From a virus: a stretch of 46,033 nucleotides of DNA. Where the stretch lies: positions 1-46,033 of IMG/VR virus record IMGVR_UViG_3300044801_000258. One strand, written 5' to 3'. The notes beneath the pieces were generated by a model. It was not told the DNA's origin and did not search any database. It worked only from the letters and a program-made list of their open reading frames with translations. Shown here piece after piece: positions 1-46,033 of this stretch. The translations under genes were made by a program, and so were the position numbers. Numbering within the stretch: position 1 is the first letter of the stretch; each line of letters begins with the position of its first letter.

Positions 1-127
1 CGCTGCCATCAAGGAATATTTGGACAATCACAACCAGAATCCTCGTGTCTTTGTATGGACCGCCTCGGTCGAACGAATCATATCCAAAGTCGCCAAATGT
101 AAAGAAGCGTTGGGGACACTACACTAG
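1..127 (+). mobile_element. 3' end of IS630-type transposase gene (partial at window edge)
   Basis: Bases 2-127 read in one frame for 41 residues to a TAG stop. The peptide contains WTASVERI and KCKEALGT, the C-terminal signature typical of IS630/Tc1-type DDE transposases. The N-terminal part lies outside the window, so it cannot be decided whether the element is intact. It is directly followed by the prophage and probably marks the left host flank. The element's right terminal repeat was not identified with certainty. Confidence 0.75.
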
Positions 128-201
128 AACAGGCTAGATAAGGCTACAAGCGACAATTTGACAGGATCATGCGAGAGGATCATCGTTTTCGAGAGTTGGG
201 C

Positions 202-645
202 TTAGGACGGGCCTTTGAGGGGGCGGCGATGGCCGGGCACAGGATGGGTTTTAAGATGGTGCCGGGCGTTGAAGCCGCACCCGGCGAGCTCCATGGCGTT
301 CGAGAACTGTGCCTCCAAAATACTCCTCTCATCCAGATCAAGCGTAGACGTCTCCAAGAGATGCTCGAACTGAGCGGTGTTGGTGTCATCAAATTCTTCC
401 GCCATATCAGGCGTGCAATGGATGGCTTTGAGGGAATCGATCTGGATACGGGCTCGGGCGCGGGCGCCGTCTTTCTCAGACTCTGAATTGGCCCATGCGA
501 TGAGGATGCAAAGAGCCGCAACCCCGAGGAGCGAGAGGAAAACTATAAGAGGCGCGCGGCTAGGCTTAAGGCGGCGCCCGCAGTGGCGGCACCGGGTGGC
601 CTGGTCCGAGATGTCTTCCGAAAGGCAGAAACGGCAGGTTTGCAT
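202..645 (-). CDS. zinc-ribbon single-pass membrane protein
   Basis: 147-residue protein with two CxxC pairs in the first 25 residues (CRFC and CRHC), a zinc-ribbon pattern, then one hydrophobic helix (about residues 32-52) and a soluble C-terminal half. The start was chosen at the ATG whose reverse-strand leader carries an AAGGAAGG Shine-Dalgarno five bases upstream; a longer ORF starts eight codons earlier. It lies downstream of the repressor on the same strand, so it may be a prophage-expressed (lysogenic) gene, or a host gene at the left junction. No specific function is recognised. Confidence 0.6.
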   Translation of the reverse strand: MQTCRFCLSEDISDQATRCRHCGRRLKPSRAPLIVFLSLLGVAALCILIAWANSESEKDGARARARIQIDSLKAIHCTPDMAEEFDDTNTAQFEHLLETSTLDLDERSILEAQFSNAMELAGCGFNARHHLKTHPVPGHRRPLKGPS

Positions 646-665
646 TTTACCTTCCTTATATAGAG

Positions 666-1145
666 TCACTTAACCTTGGCGTATTTAAGATCCCTCCATT
701 GGGTGCTGCGCCTGACCAAGCGTTCGCGCTCGGCGCGGAGAGCTTCTTTCGCGCCAGCATGCCCCGCCAGCGCTGCCTCGCGAATCAGCTTCAAGCCAGT
801 AACCGCATCATTATAGTATTCCAACAATTCAGTATCAGGCTGGGGCCCCATGCCGGGGCGCTTCTGATTCACAGGGGATGGTGGAGGCTGCAGGGATTCT
901 CCATGATCCTCTAGCTCCATTGCCCAGTGAATTCTCTTTAGACCTCTCTCTTCGGCGAGGCGGGAAAGTTTTTCAAGATTTCTGCCGCGCGGTGTGCACT
1001 CTCCCGATTCCCAGAATTGATAGGCCCTTACAGATTTCAACCCCAATTCTCTTGCCATCCCGTCCTGGGTCTCATGCAGGAACCTACGTAGGCGCCGAAT
1101 AGTCGGGGCAAATAGTCCGCTGTTAATTTTTACTTTGGCCTTCAT
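666..1145 (-). CDS. XRE-type helix-turn-helix repressor, likely prophage immunity repressor
   Basis: About 159 residues. An XRE/Cro-C1-like helix-turn-helix occupies roughly residues 14-65 (FLHETQDGMARELG, then SVRAYQFWESGE), followed by a charged C-terminal region. It is transcribed leftward, away from the Cro/Ner-like gene at 1212, which is the classic arrangement of a phage lysogeny switch. The ORF is open up to 1223, but an ATG there would put the start inside the divergent promoter and overlap the other gene, so the ATG at 1143-1145 is preferred. The target is probably the repeat cluster at 1158-1211. Confidence 0.7.
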   Translation of the reverse strand: MKAKVKINSGLFAPTIRRLRRFLHETQDGMARELGLKSVRAYQFWESGECTPRGRNLEKLSRLAEERGLKRIHWAMELEDHGESLQPPPSPVNQKRPGMGPQPDTELLEYYNDAVTGLKLIREAALAGHAGAKEALRAERERLVRRSTQWRDLKYAKVK

Positions 1146-1152
1146 TTTTCGC

Positions 1153-1181
1153 TTGACACGAAGAATCTCTTCACGTAGTAT
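1153..1181 (+). promoter_or_regulatory. early rightward promoter, sigma70 type
   Basis: A perfect -35 box TTGACA (1153-1158), a 17-bp spacer and a -10 box TAGTAT (1176-1181) point rightward at the gene starting at 1212, with a predicted transcript start near 1188. This is the only near-consensus promoter noticed in the early region. It would drive the transposition genes, and the operator repeats overlap it directly. Confidence 0.7.
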
Positions 1182-1211
1182 CTCTTCGTTTGAACCTGTA
1201 AATACGTTTAC
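1158..1211. promoter_or_regulatory. operator repeats of the lysogeny switch
   Basis: Inverted arms ACGAAGA (1158-1164) and TCTTCGT (1183-1189) bracket the spacer and -10 region. The octamer ATCTCTTC occurs twice in direct orientation (1165-1172 and 1180-1187), and GAAGA-ATC-TCTTC forms a short palindrome (1160-1172). A second palindrome, GTAAA-TACG-TTTAC (1198-1211), ends at the base before the ATG at 1212. These are plausible sites for the repressor and for the Cro/Ner-like protein; the assignment is inferred from position. Confidence 0.55.
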
Positions 1212-1460
1212 ATGAGTAACCATAACACAAAGCGCAGAGTTCCCAAAGCGACGCGGCGACTGATTCTATTGTCTCCGGGAGCATCAGCCGCAATCGCTCG
1301 AAAGGCGAAATGTAGTCAGGCGCTCGTTTCGTTGATCCTCGCGGAGCAGCGCAACTGTACTGACGGCGTTTGGGAGGCCATTGTGAATTGGGCTGCTGAG
1401 CCTCGAACATCCGTCCTTGCGGAGATGGCGGAACAGGAATTATCCGCCGCGAAGATTTGA
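1212..1460 (+). CDS. small Cro/Ner-like DNA-binding protein
   Basis: 82 residues with a basic N-terminus and a helix-turn-helix-like stretch (ASAAIARKAKCSQALVSLIL, about residues 24-43). It is the first gene rightward from the early promoter and divergent from the repressor, the position of ner in Mu and cro in lambdoid phages. Its likely role is to shut down early or repressor transcription. The ATG follows the palindrome at 1198-1211 and no strong Shine-Dalgarno is visible. Confidence 0.6.
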   Translation: MSNHNTKRRVPKATRRLILLSPGASAAIARKAKCSQALVSLILAEQRNCTDGVWEAIVNWAAEPRTSVLAEMAEQELSAAKI

Positions 1461-1470
1461 GATTCCAGGC

Positions 1471-1722
1471 ATGGCAATTCCAGACGACAGCGAGATTCTA
1501 AGCACGATTTCAGCGAAAGTTCCGCGCTGGGTGGAGGACGAACTCTTGCGTGTTTGCCGGGAAACCGGGCTCATGCTCTCGCAAGCGGTTCGAATCGAAC
1601 TCATAGAGTTAGCCAAAATCACCAAAAAGAATTTCAAGCGCGGCCCAGCTCTAGGACCGTTCCTGGAGCACCTAGAATTTCACTCTCGACAATACGACCT
1701 TTTTTTTGGAAGCAAGAAGTAA
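1471..1722 (+). CDS. small helical protein, early region
   Basis: 83 residues (MAIPDDSEIL...). The segment VPRWVEDELLRVCRETGLMLSQAVRIELIE looks like a ribbon-helix-helix or short helical DNA-binding fold, but the family is not recognised. The ATG at 1471 is ten bases after the stop of the Cro/Ner-like gene, suggesting translational coupling. A longer in-frame ORF reaches back into that gene and is unlikely to be used. Confidence 0.5.
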   Translation: MAIPDDSEILSTISAKVPRWVEDELLRVCRETGLMLSQAVRIELIELAKITKKNFKRGPALGPFLEHLEFHSRQYDLFFGSKK

Positions 1723-1757
1723 ATGACGTAAATGACGGCGGATTGGGCAAGGGCGCA

Positions 1758-1937
1758 ATGAGCAATTTCGCATCGACTTTAGGCCTTTTGGTTTTTGCCG
1801 CGCTGGTGGTTGGCGTAGCGCTCGTAGCCAAGCGGTTCCCCGCGCTGGGGGCCCTCTTGGCGCTGTGGCCGTCGGTCGCCATATTCGTTGGCCTGATTGT
1901 GTGGTTGGTGACGGACTATTTCAGGCCCAGGATTTGA
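1758..1937 (+). CDS. 59-residue integral membrane protein
   Basis: Two hydrophobic helices (about residues 7-24 and 30-50), with a short basic turn between them and a positively charged C-terminus (DYFRPRI). The ATG at 1758 is preferred over an upstream start that would overlap the previous gene by more than 150 bases. Small membrane proteins are common in phage early regions (superinfection exclusion, lysis timing), but nothing here fixes the role. Confidence 0.45.
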   Translation: MSNFASTLGLLVFAALVVGVALVAKRFPALGALLALWPSVAIFVGLIVWLVTDYFRPRI

Positions 1938-1959
1938 GATCTCAAATTGGAGGTTGGAG

Positions 1960-2286
1960 ATGAAAGGGAAAAAGCCTCTTACGCGACGGCAAGAGATCAG
2001 GGCGTTGAGACAGAACATCGCGGAGCTGAAGGACTCGCACCGGGTGCTGCTGTGGAAGGATGTAGTACCACTGATGAAGCGGCTGCCAGTACTCAAGCGC
2101 GCAGAAAAGCTGGCGCGGGCTGAGCGCGCGTTGGTGCGCAGCGTCGAGGAGGATAAGGGAAGCCCCCAGTTGGAGTTGCTGAGTTTCGACATGGCCAGCC
2201 CTCCTGCTGCACCGCCTCCTGCGGGCGATGGTCGGCTCGAAGCCCAGGCCCCGCTGCTGACACAGGCGGAGCGGCTCGGGCAATAG
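1960..2286 (+). CDS. basic helical early protein of unknown function
   Basis: 108 residues. The first 70 are highly basic and helical (KGKKPLTRRQEIRALRQNI onward) and the tail is rich in Pro and Ala. A GGAGG sequence eight bases upstream of the ATG at 1960 is a good ribosome-binding site. It lies between the regulator genes and the transposase. The leader overlaps an imperfect TTGAGATCTCAA palindrome at 1935-1946. Confidence 0.5.
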   Translation: MKGKKPLTRRQEIRALRQNIAELKDSHRVLLWKDVVPLMKRLPVLKRAEKLARAERALVRSVEEDKGSPQLELLSFDMASPPAAPPPAGDGRLEAQAPLLTQAERLGQ

Positions 2287-2317
2287 CGGGGGAACCCCCA
2301 ATTGGAGATTTCGGACA

Positions 2318-4573
2318 ATGGCCGATACGGGTTGGATTACGGTGGAGGAAGCGGCGGAACTGGACCAGATCTCCCTGGTGCAAGCAAAACGGCGGGCGCT
2401 GGGGAAATGCGAGCCTGGCTATGTTTCGCGGTTGGAAGCGAATTCCAGCGGGCGGATGCGGCGCATGGTTTATGTGGCGTCGCTTTCACTCGACGGGCAA
2501 GAACGGCGGCGGGAAAAGCAGGTGTCAGGTGTCAGGTGTCAGGTGTCAGGGCCAGAAGAAGCCGACAGCGACACTACTATACAAATGTTTAGTGGCGCCA
2601 AGAAAAATGGCTCGGGGCAGCTTTCATTTCTCGATCGGACGGAAGAGGACGCGGCGATCGAGGCGGTGAAAGCGAAGCTGGTGAAGACGGCGCCTTCACA
2701 GATCGCGCCACTGCTCGCGCGCTATCGGGCCATCCAGCCGCTCACCAACCACGATTTCTCCGCCCTGGGGCTAGGTAGCAAAACCTCCTACGCGAGCACC
2801 ATGTCGCGGCAGCTTGGCCTGTCGGCGCGGCATTTTCAGCGCCTACGGGAGCGCTACGCAGCCGCATTCGAGAGTTTGGGCCTCGAGGCCGCGATTGAAA
2901 GCCTGGCGCTGAATTCCCCCGGCCCCGCGAAGTGGACCGGATCGCCTCTCGACCCCGCCACGGATGAAGGCCGCTCCAACATTATGTATATCCAGGACTG
3001 CTGGGAGTTCAAGCACCTCACCCGCCGGCAGAGTTACCATGCGCTGAAATTCTACCTTGAGGAAAAACAGAGAGGCACCGGCGGCTCCTGGGTCTACGCG
3101 ATTCCGACCGAGCAGGCTGTTTCAAGATTCATCAACACGCCGCCGCCGGATGGCCTGGGGGGCGACCTGAATCCGCGGCGCAACGGACTGGAGGCGATCA
3201 AGGCCGCAGCGGGCCACCTCGACTGCACCTACGATGACGAGGCTGCGAACGACACCTGGTGCATTGACGAATGGGAGCTGGATGGCGCCTTTTACAACAT
3301 TGAGAAGCGCCGTGAGATCTTCTGGTCGATCTACCTGGTTTCGGTCATTGATGAGCGCACCACGCGGATCCTCGATTGGACGCTGGCTTACCACCTAAAC
3401 GTGGAGACGGTGCTCGATCTGCTCGAGCGCTGCGTGCGCGAGTTTGGGCCTCCGCTTTATCTGCGGTCTGACCAGGCCGGGCATTTTCGAGGTAAGGTCC
3501 TGGGCGGAGGCCGAGCGCCGCTCGGCCCTACGGTCGTGCAATCGCGCGGCAAGTTGCTCGACGCGGCGCTGGGCGCAATGGGGCAGCTTGGCGTGCAACC
3601 AGTCAGCCCGGAAGGGCACAACCCGCGCTCGAATCGAATCGAGCGCATGCACGGTCTCTACGCCGAGCGCGCCCAGGAGGATTTCGGCCCGAGCTGGCGC
3701 GGCTCGGCCAAGAAGGAAATCCATCCGGGCGTCACCGAACGCCAGATGAGCGGGATTGACGAGCGCGTGGCGCGGCATATTAAGGAGCACTGCAAGGCCG
3801 GGACTTCCGGGCCGCTTATCCTTTCTACTGCCGACGGGGAGCGCATCGTGGGCAAGTGGGTCGAGGAAATCAACCTGGCCGACACCGACGCCAAGGGCTG
3901 CCACGGCATGTCGCGCCTGGCGGCCTATAAGGAATTCTGCGCGCGGCGCGAACGGCCCACGGCGGAGATGGTCGATATGGCGTTTGCCGAGCGCGGCGAG
4001 CATGTAATCCTGCCGGGCGGCATTGTCGAGTGGCGCGATAAGCTACGCTATTCGAGCCCGGAGCTGATCGGCCGTCCAGGCGAGTGCGTCGAGATGCTGC
4101 GCTACCGGGACGACACCTCGCGGATCATTGTCGAGCTGGATGGCCAGCTTGTGATCGCCGAGCGGCGTCCCCTGGTGGGGCGCAACACGCCTGGACTGCT
4201 TAGCGAGGAAATCGAGAAGCTGGCGCGGATCAGGAAGCAGGTGTCAGGCGCCAGGTGTCAGGCGCCAGGCATTGAAGATTCCAGATTTCAGGTTTCAGAC
4301 CAAGATTCCCCGGCGGGGGCCCACGGCGAGAAAGCCCTGAAGAAAACTCATAATGAAACCCCACCAACACAGCCCACCAGCGCCAACCCGTCGGGAATAG
4401 ATGTAGGGGCACGGCTCGCCGTGCCCACGCACGATGCGGAAGCACATCCGGAGATTTCGTCTGTGGAGTGGATGGCGGCCCGGGTCGAGCACGGCTATCG
4501 GCCACCTTCGAGCGATAACGTTCCGCCCCTGCACGAGCTGGAGGAATTTGACCCCACGATGGAGGAATTGTGA
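2318..4573 (+). CDS. MuA-type DDE transposase
   Basis: 751 residues. It would cut and join phage ends during integration and replicative transposition. The core (about residues 300-450) reads CIDEWELDG, then YLRSDQ, then RIERMHG. The second and third catalytic acids are D385 and E442; the first is D317 or D322. The spacing closely matches MuA. A C-terminal beta-barrel-like and basic tail region follows. The gene has absorbed repeat DNA in frame: a GTGTCAG array at 2519-2550 (VSGVRCQVSG), a palindrome at 3509-3527 between D385 and E442, and arrays at 4238-4312 and 4403-4426. The stop overlaps the next start. Confidence 0.9.
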   Translation: MADTGWITVEEAAELDQISLVQAKRRALGKCEPGYVSRLEANSSGRMRRMVYVASLSLDGQERRREKQVSGVRCQVSGPEEADSDTTIQMFSGAKKNGSGQLSFLDRTEEDAAIEAVKAKLVKTAPSQIAPLLARYRAIQPLTNHDFSALGLGSKTSYASTMSRQLGLSARHFQRLRERYAAAFESLGLEAAIESLALNSPGPAKWTGSPLDPATDEGRSNIMYIQDCWEFKHLTRRQSYHALKFYLEEKQRGTGGSWVYAIPTEQAVSRFINTPPPDGLGGDLNPRRNGLEAIKAAAGHLDCTYDDEAANDTWCIDEWELDGAFYNIEKRREIFWSIYLVSVIDERTTRILDWTLAYHLNVETVLDLLERCVREFGPPLYLRSDQAGHFRGKVLGGGRAPLGPTVVQSRGKLLDAALGAMGQLGVQPVSPEGHNPRSNRIERMHGLYAERAQEDFGPSWRGSAKKEIHPGVTERQMSGIDERVARHIKEHCKAGTSGPLILSTADGERIVGKWVEEINLADTDAKGCHGMSRLAAYKEFCARRERPTAEMVDMAFAERGEHVILPGGIVEWRDKLRYSSPELIGRPGECVEMLRYRDDTSRIIVELDGQLVIAERRPLVGRNTPGLLSEEIEKLARIRKQVSGARCQAPGIEDSRFQVSDQDSPAGAHGEKALKKTHNETPPTQPTSANPSGIDVGARLAVPTHDAEAHPEISSVEWMAARVEHGYRPPSSDNVPPLHELEEFDPTMEEL

Positions 4574-4851
4574 AGGCATATTCCTGGTGTCGGGTGACCG
4601 ACGGCCTGGGCGGCCACAGCGTGGCGCGGATCCGCGTGGCGCTCGAGGGCGCGACACATAAGACGCTGGCCTCCTGGCGGGAGATGAAGCGGCGGATTGC
4701 GGCGCTTACGGACGTCGAGTTGGCGCTGGCCATGGAGTTCGAGCGCATGGGACGGCGCCGCACGGAGCACTTGAAGCTGCTCGATATCGAAATGCGGCGG
4801 CGCGCGGGGGATGTGGAGGACCGGAAGTTCAAGGTGGAAACGAAATTATGA
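4570..4851 (+). CDS. helical protein coupled to the transposase, unknown function
   Basis: 93 residues, starting with a GTG that overlaps the transposase stop (GTGA), which indicates translational coupling. The body is helical and strongly charged (ASWREMKRRIAALTDVELAL..., then EFERMGRRRTEHLKLLDIEMRRR). No family is recognised. Its place between the MuA-like and MuB-like genes suggests a role in transposition or early regulation. Confidence 0.6.
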   Translation: MKAYSWCRVTDGLGGHSVARIRVALEGATHKTLASWREMKRRIAALTDVELALAMEFERMGRRRTEHLKLLDIEMRRRAGDVEDRKFKVETKL

Positions 4852-5108
4852 ATTGCGTACCTATCGATTTCGGCAATGGCGTGACAGGGTTTGTATGCGG
4901 ACGCTCGCGGCGCCGCAAGTCGTGCGCGAGTTGCGGCCGGCCAGGAACTATCCAGTGCGATTATCCGGTCAGGCGCCTCATAGGGCTTCATCTTACCGAA
5001 AAGCTGCAGACCTGCGACCGCTGGCAGTGCGACGGATGCGCCACGCAGATCAGCCCCAACATGCATTACTGTAAGCCGCACGCAGCGACGGGGCCGCCCA
5101 AACTGTGA
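4848..5108 (+). CDS. cysteine-rich small protein, probable zinc binder
   Basis: 86 residues. The start ATGA overlaps the previous stop. Cysteines pair as CASCG, CDRWQCDGC and a late C..H (HYCKPH), consistent with two zinc knuckles. It belongs to the tight 2318-5108 transposase operon. The function is unknown. Confidence 0.55.
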   Translation: MNCVPIDFGNGVTGFVCGRSRRRKSCASCGRPGTIQCDYPVRRLIGLHLTEKLQTCDRWQCDGCATQISPNMHYCKPHAATGPPKL

Positions 5109-5141
5109 ACTGAAAACTGACGACTGAAGACTGAGGACTAA
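5106..5141. repeat. degenerate AACTGA/GACTGA tandem array before the MuB-like gene
   Basis: A run of near-copies of a 7-8 bp unit (GAACTGA, AAACTGA, CGACTGA, AGACTGA, GGACTA) fills the gap and ends just before the next start. Related arrays lie at 11393-11412, 14959-14990, 41361-41390 and 41912-41948. Confidence 0.6.
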
Positions 5142-5147
5142 TAAAGC

Positions 5148-5900
5148 ATGCCTACCTATTTTCCAAAGCTCAGATCGGCGCAAGTGGTCGAGAAGGCGCT
5201 TGACCGGATGGTCGAGCACGAGATCATGGTCGCGATTGTAGGGCCGGCTGGAGTGGGCAAGACCGTGCCGCTGCAGCATTGGCGGAAGACGCGGGGAATC
5301 CCTCACGTCTGGATCGAAGCCACGCTGGGCGGCTCGCTTTCGGCGCTCGTGGGCGCGCTGGCGGAAGGCGTGGGCATCGGGGCGGGCGGCTCGCTCGACG
5401 CCAAGTCGGTGAAGATCGCCGAGACCCTGGCGCTGGCGCCGCGCGCGGTGATTATCGATGAATCGGACTTCCTGCAAAATACCGCGCTCAACCGCGTGCG
5501 GGCCATCTACGACCGGGCGCAAATGATTCGCGACGACGATGACGGCCGCGCCTTCCCTTTGGCGCTGATTGGCACCGAAGCGCTGCGCACGCGGCTGAGG
5601 CGCGATGAGGAACGCGCCGAACAGATGCTGCGGCGCATCGGCGAATTCGATACGGTCCCCAAGCTTAACCAGGCGGAGTGCGTGGGGATCCTCGAAGCGC
5701 GATGGGGGCTTGATGGCAAGCATGACGTGGGGCTGGCCGCCGGCTCGGCCGAAGAGCTGCTGCGGCTTTCGCGTGGCTCCATAGGCTGGCTCAACAAGAT
5801 CGTGCCGCTCGCTATCGATTTGGCGAAGCGCGACGGCAAGACCATTACGCCGCAGATCGTGCGCGCGACCGCGCGATACCTTGTGGGAGTCGAAGCGTGA
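5148..5900 (+). CDS. MuB/TniB-type AAA ATPase, transposition target-selection protein
   Basis: 250 residues. Walker A GPAGVGKT is at residues 32-39 and Walker B AVIIDESD has D104/E105. An arginine-rich AAA C-terminal part follows (RLRRDEERAEQMLRRIGEFD) and the lid has the LSRGSIGWLNKI pattern of the AAA_22/TniB group. In Mu the equivalent protein binds target DNA, delivers it to the transposase and provides target immunity. The gene follows the transposase operon after a 39-bp repeat-filled gap and has only a weak ribosome-binding site. Confidence 0.85.
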   Translation: MPTYFPKLRSAQVVEKALDRMVEHEIMVAIVGPAGVGKTVPLQHWRKTRGIPHVWIEATLGGSLSALVGALAEGVGIGAGGSLDAKSVKIAETLALAPRAVIIDESDFLQNTALNRVRAIYDRAQMIRDDDDGRAFPLALIGTEALRTRLRRDEERAEQMLRRIGEFDTVPKLNQAECVGILEARWGLDGKHDVGLAAGSAEELLRLSRGSIGWLNKIVPLAIDLAKRDGKTITPQIVRATARYLVGVEA

Positions 5901-5928
5901 CGAAATGGTGAATAGCGAATGGTGAATT

Positions 5929-6150
5929 ATGAACAATCAAAAAGCAGAAGGCAGAAAGCGGAAGGCGCAGCCGGATCGCCTTCGCATATTGAAGCAGTTG
6001 GCTATATCTCTTCCCATCCCGGCCTGGGAATACGTTTTGGAGGCTCTAGCCGTAAAAGCAGCCATGGACTCCGTGGGAGACCGTCTCGATTTGCGGGCGA
6101 TCAATACCGGCGCCCTAATTCGCCTTGCTATACAGAAGAATGGTGAGTAG
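5929..6150 (+). CDS. 73-residue protein with a repeat-derived N-terminus
   Basis: The first 15 residues (NNQKAEGRKRKAQPD) are encoded by an AGCAGAAGGCAGAAAGC repeat that also occurs, in antisense orientation, in the signal peptides of the genes at 21813 and 22362. The remainder (RILKQLAISLPIPAWEYVLE...) is helical and looks like genuine coding sequence. The preceding 5903-5930 is a GAATGGTGAAT-type array. The function is unknown and the true start could be further in. Confidence 0.45.
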   Translation: MNNQKAEGRKRKAQPDRLRILKQLAISLPIPAWEYVLEALAVKAAMDSVGDRLDLRAINTGALIRLAIQKNGE

Positions 6151-6163
6151 TGAATGGTGAACC

Positions 6164-6604
6164 ATGAAAATTCTTGCCGTGGGCCCTATTTCGTATGAAT
6201 TCAATCAGGCCATAGGGGCGCTCATCAAGCTTGGCTGCCCGGCCGATAGTTTGTGGCTGGCGCACAACCTGGATACCGCCAACAAGCTCTTGCCGGATGC
6301 TGATGCAGTGCTCTCCGCGGACACTTTCCCCAGCCACGCGGGGCGCGCCTCTGAGCCCGCCGAAACGCGGCAAAACAATTGGGCGGCGCTGGCGCTCAAA
6401 TGCATGCGGGCGAAGAAGCGGTTCGTGCTGCTGACCGGAGACGAGCGTCTGATGCTGCGTATGAACGCGGTGGCTAAGGAATCCGAGCTCGGCACGGGGC
6501 CCAGCCGCCCGTTTGCCGCCTTTCATAGCAGCCACGCGCAGGAAGCGTGCCAGGCGCTGCTAGCGGGATCGGGAGATCGGGCCATCGAGCCATCGGGTCA
6601 TTGA
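6164..6604 (+). CDS. hypothetical early phage protein
   Basis: 146 residues. The N-terminus MKILAVGPISYEFNQAIGAL begins as a beta strand and turn like a Rossmann-type fold. Later segments (DADAVLSADTFPSH and KKRFVLLTGDERLM) alternate strand and helix. No family is identified. The last ten residues (SGDRAIEPSGH) are encoded by an ATCGGG-type repeat array that continues past the stop to 6640. The start follows a GAATGGTGAACC array that may supply a weak GGTGA ribosome-binding site. Confidence 0.55.
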   Translation: MKILAVGPISYEFNQAIGALIKLGCPADSLWLAHNLDTANKLLPDADAVLSADTFPSHAGRASEPAETRQNNWAALALKCMRAKKRFVLLTGDERLMLRMNAVAKESELGTGPSRPFAAFHSSHAQEACQALLAGSGDRAIEPSGH

Positions 6605-6653
6605 GTCATCGGATCATTGGCTGACTGAGTTAAAGAATAAAGGGAGAGCGACT

Positions 6654-7019
6654 ATGGCTGAAGAGGATTCCAAAGCGATGTGGAGCGATCTGGTGAACGC
6701 GGAAAGATACGGCGCCAGGCGCGCGGTGAGGCCGGTGGCTGTAGGGCCGAACGGCGTTCGGCCATGCACTGACGAGGCGATCCTGGACTGCGTGCGGCTG
6801 ACCGTATCCCATCAGGAAACCGGCGCGCAAGCGAGCTATCTCCGCGAAGATGCCGTCAGAGGTAACATCGAGGCGGCCTATAAGCGGGGCCGCGCGGACG
6901 AGACCACGCGCCTCCGGCGCATTCATCAGGTCGACCGGCTATTCGCCTGGTGTTTCCTGGCGACCACCGTGATCCTGCTGGGCGTTGTGCTCGTCTACGT
7001 TATTTTCGGAGGCGGCTAG
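6654..7019 (+). CDS. small protein with a C-terminal membrane anchor
   Basis: 121 residues, preceded by a good AGGGAGAG ribosome-binding site. The soluble N-terminal part is interrupted by a palindromic repeat (6741-6763) translated as VAVGPNGVRPC. The C-terminal 30 residues form one hydrophobic helix (LFAWCFLATTVILLGVVLVY) ending in GGG. It probably sits in the inner membrane with its N-terminus in the cytoplasm. Role unknown. Confidence 0.55.
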   Translation: MAEEDSKAMWSDLVNAERYGARRAVRPVAVGPNGVRPCTDEAILDCVRLTVSHQETGAQASYLREDAVRGNIEAAYKRGRADETTRLRRIHQVDRLFAWCFLATTVILLGVVLVYVIFGGG

Positions 7020-7021
7020 CA

Positions 7022-7207
7022 GTGGCCGAGCCCTACAACAGCGCCCCGCCGAGGCCGTTCGAGCCGGTGGAGTCAATTCCACTCGCGGAGGCTGTGCTTT
7101 GCGCGAATTGCAACTGCATCACGCGCGCAAAGAACGGCCACTGTCTGGTCTGCCAGAGTCGCAGCATTGTCAATCTGGCGACCATTTTGGATCGCGAGGC
7201 ATGGTGA
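7022..7207 (+). CDS. 61-residue zinc-ribbon protein
   Basis: A GTG start two bases after the preceding stop opens a 61-residue ORF. Two cysteine pairs (CANC and CLVC) about 18 residues apart fit a zinc ribbon. Its TGA stop overlaps the ATG of the next gene by one base, so it is part of a coupled series of small early genes. Function unknown. Confidence 0.5.
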   Translation: MAEPYNSAPPRPFEPVESIPLAEAVLCANCNCITRAKNGHCLVCQSRSIVNLATILDREAW

Positions 7208-7725
7208 TGGAGTGCTTTTATTGCGTGCAGAGCGGATATCGAGGCTCGTTGGCGGCGGCGCTCGTTGACGACCGGCCAGTGTGCAGGGTCCACTTGCCGG
7301 ACCACAGCTTCCCGGTCCCGACTAAGGGCCCCGGGAGACAGAAGACGAAGGAGGAAATCACAATGCCGGCTAGAAAGATCGATCTAGAAGAATTGCGAAG
7401 GAGATTCAGCGGGGATAAATCCGCGATTGACTTGGCGGCGGAAATGGGCGTTAGGCCTGCGGTAATACGCCACGCCCTGGGAACTTTGGGCCTCAAGGCA
7501 AGAGCCTGCCGTGGGCGGCCCAAATCGGTCCAAACCGCGCAGCCGAAGGCTGCCATCGTGAAGGCAGTTCATTCGCGGGTTACGCAGACAGCGCAGATTC
7601 CGGAGGCCTCGGCGAACGGCCAGCCCAAAGCCCGTTGCCGCGTGGCGATGTTCGAGCTCGAAGGTTCCGAGGCGGCAGTGTTGGCGGCGGTAGAGGCAGT
7701 GAAAGCGGCGCTGGAGCGCAGATGA
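7207..7725 (+). CDS. zinc-finger plus helix-turn-helix protein, possibly two in-frame products
   Basis: 172 residues from the ATG at 7207. The first part has CFYC and later CRVHLPDH, a treble-clef-like Cys/His set. The second part (from residue 53, ATG at 7363) has a helix-turn-helix-like segment (AIDLAAEMGVRPAVIRHALG), then a linker and a C-terminal helix. A strong AAGGAGG lies eight bases before the ATG at 7363, so a shorter DNA-binding product starting there is likely, either alone or together with the long form. The stop overlaps the next ATG (ATGA). Confidence 0.5.
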   Translation: MECFYCVQSGYRGSLAAALVDDRPVCRVHLPDHSFPVPTKGPGRQKTKEEITMPARKIDLEELRRRFSGDKSAIDLAAEMGVRPAVIRHALGTLGLKARACRGRPKSVQTAQPKAAIVKAVHSRVTQTAQIPEASANGQPKARCRVAMFELEGSEAAVLAAVEAVKAALERR

Positions 7726-8258
7726 ATGTAGGGGCGAGCGGCGCTCGCCCTGGGCCGAACGCCCCGATCAGATCGGGGCCCTACGGGGGCAACATGGCGG
7801 AAAAGATTCCCGAGCATCATCGTTTTGATTTCTCTCCCCAAGGCGATCCTCTGCTGCTGATCGAGGGGGTCATCGCCAAGCGCCGGGGCGAGGCTTTGGC
7901 GATTTCCATCGAGGGCATCGCCATGGAGTTGTGGGCCTACGAGTGGTCCTGTTGCGTGTCTGAAAAAAAGGGCTTCCCCGTGTATCCCCACCGGGCGAAC
8001 CTTCAACGCCTCATCAAGCAGGCGGTGCGGGCCCTGCGGCGCAAAGGGAAGAAGATTGGCAGCTCGCGCGGATCGAAACACGCCCCGCCGGGATACTACA
8101 TGATCACAACCTCCGCCGAACTCGCGAAGACGGTGGCGCCGCTCGTCCGCCAGGCGATTGACGAGCTGGGCACGGTGGAGGCTCTCACCGGGAAGAATTT
8201 CTATACCGCCGAGCTAGCGGGACAGCAGAGGCTGTTCGCGGTGGAGAACAGGGACTAG
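7722..8258 (+). CDS. probable winged-helix DNA-binding protein
   Basis: 178 residues from the ATGA overlap at 7722, or 154 from the ATG at 7794. Between the two starts lies palindromic repeat DNA (7729-7790) read as VGASGARPGPNAPIRSG, so the repeat may have been inserted behind the original start. The core (ANLQRLIKQAVRALRRKG and GYYMITTSAELAKT) looks like a winged-helix domain used for DNA binding, followed by a helical tail. The role is unknown; replication or regulation is plausible from its early position. Confidence 0.5.
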   Translation: MNVGASGARPGPNAPIRSGPYGGNMAEKIPEHHRFDFSPQGDPLLLIEGVIAKRRGEALAISIEGIAMELWAYEWSCCVSEKKGFPVYPHRANLQRLIKQAVRALRRKGKKIGSSRGSKHAPPGYYMITTSAELAKTVAPLVRQAIDELGTVEALTGKNFYTAELAGQQRLFAVENRD

Positions 8259-8327
8259 GGAATAGGGAACAGGGAATAGGATCATCGGGTCATTTGAGAA
8301 TTATAAATGGTGAATGGTGAATGATCC
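8247..8327. repeat. mixed GGGAATAG / ATCGGGTC / GGTGAAT arrays
   Basis: The end of the previous gene and the following gap consist of three different degenerate arrays in a row: GGGAACAGGGAATAGG, ATCATCGGGTCATT and AATGGTGAATGGTGAAT. Each type recurs elsewhere in the window. Confidence 0.6.
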
Positions 8328-8350
8328 GGCAACCCTGGAGGAGAGAAGCG

Positions 8351-8608
8351 ATGGAAACTCATTTCAGCCATCCAAGCAAAGAAGTTACTCAGGCACTGAT
8401 TCGCCTTACAGACGCGCTTTGCGAATGGGAGCGAAACACCGGTAGACAATCCGCGCTTATCCTAAGGGAAGAGGGTGGTTTTGTCTTTCGCGCGGTGAGC
8501 GGCAAGCCAGATCCGAGTGTCACTTGGCAGAGTGACGCTGAATTCACAGCGACTATTTTAGGGGCTTATATACTTAAGGGAATTATATATTTAACTTCCT
8601 TGGAGTAG
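8351..8608 (+). CDS. small early protein whose 3' end is replaced by a cassette insertion
   Basis: 85 residues from the ATG at 8351 (GGAGGAGAG ribosome-binding site). The last 16 residues (from GAYILKGIIYLTSLE) are encoded by the terminal repeats of the two nested cassettes, because the outer cassette inserted after codon 70 (base 8560). Joining 8560 to 9792, after the right flanking repeat, restores the frame for six more residues (DSQGSS) and a TGA at 9810-9812, giving an ancestral protein of about 76 residues. Base composition is more AT-rich than in neighbouring genes. Function unknown. Confidence 0.6.
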   Translation: METHFSHPSKEVTQALIRLTDALCEWERNTGRQSALILREEGGFVFRAVSGKPDPSVTWQSDAEFTATILGAYILKGIIYLTSLE

Positions 8609-9009
8609 TAGATGGCTGATTGGAAAACAGTTAGATACGATCCTAATTGGGAAGAAAAACTCGACCCGGAAATCATTCCGCTCTGTGATGCGCTCAATGA
8701 GGCCGGGTTTGTCACAACGTCTTCTTGTATTGGACATGGAGTTTGCTGGCCGCACGTTTGGTTTGAGCACAGCACGGATGAGCGTATCGAAAAGTTAGCT
8801 CGGCTCGTAAAGGTAACCGAATTAGGCGATTACCGGCCTTATTTTTCGATGTGGCAAAAAGAGATTCTCACTGAAGGCTATGCGTGGTCTGTCGAGATTC
8901 ACCTCAACGATGTGTATTCAGACACGCCAAGGGCAGTCGCCCGTGAAGCCGAGATATCGGCTGTGAATAGCATGGCTCGGGTGATACGGAAGTTAACTAT
9001 ATAGGTCCC
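8578..9009 (+). mobile_element. TIR cassette E2, nested in the left terminal repeat of E1
   Basis: 432 bp. The left end starts GGGAATTATATATTTAAC and the inverse of the right end starts GGGACCTATATAGTTAAC, with 19 of the first 22 positions identical. It is flanked by the 8-bp direct repeat ATACTTAA (8570-8577 and 9010-9017), which is part of the E1 terminal repeat. Removing E2 and one copy of ATACTTAA restores the E1 left end. It carries a single gene (8612-9004) and no transposase. Confidence 0.85.
8612..9004 (+). CDS. passenger protein of cassette E2, unknown function
   Basis: 130 residues. It has a conserved-looking CDALNEAGFVTTSSCIGHG segment (about residues 25-43), then PHVWFEH, a long helical middle and a C-terminal helix. 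The SC.GHG pattern resembles small uncharacterised phage and bacterial proteins; no activity is known to me. A CTTGGAG ribosome-binding site lies upstream. The final codons and TAG stop (KLTI then stop) lie in the right terminal repeat of the cassette. Codon use is more AT-rich than in the phage genes around it. Confidence 0.7.
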   Translation: MADWKTVRYDPNWEEKLDPEIIPLCDALNEAGFVTTSSCIGHGVCWPHVWFEHSTDERIEKLARLVKVTELGDYRPYFSMWQKEILTEGYAWSVEIHLNDVYSDTPRAVAREAEISAVNSMARVIRKLTI

Positions 9010-9034
9010 ATACTTAACTGCCCTAGGTGAATGA

Positions 9035-9778
9035 ATGAGTTGTGGACGCAAACTCGGGCCGTATGACTGCTGCTCGGTGGTCTGCGGCGATTGCCTGGAA
9101 CTTATGAAGGCGCTGCCTGATGGGTGCGTCGATGCGGTCATTACTGACCCGCCGTATGGGGCCAATCTGGGGAAGCACTTAGGCGCATCTGATATGCGTA
9201 CGCGCCACGTTCTCCGCAAGGGCACTGGTTATTGCGAGTATGACGACACGCCGGAGAACTTCGTTAAGTTGATTATCCCGCGCGTGAGCATGGCCGTGCA
9301 GAAGGCCGTCCGAGCCCTTGTATTTTGCATGGGCAGCAATATTTCTCTGCTTCCGAAGGCCGATGCGCTGGGTGGTGTGTACGTGCCAGCAGCCTGCGGC
9401 AGGAGCCGATGGGGATTTACCTGCTTCATGCCGTGCGCTCTTTATGGAACGGCACCTATGCTGCATCTCGGCTCAAAAGCTACAGCCATCACAAGCTCTG
9501 ATGTGGCCGAGCCAAACGGCCATCCTTGCCCTAAACCTGAGAGTTGGATGTCATGGGCTGTTTCTCTCGCATCATGGCAAGGCGAGACCATCATCGACCC
9601 CTTCCTGGGCAGCGGGACGACGGCGGTGGCGGCGCTCAAATTAGGGCGGCACTTTTTGGGCTTTGAGATCAGCGAGGAATACTGCCGCATCGCTCGCGAG
9701 CGGATCGCGCTGGTCGAGGCGCAGCCAAATCTTTTCGAGAAGAAAGCGAAAGTGGAGCAAGGGGAGTTAAGTATATAA
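9035..9778 (+). CDS. DNA methyltransferase (DPPY type), passenger of cassette E1
   Basis: 247 residues. The catalytic DPPY is at residues 38-41 (VITDPPYG), and the S-adenosylmethionine site DPFLGSGTT (about 188-196) is followed by FLGFEISEEYCRIAR. The order, catalytic motif first and FxGxG last, is that of beta-class amino-methyltransferases (N6-adenine or N4-cytosine). No restriction partner is present, so it is an orphan enzyme that could protect phage DNA or modify regulation. It starts just inside the left cassette end with no promoter of its own, and its TAA stop is within the right terminal repeat. Confidence 0.88.
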   Translation: MSCGRKLGPYDCCSVVCGDCLELMKALPDGCVDAVITDPPYGANLGKHLGASDMRTRHVLRKGTGYCEYDDTPENFVKLIIPRVSMAVQKAVRALVFCMGSNISLLPKADALGGVYVPAACGRSRWGFTCFMPCALYGTAPMLHLGSKATAITSSDVAEPNGHPCPKPESWMSWAVSLASWQGETIIDPFLGSGTTAVAALKLGRHFLGFEISEEYCRIARERIALVEAQPNLFEKKAKVEQGELSI

Positions 9779-9816
9779 GCCCCCTATTTTAGACTCTCAG
9801 GGGTCGAGCTGAGAAA

Positions 9817-9838
9817 GGGAATCAAGTATATAAATCCC
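9817..9838. repeat. solo terminal-repeat copy of the cassette family
   Basis: The inverse of this stretch reads GGGATTTATATACTTGATTC, closely matching the right end of cassette E3. No partner left end with flanking duplication was found nearby, so it may be a decayed remnant or half of an older element that once carried the gene at 8351. Confidence 0.5.
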
Positions 9839-9893
9839 AATGACCCGATCGCCCGATGACCCGATGACCCGATCTCCCGACCCTCGCCACCAG
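9839..9893. repeat. ATGACCCGATC tandem array
   Basis: Degenerate 8-9 bp units (ATGACCCG, ATCGCCCG, ATGACCCG, ATCTCCCG) precede and may run into the next gene. They belong to the most abundant repeat family of the window. Confidence 0.65.
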
Positions 9894-9899
9894 CCGTTG

Positions 9900-10241
9900 A
9901 TGGAAGAGGTCGCGCGGCTGTACAAGCGCTACAACGACGAGCTGCCGCCGCCGGACATGGGGCGGACCGCCAAGGCGCTACACGAATTCCTGCGGGCGAA
10001 TCCGCGCTGGCCGCTCAAGACGATTCAGCGCGCCATGAGAAATCGTTTCTTTTCGCAAGGCATCAACTTTTCCGAAGCGCCCTGGATGTGGCTGAAGTAC
10101 TTGCCCAGCTATGTGGCCGATCCGCTCGATAAATACAAACGGCCCATGCGCGGCAAGGGCAATGCGCTGTTTGCGTGGTGGGAGGAAGAAATCAGAAAGG
10201 CATCGGGAGATCGGGTCATCGGGCCATCGGATCATTTATGA
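9900..10241 (+). CDS. hypothetical early phage protein
   Basis: 113 residues from the ATG at 9900, the first start outside the upstream repeat array (an ATG at 9840 would translate the array itself). Helical, basic-aromatic sequence (HEFLRANPRWPLKTIQRAMRNRFFS, then APWMWLKYLPSYV). The last ten residues (SGDRVIGPSDHL) are translated from an ATCGGG array. The stop overlaps the next start as ATGA. No family is recognised. Confidence 0.55.
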   Translation: MEEVARLYKRYNDELPPPDMGRTAKALHEFLRANPRWPLKTIQRAMRNRFFSQGINFSEAPWMWLKYLPSYVADPLDKYKRPMRGKGNALFAWWEEEIRKASGDRVIGPSDHL

Positions 10242-10771
10242 AACCACAGACCCTCAAGGCGATGCACGCGGAATGGAGAAAACTTTCCGCTGGCTTGGCC
10301 TGCGAGCCGGCTGAGGGTGAGACGCAAAAGCAAGCCGAGCGAAGTGTCCGGCTCGACTGGACAAACGTCAAGCTGAAAAAACCGCAGGGATTTTTCACCT
10401 CCTGGAATCAGTTGACCGAAGGCCAGGCGCGGCGGCTCATCAAGCTCATGCGCGAAGAGTCGGGCGATGGGGCGCGCTACCGCGCCATGCGGATCGCGGA
10501 ACTGGCTTGCGAGCTTTGGGGTGGGCGGCAATGGGATGATTTCCTGTGCACGTGCCTGGGCGAGCGCTTTCACGTCGGCGATCCACGCGAGCTCTCTCCC
10601 GACCAGGCGCACATCATCATGGAAGAACTGCAATCGAGAATCGCCAGGCGCGATGGCCTGACGATCGAGGACGTGCGGAAGCGGTTCAGCAAAAAGGTGT
10701 CAGGTGCCAGGTGTCAGGTGCCAGGTTCGACAAACAAAATCACGCCGGAATCGCCGGATGTGGCAGTGTGA
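10238..10771 (+). CDS. early protein in the position of the Mu GemA-like regulator
   Basis: 177 residues from the ATGA overlap. The middle (WNQLTEGQARRLIKLMREE and ELACELWGGRQWDDFL) is helical and resembles the general layout of GemA/DUF1018 proteins of Mu-like phages, with an LT.GQ..L segment, but the match is weak. Near the C-terminus a GTGTCAGGTGCCAG array is translated as VSGARCQVPG, the same tail seen inside the transposase. The role is unproven. Confidence 0.45.
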   Translation: MKPQTLKAMHAEWRKLSAGLACEPAEGETQKQAERSVRLDWTNVKLKKPQGFFTSWNQLTEGQARRLIKLMREESGDGARYRAMRIAELACELWGGRQWDDFLCTCLGERFHVGDPRELSPDQAHIIMEELQSRIARRDGLTIEDVRKRFSKKVSGARCQVPGSTNKITPESPDVAV

Positions 10772-10869
10772 CGGCCTGCAGCGCGGCACGTTGGCGGCGT
10801 CGCTGCGCGATCGACGGGTAGGACGGATGATTGCCTTGCCGGTAATGAACTGCGCGGCCTGGGGGAAAT

Positions 10870-11103
10870 ATGAGTGAATTGGGAGATCGGGTCATCGAGC
10901 CATCGGGTGATCCGGAGATCGGATCATCGGGTCAACAAGACTGTATTCATCCTGCTTTGGCGGTGATCGCCACATGGCGGAGTGGGCACGTCATCAAGCG
11001 CCGGCGGCAGTGTTTGATCTGCGGCGAGCGGTTTTCAACGGAGGAAAAACTCTTCACCCCCACTAATGGTGACAATCGTACAAGCGAGGCCAAAACAGGC
11101 TAG
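10870..11103 (+). CDS. NrdR-like zinc-ribbon fragment protein
   Basis: 77 residues. The first 22 are translated ATCGGG array (SELGDRVIEPSGD...). The rest contains ATWRSGHVIKRRRQCLICGERFSTEE, which resembles the zinc-ribbon of NrdR-type regulators (RRRR.C..CG.RF.T.E), but only one CxxC pair plus an isolated Cys is visible. Small phage relatives of this kind are probably DNA-binding regulators. The true start may lie after the repeat. Confidence 0.5.
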   Translation: MSELGDRVIEPSGDPEIGSSGQQDCIHPALAVIATWRSGHVIKRRRQCLICGERFSTEEKLFTPTNGDNRTSEAKTG

Positions 11104-11149
11104 TTTTTGCTTGCATAGCGGCTCTCAACGAGCCAATGCTTGATACAAC

Positions 11150-11410
11150 ATGTACGAAGATGCGCGAATAAGAATTGATGTTCCACTGGGCACGCCGCTG
11201 GCGCTGATCGAATATCTGGCGATTGAAGAGGCAGTCAAGCACTGCGCTGGGAACCGACATAGCGCAGCGCGTCGGCTGGATATCACGGTGCCCCGCGTGA
11301 ACCGATTTCTTAAACTGTTTCGCCGCTCGGAAGAAACCGCCCCGCCTAAAGCTGCTGGCGTGGGAACCCTCTCGCCGGGCGGCGAAAAAACTGTGACGAG
11401 TGACGACTGA
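11150..11410 (+). CDS. Fis-type helix-turn-helix protein, candidate middle/late activator
   Basis: 86 residues. Residues about 20-56 (IEYLAIEEAVKHCAGNRHSAARRLDI, then PRVNRFLK) match the C-terminal Fis/NtrC helix-turn-helix. The final residues come from a GTGACGAGTGACGACTGA array. It lies last in the regulatory block before the late genes, which is where Mu has its middle and late activators Mor and C, so a role in switching on the late operon is a reasonable inference. Confidence 0.65.
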   Translation: MYEDARIRIDVPLGTPLALIEYLAIEEAVKHCAGNRHSAARRLDITVPRVNRFLKLFRRSEETAPPKAAGVGTLSPGGEKTVTSDD

Positions 11411-11449
11411 CAAGATAAAGCCAAATTTGGAGGAAAGGAGGAAAATCCT

Positions 11450-11899
11450 ATGTCAGATGGAACTGCAACGCCCGCAACCCCTTCGGTTGTAGGTAAGGAC
11501 GAGGCCTACGCCCTGAACCTCAAGTCCATGATCGAGGAATCGACTAAGGACTTGGCGGAGCTAAGGGACAAGTACGAACAGTTGGGCCTCCAGACGCTCG
11601 CGAATCTCAATCAGATGGCGCTCAAGACGCTCTCGGACGCACAGAGCGCAGCCAACACACATCTCCTGAACGTGATCGATTCGGCGGACAAGATCAGCAA
11701 GAGCACCATCGTTCACCTTGCCACGGTCGCGGCCAACGAAGAAGAAGAGCAGGAGACGGATTTCGACATCACGGCGGACGACATCAACAAGATCAGTCAG
11801 GCAGTGACCGCGGCGATCACCGCCGTGCTGGCGAACATGGCCACCGGGCGGCCGCCGGTGAACCAATCGGGCACCACCGAAACGGCGGTAGCGAAGTGA
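11450..11899 (+). CDS. coiled-coil hypothetical protein
   Basis: 149 residues with an excellent AAAGGAGG ribosome-binding site. A long helical middle (SMIEESTKDLAELRDKYEQL and following) and acidic stretch (EEEEQETDFD) are followed by a second helix and a Thr/Pro-rich tail. It lies immediately upstream of the structured non-coding region. The strong initiation signal suggests high expression. No function is recognised. Confidence 0.55.
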   Translation: MSDGTATPATPSVVGKDEAYALNLKSMIEESTKDLAELRDKYEQLGLQTLANLNQMALKTLSDAQSAANTHLLNVIDSADKISKSTIVHLATVAANEEEEQETDFDITADDINKISQAVTAAITAVLANMATGRPPVNQSGTTETAVAK

Positions 11900-12191
11900 G
11901 ATTCTGAATTGTGAATTCTGAATTATGAATTCACCGCATAAGATAAACCACGTGGGACGAGAACCGCTTGTATCGCGGGGCTGAGGCTCAGGCGGTGGCA
12001 GCAATCTCAGCCCCGCGCGAAAACGAAGTCAAGAGCCAGGTTTCGATGCGGCCTGATCGGCCACGTCGTTGGGCCCGAAAGGCCTGAGAGGGGTGGGCTG
12101 ACCGTCAATCGGTCCGCCCCGAAACAAAATTGAAGTTCCCGCTCGGTGTCCCGGAACCCCGGCGGATTTCATTCACGCTGGCCGGCGTGAA
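11900..12191 (+). ncRNA. stem-loop-rich non-coding region, candidate structured RNA
   Basis: No convincing ORF. After a GAATTCTGAATTATGAATT array (11899-11930) there is a perfect 12-bp stem CGCGGGGCTGAG / CTCAGCCCCGCG (11974-11985 and 12006-12017, 20-nt loop). Then come GGCC-TGATC-GGCC and GGCC-CGAAA-GGCC hairpins (about 12043-12083), then a 10-pair hairpin with a UCAAU loop (12095-12119, one mismatch). The series lies between the early/middle genes and the lysis genes. It could be a long leader of the late transcript, a terminator cluster or a stand-alone RNA. The identity is unknown. Confidence 0.45.
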
Positions 12192-12815
12192 TTGAGGGCG
12201 GCGGCGGGTGCACACGCTGCCGCTGCCCAATTGACGGACGAACAAACAAGGTTTTTGCAGACCATCGCGGGCCCGGCGCTCCAATCGGCGCTGGCCTTCG
12301 ATCTTCCCGCCTGCATTATCGCTGCCCAGGCTATCCTCGAATCGGCGGGGAAAGTCAACGGCAAGTGGCAGTGGGGCGGCTCGCCGCTCTTCATCCACGC
12401 CAACAATCCCTTCGGCATTAAATTCGGGGACCGGCAGGGCTCGAAACCCTACAACGAATACGTCTGTCCTACCACTGAGTGCGAGGGAGGGAAGCCGCAC
12501 GATGAGCCGGGGGACTTCCAGAAGTTCGACAGCTTAAAGCAGGCCTTCAACGCGCATGCCATCTTGCTGCTCGGCCCGCGCTATCGGGCGGCGTTTCTCG
12601 TCCGGCACGATTGGAAAAAGTTTGCGGACATGGTCATGGTGTGCGGCTACTCGACCGATCGCCCGCCGCTTTGCAGCATTCCGGGCTGCCCCCATTACGC
12701 GGGGAAGCTGGTCAGCCTGGTCGAGGAATATCACTTGGACGATCCGGCCACGCTGCGCGGGCTGGCTGAACGGGGGGCGGCGCCCGTGGTGACGGATGTG
12801 GAGCTGGGCCAATGA
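12192..12815 (+). CDS. endolysin, glucosaminidase (FlgJ/lysozyme-like fold)
   Basis: About 207 residues. AIAAQAILESAGK-like segment (E50 is the likely catalytic Glu), NNPFGIKF, the long Cys-containing insertion and DSLKQAFNAHAILL match the mannosyl-glycoprotein endo-beta-N-acetylglucosaminidase family, which cuts peptidoglycan glycan strands. No signal peptide is seen, so release would need a holin. The start is uncertain: the first available codon is a TTG at 12192, overlapping a TGA of another frame. It heads the lysis block, and its stop overlaps the next ATG. Confidence 0.75.
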   Translation: MRAAAGAHAAAAQLTDEQTRFLQTIAGPALQSALAFDLPACIIAAQAILESAGKVNGKWQWGGSPLFIHANNPFGIKFGDRQGSKPYNEYVCPTTECEGGKPHDEPGDFQKFDSLKQAFNAHAILLLGPRYRAAFLVRHDWKKFADMVMVCGYSTDRPPLCSIPGCPHYAGKLVSLVEEYHLDDPATLRGLAERGAAPVVTDVELGQ

Positions 12816-13057
12816 GCGAGTGGTTTGTTCCGGCAGTCATTTTATTTTTCTTGTGGGCGCTCGTCGCGGTGGCGCAGCCGGGCAAAGAGAAGGTGCCAGG
12901 TGCCAAGTTTCAGGTCTCAGGGGAAATCCCCGACACCCGAAGCCTGGAGCCTGAAACCTGTTCTGCCAGATTGCCGCGTGACGAACGGCAGCGGATCAAG
13001 CGCATGCTGGCCCCCTATGGGCGCAGGTTAGCGGGCTCTGGAGGAGGGAAACAGTGA
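12812..13057 (+). CDS. small membrane protein of the lysis block
   Basis: 81 residues from an ATGA overlap with the endolysin. One N-terminal transmembrane helix (VPAVILFFLWALVAVA), then a soluble tail. The middle of the tail (VPGAKFQVSGEIPD onward) is translated GTGCCAGGTGCC/CAGGTCTCAGG repeat, and the last 25 residues are basic. It could be an inner-membrane spanin or antiholin-like protein. Its stop overlaps the following GTG start. Confidence 0.5.
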   Translation: MSEWFVPAVILFFLWALVAVAQPGKEKVPGAKFQVSGEIPDTRSLEPETCSARLPRDERQRIKRMLAPYGRRLAGSGGGKQ

Positions 13058-13614
13058 GAAGAATTCTTGTAAGTTTCCTTCTGACGCTGCTGCTGGCCGC
13101 GGGGATGGCGGCGGAGAGCCAGGCGCATTACCGCATAGGCCGGAACGGCGTGGTGCTGCCCGATCCGGGTGTCACACCCGGAGCGGCGCGCACCACGGAC
13201 GCGAAAGAGATCTGCGCGGAGGGATTTCGCACCGGGCCTTTTCGCAAGACGACCCGGGCCACCAAGGCCCAAGCCTACGAGGAGTACGGCGTCGAGCCGA
13301 ACAAAGGGATGTGCGCCGGGGGCTGCGAGGTCGATCATTTAATCCCGCTCTTCGACGGCGGCGAAGACGTACTGGCGAATCTTTGGCCTCAGCCCTCGAA
13401 GGGCATCGGGTTCCACCAGAAAGATGTGCTCGAGGTGGCGCTGCATCGCATGGTGTGCGCGGGGAAGATCACCTTGCCAGAAGCGCAGCGATGTATAGCT
13501 GAAAACTGGTGGGCCTGCGCCCTGAAGCTAAAAATCCTTGATGCGAAGGGAAAATATCTTGGCTCGAAAGGGTTCGCGCTCCATAGGCGCGGAAAAGGAG
13601 ATGGAGATGACTAG
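13054..13614 (+). CDS. secreted HNH-like endonuclease
   Basis: 186 residues with a GTG start and a strong GGAGGAGGG site. The N-terminal signal peptide (ILVSFLLTLLLAAGMAAESQA) has a likely cleavage after AESQA. The core CEVDHLIPLFDGG...NLWPQP fits the HNH/His-Me finger pattern (DH then N), and several cysteines could form disulfides in the periplasm. It may degrade DNA outside the cytoplasm, or act on cell debris at lysis. It is unusual within a lysis block. Confidence 0.65.
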   Translation: MRRILVSFLLTLLLAAGMAAESQAHYRIGRNGVVLPDPGVTPGAARTTDAKEICAEGFRTGPFRKTTRATKAQAYEEYGVEPNKGMCAGGCEVDHLIPLFDGGEDVLANLWPQPSKGIGFHQKDVLEVALHRMVCAGKITLPEAQRCIAENWWACALKLKILDAKGKYLGSKGFALHRRGKGDGDD

Positions 13615-14008
13615 AAAAGTTCGCGTCACTGCTTTGCGCTTCGCGCTGGGGATCTCGATCCTCGCCATGATCGGCTGCGCAGCCGCCTCGATTCATCCCG
13701 GCGCCGTGAGCACGCTGGACTCCACGACCTATGATGCACTGGTCACCGCCAACGCTGCCATCAATCAAGCGAAGTCCGATGTCGCCGCAGGAACCTTGTC
13801 CGCGTCAGGGAACCAGATCATCAACGACACGGTGGCCGCCTACAACGTGGCCCGCGGCGCATGGCTCGCCTACCGACACGCAGTCGAAGCACTGGCACCC
13901 GGTTCGGCGGCGCCCGCTGCCGAGACGGCTGCCTTGCAATCGGCGCTGGCTAGCCTCACCGAGGCCATCGCCAATCTGCAAAGTTTGATCACGAGCGGAG
14001 GGAAGTGA
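13607..14008 (+). CDS. small lipoprotein, outer-membrane spanin candidate
   Basis: 133 residues from the ATG at 13607, with an AAAGGAG site and overlapping the end of the HNH gene. The signal peptide ends in a lipobox (AMIGC), so it is probably a lipid-anchored protein. The mature part is Ala-rich and helical, with a probable coiled coil. In this position an o-spanin-like role in outer-membrane disruption is plausible but unproven. Confidence 0.55.
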   Translation: MTRKVRVTALRFALGISILAMIGCAAASIHPGAVSTLDSTTYDALVTANAAINQAKSDVAAGTLSASGNQIINDTVAAYNVARGAWLAYRHAVEALAPGSAAPAAETAALQSALASLTEAIANLQSLITSGGK

Positions 14009-14010
14009 CC

Positions 14011-14253
14011 ATGAGCATAAGCGTTATCCTTTTGATCATTCAGCTCGCTGCGCAAGCCTTGAGCGAGGTTGAGAAGGGCAACGTAGTGGGCACGGACTCG
14101 GCAATCGCCGAGGCTTTGATCGGGGTTTACCAGAAAGCGGCGGCGGCGTATCAAGCCGTCAAAGGCCAGCCGATTAACGAGGCTCTAGTGCCAGCGCAGA
14201 CTCCGATTGCACCAGCCGTTCCACCGGCCACGCCGCCGGCTGGCAGCAGTTGA
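14011..14253 (+). CDS. small protein with hydrophobic N-terminus
   Basis: 80 residues, GGAGGG site upstream. Residues 2-17 are hydrophobic (SISVILLIIQLAAQAL) and the C-terminus is Pro/Ala-rich (PAQTPIAPAVPPATPP). It may be membrane-associated or bind its neighbours. It belongs to the lysis/accessory series. Confidence 0.5.
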   Translation: MSISVILLIIQLAAQALSEVEKGNVVGTDSAIAEALIGVYQKAAAAYQAVKGQPINEALVPAQTPIAPAVPPATPPAGSS

Positions 14254-14303
14254 CTGTCGCCCCTCGCGGGGCCATGAACCGAGACGCACGGGAGGAATAT
14301 TTC

Positions 14304-14651
14304 ATGTCCATTTTTGAAAGAGTCAAGGCTGAAATCGAAAGTTTTTGGGAGAAAGACAGCCCCACCATCGAGGCAGGGCTTAAAGCTGCCCTCAAAAGCG
14401 CGGAGCCGATCTGGAAAACCTCACTGGGGTCCGTCGTGCTCTCGACGGTGTCGAACCTACAAATCATCGCTGCTTCAGGTGGCACCGCCGTGGACGCCGA
14501 GGCTGCGGCCAAGTCGGTCGCGCTCGCCGCAGTGACCGCGGGAGTGACCGCCAAGAAGAGCGCCGTCAGTCTGCTTGTCCAGTTGGCGATACAGAAGCTC
14601 GAAGAATCGGCCTCGGCCCTGGGGGCCGCGCCGACGCCGTTGAAGAGCTAA
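14304..14651 (+). CDS. hypothetical helical protein
   Basis: 115 residues from the ATG at 14304, behind a GGGAGGAAT ribosome-binding site. It is Ala-rich, helical and amphipathic throughout (SIFERVKAEIESFWEKD onward). It resembles the next small proteins of the block in composition; function unknown. Confidence 0.5.
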   Translation: MSIFERVKAEIESFWEKDSPTIEAGLKAALKSAEPIWKTSLGSVVLSTVSNLQIIAASGGTAVDAEAAAKSVALAAVTAGVTAKKSAVSLLVQLAIQKLEESASALGAAPTPLKS

Positions 14652-14652
14652 C

Positions 14653-14931
14653 ATGGATACGCCTAAAACCGGCTGGGCGTTCGTCGCAGGCATTTTCAGC
14701 GAGCCCGATGGCACACCCTCTGCCAGCCGCCTGCTTTCATTCCTGGCGAGCGTGATCTGGCTGACGTTATTGACCCTGGATTATTTCCACACCCGGAAGC
14801 TGCCCAGCCCGGGTGAATTGATTGCCGGCGGCCTGGGCGCAAATTCGCCGTACCTGGTCAACCAAGCGCGGCGGTTCCTTGAGGGCGTGGGCGCTGGCAG
14901 CGGCCCCAAGGCGCCGGAGGGGAAGAACTGA
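14653..14931 (+). CDS. holin-like membrane protein
   Basis: 92 residues. The sequence FSEPDGTPSASRLLSFLASVIWLTLLTL is followed by a second moderately hydrophobic stretch (ELIAGGLGANSPYLVNQA). This layout (polar start, helix, turn, weak helix, charged tail) is seen in small phage holin-like proteins of Mu-like phages. It is the best holin candidate in the window. The start is two bases from the previous stop. Confidence 0.5.
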   Translation: MDTPKTGWAFVAGIFSEPDGTPSASRLLSFLASVIWLTLLTLDYFHTRKLPSPGELIAGGLGANSPYLVNQARRFLEGVGAGSGPKAPEGKN

Positions 14932-14992
14932 GCCGCAGATGACGCGGATGAGCGCAGATTGCTGAAAGGCGAGAACTGAGAGCCGAGAACTT
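14932..14992. repeat. CGCAGATGACGCGGATGA and GAACTGAGAGCCGAGAAC arrays
   Basis: Two degenerate array types in tandem fill the gap. The GCAGAT/GCGGAT type also occurs at 18088-18116 (upstream of the portal gene) and weakly near 45219. Confidence 0.55.
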
Positions 14993-14995
14993 CTT

Positions 14996-15328
14996 ATGAT
15001 CGATCCGACGACGGTACGCGACATTCTGCTGGGGGCAGGAGGGTTCATATCCTGCACCATGGCGGGAATCGGCTTTTTCCGGCTGTGCGATAGCGGCGCG
15101 AAAAGGATCGCACAGATTCCGGTGACCCTGAGCACCGGCGCCGAGGAGCTGGGAAAGCTTCGCCTGGCGGTGGAGCGGGATCAATCCATAGTTACCCTAG
15201 TGGTCGAGCAGGGCGGCGTGCTGAAGGCCATGCGGGACGATACCGCCGCCATAAAGATGGAACTAGATCAGTTTCACCGCGAGTTGCGGATCCTGTCCAG
15301 GAAATATGAAGGCTTACCCAATGAGTAG
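14996..15328 (+). CDS. membrane-anchored coiled-coil protein
   Basis: 110 residues. One N-terminal hydrophobic segment (ILLGAGGFISCTMAGIGFF) is followed by a soluble helical part ending in a heptad-like region (MELDQFHRELRILSRKYEGL). An Rz-like inner-membrane spanin or a Mu gp25/gp26-like protein is possible. It overlaps the next gene by eight bases. Confidence 0.45.
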   Translation: MIDPTTVRDILLGAGGFISCTMAGIGFFRLCDSGAKRIAQIPVTLSTGAEELGKLRLAVERDQSIVTLVVEQGGVLKAMRDDTAAIKMELDQFHRELRILSRKYEGLPNE

Positions 15329-15632
15329 GTTCAGGAAACAAACCAAGGCGGAGCAGGAACTCGATCGCACGGAGATTCTGCGCTATCTCACGGAGTGCGG
15401 ATTCCTGCCCACTGACCCGAAATATATCATCGTCTACATGGATGATATTCTCCGTCCGGTGAGCTTCACGAGTATGGCGTTCCACCTGCGCTACATGCGC
15501 GATCGCGCTTGGGTGGAAATCGGCACAGAGAAGAAAGTGGGCGAACCGGAAGAGATTCGGTGGGCTCGCATCACGGCAGCCGGGGTGGATGAATTCGACC
15601 TGCGCAGGAAAGCGCTGGGGGAAGTCGCATAG
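15321..15632 (+). CDS. winged-helix-like small protein
   Basis: 103 residues from the ATG at 15321. RTEILRYLTECGFLPTDPKY, then TSMAFHLRYMRDRAWVEIG and a strand-rich end have the layout of a winged-helix domain. Small proteins of this type precede the small terminase gene in Mu-like phages. A role in DNA binding is inferred only. Confidence 0.5.
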   Translation: MSRFRKQTKAEQELDRTEILRYLTECGFLPTDPKYIIVYMDDILRPVSFTSMAFHLRYMRDRAWVEIGTEKKVGEPEEIRWARITAAGVDEFDLRRKALGEVA

Positions 15633-15698
15633 GAGATCGGGGCATCTGGCCATCGGGTCATCTGGCCATTGAAAGGGACGACGAAGAAGGAGAAGCCA

Positions 15699-15941
15699 AT
15701 GCACTACAAGAACGGACGTGAAGCAAAGAATGGCGACAAGGTCGTGTTGTTTCTACCTTACGCCTCGCCAGTCGTCGGAATTCTGTATGACGCGACGGCG
15801 GGTAATGACTATTGTAACGGGCATATCGCGCCAATTTTGCCGAACGACCCGTGCCCGAATCTGAAAGAGTGCTTGCATCTCGATGATATCGTGAAGGCTC
15901 TCCCAGCAGACGTGCCCGACAGCTCGACCGCTGGTTCTTAA
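15699..15941 (+). CDS. small hypothetical protein
   Basis: 80 residues from the ATG at 15699, GAAGGAGAAG site upstream. KNGREAKNGDKVVLFLP and ASPVVGILYDATAG look like a small beta barrel (SH3-like), followed by a Cys pair (CPNLKEC). No family is recognised. ATCGGG-type arrays lie on both sides (15632-15670 and 15943-15975). Confidence 0.5.
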   Translation: MHYKNGREAKNGDKVVLFLPYASPVVGILYDATAGNDYCNGHIAPILPNDPCPNLKECLHLDDIVKALPADVPDSSTAGS

Positions 15942-15973
15942 ATGGGTCGATGACCCGATGGATAAATGGCCCG

Positions 15974-16594
15974 ATGTTGACGGCGCGATTGACCAAAATC
16001 GAAAACCTCCCGGAAGGCGAGCGCAAGTTCGTGGAGGATCTGCTACTCGACCGGCCGCGTCCCACGGCGGCCGTCATCAGCGCGCGTTACGCGGAGAAAT
16101 TCGGCAAGCATTTGGCGGCGTCAACCATTCACTCGCATTTGCAGCGGCGGCTGGAAGTGCAGCGCAAACGCACCCTGGAACTCCTGGCGGAAAAGCGGGC
16201 CACCTGCCAGCTGATCGGCACGGACGGCCTGGATTTTGCCGCTCAGGCACAGATTTGGGAAGCGGTGCAGGGGATGAGCGCCGGCCAGCTTATCCTGCTG
16301 CGCAGGGTGGAGACCAAGCGCAAGGAACTGGAGCTCAAGGAAAAAGCGCAAGCCACGCGCAACCAGGAACTCGAGCTGAAGGTTAAGCAGTTCGAAAGTC
16401 AGCAAGTGCAAGCGAAGGAAGCCATTGAAGAAACAGAGCAAAAAGTCGCAGGGGGCAGGGCCGTCACCCGCGAGGACATCGACCGCATCCGCGAGCGAGT
16501 CTTCGGCCTACCCGCGCGTGGGACTCAGGCAACCGGAAGTGAAGCTGCCGCCGGTGATTCAGCTCTACCCGTACCAGCAAAGATGGGTGGATGA
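15974..16594 (+). CDS. Mu gp27-type protein (DUF3486), small terminase subunit
   Basis: About 206 residues. The N-terminal helix-turn-helix region (LPEGERKFVEDLLLDRPRPT, then ISARYAEKFGKHLAASTIHSHL) and the long charged coiled coil (ETKRKELELKEKAQATRNQ) match the Mu gp27 family, which recognises phage DNA for packaging. A start at 15950 would translate the ATGACCCGATGG repeat, so the first Met after it is preferred. The end overlaps the large terminase gene. Confidence 0.75.
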   Translation: MLTARLTKIENLPEGERKFVEDLLLDRPRPTAAVISARYAEKFGKHLAASTIHSHLQRRLEVQRKRTLELLAEKRATCQLIGTDGLDFAAQAQIWEAVQGMSAGQLILLRRVETKRKELELKEKAQATRNQELELKVKQFESQQVQAKEAIEETEQKVAGGRAVTREDIDRIRERVFGLPARGTQATGSEAAAGDSALPVPAKMGG

Positions 16595-18095
16595 CCGCGC
16601 GCGGTTCAAGGGCGCGGTGAAGTCGGCGCGCACCGGATTCACCTTCGGCACAGCCGTGGAGAACACGATCGAGTGCCTGGAGTCGCGCACCTACTGGAAC
16701 TATTTGAGCGCCTCGGACGCTCAAGCGGTGGAGTTCATGATGGAGGGCGTGGGGAAAATCAAGGAGGCCATGAACTTCACCGCCGAAATCTTCCACGAAC
16801 CTTTTGCCGACGAACTGGGGAAGACCGACCTGATCCAGCATCGCTGCCAATTCTCGAACGGTTCACGCATCCTGGCGCTGCCTTGCAATCCGCGCACGGC
16901 GCGCGGTTATCCGGGGAATGCCGTCCTAGATGAATTCGGCCACGTCGAGGACAGCTACGCGATCTGGGCGGCTATCCTGCGGGGCATCGCGCGCGGGCAC
17001 AAGTTGCGGGCGCTTAGCACTCCCAACGGAGAACAGGGCAAGTTTTACGACCTTGCCAAAGCAGTCGGGCTGACCGACGCTGTAGCGCCCGCGAAGAATC
17101 CGTTTCGCCCGGCGCGCCCTGACGGCAGCACCGGCGCTTGGAGCTGGCACTATCTCGATGCGCCGATGGCGATCGCGGAGGGCTGCCCTATCGACCTGGA
17201 GGAAATGCGCGAAGGCATGCAAGACGAAGATGCCTTTAATCAGGAATTCCTCTGTGTGTTCCTGAAAGCAGTCGGCGCGTGGCTCACGCTCGACTTGGTT
17301 TCGGGCGCTGAAGACGCGAATTGCGACGGCGTGGTGGTGAGCGATTACCGCGACTTCAACTTTCAGGCCATGCTCGATCGTTGCACCGGCGGGCGATTGT
17401 CCCTGGGCATCGACTTCGGCAGATCCGGTGATCGCACTTGCGCCTGGCTGCGCGAGGATGTAGGTGACATCGCCTGGTGCCGGCTGGTTCTCTACTTGCA
17501 CAACATGCCGTTTTTCATTTCCGACGCGGAGAAAGATGCCGGGAAGCTCTGTCAGGAAGACGTGCTCATGGAGCTGGTTAGGCTGGCGCACAGAACGGCG
17601 CTGGACTCCACCGGCATTGGACTTCCGCTTTACGAGAAATTCAACGCGAACCGCCCCGGCTTCGTGATGGGCGTGAACTTCGGCGGCTCGATCAAGCGCA
17701 TGGAGCAAGGCGAGGCCACCACGCGCGTGCGCTCCGGCCTGGCTGATACGGTTGCAATCAAAATCGCCATGGCTACCGCCATGAAGCGGCGCTACGAGCA
17801 GCGCAAAAACCGCATTCCGCACGACCCGCAGGTGCGCGGCGAGCTGATGGCGATCAAGCGCGAGCAGACCGGCACGGCCGTGACTTTCGATGCGCCGCGC
17901 ATCGAGGTGGATACGGTGATCGCCGGCGGGCAAAAAAAGAAAATATGGTCCCACGCTGAAGCCTTTTGGTCAGAAGCCATGGCGGACCTGGCGGCGGAGC
18001 AAGCGCCTGCATCGCTCAGCGATGGTGCGATCGTAGGCGTGGAGCGCGACCGGGATTTTGCTTTGGAGACGGTGAAAAGCATGGCCGCAGATTGA
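16539..18095 (+). CDS. large terminase subunit (Mu gp28 type)
   Basis: 518 residues from the GTG at 16539; the frame is open back to 16425 inside the small terminase gene. The ATPase part starts LYPYQQRWVDD, with a variant Walker A KSARTGFT (about 28-35) and Walker B AVLDEF (D131/E132). The nuclease part has LGIDFGRSGDRT (D292) and DSTGIGLPLYEK. It pumps DNA into the procapsid and cuts it at headful packaging. The strong overlap with the preceding gene is normal for this pair. Confidence 0.88.
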   Translation: MKLPPVIQLYPYQQRWVDDRARFKGAVKSARTGFTFGTAVENTIECLESRTYWNYLSASDAQAVEFMMEGVGKIKEAMNFTAEIFHEPFADELGKTDLIQHRCQFSNGSRILALPCNPRTARGYPGNAVLDEFGHVEDSYAIWAAILRGIARGHKLRALSTPNGEQGKFYDLAKAVGLTDAVAPAKNPFRPARPDGSTGAWSWHYLDAPMAIAEGCPIDLEEMREGMQDEDAFNQEFLCVFLKAVGAWLTLDLVSGAEDANCDGVVVSDYRDFNFQAMLDRCTGGRLSLGIDFGRSGDRTCAWLREDVGDIAWCRLVLYLHNMPFFISDAEKDAGKLCQEDVLMELVRLAHRTALDSTGIGLPLYEKFNANRPGFVMGVNFGGSIKRMEQGEATTRVRSGLADTVAIKIAMATAMKRRYEQRKNRIPHDPQVRGELMAIKREQTGTAVTFDAPRIEVDTVIAGGQKKKIWSHAEAFWSEAMADLAAEQAPASLSDGAIVGVERDRDFALETVKSMAAD

Positions 18096-18117
18096 CGCAA
18101 ACGAACGCGGATAGAAA

Positions 18118-20859
18118 ATGAACCGAGGCAGGAACGGCAACGGAAACTTCTTTCGCGGCATAGGCGCTCCTGTTGCGCTTTTGGACGCGCCTGCCGCGAG
18201 GACGAAGGGCGCACGGCCAGGGCGCGAATCGAAGGCGTCCGAGCCGGACTATCGCGCCCTGGCGCTGGCCGAGGCTCCGGGACGGAGCAAGATTCCTCGC
18301 TCCGCTCGGAATGACAGGATTCCGCCGAACGCGGAGAACCCAGCCGATTTGTTCCCCAGCGCGCAGATTCCCTTGCCGACCTACCAGGAAAAGCCCGTGG
18401 CCCCGCCGGCGATCAGCGAGGAAGAAAAACGCCAGGCGGAGCGCCAGGCCAACCTAGATCAGCGCACCCTGGGGCTTTCCGGCACCGCCAACCTGATGGG
18501 CTTTCTGCGCGATTTAGGCGAGTCCAACGCCGCTTTTCAGGGACTCCGCGCCATGGATATTTACGAGAAGATGCGGCGCGAGGATGCTACGGTGGCGGCG
18601 CTGGAAGCGGCGATCAAGCTCCCCATACGCGGCGCGGAATGGGACTTGCTTCCGGGCGTGGAAGAGAGCGACCCAGGCTACGCGCTGGCCAAGAAAATAC
18701 GCGACGAGTGCTGGGAGAACCTGAAGGGCGGGCTGGAATCGACCACCGAGTCAGGCTCGCATACGACGCAGACTTTCGAAAGCGTGATTGAGAATTTGCT
18801 GCTCAGCCCGATTTTCGGCTGCTCCGCGCACGAAGACTTGTGGGCGCCCGACGCCGACAAAAACCAGATCCGGCTGCGAGGCCTCCAGCCGCTGCTGCCG
18901 CGCACCTTCTACCAGTTTCTTCCGGAAGCGGACGGCAACACGCTCAAGACCCTGATCCAGTTTGGCTATCGCGGGGCGCTGGTGCAGATCCTGCCGGTGC
19001 CGGCGTCGAAGATTTGCCTGACTACGTTCAATCGCGAGGGATCGTACTTTTACGGCCGGTCGATCCTGCGCGCTGCGCACATGGCCTGGAAGTTCAAGCG
19101 GCAGCACATGGTAATCAATGCGATCGGCGCGGAAAAGAACCGAATCGCCGTGCCGACGATTATACAAGGTCCAAACGCGAGCGAGCTGGATAAGGCAGCG
19201 TCCTGGGTGTGGGTGGAAAACCTTGCGGCCAACGAACGCACCGGCCTGTCGCTGCCTAACGGCTGGGTGTTCAAACAGACCGGGATCGAAGGCCGCGCGG
19301 TTGATCTGCTCGAAGACATCCGCCTTTATGACGAACAGATTCTCGATGCCGGCCTGGCGGGATTTTTGTATGTGGGGAAAAATTCGATTGGCGCGCGGTC
19401 GCTGGGCGACACAAAGCTGAACTACTTTTTGATGAGCGAAGAGGCCCTGGCGCGCATGATTGCGGACGTTATGACCTCCACCACGATTCGGCGCTGGGTG
19501 GACTGGAATTACGATCTCAAGGGCGACCAGAAGAACCTCTATCCTCGATTACGCTGCGCCAACATCTGCGTGGTCAACGTGATGGACATCATCGCGTCGC
19601 TCAAAGACCTGGCGAAGTCGGATGTAGACTGGCTGCAAACCTCCGACGAGCGCGATAACTGGCTGGCGAAAAAGCTGGGCGTGCCGCTGAAGACCAAGGA
19701 AGGCCGCGTAAAGTACGCGCCCATTATCGAGCGCATCCAGGAGATGGAAACGGGCACGCAGGATATTCCAACGCAGTCGCCGGAGGGCGGGCCGGAATCG
19801 GGTGATCGGAAGATCGGGAGGTCGGGAGAACAGAAACCCGCAGCGGGCGCCCCTGCGCCCCTTCCTGCCGGGGCGACGAAGCCTGGCGACACGTCGAAGG
19901 TTCTGCCAACCGGGCGCACGATTATGCCCGCCAAACAACGCGCGGCCCAAGCGGTAGCAATGGCCGGGGAGATCACCCGATCACCCGATCACCCGATCAC
20001 CCGATCTGCCCGGATCCGCGACCAGGTTTCTCCGCTCTGGCAGCATGGCGATCCGGCGCATTTGAAGAACGTGCACACGGATGAGCTGCACGTCGACTTC
20101 GCAGCCCACCTGGCGGCCATGGAGCGCGGCAAGACTGCGGTGGCAGGGGCGTTCGATCGCTCCAAGCCACGCTTGATTCGGGCGGCAGCGAAGACTTTTG
20201 CGGCGGCGCTCAAGAAAGGCAAGAACCTTAATTCCGCCGCGCCCGAGCACGATGTCGGACTCGAGAACGAAGTGGCGGGAATCCTGAACGTGGCGCACCA
20301 GGCTGGATTCGAGGAAGCGCGGAAGGAGCACGCTCGGCTGGTGGCGACGGGAAAGTCGCGATACCCCGATCCGTTGCATCTGAGCGATGCCGAAAGGCCG
20401 GTAGCACAGGTTTTGGCTCCACAACTTCGGGCGGAGATCTCCGTCCAGGATGTGATCGCGGATATCGCGCAGGCGGCCCGCAAGGCGGCCCTGGACCTGG
20501 CCGCAGGCAACGCAGGCCGAGCGCCGCTCGGCCCTACGGAAGAGGAACTTGCGGACGAGATTTATTCGCAGGCGGCCGGCACGGCGTATGTGGACGAGGG
20601 GATCGAACGCACGGCGGCGGAAGCGGCGAACGAGGCATTTCGCGGCGGGCGTAGCAGCGCTTTCACAGAGATCGTGAAGGCGCTCGAGGCGGCGGGTGTG
20701 ACGCCGCGCTTTTTCCGCGTGGCCGTGCTCGACAAGAATGTTTGCGGGAATTGCGAAGCGGCGGATGGCCAGGATGTGGATCCCGACCAGGACCTGTCGG
20801 CGATCTGCGACGGCCAGGACCTCTGCCGGTGCCAGGTGGCCGAGGGAGGGATCGGGTGA
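18118..20859 (+). CDS. portal (DUF935) fused to Mu F-type head-morphogenesis domain
   Basis: 913 residues. Residues about 95-555 match the Mu gp29 portal family (DIYEKMRREDATVAALEAA; KAASWVWVENLAA; SIGARSLGDTKLNYF). Residues about 640-910 match the SPP1 gp7/Mu F family, ending in TSSAFTEIVK-like helices and a Cys set C876xxC879 with C903xC905 (DKNVCGNCEAADG). In Mu these are separate genes. The joint (residues about 560-630) is a complete intergenic-type ATCGGG repeat unit read in frame (19796-20006). The N-terminus also contains repeat-derived sequence (SKIPRSARND), and a palindrome lies at 20515-20533. Confidence 0.82.
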   Translation: MNRGRNGNGNFFRGIGAPVALLDAPAARTKGARPGRESKASEPDYRALALAEAPGRSKIPRSARNDRIPPNAENPADLFPSAQIPLPTYQEKPVAPPAISEEEKRQAERQANLDQRTLGLSGTANLMGFLRDLGESNAAFQGLRAMDIYEKMRREDATVAALEAAIKLPIRGAEWDLLPGVEESDPGYALAKKIRDECWENLKGGLESTTESGSHTTQTFESVIENLLLSPIFGCSAHEDLWAPDADKNQIRLRGLQPLLPRTFYQFLPEADGNTLKTLIQFGYRGALVQILPVPASKICLTTFNREGSYFYGRSILRAAHMAWKFKRQHMVINAIGAEKNRIAVPTIIQGPNASELDKAASWVWVENLAANERTGLSLPNGWVFKQTGIEGRAVDLLEDIRLYDEQILDAGLAGFLYVGKNSIGARSLGDTKLNYFLMSEEALARMIADVMTSTTIRRWVDWNYDLKGDQKNLYPRLRCANICVVNVMDIIASLKDLAKSDVDWLQTSDERDNWLAKKLGVPLKTKEGRVKYAPIIERIQEMETGTQDIPTQSPEGGPESGDRKIGRSGEQKPAAGAPAPLPAGATKPGDTSKVLPTGRTIMPAKQRAAQAVAMAGEITRSPDHPITRSARIRDQVSPLWQHGDPAHLKNVHTDELHVDFAAHLAAMERGKTAVAGAFDRSKPRLIRAAAKTFAAALKKGKNLNSAAPEHDVGLENEVAGILNVAHQAGFEEARKEHARLVATGKSRYPDPLHLSDAERPVAQVLAPQLRAEISVQDVIADIAQAARKAALDLAAGNAGRAPLGPTEEELADEIYSQAAGTAYVDEGIERTAAEAANEAFRGGRSSAFTEIVKALEAAGVTPRFFRVAVLDKNVCGNCEAADGQDVDPDQDLSAICDGQDLCRCQVAEGGIG

Positions 20860-20946
20860 TCGAGCCGTCGGGCCATCGAGCCATTGAAGAGCAAATCCGT
20901 TTTCCAATGGCCAGATGACCCGATGGCCAAATGACACGATAGCGCG
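20845..20946. repeat. inverted ATCGGG array, hairpin-forming
   Basis: A forward array (ATCGGGTGATCGAGCCGTCGGGCC type) ends in GCCATTGAA. After a 17-nt loop region it is followed by TTCCAATGGCC and an inverse array (AGATGACCCGATGGCC). The result is a long imperfect hairpin that extends up to the next start codon. Confidence 0.65.
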
Positions 20947-21594
20947 ATGGGTGCTTTCCTTTCAATGCGGTGCGTGAACGCTCCTGGGTTCTTCCTGCGG
21001 CTGAAGAACGTGGTGATGAAGGACTACACACCGCTTTGGCCTTACGCCGCGCGGCCGCTCACGAATGCGGTGGCGGAACAGTTTGCAACCCGGGGCACGG
21101 CAGGGGCGCACGGAGGCTGGGCGGCGCTCAGCCTGCGCTACCTGATGCGGAAATACCGCCAGTGGGGCGAGCAGCCGATTCTGGTGGCCAGCGGGGCGAT
21201 GGAGGAATCGTTCCTCTCCGACGACGCTTTCACCTACGAACCGATGCGCATGACCTACGGCCCCAGGGATCCGCACCTGGCGGAGATCGCCTTCTATGCC
21301 CAGACGGGATTTCGCACGCGGCTGGGAACGGGGAAGGCTAAAAGTAGGGGCGGTTCGCGAACCGCCCCTCCTGATGGGAAGGCATTTGTCGAGCCGCGGC
21401 GCGTTTTCGACTGGACGCCGCAGATCTTGAAAGACGTGGGCCGGGCGCTGGCGGCGGGCTATGTGGTGATCTGCCGGAGGAAAGGCTACGCCATATGGCA
21501 GCAAGGCATGGCGGTAAGCGAAGCGCCGCTGCAAACGATTTCCGCGGCCGAGGCCAGGCTGGCCGGGAAGAGCTTTTTCGCGGACAACGGCTAA
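20947..21594 (+). CDS. Mu gpG-like virion morphogenesis protein
   Basis: 215 residues. The layout DYTPLWPYAARPLTNAVAEQF, GGWAALSLRYLMRKYRQWG, PILVASGAMEESF and then a YAQTGF segment matches the phage virion morphogenesis (gpG/Phage_tail_S) family, needed for head completion or tail joining. A 26-bp palindrome (21344-21369) is inserted in frame and read as RGGSRTAPP. The start lies in or next to a repeat, and an ATG at 21016 is an alternative. Confidence 0.68.
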   Translation: MGAFLSMRCVNAPGFFLRLKNVVMKDYTPLWPYAARPLTNAVAEQFATRGTAGAHGGWAALSLRYLMRKYRQWGEQPILVASGAMEESFLSDDAFTYEPMRMTYGPRDPHLAEIAFYAQTGFRTRLGTGKAKSRGGSRTAPPDGKAFVEPRRVFDWTPQILKDVGRALAAGYVVICRRKGYAIWQQGMAVSEAPLQTISAAEARLAGKSFFADNG

Positions 21595-21767
21595 TGACTA
21601 GATTCAGGGTCTCAGCACGGGGAGCGAACGTGACAGTCAAGGCGAACAGTTACCGCGATGCCAAGCTCAAGGCGGCTGTTATATGGGGGTGGAGCAATAG
21701 CTTCTGGCAGCGGCGCGCCGCTCGCCGCCGAATCAAGCAGATGAAGGCAAAGCTGGTAAAAGGCTAA
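21594..21767 (+). CDS. very basic 57-residue protein
   Basis: The ATG overlaps the previous TAA (TAATGA). The sequence MTRFRVSARGANVTVKANSY, then RRAARRRIKQMKAKLVKG is strongly basic and could bind nucleic acid or the portal. The position next to the head genes suggests a head-associated protein. Confidence 0.5.
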   Translation: MTRFRVSARGANVTVKANSYRDAKLKAAVIWGWSNSFWQRRAARRRIKQMKAKLVKG

Positions 21768-21812
21768 CGAATAATCGGGAGATCAGGCCATTGCAGGAAC
21801 AGGAGAAAGCAA

Positions 21813-22313
21813 ATGACAGAAAATCGAAATTGGAAGATGGGAAATCGGAAATGGAAAAGCGCAGCCGTTCTTCTGCTTTCCGCTTTCTGCCTTCTGACTT
21901 TTCTTGGCGCGGCGAACCTGCGGCCCGTAGGCGCCGTGGTCGATACGCCCACAATCACCATTGCGGGCGCGACCGCCACCACCAGCACCACGCCTACAAC
22001 CACGGCGCATGAGGCGCAGATTCAATGGAAGTTCGGAACCGTCGCAGGCAGCTACGGCACATGCACCGTGCAGGCCGAGACGACTTACGACGGGACGAAT
22101 TTCCTCACCTTGGGCAGCGCGGTCTCGGTGACGGCAACCACGGGAACGGTCAACGCCTGGACGCTAATCGAGCAGGCCGGCACCACGAGCGTTACCTCGA
22201 GCTCCGTCAGCTCGTCGGCGGCTCTGGGTTTTGGCCAGCTTACCGAGTTTGTTTTCGCTTGCTCGAGCTACGGCACCAGCGCGCCCGTGGCGATCAGTGT
22301 GATCTACAGATAG
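21813..22313 (+). CDS. exported Ser/Thr-rich protein with repeat-encoded signal peptide
   Basis: 166 residues, AGGAGA site. After a basic start (repeat-derived NWKMGNRKWKS) the hydrophobic core AAVLLLSAFCLLTFLGAA is encoded by an antisense AGCAGAAGGC-type array. The mature part is Thr/Ser-rich beta sequence (TITIAGATATTSTTPTTT) with a few Cys. It could be a head fibre or capsid decoration protein. The location inside the head gene cluster makes export surprising. Confidence 0.6.
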   Translation: MTENRNWKMGNRKWKSAAVLLLSAFCLLTFLGAANLRPVGAVVDTPTITIAGATATTSTTPTTTAHEAQIQWKFGTVAGSYGTCTVQAETTYDGTNFLTLGSAVSVTATTGTVNAWTLIEQAGTTSVTSSSVSSSAALGFGQLTEFVFACSSYGTSAPVAISVIYR

Positions 22314-22361
22314 TGGAAGAATCGGGAAATTCAAAAGTCGAAGTAAAAAGGAGGAAAGACA

Positions 22362-23207
22362 ATGCGGATTAGGAATTTTGGTTTTCGAGTTTGGGTTTTG
22401 GCAGTGCTGCTTTCTGCTTTCTGGTTTCTGCCTTCTGCTTTGGTGGGGCAGACGCTATCAGCGCCTGGGTTTACGTTTCCCTCCACGCTGCTGAACGCCT
22501 CCGCGGCGACGCAGACGGCTACCCTGACCAACAATACGATCGCGGCCATGAGCTCGATTTCGGTTTCAGTGACCACGAATTCAACCGAGTACTCGGTCAC
22601 GACCGGCTGGGCGGGGCCATCGAGTGGCGCCAATTGCGGCACAACCCTGGCCTCCGGCGCAACCTGCACCATCACCGTTACGTTTACTCCAACCTCACTC
22701 GGAGCGCGCAACGGCGTGGTCACAATCTCGTGGACTGGGACGGTTCTTAGCCCGATGTATCTATACCTCTCGGGCTGGGGCGCATCGTTTACGCAACCAT
22801 TGCCCTATGAGGTCTATACCACTCCGGCGACCGCAAGCCACGCATCGGTCACCGCCACAACTATGGTGACGCCGACCGTGCAGACCATGTACCGGTTCAG
22901 CTCGTATCTGACGCAGACGATTGTGGGCTCCGGCTCGACCTGCACCACCGGCAACGCCACGGTGGTGGTGAATTTGGTGTATCAGGACCCGAACGCGGCT
23001 TCCGCGCAGACTGTGGCTTTAGCGACCTATACAGCGGGGACGGCCGCAGGGACCATCGGCGTGGTGCCCTGGACCTCGGGGCCCACGAACTGGAACTTTG
23101 TCTCCGCCGCTAGCCAGGCGGTGCAGTTCTCGACCACGTACACCAACGGCACCAATTGCACGAACGGGCCGACCGTGAAGGTCTATCCGGCGCTGGAAGC
23201 GTTTTGA
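22362..23207 (+). CDS. exported Ig-like (choice-of-anchor/ASH-like) domain protein
   Basis: 281 residues, strong AAGGAGG site. The signal peptide core (VLAVLLSAFWFLPSALVG) is again repeat-encoded (22399-22442). Residues about 30-130 resemble an HYDIN/ASH-type Ig fold (FTFPSTLLNASAATQTATLT; ATCTITVTFTPTSLG; GVVTISWTG), and the rest is beta-rich with paired Cys. It is a candidate head decoration or adhesion protein. Confidence 0.6.
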   Translation: MRIRNFGFRVWVLAVLLSAFWFLPSALVGQTLSAPGFTFPSTLLNASAATQTATLTNNTIAAMSSISVSVTTNSTEYSVTTGWAGPSSGANCGTTLASGATCTITVTFTPTSLGARNGVVTISWTGTVLSPMYLYLSGWGASFTQPLPYEVYTTPATASHASVTATTMVTPTVQTMYRFSSYLTQTIVGSGSTCTTGNATVVVNLVYQDPNAASAQTVALATYTAGTAAGTIGVVPWTSGPTNWNFVSAASQAVQFSTTYTNGTNCTNGPTVKVYPALEAF

Positions 23208-23216
23208 GGAATTGAG

Positions 23217-24896
23217 ATGGCAATTCGATACTTGGTCCCGCCCGATCACTGGCAGGTGAGCGGGGAAGACGGCAAGCCTGACCACCGCATGATGGGCGCG
23301 GCTTGGGCCAACCTTCACGGGGGCTATCGCGGCCATCCGCCCTATTCGGGTCCGCACAAGGACGAGGCGATCGCGGCGCTCAAGCGGCTGTACAAGGAAG
23401 AGGGAATAGACACGCCGGGAGACGGGAATGCGGCCAGGATGGCCGCGCTCCGATTGAGTGAAGTCAAAGACGGCCTGGTGCGCGTGCCGTTGGTCTATAC
23501 CAATCCGCCGGGGACGACTTTCGATTACGCCGGGAAGCAGTTCGCCATCGGCGAGCGGAACCTCGAGGAGTTGCGCTCGAACATGGCCGAGCGCGAGGTC
23601 CCAATCGACTACGAGCACCTCTCGGCCAAGGCTAACGTGATCCCGCCGGGCTGGGCGAAAGCGGCGGGCTGGCTAGCCAGGCCGGACACCATCGATCCTT
23701 TCGGCGAAGGTCGCAAGCTGCTCTGGGGTTGGGCGCGCTTTACTCCGGCCATGCTCGCCATGATCAAGGACCAGGAGTACCGCTACTGCTCGATCGACGT
23801 AGCGTTCAAGGGCAAGAACGAGCTGGGCGACGACGTGGGAACGTATCTCAAAGCTCTCGCTATGACCAACCGGCCGTTCTTGAAGGATCTCCCGCCCATC
23901 GAGATCTCCGACGAGGACTACCAGGAACTGATGGGAATGGGCAAGCGCACGGACGGCAAGCTGGCGGCGCTCACGCTCTCGGAAGCGGGTGCACGCCTGC
24001 TGAGCCCGGACGCGGTGCACGTAGTTGGGAACATAAGTAAATCAACGTCCGCTTCGGCGGACCACCAGGAGGCCAAGATGGCAAAGCTAACGTTGAGAAA
24101 GTCCGCCGAAGGCAAGCACGAAGTCTTCGACGGAGACGGGAAGCAAGTGGGCGAGATCGACCACGCGCACCTTTGTCACTACTCGGAGGCGAACGCGGGG
24201 ATGAAGCCTGGGGGCGAGGGCGATGGAGTGAAGGCGGCCGAGAAGATCGCAGCGGCGGCGCTCGTTACCACCATGCTGAAAGACGCCGGCTGCGAGAGCA
24301 TGCAGCTCGGCGACATCAAGGCGCTTATCGAAAAGGGGCGCGCCGGAGGCGCGACGGGCGTTACGGCGATGCCGGGAGTCGAGATCGCCATCGAAAACGG
24401 CAAGTCCGTAGCGAGGCCTGCGCCGGTAAAGACGGATGCGGAGCAGATCATCCTCTGCGTCGACCTGACCAAGGGCACGCTGAAGATGTCGGAGGTCGAC
24501 CTCCTGCTGGATGGAGGCAAGATCAAACCCTCGAGCTTCCGCAAGGCGGCCACGGCAGAGCAAAAGGTTACGGCCGCGTTCAACGCCGGCAAGCTGAAGC
24601 CCACGCAGCGGGCCAAGGCGCTGGCGCTGTGCCTCGGCGACGAATCGGCATTCGATGAATTCATCGGCAACGCCAAGCCGGTGGTGGATACCAAGGCGCA
24701 TGGCACGGATCGCGCCGTGGAAGCCGGCGAGAAGCCTGCCTCGATCCAATTTGCTTCCCTGGTCTCGGAAACCATGAAAGATCGCAAGCTGAGCGAGCGC
24801 CAGGCGGTGGATATGGTTATCGCCACCGAGCAGGGCAGGGCGCTGTGGGAAGCCATGCGGGCCGAGGAGCTGGAAGGGAACAAGGCCAAGAAATAG
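23217..24896 (+). CDS. Mu I-like prohead protease with C-terminal scaffold
   Basis: 559 residues. A short N-terminal domain (HKDEAIAALKRLYKEEGI) is followed by the Mu gp32/I protease domain (about residues 75-285) with VPIDYEHLSA (D131-H134) and GWAKAAGWL, and then a helical scaffold part (about 290-559). The protease matures the procapsid and removes scaffold. As in Mu (genes I and Z), the scaffold can be made separately from an internal start at 24078. Confidence 0.8.
   Translation: MAIRYLVPPDHWQVSGEDGKPDHRMMGAAWANLHGGYRGHPPYSGPHKDEAIAALKRLYKEEGIDTPGDGNAARMAALRLSEVKDGLVRVPLVYTNPPGTTFDYAGKQFAIGERNLEELRSNMAEREVPIDYEHLSAKANVIPPGWAKAAGWLARPDTIDPFGEGRKLLWGWARFTPAMLAMIKDQEYRYCSIDVAFKGKNELGDDVGTYLKALAMTNRPFLKDLPPIEISDEDYQELMGMGKRTDGKLAALTLSEAGARLLSPDAVHVVGNISKSTSASADHQEAKMAKLTLRKSAEGKHEVFDGDGKQVGEIDHAHLCHYSEANAGMKPGGEGDGVKAAEKIAAAALVTTMLKDAGCESMQLGDIKALIEKGRAGGATGVTAMPGVEIAIENGKSVARPAPVKTDAEQIILCVDLTKGTLKMSEVDLLLDGGKIKPSSFRKAATAEQKVTAAFNAGKLKPTQRAKALALCLGDESAFDEFIGNAKPVVDTKAHGTDRAVEAGEKPASIQFASLVSETMKDRKLSERQAVDMVIATEQGRALWEAMRAEELEGNKAKK
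24047..24080 (+). promoter_or_regulatory. UUCG hairpin and internal ribosome-binding site of the nested scaffold
   Basis: GTCCGC-TTCG-GCGGAC (24047-24062) is a perfect 6-bp stem with a UUCG tetraloop. AGGAGG (24067-24072) starts four bases later, and an in-frame ATG (24078-24080) follows after five bases. This spacing is ideal for initiation and sits exactly at the border of protease and scaffold domains. Confidence 0.75.
24078..24896 (+). CDS. nested capsid scaffold protein (Mu Z-like), in frame with the protease
   Basis: 272 residues (MAKLTLRKSAEGKHEVFDGD...). Sequence and location correspond to the scaffold that Mu makes from an internal start in gene I. Helical C-terminal part with SLVSETMKDRKLSERQAVDMVI. 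It would act inside the procapsid and be lost on maturation. The separate start is supported by the hairpin and strong Shine-Dalgarno just upstream; expression itself is inferred. Confidence 0.65.
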   Translation: MAKLTLRKSAEGKHEVFDGDGKQVGEIDHAHLCHYSEANAGMKPGGEGDGVKAAEKIAAAALVTTMLKDAGCESMQLGDIKALIEKGRAGGATGVTAMPGVEIAIENGKSVARPAPVKTDAEQIILCVDLTKGTLKMSEVDLLLDGGKIKPSSFRKAATAEQKVTAAFNAGKLKPTQRAKALALCLGDESAFDEFIGNAKPVVDTKAHGTDRAVEAGEKPASIQFASLVSETMKDRKLSERQAVDMVIATEQGRALWEAMRAEELEGNKAKK

Positions 24897-25004
24897 GTTC
24901 CAGGTGTCAGGTGTCAGGCGTCAGTAGGGCCGAGCGGCGCTCGGCCAAATCGTAGCGGCGGGTTTACCCCGCCCAATCTAGTGGCGGCGTAAAGCCGCCG
25001 CTAC
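24897..25004. repeat. GTGTCAG array and three palindromes before the decoration gene
   Basis: Two and a half GTGTCAG units are followed by GGCCGAGC-GGC-GCTCGGCC (24928-24946) and then two GTAGCGGCGG- and GTGGCGGCG-type palindromes ending in GCCGCCGCTAC. The ribosome-binding site of the next gene begins at the very next base (AGGAGG, 25005-25010). Confidence 0.7.
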
Positions 25005-25016
25005 AGGAGGATGCAA

Positions 25017-25520
25017 ATGGAAGTATCGCAAAAGAAACGCGCGTATGTTTACGCGGGCTTAGTGCAGCTGGGGAAATTCAGCGCCGTGGTGGTGGATACG
25101 GGCTTTTCGGCTAAAGAGGGCTTTAATCTGCCCGCCGGGATGAATGCCGCGAAGCCGCTGGGGATTGTAGAGGAAGGCATCGTCCCCAACCTTGCCAGCG
25201 ACTATAACGGCAGGAATCCCGCCGGCGCCTACGAGGACATCAGCCAGGCGGCGTGGCCGGCGAACCTGATTCCCGTTACGCCTCAGGGGATCAAGCGCAC
25301 GGTGGTCTACGAAGGCCCCATCCGGGCGCGGGCGGCAGGCGCCTGGTCTCGTGGCGACCGGCTGATTACCGCCAACAATCTCGGGCAGCTTGCCAGCGTG
25401 GTAACGCTGGGACTCCCGGCCGGCACCCAGATCTTTGTGGTGGCGATCGCGGACGAGGCCGCCGCGAACCCGGGCGACGTAGCCCAGGTGATGGTGGGAA
25501 TCAAGACTGAGAATGTGTAG
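25017..25520 (+). CDS. capsid decoration/cement protein (DUF2190-like)
   Basis: 167 residues from the ATG at 25017, six bases after AGGAGG. The segment VYEGPIRARAAGAWSRGDRL, then NNLGQLASV and a VAIADEAAANPGDVAQVMV end resemble the DUF2190 small decoration proteins found next to phage major capsid genes. Here it lies between the scaffold and the capsid gene. Confidence 0.62.
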   Translation: MEVSQKKRAYVYAGLVQLGKFSAVVVDTGFSAKEGFNLPAGMNAAKPLGIVEEGIVPNLASDYNGRNPAGAYEDISQAAWPANLIPVTPQGIKRTVVYEGPIRARAAGAWSRGDRLITANNLGQLASVVTLGLPAGTQIFVVAIADEAAANPGDVAQVMVGIKTENV

Positions 25521-25625
25521 AGGACCGGGTCATCGGGTGATCGGGTCATCGAGCCATTGAAAAACAGCGTCGATGGCTCGCTGGTCTTTAAATGGCCCGA
25601 TGGCTCGATGGCCAGATGAGCTGAT
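25521..25625. repeat. inverted ATCGGG array, hairpin-forming
   Basis: A forward array (ACCGGGTCATCGGGTGATCG...CCATTGAA) and an inverse array (AAATGGCCCGATGGCTCGATGGCC) are separated by about 30 nt. Same architecture as 20845-20946. Confidence 0.65.
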
Positions 25626-25679
25626 TCGTTGGGCGGGGGCTGTCAAGCAAAAGCCCGCTGCAATCTCAAGAGGGTAATT

Positions 25680-26615
25680 ATGCAAGCTGAAATCAACCAC
25701 GTCGTGGCGGCCTCGACCGCCATCAGCGTGGCTTACAAGCAAGGGGTGTTTATCGCAGAGCGGATATTCCCGCGCTGTCCCACTGACAATTTGCGGGACG
25801 TCTTCGTGCGCTACTCGAAGCAGTCGTTCCGCAGCCTGGCCCAAGCCATGGGGCCGGGAGCGTTTCCGCGCACCTTCACGCTCGATATGGAGCCCTACGG
25901 CTACTTCGACTGCAAGGGCTGGGCGATTGCCGTGGAGCTTCCCGACGCGGTGCGCAACCACAGCGACAACAAAGCCGAGCTCGACCTGATCCACCAGGAT
26001 ACGGCGCTGGGAATCATCGCGCTGGGCAAGGAACTGCAAGCCCAGAGCTTGATCTCGACCACCACGATCCCCAACAACAGCACGCTGGCGGGCGCGTCGA
26101 AGTGGTCAGACTACGTGAATTCGGACCCCATCACGGCCATCCGCCTCCAGGTGCGCACCATCCAGCAAGCCGTGCCGGGCGCCAGCCGCAAGCAGATGAA
26201 GCTGCTCCTCGGCCCCTACGTCTTCGATACCCTGGTGCGCCATCCGGGCGTGCGCGAAGACATCAAGTACGTCACCAACCTGTTGAACGCGCCGGTGGAT
26301 GAAGCGAACCTGGCCGCCGCCTGCGGGATCGAGGAAGTCATCGTGCCGGAGAACATCCAGTTGACGAGCGCTGAAGGCCAGCAAGACGCGCTCAGCTTCA
26401 CTTGGGGCAACATCGCGCTGCTGTTCTTCTCGACCGGAGCGCCCTCGCGCATGACGCCCAACTTCGGTTACACGTTCTGGAGCACCCTGGACAGCTATCC
26501 GATCAAGCGGGTGCGGAACGAAATGAACGATGCCGATTATTTCAAGTCCCAGGAGTACCGGGACATGATTCTGGTTGAGCCGAACGCCGGGTTCCTCTGG
26601 AACACGCCCATTTAA
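25680..26615 (+). CDS. major capsid protein (Mu-like)
   Basis: 311 residues from the ATG at 25680 (AGAGGGTAATT leader). The order VYRYSKQSFRSLAQ-like E-loop region, FTLDMEPYGYFDCKGWAIAV, TALGIIALGKELQAQ and MKLLLGPYVFDTLVRHPG follows the HK97-fold capsids of Mu-like phages (upstream decoration, scaffold/protease before it). Expected to form the icosahedral head. Confidence 0.8.
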   Translation: MQAEINHVVAASTAISVAYKQGVFIAERIFPRCPTDNLRDVFVRYSKQSFRSLAQAMGPGAFPRTFTLDMEPYGYFDCKGWAIAVELPDAVRNHSDNKAELDLIHQDTALGIIALGKELQAQSLISTTTIPNNSTLAGASKWSDYVNSDPITAIRLQVRTIQQAVPGASRKQMKLLLGPYVFDTLVRHPGVREDIKYVTNLLNAPVDEANLAAACGIEEVIVPENIQLTSAEGQQDALSFTWGNIALLFFSTGAPSRMTPNFGYTFWSTLDSYPIKRVRNEMNDADYFKSQEYRDMILVEPNAGFLWNTPI

Positions 26616-26625
26616 TCGGGTCATT

Positions 26626-26653
26626 GTAGGGGCGAGGCAACGCCTCGCCCCTA
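26626..26653. repeat. GTAGGGGC palindrome
   Basis: GTAGGGGCGAGGC-AA-CGCCTCGCCCCTA type inverted repeat, one of the covarying palindromes discussed in the findings. It could act as a transcription pause or terminator between the capsid gene and the next. Confidence 0.6.
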
Positions 26654-26683
26654 GTCGACGAGTGACTTTTCACAGGGGGATTT

Positions 26684-27037
26684 ATGACTATCGAATTGCT
26701 TCACCCCATCACTTGCGATGGGAAAACCTACTCGCGCGGATTGGGGGAGTTTCCCAAGGACCTGGCGGAAAAGTTTTTGGCGCTGAAAGATCAATCGACG
26801 GGCAACCCGATCGCGCGCCTGCCAGTGAAGGCCGAGCCGGCTACGGCGGTGAAAGTGGAAGACGAGCTGCCCGGCAAGAAGAAGCCAACCGCTGCCGAGA
26901 AAGCTGAAACCAAGGCCGATCGAGCGGCGGACCGCGCCGAAGATCTGAGAGAACAAAAGGCCGAGGACCGGCGGGAAGATGCGGCGGCGGCGAAGGGCGA
27001 ACAGCTCAGGAAGACCAGCACGGCGGTGAAGGGCTAA
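26684..27037 (+). CDS. small head/neck protein with charged tail
   Basis: 117 residues, GGGGG site. An N-terminal beta-type domain (IELLHPITCDGKTYSRGLGEF) is followed by a long Lys/Glu/Ala tail (KKPTAAEKAETKADRAADRA). It lies right after the capsid gene, where Mu-like phages encode small head-completion proteins (gp35-like). Confidence 0.5.
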   Translation: MTIELLHPITCDGKTYSRGLGEFPKDLAEKFLALKDQSTGNPIARLPVKAEPATAVKVEDELPGKKKPTAAEKAETKADRAADRAEDLREQKAEDRREDAAAAKGEQLRKTSTAVKG

Positions 27038-27112
27038 TCGGATCGGGCCATCGGGCCATCGGGTCATTGAAGAAATGGCCAGATGACCCGATGAATCAAT
27101 GAATCAATTCTT
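27037..27112. repeat. inverted ATCGGG array
   Basis: ATCGGGCCATCGGGCCATCGGGTCATTGAA followed by ATGGCCAGATGACCCGATGA. Short-loop version of the inverted arrays. Confidence 0.6.
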
Positions 27113-27122
27113 GGAGGAAGCT

Positions 27123-27551
27123 ATGAAGAGGAAAAACGTTTGGAAAGTTTCGGTTGCACTGGCGTTTGCGCTGGTGCTTTCGTTTGCGCTGTTTCGGCCG
27201 ATTCCGCGCGTGCAGGCGACGACCTCGGCGACGGCGACGCTGCTTTACGCCGAGGTTTACCACGATCGGCAGGGCCACGCGATCGCGCGCGCGACTTACG
27301 CGGTGACGGGCTTGGCTTCGGGCGCCAACACGGCGGCCTTTCCCGGCGCGCCCTTGCCGCGCCTGCCGCGCCGGGTGTTTGTAACGGCAACCGGAAACAA
27401 CACCACGGGCACGCCCGTCTATCTCGATACGAATCTGGGCGCGGCCGTCCCGGTAACCAGCTTCACGGGTGGCAGGCTAGGCGTGGACGCGAACGCCGTC
27501 TATCTGCAAACCGGCGCGTCCGGCGAATGCGAAGTCACCGTTGAATACTAG
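27123..27551 (+). CDS. exported beta-rich protein of the head-tail region
   Basis: 142 residues from the ATG at 27123 with a TGGAGGAA site. An N-terminal signal peptide (RKNVWKVSVALAFALVLSFALF) with a likely cleavage after RVQA is followed by a small beta-rich domain (ATATLLYAEVYHDRQGHAIA, VPVTSFTGGRLG). Unknown function, possibly a decoration protein. Confidence 0.55.
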   Translation: MKRKNVWKVSVALAFALVLSFALFRPIPRVQATTSATATLLYAEVYHDRQGHAIARATYAVTGLASGANTAAFPGAPLPRLPRRVFVTATGNNTTGTPVYLDTNLGAAVPVTSFTGGRLGVDANAVYLQTGASGECEVTVEY

Positions 27552-27652
27552 GAATCGGGAGATCGGCAGATCGGGAGATCGGGAGACCAGCAGGGCAATA
27601 GCGCTTTGCGCCCTTTGTTCACCCGATCAGCCGATCACCCGATCTGACTTCT
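27551..27652. repeat. inverted ATCGGGAG array
   Basis: ATCGGGAGATCGGCAGATCGGGAG, then a short AGGGC...GCCCT loop hairpin, then CACCCGATCAGCCGATCACCCGATC. Occupies the full gap and ends about seven bases before the next ATG. Confidence 0.65.
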
Positions 27653-27653
27653 T

Positions 27654-28454
27654 ATGACGATCTACAAAGATCCCTACGAGCAGTTCGGCGTGGCGCTCGA
27701 CTTTTCCGCTGACATGGGTCAGGGAAACGGCATTGCCAGTATTACCGCCGTGAAGGCGGTGAACAACCTGACGGGGGCGAATTCTACGGCGGAGGTGATC
27801 GCCTCCAGCCCGGCGCCGTCAATCTCAGGCACAAGCGTTTCCTTAACGGTCACGGGCGGGGTGGCGGGAGAAATCCACACCATCTCCGTGCAGATCATTT
27901 CCTCGATCGGCGAACAGTATCAAGGCGATTTGACGCTGCGGGTAGTGTCAGACTCCGGCGCTTCGGTGATCCCCGGCACCGGCTACTGCCAGATCAGCGA
28001 TGTGGTGGCGGAGTATTCGTCCTTCGAGCGGAACCAGACGGGCTCGGTCTCCGACACGCAGATCCAGGCCTGGATCAATCGCGGCACCTCGCTGATCAAT
28101 GCCGCCTTTTTCCAGAAAGGCATCGACCTCACCCAGCCCAAATTGCCGAACGACCAGGCGATTTCCGCCGACCAGATGAACTGGCTGATCGACTTGAACG
28201 AGGACTACGCCGCCTCGAAGCTGGGCGCGGTGCTGCAGTCGAATGTGACGCTTCAGCCGGGAGAGGTCTCGATCGCGGGGCAGCGCCGCAAACGCTTTGA
28301 AACCGAGCTGGCCAATATCGGCAAGGGCAAATACGATGCCTGGTTCGGCATACCCTCGACCATCGCGGAGAGCTGGGGGGGGGGCGAGACGGACAGATCC
28401 ACGCCGGCGGCGCGCGGGGAGAACAAGTTCTTCGGCAAAAACGAGGATTTCTAA
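27654..28454 (+). CDS. head-tail connector, Ig-like plus gp36-like (DUF1320-like) parts
   Basis: 266 residues. The N-terminal half (about 1-105) is a beta domain like phage Ig/adaptor domains (FSADMGQGNGIASITAVKAV; HTISVQIISSIGEQYQGDLT). The C-terminal half has YCQISDVVAEYSSFERN...WINRGTSLINAAF, resembling the DUF1320 connector helices. A run of nine Gs (28376-28384) lies near the end. The domain fusion is inferred from the pattern only. Confidence 0.5.
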   Translation: MTIYKDPYEQFGVALDFSADMGQGNGIASITAVKAVNNLTGANSTAEVIASSPAPSISGTSVSLTVTGGVAGEIHTISVQIISSIGEQYQGDLTLRVVSDSGASVIPGTGYCQISDVVAEYSSFERNQTGSVSDTQIQAWINRGTSLINAAFFQKGIDLTQPKLPNDQAISADQMNWLIDLNEDYAASKLGAVLQSNVTLQPGEVSIAGQRRKRFETELANIGKGKYDAWFGIPSTIAESWGGGETDRSTPAARGENKFFGKNEDF

Positions 28455-28474
28455 TTTCTGATTTCTGATTTTGT

Positions 28475-29026
28475 ATGACTTGGAGCTCCACTTACAACCC
28501 GCTGCTGACCGAGGCCCTCATTGACCAGCTTCTCGGCATCATCTGCCGCGACATGCAGCCGGCATTGGATTTTGTCTCCGGCGAGCCTGGATCGCTGCCG
28601 GCCTTTGTCGAGTACGACCTGGCGGACGTCCCCATCAAGCGCTACCCGGCGCTCCTGTTGACACCCGATTCGGAGAGTTTCGACATCGAGTCTCCCAACA
28701 CCGTCTGCCAATCGCCGGTGCGTATCACGGCTGGGATCGCGGTGGCGCACCAGGTGCCCAGCCGCGTGGCGCGCCTACTGCAGCGCTACTTGAGGGCATT
28801 TTACCTGGTGATTCGCAGCGCGTTTGAATCCAGGCCGGACAGTTTCTATTCGCCACTTGCATTGCCGGCGGGCGTGGGCCGGGAGAGTTCGGCGGGCCTG
28901 CAGGCGGCGTCGCTGAAGCTCGTTTGGGTTGAAAGCCTGGCTTACGACACGCTGCGGCGGGACCGGAAGAGCATTTTCTCGCAAATCGCGCTCGTGAGCA
29001 TCAAGGCTGAGCTCGAGGAAATCTGA
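28475..29026 (+). CDS. tail terminator / neck protein (Mu gp37-like)
   Basis: 183 residues. Helix-rich start (NPLLTEALIDQLLGIICRDMQPALDFV) then RYPALLLTPDSESFDI, VRITAGIAVAHQVPSRVARLL. Size and position between connector and tail tube suit a tail terminator. Assignment by order rather than by a strong motif. Confidence 0.5.
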   Translation: MTWSSTYNPLLTEALIDQLLGIICRDMQPALDFVSGEPGSLPAFVEYDLADVPIKRYPALLLTPDSESFDIESPNTVCQSPVRITAGIAVAHQVPSRVARLLQRYLRAFYLVIRSAFESRPDSFYSPLALPAGVGRESSAGLQAASLKLVWVESLAYDTLRRDRKSIFSQIALVSIKAELEEI

Positions 29027-29035
29027 GGAGGCAAC

Positions 29036-29851
29036 ATGGGTTCACCACCAAGTCCGTATGTTATGGCAAAAAGGATTCACCAGGCGCCGGGGAAGGTTTG
29101 GCTTTTCCCCGACGTTCCAATCACCGGAAAACGCCTGATCATCGATATCAACGGCAATCCCACCGTGCCCAGCGCCGGCTACAGCGCCTGGGTGACGGCC
29201 ACGGCTTACCTGCGCGGCGCGAAGTACAAGGATGGAGCTACGCCGCCCAATACTCTGGTCTGCCTGGTGGGCGGCACCTCGGGCGCAAACATTCCGACCA
29301 CGCCGGCCAACATTGGCGACATGGTGATTGACGGCACGCCCCCCACCGCAGCCATTTGGGTGAATTGCGGGGCCTGGGGCGCGCTCTTTGGCGGAGCGAC
29401 GGAAGGCGCCATGACGCCAACCTATTCGCCGAAAAACGAGGAAATCGGCGCCGACCAGGTGCCCGGGCCGATCGACGTGGTGCAGACGGCCGAGGCGGAT
29501 GAGATCGATGTGGTGATGAAGGAAACCAACTTCGCCTACCTCAATTCGCTCATCACCCACGGCGTGCTGGCGCTCGGCACCGACGCCAACCTGCCTTCGG
29601 GCTCGCAGGCCTATGCCGAACTCGCTTTTGGCGGCATCCAGACCGTGCCGAGCCAAAGCGTTGCCGTGATTTCACCGCGGCGCGACGTGTCGGGGAAATT
29701 CGTGGTATCGCAACTCTGGCAAGCCTACGTTGCGGATGCCTTCAAGATGGCCTTGGCGCGCAGCAAGACCACTGAATACACGGTGAAGTTCAAGGCGATC
29801 TTCGATCCCAGCCGGACGGATATGGCGGGGAAGCTGTACAAGCAACTTTGA
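29036..29851 (+). CDS. major tail tube protein, non-contractile type
   Basis: 271 residues, GAGGAGG site. N-terminal VWLFPDVPITGKRLIIDING, then a Gly/Thr-rich region and a C-terminal tube-fold part (VVQTAEADEIDVVMKETNFAYLNSL; SQLWQAYVADAF). It lies upstream of the chaperone pair and tape measure. No sheath gene accompanies it, which indicates a siphovirus-type tail. Confidence 0.68.
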   Translation: MGSPPSPYVMAKRIHQAPGKVWLFPDVPITGKRLIIDINGNPTVPSAGYSAWVTATAYLRGAKYKDGATPPNTLVCLVGGTSGANIPTTPANIGDMVIDGTPPTAAIWVNCGAWGALFGGATEGAMTPTYSPKNEEIGADQVPGPIDVVQTAEADEIDVVMKETNFAYLNSLITHGVLALGTDANLPSGSQAYAELAFGGIQTVPSQSVAVISPRRDVSGKFVVSQLWQAYVADAFKMALARSKTTEYTVKFKAIFDPSRTDMAGKLYKQL

Positions 29852-29916
29852 TCGGATGATCGGATGATCGGGAGAAATGTTCACCCGATCTCCTGATCCC
29901 AGATCTCCCGATAAGA
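29850..29916. repeat. inverted ATCGGATG / ATCTCCCG array
   Basis: GATCGGATGATCGGATGATCGGGAG and, after a few bases, CACCCGATCTCCTGATC...ATCTCCCGAT. Same type as the other inverted arrays. Confidence 0.6.
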
Positions 29917-29925
29917 GAGGGTTTC

Positions 29926-30450
29926 ATGAGCAGGCCCAATGGTATTGGAACTGCGGCTGATTTTCGCCAGCTGGCGGAGGCGGCGGCTTGGGCCGAGCCG
30001 GAGCGCGTGCAATTGCCCAAAAGCGGCCTGGGGGTGATGGTGCGCCGGCCTACGAAATATTATTGGGCGCTGCGCCGCTCGAGCTGGCCGCGCGAGCTGC
30101 GCGAAAAGCTGGATTTGAGGGCGAACGGCCAGAAGCTCGAGTTCACCGAGCAGGAGCTCCTGTTCCTGGTGCGCGAGGATAAACGCATGATCGAGGAGGC
30201 GTTTGTTTCGCCCAAGCTTTCGCTTAATCCCGGGTTCGACCAGTTCGATCCCAACTGGCTGCCGGAAGAAGATGCGCAATTCATCCTGAAATACCTGCGA
30301 GGCCAGGTTCTGGCGGACGGCCAGGATCTGGATGAGTTTCATGGCAGCGAACGAAAACCTGCTGGCGGCGGCGGGGCAACTGGGCAGGATCTACGGTCGG
30401 CTGCCGGTGGAAGTGCTGAGCCAGCCGGTGGCGAATTGGCGCATCAATGA
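29926..30450 (+). CDS. tail assembly chaperone, G-like
   Basis: 174 residues, AGAGAGGG site. Acidic/helical sequence (LRKRSSW-type basic patch, LRANGQKLEFTEQELLFLVRED, FDQFDPNWLPEEDAQFILKYL) typical for chaperones between the tube and tape-measure genes. After about residue 138 the sequence becomes Gly/Ala-rich and codon-poor (PAGGGGATGQDLRSAAGG), because the natural reading frame has moved to the overlapping ORF. Confidence 0.6.
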   Translation: MSRPNGIGTAADFRQLAEAAAWAEPERVQLPKSGLGVMVRRPTKYYWALRRSSWPRELREKLDLRANGQKLEFTEQELLFLVREDKRMIEEAFVSPKLSLNPGFDQFDPNWLPEEDAQFILKYLRGQVLADGQDLDEFHGSERKPAGGGGATGQDLRSAAGGSAEPAGGELAHQ

Positions 30451-30523
30451 AGCGGCCATGGAGCTCGCCCTGGCGGATGATGGGCAGGAGCCGGAAGTTC
30501 ATGTGGAAGATATTTACTGGTAG
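30332..30523 (+). CDS. overlapping T-like chaperone extension
   Basis: 63 residues (LLAAAGQLGRIYGRLPVEVL, then NWRINEAAMELALADDG) in the +1 (equivalently -2) frame relative to the G-like gene. This is the frame in which the sequence looks protein-like. It can be reached by a programmed frameshift near CGAAAACC (30350-30357), or from an internal ATG at 30332 or 30341. The overlap of 119 bases is typical of G/GT pairs. Confidence 0.6.
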   Translation: MSFMAANENLLAAAGQLGRIYGRLPVEVLSQPVANWRINEAAMELALADDGQEPEVHVEDIYW

Positions 30524-30554
30524 GGAACAGGGAACAGGGAATAGGGAATAGAGA
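30523..30554. repeat. GGGAACAGGGAATAG array
   Basis: Four degenerate 7-bp units immediately upstream of the tape-measure start; related arrays at 8247-8280 and 41890-41911. Confidence 0.6.
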
Positions 30555-32342
30555 ATGGGCGCAGGAAACAGCCTCGGGCTGCTGTTTCAGATTGATGCCG
30601 ATCCCAGCAAGGCGCAGGAAGCCATCGCCAATTTCGAGGCATCGACGGGCAAAAGCCTGGAAAAGGCCACCAGCGCGGCCAAACCGTTTGACGACGCGCT
30701 GCTCTCCAACCGTGAGAATGCGCGGCTGCTCAGCGAAGAGCTGGGCGTTCACTTGCCGCGCGCCGTGACCAGCGCTTTCGGCAAGATGCTGCCGGAGATC
30801 GCCGGGCTGGGCACGGCGCTCCTGGGGGTTTTCGCGGTCGAAGAAGCAGTTAAGTTCGGCGAGAAGATCCTAAAGCTCAGAGATGATTTCAACGAGGTCG
30901 CGCAATCTGAAAGAGTGATGAATGAGATTGGGAAAGAAAATATTTCCCTTATCGAGCAGGGTGCGAGGAAGAGTGAGGACTACGCGCGTCAGCAGCTTAG
31001 GCTGACTATCGCGCAAGAACAGGCACAGCAGGCGACCGTGGACGCCATGCGGGAAGCTGAACACGGCCTCGGGGCGATAAACCCATTGACTGCGCAGGCC
31101 ATTCAGGCCTGGACGTACTGGACCGGTGAATCCAAGGAGCTGAAGCAGGCTCAGGCCGAGCTGATCGGCCAGCAGAAACTTCTACTCGGACTCTCCAAAA
31201 TCATCGGAGAAGATGAAACCGAGCGACACAAGAAAGCTGCCGAGGCCGCCAAGCACGCCGCTGCAGAAGCGAGGCGCCGGTCGAAAGAAGAGAGTGAATT
31301 CATTATCCAGCTCACGGGGGAAGCCGACCGCTCCACGAAGCAGATGGAGAAGTGGCACGAGGAGTGGCTGAAAGCCATCGGGATGCCGGAGGAAGTGAAG
31401 TTCTCGCTCCAGGAGATCAACCGCCAGATCAATTCAAGCGGCCTGGCAGCGGCTGCGGCGTTGCCACAGATGACGGCGCTGGGCGGAAGCTTTCAGAAAC
31501 TCACGGAAGCGCAGCGGGCGGCACTGCCGCTGAGCGCGGCAACCACCGACGCGCTCTTGAGGCAGGCGCAGCACATCCACGAAGTTGTGGCGGAGATGGA
31601 GACGCACGAGATCCCGGCGCGGCGGCGCATCGAGCTCGAATACGAGAAGCAGGTAGATGCCGCCAAGCGCGAGATTGCCGCGCTGCGCAACGAATACGCA
31701 GAGCACAAAATCACGCGCGCGCAGATGGAAGCCGACGAGGCGGCCTACACGCGGGTGATGGTGGATCTGGCGGAGCAGCGCAAGAAAGCGGAGAAGGCGG
31801 AGAGGGACGCTCAACGGGAATCCCTGGAAGCGCAGGCTGGGGCGATTGTCGACCAGATCGCCAACCTGACGGGGAATGTCAAGGCGGCGGCGGCGATTCG
31901 CGGGGCTTACGATGCCGCGCTGGCCATCGAGTGGTGGGCGAGGTTTATTGCCAGCTCCGGCACGGACGGGCATGCGGCGCTGGCCGCAACGCAGTATACG
32001 CTGGCGGCAGTCGAGATGTTTAAACTGGCCGGAAAGAGCCATCCGGCAGCCTCAGGCGTGGGCGCTGGGGCAGGCGGCGGGGGATACCGCGAGGAGACCT
32101 ACGGCGGGCGCGCCGAGCGCGCTGGGGGCGGTGGAGGCGGCGGGGGCGAGAGCGAACGAGAGCTCGCTGGCGCGGGGCTTGCTCCGGGGGCGCAAGGATC
32201 GAGTGGCGGGCGGCTGAATGTATATATTTTGAACGAATCCGAGCAGGCGCGATTTTTCGCCGATGGTATCAACAAGGCCGATGCGGCGGGACATTTTATG
32301 CAAGTTTCGACGGCGCGGCGGTCGGCGCCGGCACAAGGGTAG
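30555..32342 (+). CDS. tape measure protein (short)
   Basis: 595 residues. The N-terminal part (ADPSKAQEAIANFEASTGKS) and a hydrophobic stretch (LPEIAGLGTALLGVFAVEE) are followed by long coiled coils (ERHKKAAEAAKHAAAEARRR; RIELEYEKQVDAAKREIAAL) and a Gly-rich tail. It would set tail length; at 595 residues the tail would be rather short, roughly 90 nm by the usual length rule. A Gly-rich region (about 505-560) precedes the C-terminus. Confidence 0.78.
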   Translation: MGAGNSLGLLFQIDADPSKAQEAIANFEASTGKSLEKATSAAKPFDDALLSNRENARLLSEELGVHLPRAVTSAFGKMLPEIAGLGTALLGVFAVEEAVKFGEKILKLRDDFNEVAQSERVMNEIGKENISLIEQGARKSEDYARQQLRLTIAQEQAQQATVDAMREAEHGLGAINPLTAQAIQAWTYWTGESKELKQAQAELIGQQKLLLGLSKIIGEDETERHKKAAEAAKHAAAEARRRSKEESEFIIQLTGEADRSTKQMEKWHEEWLKAIGMPEEVKFSLQEINRQINSSGLAAAAALPQMTALGGSFQKLTEAQRAALPLSAATTDALLRQAQHIHEVVAEMETHEIPARRRIELEYEKQVDAAKREIAALRNEYAEHKITRAQMEADEAAYTRVMVDLAEQRKKAEKAERDAQRESLEAQAGAIVDQIANLTGNVKAAAAIRGAYDAALAIEWWARFIASSGTDGHAALAATQYTLAAVEMFKLAGKSHPAASGVGAGAGGGGYREETYGGRAERAGGGGGGGGESERELAGAGLAPGAQGSSGGRLNVYILNESEQARFFADGINKADAAGHFMQVSTARRSAPAQG

Positions 32343-32395
32343 GCCCGAATCCGCCGCGGCGGATTCGGCCCAGGGCGAGCGCCGCTCGCCCCTAC
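32342..32395. repeat. two adjacent palindromes
   Basis: GAATCCGCC-GCGGCGGATTC (32347-32366, inside longer GGCC arms) and GGGCGAGC-GCC-GCTCGCCCCTAC (32373-32395) fill the gap after the tape-measure gene. Confidence 0.65.
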
Positions 32396-32406
32396 GATGA
32401 CAAACA

Positions 32407-32790
32407 ATGTCGAATCCGCAAATTATTTACAACCCGGGCACGGGGCCAGTGACGCTCACCATCGTGCGCCCCATGCGGTTTCAGTGCGCCTACGATTACC
32501 AGTCAGTGCGGCACGACAACATCGCTTCCAGCGGCGTCCGCGAAGCGATATTCGAGCGCATCGACACTTTTCTAAACTTCACCATGGAGTGGGTGGGGAT
32601 TGGCGCGGACGTCGAGGCTTGGAACGCCTTCATGTCCTATGCGCTCGAGGGCGGCCAGTTTCAGTACTTCCCGGACGGTTCGCAGCCGGCTTACGCGAAC
32701 TACTGGCTCGAGGATACGAACTGGAAAGCCGCCTATAAGTCGCCGGCGCAGTACACCTTCAAGATGAAGTGGCGGCTGGTGGTCGCTTGA
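32407..32790 (+). CDS. distal tail protein candidate
   Basis: 127 residues. MSNPQIIYNPGTGPVTLTIV, then FNFTMEWVGIGADVEAWNAFM-like and TFKMKWRLVVA ends. Located between tape measure and tip genes, it resembles small baseplate/DIT-type proteins of siphophages in order and size. Low sequence evidence. Confidence 0.5.
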   Translation: MSNPQIIYNPGTGPVTLTIVRPMRFQCAYDYQSVRHDNIASSGVREAIFERIDTFLNFTMEWVGIGADVEAWNAFMSYALEGGQFQYFPDGSQPAYANYWLEDTNWKAAYKSPAQYTFKMKWRLVVA

Positions 32791-32832
32791 ATCGGGGTCA
32801 TCGGGTGATCGGGTCATTGAGTCATTGAAGAA
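32790..32832. repeat. ATCGGGGTCATCGGG array
   Basis: ATCGGGGTCATCGGGTGATCGGGTCATTGAGTCATTGAAGAAC. Forward half only, no clear inverse arm. Confidence 0.55.
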
Positions 32833-32850
32833 CGAACTAAAGGAGAAACG

Positions 32851-33771
32851 ATGGAAAAACAATCGAGCAAGAGATTTGAAACAGTAGCGTCCATCGCCAT
32901 TGTGGCGCTCTTTGCGGGCATGGCGATGTTTTTGAATGGCGGGCGGCTGGCAGCGCAGATGTCCGAATCGCAAAGGACTAACGAAGCTCTGGCGATCCGG
33001 GCCGGTTATCACCGCGAGATGTGGGAAAACGGGGTGCCGGATATCAAGGGGCTGCTGGATGAGGCTTTCAGAAAGCCTCAGAATTGGGTGCATGTGATAG
33101 CGCGCCACGCGGATGGCAGGGTATTTCTCGACGAATGGAGCCACAACCTGCGGACTAACGCAGGCGAGGTTTGGCAGGAAGGGCTGATGGGAGCCAACAG
33201 CGGGGCCGCCTCGGCTCTCTATATTGCGCTTACGAACACCGCGATCACCCCTGCCACAACGGACACTACCCTGTCGGGTGAAATTGCCGCCAACGGTTTG
33301 TCTCGGACACTTGGTACCGCTGCTTACTATTCTTCCGGCATCTGGTCCGGGACTTACACGAGCGGCGGAAGCATAACCGGCAGCACTGGCCAGACCTGTA
33401 CACTCGCGACTTTCGGCAACAGTTGCTCCGGCACTGCCGCAAGCGTGGCGCTGACGAGCACAAATACCATTGCTGGCTCGACCGCGCTGGTCTTCTCGAA
33501 TCACGGGACGAGTTGCACAGCCGCCTCCACCTCCGCGACATTGGGTTCGGGCACAGCAACTTGTAGCGGTTCGGCAACACTCAGCACGGTCTTCGGAGCC
33601 AACGTCTATTCGGTCAGCAACACTTTTACGGCTACCGGAACGCAGGCAGCGCAGGCGGCGGGAATCTTCACGGCTGGCTCCGTGGGAACGATGGTCTTTG
33701 AGAGCACCTTCATTCAGGCATCGCTCGCGGCGACCGATACGCTGGCAGTGTCGGATACGATCACGTTTTGA
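32851..33771 (+). CDS. tail-tip protein with N-terminal membrane segment
   Basis: 306 residues, AAAGGAG site. Residues 14-32 form a hydrophobic segment (VASIAIVALFAGMAMFLNG). Then comes a soluble part (VHVIARHADGRVFLDEWSHN; GLMGANSGAASALYIALTNT) like phage tail structural proteins. A Ser/Thr/Gly/Cys-rich module (about residues 167-243) follows that is also present in the spike at 42596. The C-terminal SLAATDTLAVSDTITF is typical of phage tail proteins. Confidence 0.58.
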   Translation: MEKQSSKRFETVASIAIVALFAGMAMFLNGGRLAAQMSESQRTNEALAIRAGYHREMWENGVPDIKGLLDEAFRKPQNWVHVIARHADGRVFLDEWSHNLRTNAGEVWQEGLMGANSGAASALYIALTNTAITPATTDTTLSGEIAANGLSRTLGTAAYYSSGIWSGTYTSGGSITGSTGQTCTLATFGNSCSGTAASVALTSTNTIAGSTALVFSNHGTSCTAASTSATLGSGTATCSGSATLSTVFGANVYSVSNTFTATGTQAAQAAGIFTAGSVGTMVFESTFIQASLAATDTLAVSDTITF

Positions 33772-33772
33772 C

Positions 33773-33833
33773 CGTAGGGGCACGGCTTGCCGTGCCCTCA
33801 TCGAAAGGGCACGGCTTGACGTGCCCCTACTGA
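33773..33833. repeat. double GTAGGGGCACGG palindrome (unoccupied cassette target)
   Basis: GTAGGGGCACGGCTTGCCGTGCCC, a TCATCGAAAG core, then a second GGGCACGGC..GCCCCTAC palindrome. It is nearly the same as the sequence that, at 34267-34556, is interrupted by cassette E3. Confidence 0.75.
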
Positions 33834-33853
33834 AAATTGAAAGGGATGAAAAC

Positions 33854-34261
33854 ATGAAAAAGCTTCGATGTCTTATCTTTTTCGTTTGTGGGTTGGCTAT
33901 TGCCTCCGCGGTTGCTGCGGCGCAAACGCAGAACCACGGGGTCACGGTCACATGGGTCGCTTCGGCTTGTTCGGCGGCCGCTCCAGGCACATGCTCGTCT
34001 TTTGGCTACAACGTTTTCGAGGGGCCGGCGAGTGGCCAGGAATCCACGGCGCCATTTAACGCGTCTCTAATCTCCGGCCTGACGTTTACCGATAATGGCG
34101 CGACCATGAATGCCTATTTGGGAACGACTCGATGTTACGTCATCCAGGCGCAGGAGATAACCTCGGGGCTGACGCTGAGCAGCGCGAACAGCCCCGAGGT
34201 TTGCTTTTCATTTCCCAATCAGCCATCGGCCCCCGGAACGGCCGCAATTTCCCCCCATTAG
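33854..34261 (+). CDS. exported fibronectin-like domain protein
   Basis: 135 residues. Signal peptide (KKLRCLIFFVCGLAIASAVAAA) with cleavage likely after AAA, AAGGGATG site. The mature part (HGVTVTWVASACS; SFGYNVFEGP; TTRCYVIQAQEI) has the pattern of a fibronectin type III-like domain with paired Cys. Likely a tail-tip adhesin or an exported protein carried by the phage. Confidence 0.58.
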   Translation: MKKLRCLIFFVCGLAIASAVAAAQTQNHGVTVTWVASACSAAAPGTCSSFGYNVFEGPASGQESTAPFNASLISGLTFTDNGATMNAYLGTTRCYVIQAQEITSGLTLSSANSPEVCFSFPNQPSAPGTAAISPH

Positions 34262-34301
34262 GATAGGGTAGGGGCACGGCTTGCCGTGCCCCCATCGAAA
34301 G

Positions 34302-34525
34302 GGGACTTATATAGTTAACTCCCTCACGGGAAGAAAAGAGGAATGACATGAAGTTTACCTTCACAATCATCTATACGGACAAAGACGGAATTTTTGGACA
34401 GGTGGATGGGACGGCTGATGCAGTTGAAAGCACCGTCATTGCTGACCAAATCGGGGCTTTGATTCGCAGCGGAGTTCGAGATTTGACCTTGGATGTGAAG
34501 CAAGGGAGTTAAGTATATAAACCCC
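34302..34525 (+). mobile_element. TIR cassette E3 carrying a 54-residue ORF
   Basis: 224 bp. Left end GGGACTTATATAGTTAAC..., the inverse of the right end GGGGTTTATATACTTAAC...; 20 of the first 23 positions agree. The 8-bp direct repeats ATCGAAAG flank it (34294-34301 and 34526-34533). The interrupted sequence is a double GTAGGGGC palindrome whose uninterrupted near-copy is at 33773-33833. No transposase. Confidence 0.85.
34348..34512 (+). CDS. 54-residue passenger protein of cassette E3
   Basis: Starts MKFTFTIIYTDKDGIFGQVD and ends DLTLDVKQGS, with a GAAAAGAGG site. Strand-helix layout, no known family. Codon use is more AT-rich than in the phage genes. Its TAA stop is inside the right terminal repeat, as in the other two cassettes. 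Confidence 0.6.
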   Translation: MKFTFTIIYTDKDGIFGQVDGTADAVESTVIADQIGALIRSGVRDLTLDVKQGS

Positions 34526-34559
34526 ATCGAAAGGGCGCGGCAAGCCGTGCCCCTACAGC

Positions 34560-36227
34560 ATGCTGAAGCGTCTCATTCTCGCTCTATTCTTCCTGGTGGC
34601 GGCATCGCCCGCCTGGGGGCAGGCTCCGGTTGGTTACTGGACGCTCAATGGGGATGCGCTGGATCATTCTGGCGGCAGCAACAACGGTACATGGTACGGC
34701 ACCCAAACAGGCACCAGCGGCTACTATTCACCAGGCGACGGCCAGACCTGGGCGGGAACTTTCGACGGCAGCACCGATTACGTGGATATGGGCGAGATCT
34801 CGCTCGAAGCGGGCAGCACACAGAGCTTTACTTTGCGGATGAACTCTAGCATTACAGGAAAACTCCTGTTCGCGCACGGAGCTGATGGCTCTGCAGGGTT
34901 CTACCTCTACGGGGCTTCAAGCTCAACCATAAGGTGGGAACTCAATTCGAACGGGAGTGACTACACTGATTACACTTGCACCTTTTCGGCGTTCGACGGT
35001 AACTGGCATGATCTGGCACTGACCAACAGTTCCGGCACAGTGGTTGCTTACGGCGACGGCAATTCGCTTTCCTGCTCGACAAGCTCGGGGGGTGGTGGTT
35101 TCACTGGGACAGTTGGGACAAACAATTTGTCGCACTTGTACATCGGAAACTACGACACCAGCGGATATAAATTCAGTGGGCTCATGCAGAGTGTCCGCAT
35201 TTATGGCTACACGCTGTCGGCTAGTCAGGTCGCCGACCTACACACTATCAATGGCCTGATTTATAGTGCAAACCTAAGTGAGAGCAACACGGCCTCGGAT
35301 GGGATCGCGCGCTTGGCGGTGCACGGGCGGCGGGACAGCGAGACCAATACCGCCTCGGATGCCATTTCGAGGATGGCCGCCTTCGGTCGGACGGATAGCG
35401 AGACCAACACCACCTCGGATGCCATTTCGAGGAGGGCCGCCTTCGGTCGGACGGATAGCGAGACCAACACCACCTCCGATTCATTGGCTCGGTTGGCAGG
35501 CTTCGGCCGGTCTGACAGCGAGAGCAACACAGCCTCGGATGCGCTCGCCCGCGTAGCGGCCTATCTCAGCGAAGCGGCGATGAGCGAGACGAATACGGCC
35601 TCCGATGAGATCGGTCGCAGCGTGGCTTTCGAGCGCGCAGCGAGGGAGGCCAATACCGCCCTCGATGCGCTGGCGCGCATGGCGGCCTACGGACGCGTCG
35701 GCAGCGAAACGAACGTGGCCACTGACGCGGTGGGGACCTCGGAGACCGTGCCGGGCACTTACAGCGCGATGCTGTACGAAACCTACGTCGCTTCAGACGC
35801 CATCGCGCGCATGGTGGTCTATGCACGCAGCGCGAGCGAGGTCAACGCCGCTTCCGATGCGCTCACGCGCCTGTGTAGCGTGATTCGCGCCGCAGCCGAA
35901 AGCAATCCCGCGTCTGATTCCCTGCTGCGCCTGGCGGTGTACCAGCGCAACGAGGGCGAGAGCAATCCCGCTTCCGACCTGGTGGCGCGCTCTTGGGGGG
36001 GCACGAGGGCGCTTCTCGAAGCGCCCCTACCGATTTCCGACAGCCTCAGCCGTATCATGGCTGCATTTCGAGGCGATAGCGAAATCCTGACCTTCAGCGA
36101 CGTGGTTATCGTCGTTCGGGGCTATAAGGTCATCGTCCTGCCGAGGCACCAGCTTACAGAACCGGGCAGGGCGAAAACGGGCGCCGTGCCGGAGCGGGTG
36201 AAGACCGGCGAGGCGCCGGTACATTAG
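34560..36227 (+). CDS. exported LamG-like tail protein with 20-residue tandem repeats
   Basis: 555 residues. Signal peptide (KRLILALFFLVAASPAWGQA), then a LamG/concanavalin domain (about 25-235: GYWTLNGDALDHSGG; GTFDGSTDYVDMG; SVRIYGYTLSASQVADLH). About twelve repeats of the SETNTASDAISRMAAFGRTD type follow (about 240-495), and then a short basic tail. A GTAGGGGC-type palindrome (35995-36030) is read as GGTRALLEAPLP near the end. Likely a glycan-binding tail fibre whose repeat region sets its length. Confidence 0.62.
   Translation: MLKRLILALFFLVAASPAWGQAPVGYWTLNGDALDHSGGSNNGTWYGTQTGTSGYYSPGDGQTWAGTFDGSTDYVDMGEISLEAGSTQSFTLRMNSSITGKLLFAHGADGSAGFYLYGASSSTIRWELNSNGSDYTDYTCTFSAFDGNWHDLALTNSSGTVVAYGDGNSLSCSTSSGGGGFTGTVGTNNLSHLYIGNYDTSGYKFSGLMQSVRIYGYTLSASQVADLHTINGLIYSANLSESNTASDGIARLAVHGRRDSETNTASDAISRMAAFGRTDSETNTTSDAISRRAAFGRTDSETNTTSDSLARLAGFGRSDSESNTASDALARVAAYLSEAAMSETNTASDEIGRSVAFERAAREANTALDALARMAAYGRVGSETNVATDAVGTSETVPGTYSAMLYETYVASDAIARMVVYARSASEVNAASDALTRLCSVIRAAAESNPASDSLLRLAVYQRNEGESNPASDLVARSWGGTRALLEAPLPISDSLSRIMAAFRGDSEILTFSDVVIVVRGYKVIVLPRHQLTEPGRAKTGAVPERVKTGEAPVH
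35277..36045 (+). repeat. 60-bp tandem repeat region inside the LamG-like gene
   Basis: Direct DNA repeats with a 60-bp period; the copies at 35337-35396 and 35397-35456 are almost identical, and others diverge. Near-identical neighbours allow unequal recombination. Confidence 0.75.
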
Positions 36228-36238
36228 GGAATAGGTAT

Positions 36239-36262
36239 GGCCGAGCGCCGCTCGGCCCTACG
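36239..36262. repeat. GGCCGAGC palindrome
   Basis: GGCCGAGC-GCC-GCTCGGCC followed by CTACG, a GTAGGG-type palindrome in inverse orientation, directly before the gene at 36266. Confidence 0.6.
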
Positions 36263-36265
36263 ACG

Positions 36266-36469
36266 ATGATTGCCGGTAATCAAACCTGGGTGAACGCGTT
36301 GGGGCAGCAGCAGAAGCGGCCGCTCTACGTTTTGCTGATTCCGTGGTTCGGGCTGTATCTCGCAAGTTTCTCGCTGGCTGGCCCGGGCGTTGAGACCGTG
36401 ATCGTGCCACCGCCCGCAGCAAGCGGCTGGGGAGTGATTCTGTGGGGTATCGGAGGGTGGGGCACGTAG
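36266..36469 (+). CDS. small hydrophobic protein
   Basis: 67 residues. MIAGNQTWVNALGQQQKRPL, one hydrophobic stretch (YVLLIPWFGLYLASFSL) and a Gly/Trp-rich end. No ribosome-binding site is evident. It may be a small tail or membrane protein. Genuine coding status is likely but not certain. Confidence 0.4.
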   Translation: MIAGNQTWVNALGQQQKRPLYVLLIPWFGLYLASFSLAGPGVETVIVPPPAASGWGVILWGIGGWGT

Positions 36470-36571
36470 CAGATCGGGCCATCGGGTGATCGGTTCATCG
36501 AGCCATTGAAGAACAGCGACCCGATGGACAGATGGTTCGATGGCCAGATGACCCGATGACCCGATAATGTG
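36470..36571. repeat. inverted ATCGGGCC array
   Basis: ATCGGGCCATCGGGTGATCG...AGCCATTGAAGAACAGCG is followed by ACCCGATGGACAGATGG...ATGACCCGATGACCCGATAA. Fills the entire gap before the hub gene. Confidence 0.65.
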
Positions 36572-39500
36572 ATGGCTAGCGTTCAACAATACTACCCGAA
36601 TTCGTTCTTCGCCGATCAGCAGGCGGCGCTGCAGTGGCTATTATCGCGCCAGCAGGCTCAAAATTCGGATTGGGAAGCCGCCGTGCTCGAGACGGGCTTC
36701 CCCGGCACCACCGAGCCTGGGGCGCCCTACGTGCCCAGCCTGCCCGCGCTCATCGAGTGCGCGATCGTCGACCTGGTCTACGCGAAAGCGCTCAGCTCGA
36801 CTTATTTCGACCTCGAAACCGTGGAAAACCTGATCATGGCGCCGCCGCCCGGCCAGGCCCTGGACAACCAAGGCGGTCCGGACGGCTTCCCGGTGAATTA
36901 CTCGCCCACGCCCACCGGCCTGGGGAACATGTTCATGCCCGTGTATCCACTGAGCGCGGGCCAGATCTCGGCAGCCTACGCGGCGAATGTGGCGAAGTAC
37001 GATCCTTACGGCCATGGCGTCAATATGTGCACGCCGAGCGGCTTGCAATACCTGCACCCGCTTGCCGGGATGGACGTTTACGGCTACCTGCTCAACCTCC
37101 AGCCGGGGCAAACCTACCGCATTGATTTGTTTGTACTCGACAGCGGAGGGACGTTTCATTATCAGTCGAGCGCGCTGTGGCAAGGGCCATTCGAGACCGG
37201 GGGGCAGTGCCAAGGCCAACAGCCCGCGCCCAGTTGTTTCCAGTCTTACTTGACGCCCGATGGGTACTGGGGGGCGCAAATCACCATGGCGGGCCTGGTG
37301 GTGGCCGCCGCCTATCCTGCCAGCGTCACCCAGCCGAGTTCGGGCTGGACGGGCGCGGCGCTGCCCGCGGGCTGGGTTTGCCACTCGAATACCGGCGTGG
37401 GGCAAAAACTCGAAGGCTATTTCGCCCGGCTTTATTCCTACGACGGCTCGGAAACGCTCGAGGAAGACAACATCCCTATCATCGTCCAGGACCTCCAGCA
37501 CGCGCGCTGCGGGTCGTCTCTGGTGCCGGCGGCGGGGCAAGTGACGCTGCACATCCTCTACAGCGATCCCGTGCTGGAAGAGCCGGTGCTGGTCTACACC
37601 TCGCTTGCAGGCGAATCCGCTTTTGCCGACTTGCCGCTTTCTTACATCGTCCCCAGCTCCGACCCGGCTTACGTGCCCGACCCGAGCGCGTCGAGCGCGC
37701 CCGCGCCCCAAAACCGCAGCAGGATTTACGATTGCGCGCTGGGCATCATGGTGTTTGCAGCTTCGGGGAATTTCCACGCGGCGGCTGAAATCATCGCCGA
37801 GCTGGATGCGATTCTGGCGAATCCCGTGACGTCGCCCGGCCAGGTGCTCGAAAACGGCGCGGGATCGAGCGCGCGGTGGACGAAGAGCAATGGAGGGGAC
37901 TCCGTGAGCGACGTCGCGGACCCCTCCTACCCGCCTTCGGGCGGAAACGTAGTGGATTTCCACGCGCTCGCCGGCGGCGACTCGTTCACCTACTCCGGCA
38001 GCGGCTTCCCGGACGCTACCGACACTGCTGTGCAGTGGTCCTACAAGGCAGCCGCGGGCGCCGCTTTCATCTTCACCATCACCGTCACTTCGGCGGCCGG
38101 CAAGGTCACCACAATCAAGGCAAGCGCCATGGCGCGCACGTCGCGAGGGCGATTCCCGCCCACACTGCCGCCAGGCACCTATAGTGGCACCGAAATCCTG
38201 ATCCCTGTCGATTTGGGCAACGGCTCGTGGCAAGACCACACCCTGATGGTGGGGCAATTGGTCGCCCAGGTCGCGGGCGATGAGCTGACTGCGATCACAG
38301 GCTTCGCAGTTGAAATGGGCGCGGCCGGCGACCTCTATTTCAACGCCCTGGCGGTCTCGAGCCCGCAGCCCGCAGGGTCGCTCTTCGAAAGCTACGACAC
38401 ATTTCACGGCCAGCCCGACCAGAAGATCATCCGCGCCGGAACGCTGGGCTGGCTGTGTTATGCCTACGCATTCTACATGGTGCAGTCGGGAGACTATACC
38501 CCGGCGGTGTCGCTCCAAGCCATGATCGCGTTTTTGTTGATGCTCCAATCTTCCAACGCGGACCTTACGAACGACCTCTACCGGCAGGGTTTTGGGTCGT
38601 ATCCCGCGCCCGATTATCAACTCACCCCAGGCGCGCTTCTCTCCGTGCGCACGCGCGACCAGGCGATTCTGTACTTCGCTTTCACGCGCGCTGCGGCGGT
38701 TTTGGTTGCTGCCAGCGTTCAACTCCTGAAAACCAACAGCATCACATTGTCTCAAGCCGCTTCGATGCAAAGCGCCGGGCGGGCGCTTGGTGCGGTGCCA
38801 GCCACCATCGCCGCCAAGGTTATCGCCAACCTCTACATTCCGGCCAGCGGCGGCGTCCCCGGGCACTTTGCGCAGGGCGCGAGCGCGAGCGGGCTCGACA
38901 CCTCGGAAAACCTGGAAGCGCAGACTTGGGGCGCACTGCTGGCCCATGCTGCCGGTCAGGACGGCATTGCGCTTCAGTGCCTGGACTTCGCCCAGGACAC
39001 TTTCTACCTCGCTAACCAGACGATTGCCGAGACAGAGGTCGCCAATGCCTGGAACGAGGTTTACGAGCAGGCGCGAGCGTTCAACGGCTACAAGCCTTTT
39101 GCCGACTCCGCAGGCGGCTATTCCGGGTCGCCTGCAAGCGTCTCCCAGGAAGGCACCTGGGGAGCGATCCTAGCCATTCTGGCGCTTTACGACGCGCCAG
39201 GCCTTAGCTCTGCCTTGGGCGAGGTCCTCGACACGCTGCTGGCCACCCTGATCGTGAGCCAGCGCACGGTTTGGCAAGCGGCGCTTGCCTCAGACGTTCC
39301 GGGCGACGTGGGCGCGACCCTGGCCTATTCACTGGCTTCGCGCGCCATGCCCTGGCAGTTTTTCGTTTGGGCGGGGTTTGGCGCTACGGCTTGGGAATGG
39401 CTTACGGCAAACGCCCCTGGCTTGGTGCTCACCGCCGCCAACGTGGTCACCGTGCTACCCAACATGAAGATCCCCTCGGGCATGTCGCAAAACGTGACGG

Positions 39501-40954
39501 AAGAGGAAGGCGCGTCCAGCGTGGGCGGCATGACCATCGAATTCATCGATCCCAGCGGGTTGCTCAAGCAGCTTGCGGCGGAGAATGCGCTGGTGGGGCA
39601 GACGGTCGAGTTCCAAATGGGTTTCCCGTCGCAAGCTTTGGGCGATTTCGTTACCTTGCATGTGGCGCAAATCGTCTCCGTGGGCTACTCGAAGGAAGGG
39701 AAAATTCTGATCGAGCTGCGCGATGTGCAGCGGTTCGTAGCCGGCAAGCAAATCTTCAAGCTGGGTGGCCCGTTCCCCTGGGCACCCGGCGAAGCGAGCC
39801 AGCAGCCGATTGGCGACGCCTGCGAGTTTAACGCGCTGCCGGTGAGCGACAAAAACCCGCGCTGGATTCAGGGCAACCCCATCCGAATCGCCCTGGCAGT
39901 GCTGCAAAACGAGTTGGGGGTGGGGCAAGATCCGGCGCTCTTTAGGTCGACTTACGTGCTCGAGCAGCTTGCGGATGTTTATTCGAGCGAGCAGGACTAC
40001 CTGCCCGCGCCGCTGCCCGCCGGCTGGCAGATCTATAAATGCCTCTCGAACGGCCACGGCTACCAGTTCGACGACTCGACGCTGATCAATCCCAACCAAT
40101 ACATCGACGTTCCCCAGTGGCTGAACCTGGCCGACAGCGTATTTTCCGGCGACCATTTCGAGTTCAAAATAACGCGCTCGGCGGAGGGCAAGGGCTGGAT
40201 CGAAGACCAGATTTTCAAACCCCTGGGGATCTATCTGATTTGCGGCGCAGACGGCAAGCTGCGCCTGAAAACCATGCGCCCGCAGCCCTGGCAGCCGGTG
40301 ATTTTCCAATTCAATCAGAAAAATATCCTCTCCATCCCGGAAGTCGTCCGGCAGCCGGTGCTCAACGTGGTGACGGTGAAGACGGACGTGGACGTGGAAG
40401 GCGATTCGAGGTCCGGGCTGACGCTTTCGGCGCGCGCTTACCAAAACCAGACGACCCTGGAGCAGCCCACCTCGATCATCGTCTATCGCCAGGAATACGC
40501 GCACCAGGTGGAATCGACGGGGTTGCGGGTGAACTACGGCGGCATGCTGCGCGCTACGCTGGTGGCCGACCGCATCTTCCGCCGGCACGCATTCGCGCCG
40601 CCCGCGTACCGCTTTGAAGCCTTCCTGGCGGCCGCCCAAGTCGAGATTGGCGACCTGGTGACGCTGACCCACCCCAAAGCGCTGGACCTGCAGGGCGGCA
40701 CGCTGAGCCTGGTGAATGTGCCTTGCGAAGTGATTGAGCGGAAACCTAACTGGGCGCAAGGCAGGATCGAATTTTTGCTGTTCGATCGCCGCTACCTGAA
40801 CGTGGGCAACCCGTATCAGGTCTACCCCAGCGCCCAGGGGGAAATTGCCTGGGACGAAGCCAATCCGCAACTGCGCCAACAGTATATGTTCGTGTCGTCT
40901 GCGGCGCTGGGTGGGGAGAATGACGATGGGACGCCGGGGAACACGATTTTCTGA
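36572..40954 (+). CDS. very large tail hub/tip protein with toroid-like N-terminal region
   Basis: 1460 residues. The C-terminal 490 or so (KILIELRDVQRFVAGKQIF; FEFKITRSAEGKGWIEDQIF; NVVTVKTDVDVEG; EIGDLVTLTHPKALDL) look like a siphovirus tail-hub/tip attachment protein. The N-terminal 950 contain helical hairpins (YDCALGIMVFAASGNFHAAA; TLGWLCYAYAFYMVQSGDYT; AQTWGALLAHAAGQDGIALQ) suggestive of an alpha/alpha toroid glycosidase fold, split by a beta domain (about 430-600). Catalytic residues could not be assigned. The product would be exceptionally large for a hub. Confidence 0.65.
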   Translation: MASVQQYYPNSFFADQQAALQWLLSRQQAQNSDWEAAVLETGFPGTTEPGAPYVPSLPALIECAIVDLVYAKALSSTYFDLETVENLIMAPPPGQALDNQGGPDGFPVNYSPTPTGLGNMFMPVYPLSAGQISAAYAANVAKYDPYGHGVNMCTPSGLQYLHPLAGMDVYGYLLNLQPGQTYRIDLFVLDSGGTFHYQSSALWQGPFETGGQCQGQQPAPSCFQSYLTPDGYWGAQITMAGLVVAAAYPASVTQPSSGWTGAALPAGWVCHSNTGVGQKLEGYFARLYSYDGSETLEEDNIPIIVQDLQHARCGSSLVPAAGQVTLHILYSDPVLEEPVLVYTSLAGESAFADLPLSYIVPSSDPAYVPDPSASSAPAPQNRSRIYDCALGIMVFAASGNFHAAAEIIAELDAILANPVTSPGQVLENGAGSSARWTKSNGGDSVSDVADPSYPPSGGNVVDFHALAGGDSFTYSGSGFPDATDTAVQWSYKAAAGAAFIFTITVTSAAGKVTTIKASAMARTSRGRFPPTLPPGTYSGTEILIPVDLGNGSWQDHTLMVGQLVAQVAGDELTAITGFAVEMGAAGDLYFNALAVSSPQPAGSLFESYDTFHGQPDQKIIRAGTLGWLCYAYAFYMVQSGDYTPAVSLQAMIAFLLMLQSSNADLTNDLYRQGFGSYPAPDYQLTPGALLSVRTRDQAILYFAFTRAAAVLVAASVQLLKTNSITLSQAASMQSAGRALGAVPATIAAKVIANLYIPASGGVPGHFAQGASASGLDTSENLEAQTWGALLAHAAGQDGIALQCLDFAQDTFYLANQTIAETEVANAWNEVYEQARAFNGYKPFADSAGGYSGSPASVSQEGTWGAILAILALYDAPGLSSALGEVLDTLLATLIVSQRTVWQAALASDVPGDVGATLAYSLASRAMPWQFFVWAGFGATAWEWLTANAPGLVLTAANVVTVLPNMKIPSGMSQNVTEEEGASSVGGMTIEFIDPSGLLKQLAAENALVGQTVEFQMGFPSQALGDFVTLHVAQIVSVGYSKEGKILIELRDVQRFVAGKQIFKLGGPFPWAPGEASQQPIGDACEFNALPVSDKNPRWIQGNPIRIALAVLQNELGVGQDPALFRSTYVLEQLADVYSSEQDYLPAPLPAGWQIYKCLSNGHGYQFDDSTLINPNQYIDVPQWLNLADSVFSGDHFEFKITRSAEGKGWIEDQIFKPLGIYLICGADGKLRLKTMRPQPWQPVIFQFNQKNILSIPEVVRQPVLNVVTVKTDVDVEGDSRSGLTLSARAYQNQTTLEQPTSIIVYRQEYAHQVESTGLRVNYGGMLRATLVADRIFRRHAFAPPAYRFEAFLAAAQVEIGDLVTLTHPKALDLQGGTLSLVNVPCEVIERKPNWAQGRIEFLLFDRRYLNVGNPYQVYPSAQGEIAWDEANPQLRQQYMFVSSAALGGENDDGTPGNTIF

Positions 40955-41003
40955 TCGGATCATCGGGAGATCGGGTCATCGGGTCATTTGTGAATGGTGA
41001 ATT
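40950..41003. repeat. ATCGGATC / GAATGGTGAAT arrays
   Basis: ATCGGATCATCGGGAGATCGGGTCATCGGGTCATT and then GTGAATGGTGAATTATGAATG, abutting the next start codon. Confidence 0.6.
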
Positions 41004-41357
41004 ATGAATGATGAATCGAAGGATCGAAGAAATCCTCCTGTGGATCGAACCAAGCAGACGCTTACGGATGGATCGCCGGTGACGCCGGATCACCGTGAGA
41101 TCAACCAGAAGACCGGGCAGCAAAGGGCGTACGTCGTGTTGAGCGCGGGTGAGCGCGCCAAGGGCTTCGTGCGCCCGGTCCGGACGACATATACGCACCT
41201 CGTCTGTGGCACGGATATGACTATGTCGCTTGCGATCGCTGAAAATTATGCTCGCGATCCAGGGTTTTACTCTGGGACGTTTTGCGTCATCTGCAGGACG
41301 CACCGGCCCCTGACGGAGTTCGTTTGGAAGGGCACCGACGAACAGGTGGGTTCGTAG
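41004..41357 (+). CDS. phage hypothetical protein with Cys motif
   Basis: 117 residues. The C-terminal half (HLVCGTDMTMSLAIAENYAR, then FCVICRTHRPLTEFVWKGTD) resembles a phage protein family found near tail-tip genes, with a CxxC and conserved RDP.FYSGTFC segment. Function unknown. The N-terminus is hydrophilic; the ATG lies at the end of a repeat array. Confidence 0.6.
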   Translation: MNDESKDRRNPPVDRTKQTLTDGSPVTPDHREINQKTGQQRAYVVLSAGERAKGFVRPVRTTYTHLVCGTDMTMSLAIAENYARDPGFYSGTFCVICRTHRPLTEFVWKGTDEQVGS

Positions 41358-41391
41358 AGGAGAGCTGATAACTGAAAGCTGAGAGCTGCAA

Positions 41392-41889
41392 ATGAGCCAA
41401 CTATCTCTAGCCAGCATCCCTGGGTTTTTCGACATCGCCGACAGCGCCATGGCGGCCGGGCAAGCGGTTACGGACGATATCCTACTGAAGCTCTCGCACA
41501 ATGCGAAGTTTGCGGCGGTGCGCGGCAAGCAGATCTATATGGGTTTCTACGCCAACGGGAACACCGTGCCCACCCCCGTGGATCCTGACGATGGCTATGC
41601 CTATGCGCGCTCGGAGTGCCAGTTCGTTTGGCTGATCTATTCGAACCGCGCGCCTGGAGCGGGCTTCATCCCCGGCCAACAGCTTCCTGCGCCCATAGCG
41701 AGCTCGCAGGCTGGGAACCTTTATAACTTCCCCGGCGGCTGGGACATCAACGATGCCACGGGGTTGGTGAGCTTGCGGACGACTTACAATACCGCCACCG
41801 GCGGCGGGCTCACCGAAGTGGTGAACAACGACGGCATTGTGAAGGTTTATGCGAATTGTTTGCGCTCGAGCATCAACGTGGCGGATTAG
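41392..41889 (+). CDS. tail-tip associated protein
   Basis: 165 residues. Beta-rich (KQIYMGFYANGNTVPTPVDP; LYNFPGGWDINDATGLVSLR), no signal peptide, no recognised family. It is preceded by an AGCTGA array (41361-41390). Lies in the tail-tip/spike block. Confidence 0.5.
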   Translation: MSQLSLASIPGFFDIADSAMAAGQAVTDDILLKLSHNAKFAAVRGKQIYMGFYANGNTVPTPVDPDDGYAYARSECQFVWLIYSNRAPGAGFIPGQQLPAPIASSQAGNLYNFPGGWDINDATGLVSLRTTYNTATGGGLTEVVNNDGIVKVYANCLRSSINVAD

Positions 41890-41951
41890 GAAGGGAACAG
41901 GGAACAGAGGATGAACGCTGAAAGCTGATAGCTGAAAGCTGAGAGCTTACT

Positions 41952-42602
41952 ATGGCAGTCACAAGGATAATCCTTCCCCGCAAGGGTTTCGTCCAGTCGC
42001 AACACGGCCTGACGCAGTACGAAGGCGACCAGGACGCCAACTGGGCGCTCCTGGACGCCAACGTTGCCTTCATGAGCGACGTGGCCGGCGCGGTCAGCGG
42101 CGTGGCGGGCGACTTGGGATGGAACGGGGTGGCGTCCGGTTTTGTGCTTTCTACCTCAAGCAGCTTGGCGCCCGGAATCACCGCTGGGGTGCTTTACGCC
42201 AACGGGATCCGCTACGCCGCGAGCGTGGCGCCCACGCTTCCAGCCGCTCCGGCCAGCCTTACCAGCTACCTGTTTTATAATTCGGCCACTGGCTTTTACT
42301 ATCAGTCTTCACTGGCGCCAGCCACGGCCGGCGATGCGCTCATAGGCGTGGTCGTGGCGGGGGCGAGCGCCATCACGTCAGTCACCACAGCAACCACGCT
42401 CTTTGGCCAAATAAGCCTGGCGCCCTCGGCGGCTGGTGCTTTCATCGTGGCCCACATTTTGGGGCGAGTGCCAACTTGCGCGACCGTCCGCATGACTAGC
42501 GGCGGCGCGATCTGGTTCCAGTCGCCCACTGACATGGACGGCGTGAACCTGTATCTCGTGGCGTCCGCGCCGGGGGTTACAGGAAAGGCGGTAATATGGT
42601 GA
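41952..42602 (+). CDS. tail fibre-like protein
   Basis: 216 residues. The N-terminus (TRIILPRKGFVQSQHGLTQYEGDQDANWALLDAN) and Ala/Ser/Thr/Gly-rich beta sequence to the end (VNLYLVASAPGVTGKAVIW) fit phage tail-fibre anchor proteins. Its stop overlaps the start of the spike gene, so the two are probably co-translated and may interact. Confidence 0.55.
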   Translation: MAVTRIILPRKGFVQSQHGLTQYEGDQDANWALLDANVAFMSDVAGAVSGVAGDLGWNGVASGFVLSTSSSLAPGITAGVLYANGIRYAASVAPTLPAAPASLTSYLFYNSATGFYYQSSLAPATAGDALIGVVVAGASAITSVTTATTLFGQISLAPSAAGAFIVAHILGRVPTCATVRMTSGGAIWFQSPTDMDGVNLYLVASAPGVTGKAVIW

Positions 42603-45130
42603 AATCGCGCATCTCAAATCTCAAATCGCAAATTCCTCACGGCGCTCTGCTGGGCATGCTGCTGCTCGTGGTGCTGCTCGGGCTTTTCAGCCTGGTCGAC
42701 CCCGTCCATTCTCAGATCCCTGGAGGCGCGCCATTCTTCCCCGCCGTCGCCAACTGGCTGGTTGACAAGGGCAGCGAGAAGTACAACGTGCTGGGATACG
42801 GAGCGGTCGCTGACGAGCGCATGGTCACAGACGCCGTCACCACGGCCGGCTCCGCCACCGTCACTTCCGCTACGGCTGCCTTTACCAGCGCTGATAATGC
42901 GCGGATCGCTAAAGTCTCCGCCGGGGCAGCCGGCTTTGCGGCCGGGACTTACGTTTCTGGGGGCAGCTTCACCGGCGCAGCGGGGACCACTTGCACGGTA
43001 TCCAGCTTTAATGGAGGAGGCTCGGGCGCCATGGGCACTCTGACGCTCACCGGGACCAATACGGTCGCGGGTGGAACGTATTTGGGCATGTTGACGTTCG
43101 GTAGCGGCTACACAACATCGTCCACCTCAGCCACACTGAGCGCCGGCCCCGGCCCAGTCCCCGTGCCGGCGGCCTGTAGCGGAACGATTACCGTCGCGGC
43201 CACCACGCTGTATTATCTCCCCATCGTTACCAGCCTCACCGTGGTGAACTCGACCACAGCCACGCTGGGCGCGAACGCGGTTTTCAGCGTCACCGGGGCC
43301 ACCCTCAGCATCGGCACAGACAACGCCTCGGCGTTTGCCGCAACGGCTGCCGCCGCTTACGCCGCGGGAGCGCCCACGCCGACGTGGTATGCCCCGCCAG
43401 GGAATTACCTCTACACGGGTGGAATGAGCTTCGCGCATTCCGTCACAGTGCGCTGCGAGCCAGGGGCGCATCTTGATTACGCGGGAACCGCGCATGCCGT
43501 GGATATCGGTCCGGCGTCGGGCCTGAGCTTCATCAACTACGACAACCAGCCCTACCTTATGGAGGACTGCGGATTCCAAGGGGCAGAAATCGCTTCCGAG
43601 GGAATCTACGTGAACCAGTTCTTGGGCAACGTCCGGCTGACCGAGCTTCATTTCGGCAGCACTGGCGCGGCCAACAGCAGCTTTGGCTACGAGAACAATT
43701 TCGAGCTGTATCTCGCGGGCGAAGCCTGGCACCTCCACGTAGACCACAACTCCTGGTGGAACACAGACGCGGTGGTGCAGGGACCGGGGGGATACTGCAA
43801 GGCGCCGCACCAGTGGATGTACATTGGGGCGGGAAGCGTGAACGCGTTAGATAACGAGCTCTGGATTAAAGACAACATGGCGCTGAATACCCAGCCGATT
43901 GGCGCGGGGCTGCAACCCTGCCTGGGCGGGATAGGGATTTGGGACAAAGGCGGATACCACGTCATCTCCCACAATGATATCGCTTGGTGGAACCCGATGG
44001 TCCGCGTAGCCTCCCAGAACAACATCCCCTCCTTGATCCTGAGCGAAAATACGCTGGAAATGGGCGCGGGCGCCTTCTATCCCGGCCCTTACACGGGGAT
44101 TCAGTTCGGCGAGCCGGGCGGCTCTGGAGAAGTCGGCGGCATGCAGATCCTGAACAACCAGATACAGTTCAGCTCCAACTGCCATTTCCTGGGGCCGGGC
44201 AACTCTTCTGAGTTGCTCACTTACACGCGCCTGATCGGCAACCAATCCCCAGGCGTTCCCGGCCTTACCTATATGGTCTATGAGAACAATCTGGCCGGGC
44301 AGCCGATGAACATCGCCCGCGAGAACTTTTGGGGATGGTTCGGCTCCATCTACTCGCCCGGCAGCAACATCACGCCATGGTACGGCATATACGCGCAGGG
44401 GCCCGTGATCGTCACCGGGCTCGGCGGAGAGCAAGGCTATCTGTCCGTCCCACCCGCCACTTCGGTTTTTCAAATGAGCTTTAACTTCGACCAGAACACC
44501 ATGCAGAATTTCGACCCGACGATTGGCGGCAGTTTTTTCAATCTGGTTCCGGGCGGAGTGAATTGGTACTGGGTTCCGAGCGGAGCTTCACCAACCGCCC
44601 TATTATCGTGGGTCATGCGGCCGGGCCCCACTCTTGGAGAGGATTGGAGTTTTGGCTGCGGGGAAGCGATGGGGGGAGGGAACTGCTACATCGACAACCT
44701 CATGGGGCAAGGAGGCGGGGTGATCCTCGGTGGTATGACTCCGAAGATTGCCGGGCAAGGCCAGCCGGTCACCATCTATAACAACGTTACAGACAAGCAA
44801 GTGGAGTTTGCGGTGCAGTCTGTTGGGACCGACAGCGGCAGAAATGCCGTGCTGATAGGCTCCCATGTGGTTTTCCCGGTCACCAGCGCTCCTACGGTCA
44901 CGGGAGCAGGCTGCAGCTATGTCCGCGGGAACGATTCCGTGGGCGTGATCGCGGCTACCGGCCCTGACACCTGCACGGTCACATTCGCGAGCCCGTTCAC
45001 GTCGCCGGTCTGCTTAGTGACCGCGACTGTGAGGACGGAATATCCGACATGTGAGGCTTACACGACTTACGCCACGATCACCACAGTGGCTGCAGGTTCC
45101 GTCTATTACAGCATCGCCGACACGCAGTGA
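42596..45130 (+). CDS. tail spike with right-handed beta-helix domain
   Basis: 844 residues. The N-terminus has repeat-encoded residues (SRISNLKSQI), then a hydrophobic segment (ALLGMLLLVVLLGLFSLV). YNVLGYGAVADERMVTDAV marks the start of the pectate-lyase-type beta helix, which is interrupted by the Ser/Thr/Gly/Cys module (about 117-198) and continues to about residue 740. A small C-terminal domain follows with paired Cys (VTGAGCSYVRGNDSV; TSPVCLVTATVRT). It probably binds or cleaves a surface polysaccharide and defines host range. Confidence 0.65.
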   Translation: MVKSRISNLKSQIPHGALLGMLLLVVLLGLFSLVDPVHSQIPGGAPFFPAVANWLVDKGSEKYNVLGYGAVADERMVTDAVTTAGSATVTSATAAFTSADNARIAKVSAGAAGFAAGTYVSGGSFTGAAGTTCTVSSFNGGGSGAMGTLTLTGTNTVAGGTYLGMLTFGSGYTTSSTSATLSAGPGPVPVPAACSGTITVAATTLYYLPIVTSLTVVNSTTATLGANAVFSVTGATLSIGTDNASAFAATAAAAYAAGAPTPTWYAPPGNYLYTGGMSFAHSVTVRCEPGAHLDYAGTAHAVDIGPASGLSFINYDNQPYLMEDCGFQGAEIASEGIYVNQFLGNVRLTELHFGSTGAANSSFGYENNFELYLAGEAWHLHVDHNSWWNTDAVVQGPGGYCKAPHQWMYIGAGSVNALDNELWIKDNMALNTQPIGAGLQPCLGGIGIWDKGGYHVISHNDIAWWNPMVRVASQNNIPSLILSENTLEMGAGAFYPGPYTGIQFGEPGGSGEVGGMQILNNQIQFSSNCHFLGPGNSSELLTYTRLIGNQSPGVPGLTYMVYENNLAGQPMNIARENFWGWFGSIYSPGSNITPWYGIYAQGPVIVTGLGGEQGYLSVPPATSVFQMSFNFDQNTMQNFDPTIGGSFFNLVPGGVNWYWVPSGASPTALLSWVMRPGPTLGEDWSFGCGEAMGGGNCYIDNLMGQGGGVILGGMTPKIAGQGQPVTIYNNVTDKQVEFAVQSVGTDSGRNAVLIGSHVVFPVTSAPTVTGAGCSYVRGNDSVGVIAATGPDTCTVTFASPFTSPVCLVTATVRTEYPTCEAYTTYATITTVAAGSVYYSIADTQ

Positions 45131-45378
45131 GCAGAAGACCTTATTCGCCGCGGATATTTCGCTGGGAGATCTCACAGACTGACCAAGAATCGGACGTGCT
45201 GGGATGGATAGCATCAAGCGCGGCAGTCACGCGGATTCAGGGCTGCCGGCAGGCTCAGGAAGCGGGTGACGACGTGATGTTACTAGGCATGCCAAGTGGT
45301 GCACCGCTGCTCGAGCCTCTGCTTCGAGTGTGCTTTCCACAGGGACCGGCTCTGGTGCCGTCGATTGAGGAATCGTAG
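45127..45378 (+). CDS. doubtful small ORF after the spike gene
   Basis: 83 residues starting with a GTG that overlaps the spike stop (GTGA). The composition is not characteristic, no ribosome-binding site is visible and no family is recognised. It may be the last small gene of the prophage or simply an open frame in its right-end DNA. Confidence 0.25.
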   Translation: MSRRPYSPRIFRWEISQTDQESDVLGWIASSAAVTRIQGCRQAQEAGDDVMLLGMPSGAPLLEPLLRVCFPQGPALVPSIEES

Positions 45379-45472
45379 GATGGTAAGGCTCTAGGCCTCT
45401 TCATAGGCAGCGCTTGACTCGTATGTACGCCTGTGGAAATCTAACACTTTAGGTGTCTGTGGGGGCACGATA

Positions 45473-45552
45473 TGACACGATCCCTCACTTTTTGGGCGGC
45501 CCGCCCCGCCTTATGACATCATCCCTCATTGCGATGTGACCCGATCCCTCAC
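45473..45552 (+). repeat. three copies of TGAC.CGATCCCTCA, transposon-end-like
   Basis: TGACACGATCCCTCAC (45473-45488), TGACATCATCCCTCAT (45514-45529) and TGACCCGATCCCTCAC (45537-45552). Spaced direct repeats at an end are what transposase-binding sites of Mu-like phages and IS21-like elements look like. A matching set at the left end was not found. Confidence 0.5.
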
Positions 45553-45567
45553 CACCCACAAGAGGGT

Positions 45568-45604
45568 GTCCCGCTGCCGGCGCTTTCACCAGCCGGAGCG
45601 GGAC
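45568..45604. other. stem-loop
   Basis: GTCCCGCT - G bulge - CCGGC - 10-nt loop - GCCGG - AGCGGGAC: 13 base pairs with one bulge. No U-run follows, so it is not a typical intrinsic terminator. Confidence 0.6.
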
Positions 45605-45689
45605 GGGTCAGGGGTCGCTTGCACGCTAACGACTGATCAGAGGGCGAACACGACGAAGTAACCCCTCACCTGGCTCGCTCCGCTCGCCA

Positions 45690-45710
45690 CCCTCTCCCCA
45701 GGGGAGAGGG
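45690..45710 (-). terminator. hairpin downstream of gatC
   Basis: CCCTCTCCCC-A-GGGGAGAGGG inverted repeat 28 bases beyond the gatC stop, part of a longer GC-rich dispersed repeat (CTCACCTGGCTCGCTCCGCTC before it). A U-tract is lacking, so termination is plausible but not certain. Confidence 0.4.
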
Positions 45711-45737
45711 CAGTGTTTCCCCCAAGGTCGCCGCCGC

Positions 45738-46033
45738 CTATTCCTCCTTCTCGATGACGCGAGGAACACGGAAACAACCCGCGCTCTGATCGGGAGCATT
45801 GGCGAGGGCCTCGTCCTGCTCGAATGTTTTGTGTGGCTCGTCTGCCCGCAGGGAAGGGTTCGCCGCGGTGGGATAGGTCACCTGCGCCATCGGTTCCACT
45901 TGCGAAGTATCCAGTTCATTCAGCTTCTGCATGTACTGGAGGATGGAATCGAGCTGCGGGAGAAATTTCTTCACCTCTTCGGGAGTTAATTCGAGGTGGG
46001 CGAGTTCGGCGACGTAGCGCACGTCCTTTTCTT
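45738..46033 (-). CDS. gatC: Asp/Glu-tRNA amidotransferase subunit C (partial, N-terminus outside window)
   Basis: About 97 visible residues. VRYVAELAHLELTPEE is the conserved GatC start; QLDSILQYMQKLNELDTSQV and PMAQV follow, and the C-terminus has the usual CFRVPRVIEKEE. GatC stabilises the GatCAB complex that amidates Glu-tRNA(Gln) and Asp-tRNA(Asn). It is host DNA: it reads leftward towards the prophage and its first codons lie beyond the window end. No gatA follows within the window, so if a gatCA operon existed the prophage or rearrangement may have separated it. Confidence 0.92.
   Translation of the reverse strand, partial: EKDVRYVAELAHLELTPEEVKKFLPQLDSILQYMQKLNELDTSQVEPMAQVTYPTAANPSLRADEPHKTFEQDEALANAPDQSAGCFRVPRVIEKEE

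Follow-up and report, generated by a model that had tools for sequence, protein, structure and literature searches.

The window, by which we mean the whole stretch of 46,033 nucleotides analyzed here, is a 46-kb virus record of a Mu-like phage, and it encodes a terminase and a portal protein in addition to a MuA-like transposase and a MuB-like protein (Table 1). Its positions 1–8000 had no DNA match among GenBank phages. An end-like motif was present in seven copies in the window, compared with 0.06 copies expected from shuffling. Many gene junctions of the window carry a 7- or 8-bp tandem repeat in three to six copies, for example at 2519–2550, 6568–6617, 8246–8280, 9836–9880, 19971–20006, 27554–27586, 30521–30556, and 41912–41947. 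The units of these repeats differ (CAGGTGT, ATCGGGTC, GAATAGG, GATCACCC, TAGGGAA, and TGAAAGC), and the repeats may be a pointer to the host lineage.

Table 1. Mobile elements, their parts, and phage transposition genes in the window
Feature	Positions	Strand	Remark
MuA-like transposase	2318-4573		
MuB-like protein	5148-5900		
ORF interrupted by E1, first part	8352-8560	+	possible E0 cargo; whole ORF 76 codons
E1 target duplication, left copy	8553-8560	.	CTATTTTA
E1	8561-9783	+	DNA methyltransferase cassette, interrupted by E2; 783 bp after removal of E2
E1 left terminal repeat, outer 17 bp	8561-8577	+	rest shifted to 9018-9024 by E2
E2 target duplication, left copy	8570-8577	.	ATACTTAA; within E1 end
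E2	8578-9009	+	432-bp cassette with one 130-codon gene, inside E1 left end
E2 left terminal repeat	8578-8599	+	GGGAATTATATATTTAACTTCC
E2 cargo ORF	8612-9004	+	130 aa, weak TYW3-like match
E2 right terminal repeat	8988-9009	-	
E2 target duplication, right copy	9010-9017	.	ATACTTAA
E1 cargo ORF	9035-9778	+	247 aa, N6/N4 DNA methyltransferase
E1 right terminal repeat	9762-9783	-	
E1 target duplication, right copy	9784-9791	.	CTATTTTA
ORF interrupted by E1, last part and stop	9792-9812	+	
Lone right terminal repeat	9817-9838	-	GGGATTTATATACTTGATTCCC; probably of left-truncated E0
E3 target duplication, left copy	34294-34301	.	ATCGAAAG
E3	34302-34525	+	224-bp cassette
E3 left terminal repeat	34302-34323	+	GGGACTTATATAGTTAACTCCC
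E3 cargo ORF	34348-34512	+	54 aa, ends in QGS-stop inside right repeat
E3 right terminal repeat	34504-34525	-	
E3 target duplication, right copy	34526-34533	.	ATCGAAAG

The 22-bp terminal repeats of E1 and E2 have the consensus GGGAATTATATACTTAACTCCC; the inverted ends of E1 are perfect over 17 bp, and those of E2 are related, with 84% complementarity over 25 nt. A preliminary description of this DNA had proposed that E1 and E2 are nested cassettes, and the inverted ends and exact 8-bp duplications of both were confirmed. Excision of E2 together with one copy of ATACTTAA, which had been claimed to rebuild the left end of E1, indeed yielded a 783-bp element with 23 matches in 24 positions between its ends. 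The gene content also agreed with the cargo described for the pair, a DNA methyltransferase and a 130-residue protein without a transposase. The E1 methyltransferase has intact DPPY and FLGSGTT motifs, and its stop codon lies within the right repeat (ELSI-stop). In the group formed by this enzyme (window 9035–9778) and its relatives in L252–L257 (L numbers are our handles for the sequences compared), the N-terminal ~42 and C-terminal ~45 amino acids were near-identical and the middles unrelated, a pattern as if target-recognition domains had been swapped between conserved flanks. The final codons and stop of the E2 cargo ORF likewise lie within the right repeat (RKLTI-stop). Free-standing homologues of the E2 cargo were found in L249–L251, with 77% identity in the best segment of L249, and DNA homology to them faded ahead of the repeat-encoded C-terminus. 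The ends were absent beside the relatives of the E1 and E2 cargo in other phages, and the presence of such free-standing relatives suggested that cassettes capture ordinary phage genes.

The order of insertion given in the preliminary description was phage gene, then E1, then E2. This order held, with a likely earlier insertion before it: judged from the layout of the site, the "phage gene" that E1 entered was probably an older cassette, E0, that has lost its left end. Excision of E1 in silico restored a 76-codon ORF with its stop 26 nt before the lone right end, and because this ORF and end have the layout of other cassettes, E1 probably jumped into E0. No left end of E0 was found in 8150–8400, where no match exceeded 13 of 22 positions. 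A possible 7-of-8 target duplication of E0, AATGATCC/AATGACCC, lies in low-complexity sequence and was not counted. The third cassette, E3, had been missed in the preliminary description. It is inserted within a large palindrome, GTAGGGGCACGGCTTGCCGTGCCCC / GGGCGCGGCAAGCCGTGCCCCTAC (34264–34301 and 34534–34556), and a unit similar to this palindrome is repeated at 33771–33835.

Relatives of these elements were collected with an 18-base end pattern, which occurred in 78 stretches in IMG/VR, and with a variant pattern, which occurred in at least 120, and elements were called by pairing inward-facing ends with matching flanking 8-mers. In the first IMG/VR set, 53 paired elements had the same 8-mer on either side; with bacterial genomes and transposase-selected loci added, there were 124 elements (118 distinct sequences), and a second scan added 41 new ones. 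In total, IMG/VR and GTDB genomes contained approximately 160 distinct elements with matching 8-mers; the sets were selected by one exact end, and several related phages may enter the count repeatedly. Direct repeats of exactly 8 bp flanked 77 of 107 nearest end pairs, compared with 0.7 expected for repeats of at least 8 bp with shuffled partners, and 51 of 72 pairs in the second scan. The target sites were 84% AT with the pattern NWWNNWWN, and their flanks were of ordinary composition. Each of the first three end positions was G in at least 98% of the ends.

Full-size elements with the same ends were mostly 1.5–3.3 kb long and contained a transposase gene and passenger genes. Their transposase consists of an N-terminal Zn ribbon and an ISXO2-like DDE domain and was assigned to the IS1595 family by both Pfam and NCBIfam; in L061, L063, and L074, PF12762 matched with E values of 1e-40 to 1e-46 and PF12760 with 1e-10 to 1e-12, and NF033547 scored above its cut-off. 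The preliminary description had named IS1595 as one candidate family for the transposition and had suggested a search for a full-length element with the same ends and a transposase; the elements found bear out both points. The end consensus of cassettes and full-size elements was nearly identical, the main difference being at position 16 (A versus G). IS1595 elements have terminal inverted repeats starting with GG or GGG and AT-rich 8-bp target duplications; the ends and targets collected here agree with both, and the duplications of E1–E3 are exact. The published member ISApl4 (PMC12561309) has GGG-starting ends and AT-rich 8-bp duplications, and a description of the family (PMC8101967) agrees. 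There was no IS1595 transposase gene in E1–E3 or anywhere in the window, which makes them derivatives and not insertion sequences. They combine the ends of an insertion sequence with a passenger gene and no transposase, and a cognate full-size insertion sequence with the same ends exists, as in a mobile insertion cassette (MIC). The earlier suggestion of passenger-only elements of this kind was supported by the many different passengers found between the same ends without a transposase, a recurrence that had itself been proposed as a check.

The two forms were unequally distributed. Of the 49 distinct elements that the first virus scan gave, 43 were without a transposase (46 of 52 including the window), compared with 12 of 35 in the genome scan (Fisher p 3e-7). 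On phage contigs ("phage" follows the IMG/VR classification, and some contigs may be proviruses), most elements were transposase-free single-gene cassettes, of which 70 were found. Among 45 virus records with cassettes, fragments included, just 9 contained an IS1595 transposase relative, so the helper is unseen for most of them. Several records contained two to four elements each, and in L074 cassettes lie beside a full-size element. Bacterial contigs contained three MITE-like elements of 163–173 bp (L117 4046–4218, L126 78–250, and L147 4225–4387), which have these ends but little space for a gene; two of the copies, identical to each other, come from a single Oligoflexia bin. A 3.6-kb transposase-free end pair in another bacterial contig (L160 1751–5382), whose right end is weak (four mismatches), encloses a protein of 1025–1116 codons that looks restriction-modification-like by eye.

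An empty site, also proposed earlier as a check, was found for the C5-methyltransferase cassette of L040 rather than for E1 or E2: the gene that this cassette splits is intact in its L223 and L225 homologues, whose alignment spans the junction with no gap. For L123 an uninterrupted paralogue was present on the same contig. The one E1 neighbor searched for an empty site, the protein of 10175–10771, had no relative in IMG/VR. Related cargo was found at different targets in L038/L042 (91% DNA identity), L008/L016 (80%), and L039/L057 (75%), as were full-size elements in L223/L225 (96%) and a 1561-bp element in L140, L201, L202, and L238. A Dam-type gene was common to the cassette of L027 and the full-size element of L205 (73% over 462 bp). 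In these genome comparisons, the empty sites and the related cargo at different sites show that the elements are mobile, and from the same observations we infer that the MICs are mobilized in trans.

The phage elements were 170–2406 bp long with unrelated cargo. Gene calls and orientations were taken from a home-made ORF scorer. In the first phage set, the stop of the main ORF lay no more than 45 nt from the right end in 37 of 45 elements, and 20 of the 45 ORFs stopped inside the right repeat, at a distance of 5 or 13 nt from the end; as a result, unrelated proteins end in ELSI, KLTI, or GS. Most start codons were 30–55 nt from the left end, and a ribosome-binding site was often present. The leader ACAGCGGAATCAGYGGGTT-ATG preceded two N6/N4 methyltransferases, a D12 methyltransferase, and Mom, the leader ACAAGTAAACAAAGGAGATA-ATG preceded a Dam-type enzyme and four unknowns, and a third leader family preceded three more cargo genes. 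Similar leader pairs numbered 21, compared with 0.2 in shuffles. These leaders common to unrelated cargo imply that cargo is sometimes exchanged inside a preserved left frame. A hybrid promoter at the left end, with TATACT of the repeat as the -10 and a -35 supplied by the target, was not supported, since the -35 would fall immediately beyond the duplication, where the flank profile is GC-rich.

DNA modification was prominent in the cargo. The 43 ORFs of the first set included five N6/N4, four Dam, two MT-A70, two D12, and two C5 methyltransferases and one Mom, together with one TnpB and a DUF1643 protein, and the 21 ORFs of the second set included five N6/N4, one Dam, one C5, and one Mom. Provided that no protein belongs to two families, the five Pfam methyltransferase families or Mom accounted for 24 of 64 cargo ORFs (~37%), compared with at most 6 of 126 neighboring genes on the same contigs (5% or less), a background that is an upper bound, N6/N4 and D12 occurring once each among the 25 of 67 families listed. 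Mom, a DNA-modification family of phage Mu, was in two cassettes (L022 11961–12588 and alignment A4 of the second set). The TnpB-type protein (Cas12f-like, 371 aa, L029 2157–3334) lies between IS1595 ends, an IS605-transposon nuclease in a different vehicle. The passengers of full-size phage elements were mostly other small genes, with three methyltransferase matches in 45 ORFs.

Between cassette copies whose dS was not saturated, dN/dS was 0.05–0.11; by this measure, the cargo is under purifying selection. Cargo was co-directional with phage genes in a ratio of 35:5 (p 1e-6), with 16:3 in a replicate and 45:6 (p 2e-8) for pooled well-covered ORFs, whereas transposase-bearing phage elements were oriented 17:14 (Fisher p 0.003). 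Ten of 40 cassettes were inside called genes, compared with 22.8 expected from AT-matched sites. Selection after insertion and insertion preference would leave the same orientation and gene avoidance in these data. Together, orientation, selection, and gene avoidance fit genes that are used by the phage and transcribed from outside.

We consider it very probable, on the strength of these comparisons, that E1–E3 are non-autonomous MICs of an IS1595 subgroup, mobilized in trans and kept as phage gene cassettes. The transposase would come from a full-size relative within the cell but outside the cassette, in the host, a prophage, or a co-infecting phage, and would act in trans on the 22-bp imperfectly palindromic end repeats, inserting the cassette at AT-rich 8-bp sites that it would duplicate. 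In each cassette a single gene would be preceded by a ribosome-binding leader of its own and would stop at the right repeat; the cassette would be retained mainly between phage genes and in their direction, a bias shown for the set. Because a cassette so placed lies between phage genes in the same direction, phage transcription would read through it, and DNA-modifying cargo would likely benefit the phage by allowing escape from host restriction. Cargo may be exchanged by recombination between cassettes, or by transposition with the left end of one cassette and the right end of its neighbor, for which nests such as E0/E1/E2 would supply material.

Cassettes and full-size elements have the same ends, and the Dam-type methyltransferase common to L027 and L205 could come from full-size IS1595 elements that lost their transposase and left a passenger useless to the phage. 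That the cassettes are such plain deletion remnants is unlikely, since full-size phage elements mostly carry other small genes, with the few methyltransferases counted above, and since co-direction, purifying selection, enrichment in DNA modification, and common leaders are not expected of junk. Common leaders beside the left end indicate that cargo is swapped in a common frame at least sometimes, as would be the case if the repeats were exchange points for homologous recombination between phages and not transposon ends. Recombination, however, cannot make the insertion-specific 8-bp duplications seen at 77 of 107 pairs, and the empty site is ungapped; this reading is very improbable. The duplications contradict recombination as the main process, though it may be a route of cargo exchange.

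The duplications also bear on the mover. Mu duplicates 5 bp of its target, and although the window encodes MuA-like and MuB-like proteins, the duplications here are 8 bp, and it is an IS1595 gene that lies between the same ends in the full-size relatives. We therefore regard movement by the phage's own Mu-type transposase (2318–4573) as extremely unlikely. Compact single genes with a stop beside the boundary recall gene cassettes of the integron type, which a tyrosine recombinase inserts, a reading to which we give almost no credence, because integron recombination does not produce inverted repeats at both ends with variable 8-bp duplications and because the full-size relatives encode a DDE transposase. 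Like integron cassettes, the phage elements are exchangeable compact single genes, probably expressed from outside. They differ in having a DDE transposase as the probable mover, inverted repeats, and 8-bp duplications, with no attC site or array and without the site-specific recombination free of target duplication by which integrons work.

We class E1–E3 as transposase-free MIC-type derivatives of the IS1595 family; both MICs and transporter insertion sequences are already known. Transporter subgroups of IS1595 with passenger genes were described by Siguier et al. 2009, as cited in PMC3129680. They are like the present system in their Zn-ribbon and DDE transposase, GGG ends, AT-rich 8-bp duplications, and passengers, and unlike it in that the window elements have no transposase. 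PMC3129680 also cites De Palmenaer et al. 2004 for MIC231 of IS231. In MIC231, too, transposon ends without a transposase surround passengers and movement is presumed to occur in trans. MIC231 belongs to an IS4-type family in Bacillus cereus, whereas the present cassettes derive from IS1595, are carried by phages, and have mostly one gene, often for DNA modification, with common leaders. The mycobacteriophage mobile elements MPME1 and MPME2 (Sampson et al. 2009, cited in PMC3203893) are likewise very small phage elements with short inverted repeats and no recognizable transposase. Each MPME is a conserved ~440-bp sequence with a single ORF, whereas here cargo and length vary widely and the helper family is identified. 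The literature searched, which included few subscription papers and is not proof of novelty, contained no account of these ends or of phage cassettes of the IS1595 type. Among GenBank phages, the transposase had just three relatives, all distant, and the leader plus end never matched in full, which may explain why the system has gone unnoticed.

The cassettes recur in dozens of other environmental phages and seem to form a mobile gene supply shared among viruses. On a broader reading our opinion is evenly balanced: that they constitute a modular system derived from IS1595, in which genes are swapped within a fixed frame of end repeats, ribosome-binding leader, and repeat-encoded stop, and a pool spread across unrelated phages is moved in trans by the transposases of co-resident elements and expressed by read-through, with DNA-modification and other small accessory genes as its specialty. 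The gain of single accessory genes ("morons") by phages, at new positions and in the absence of homology, has long called for an explanation, and the usual answer is "illegitimate recombination." The cassettes are a defined vehicle, with a known transposase family, ends, target preference, and exact insertion scars, so that a simple search of sequences is enough to count individual gains of genes and to place them in order. The preference for DNA methyltransferases and Mom as cargo suggests that these cassettes carry anti-restriction genes from phage to phage.
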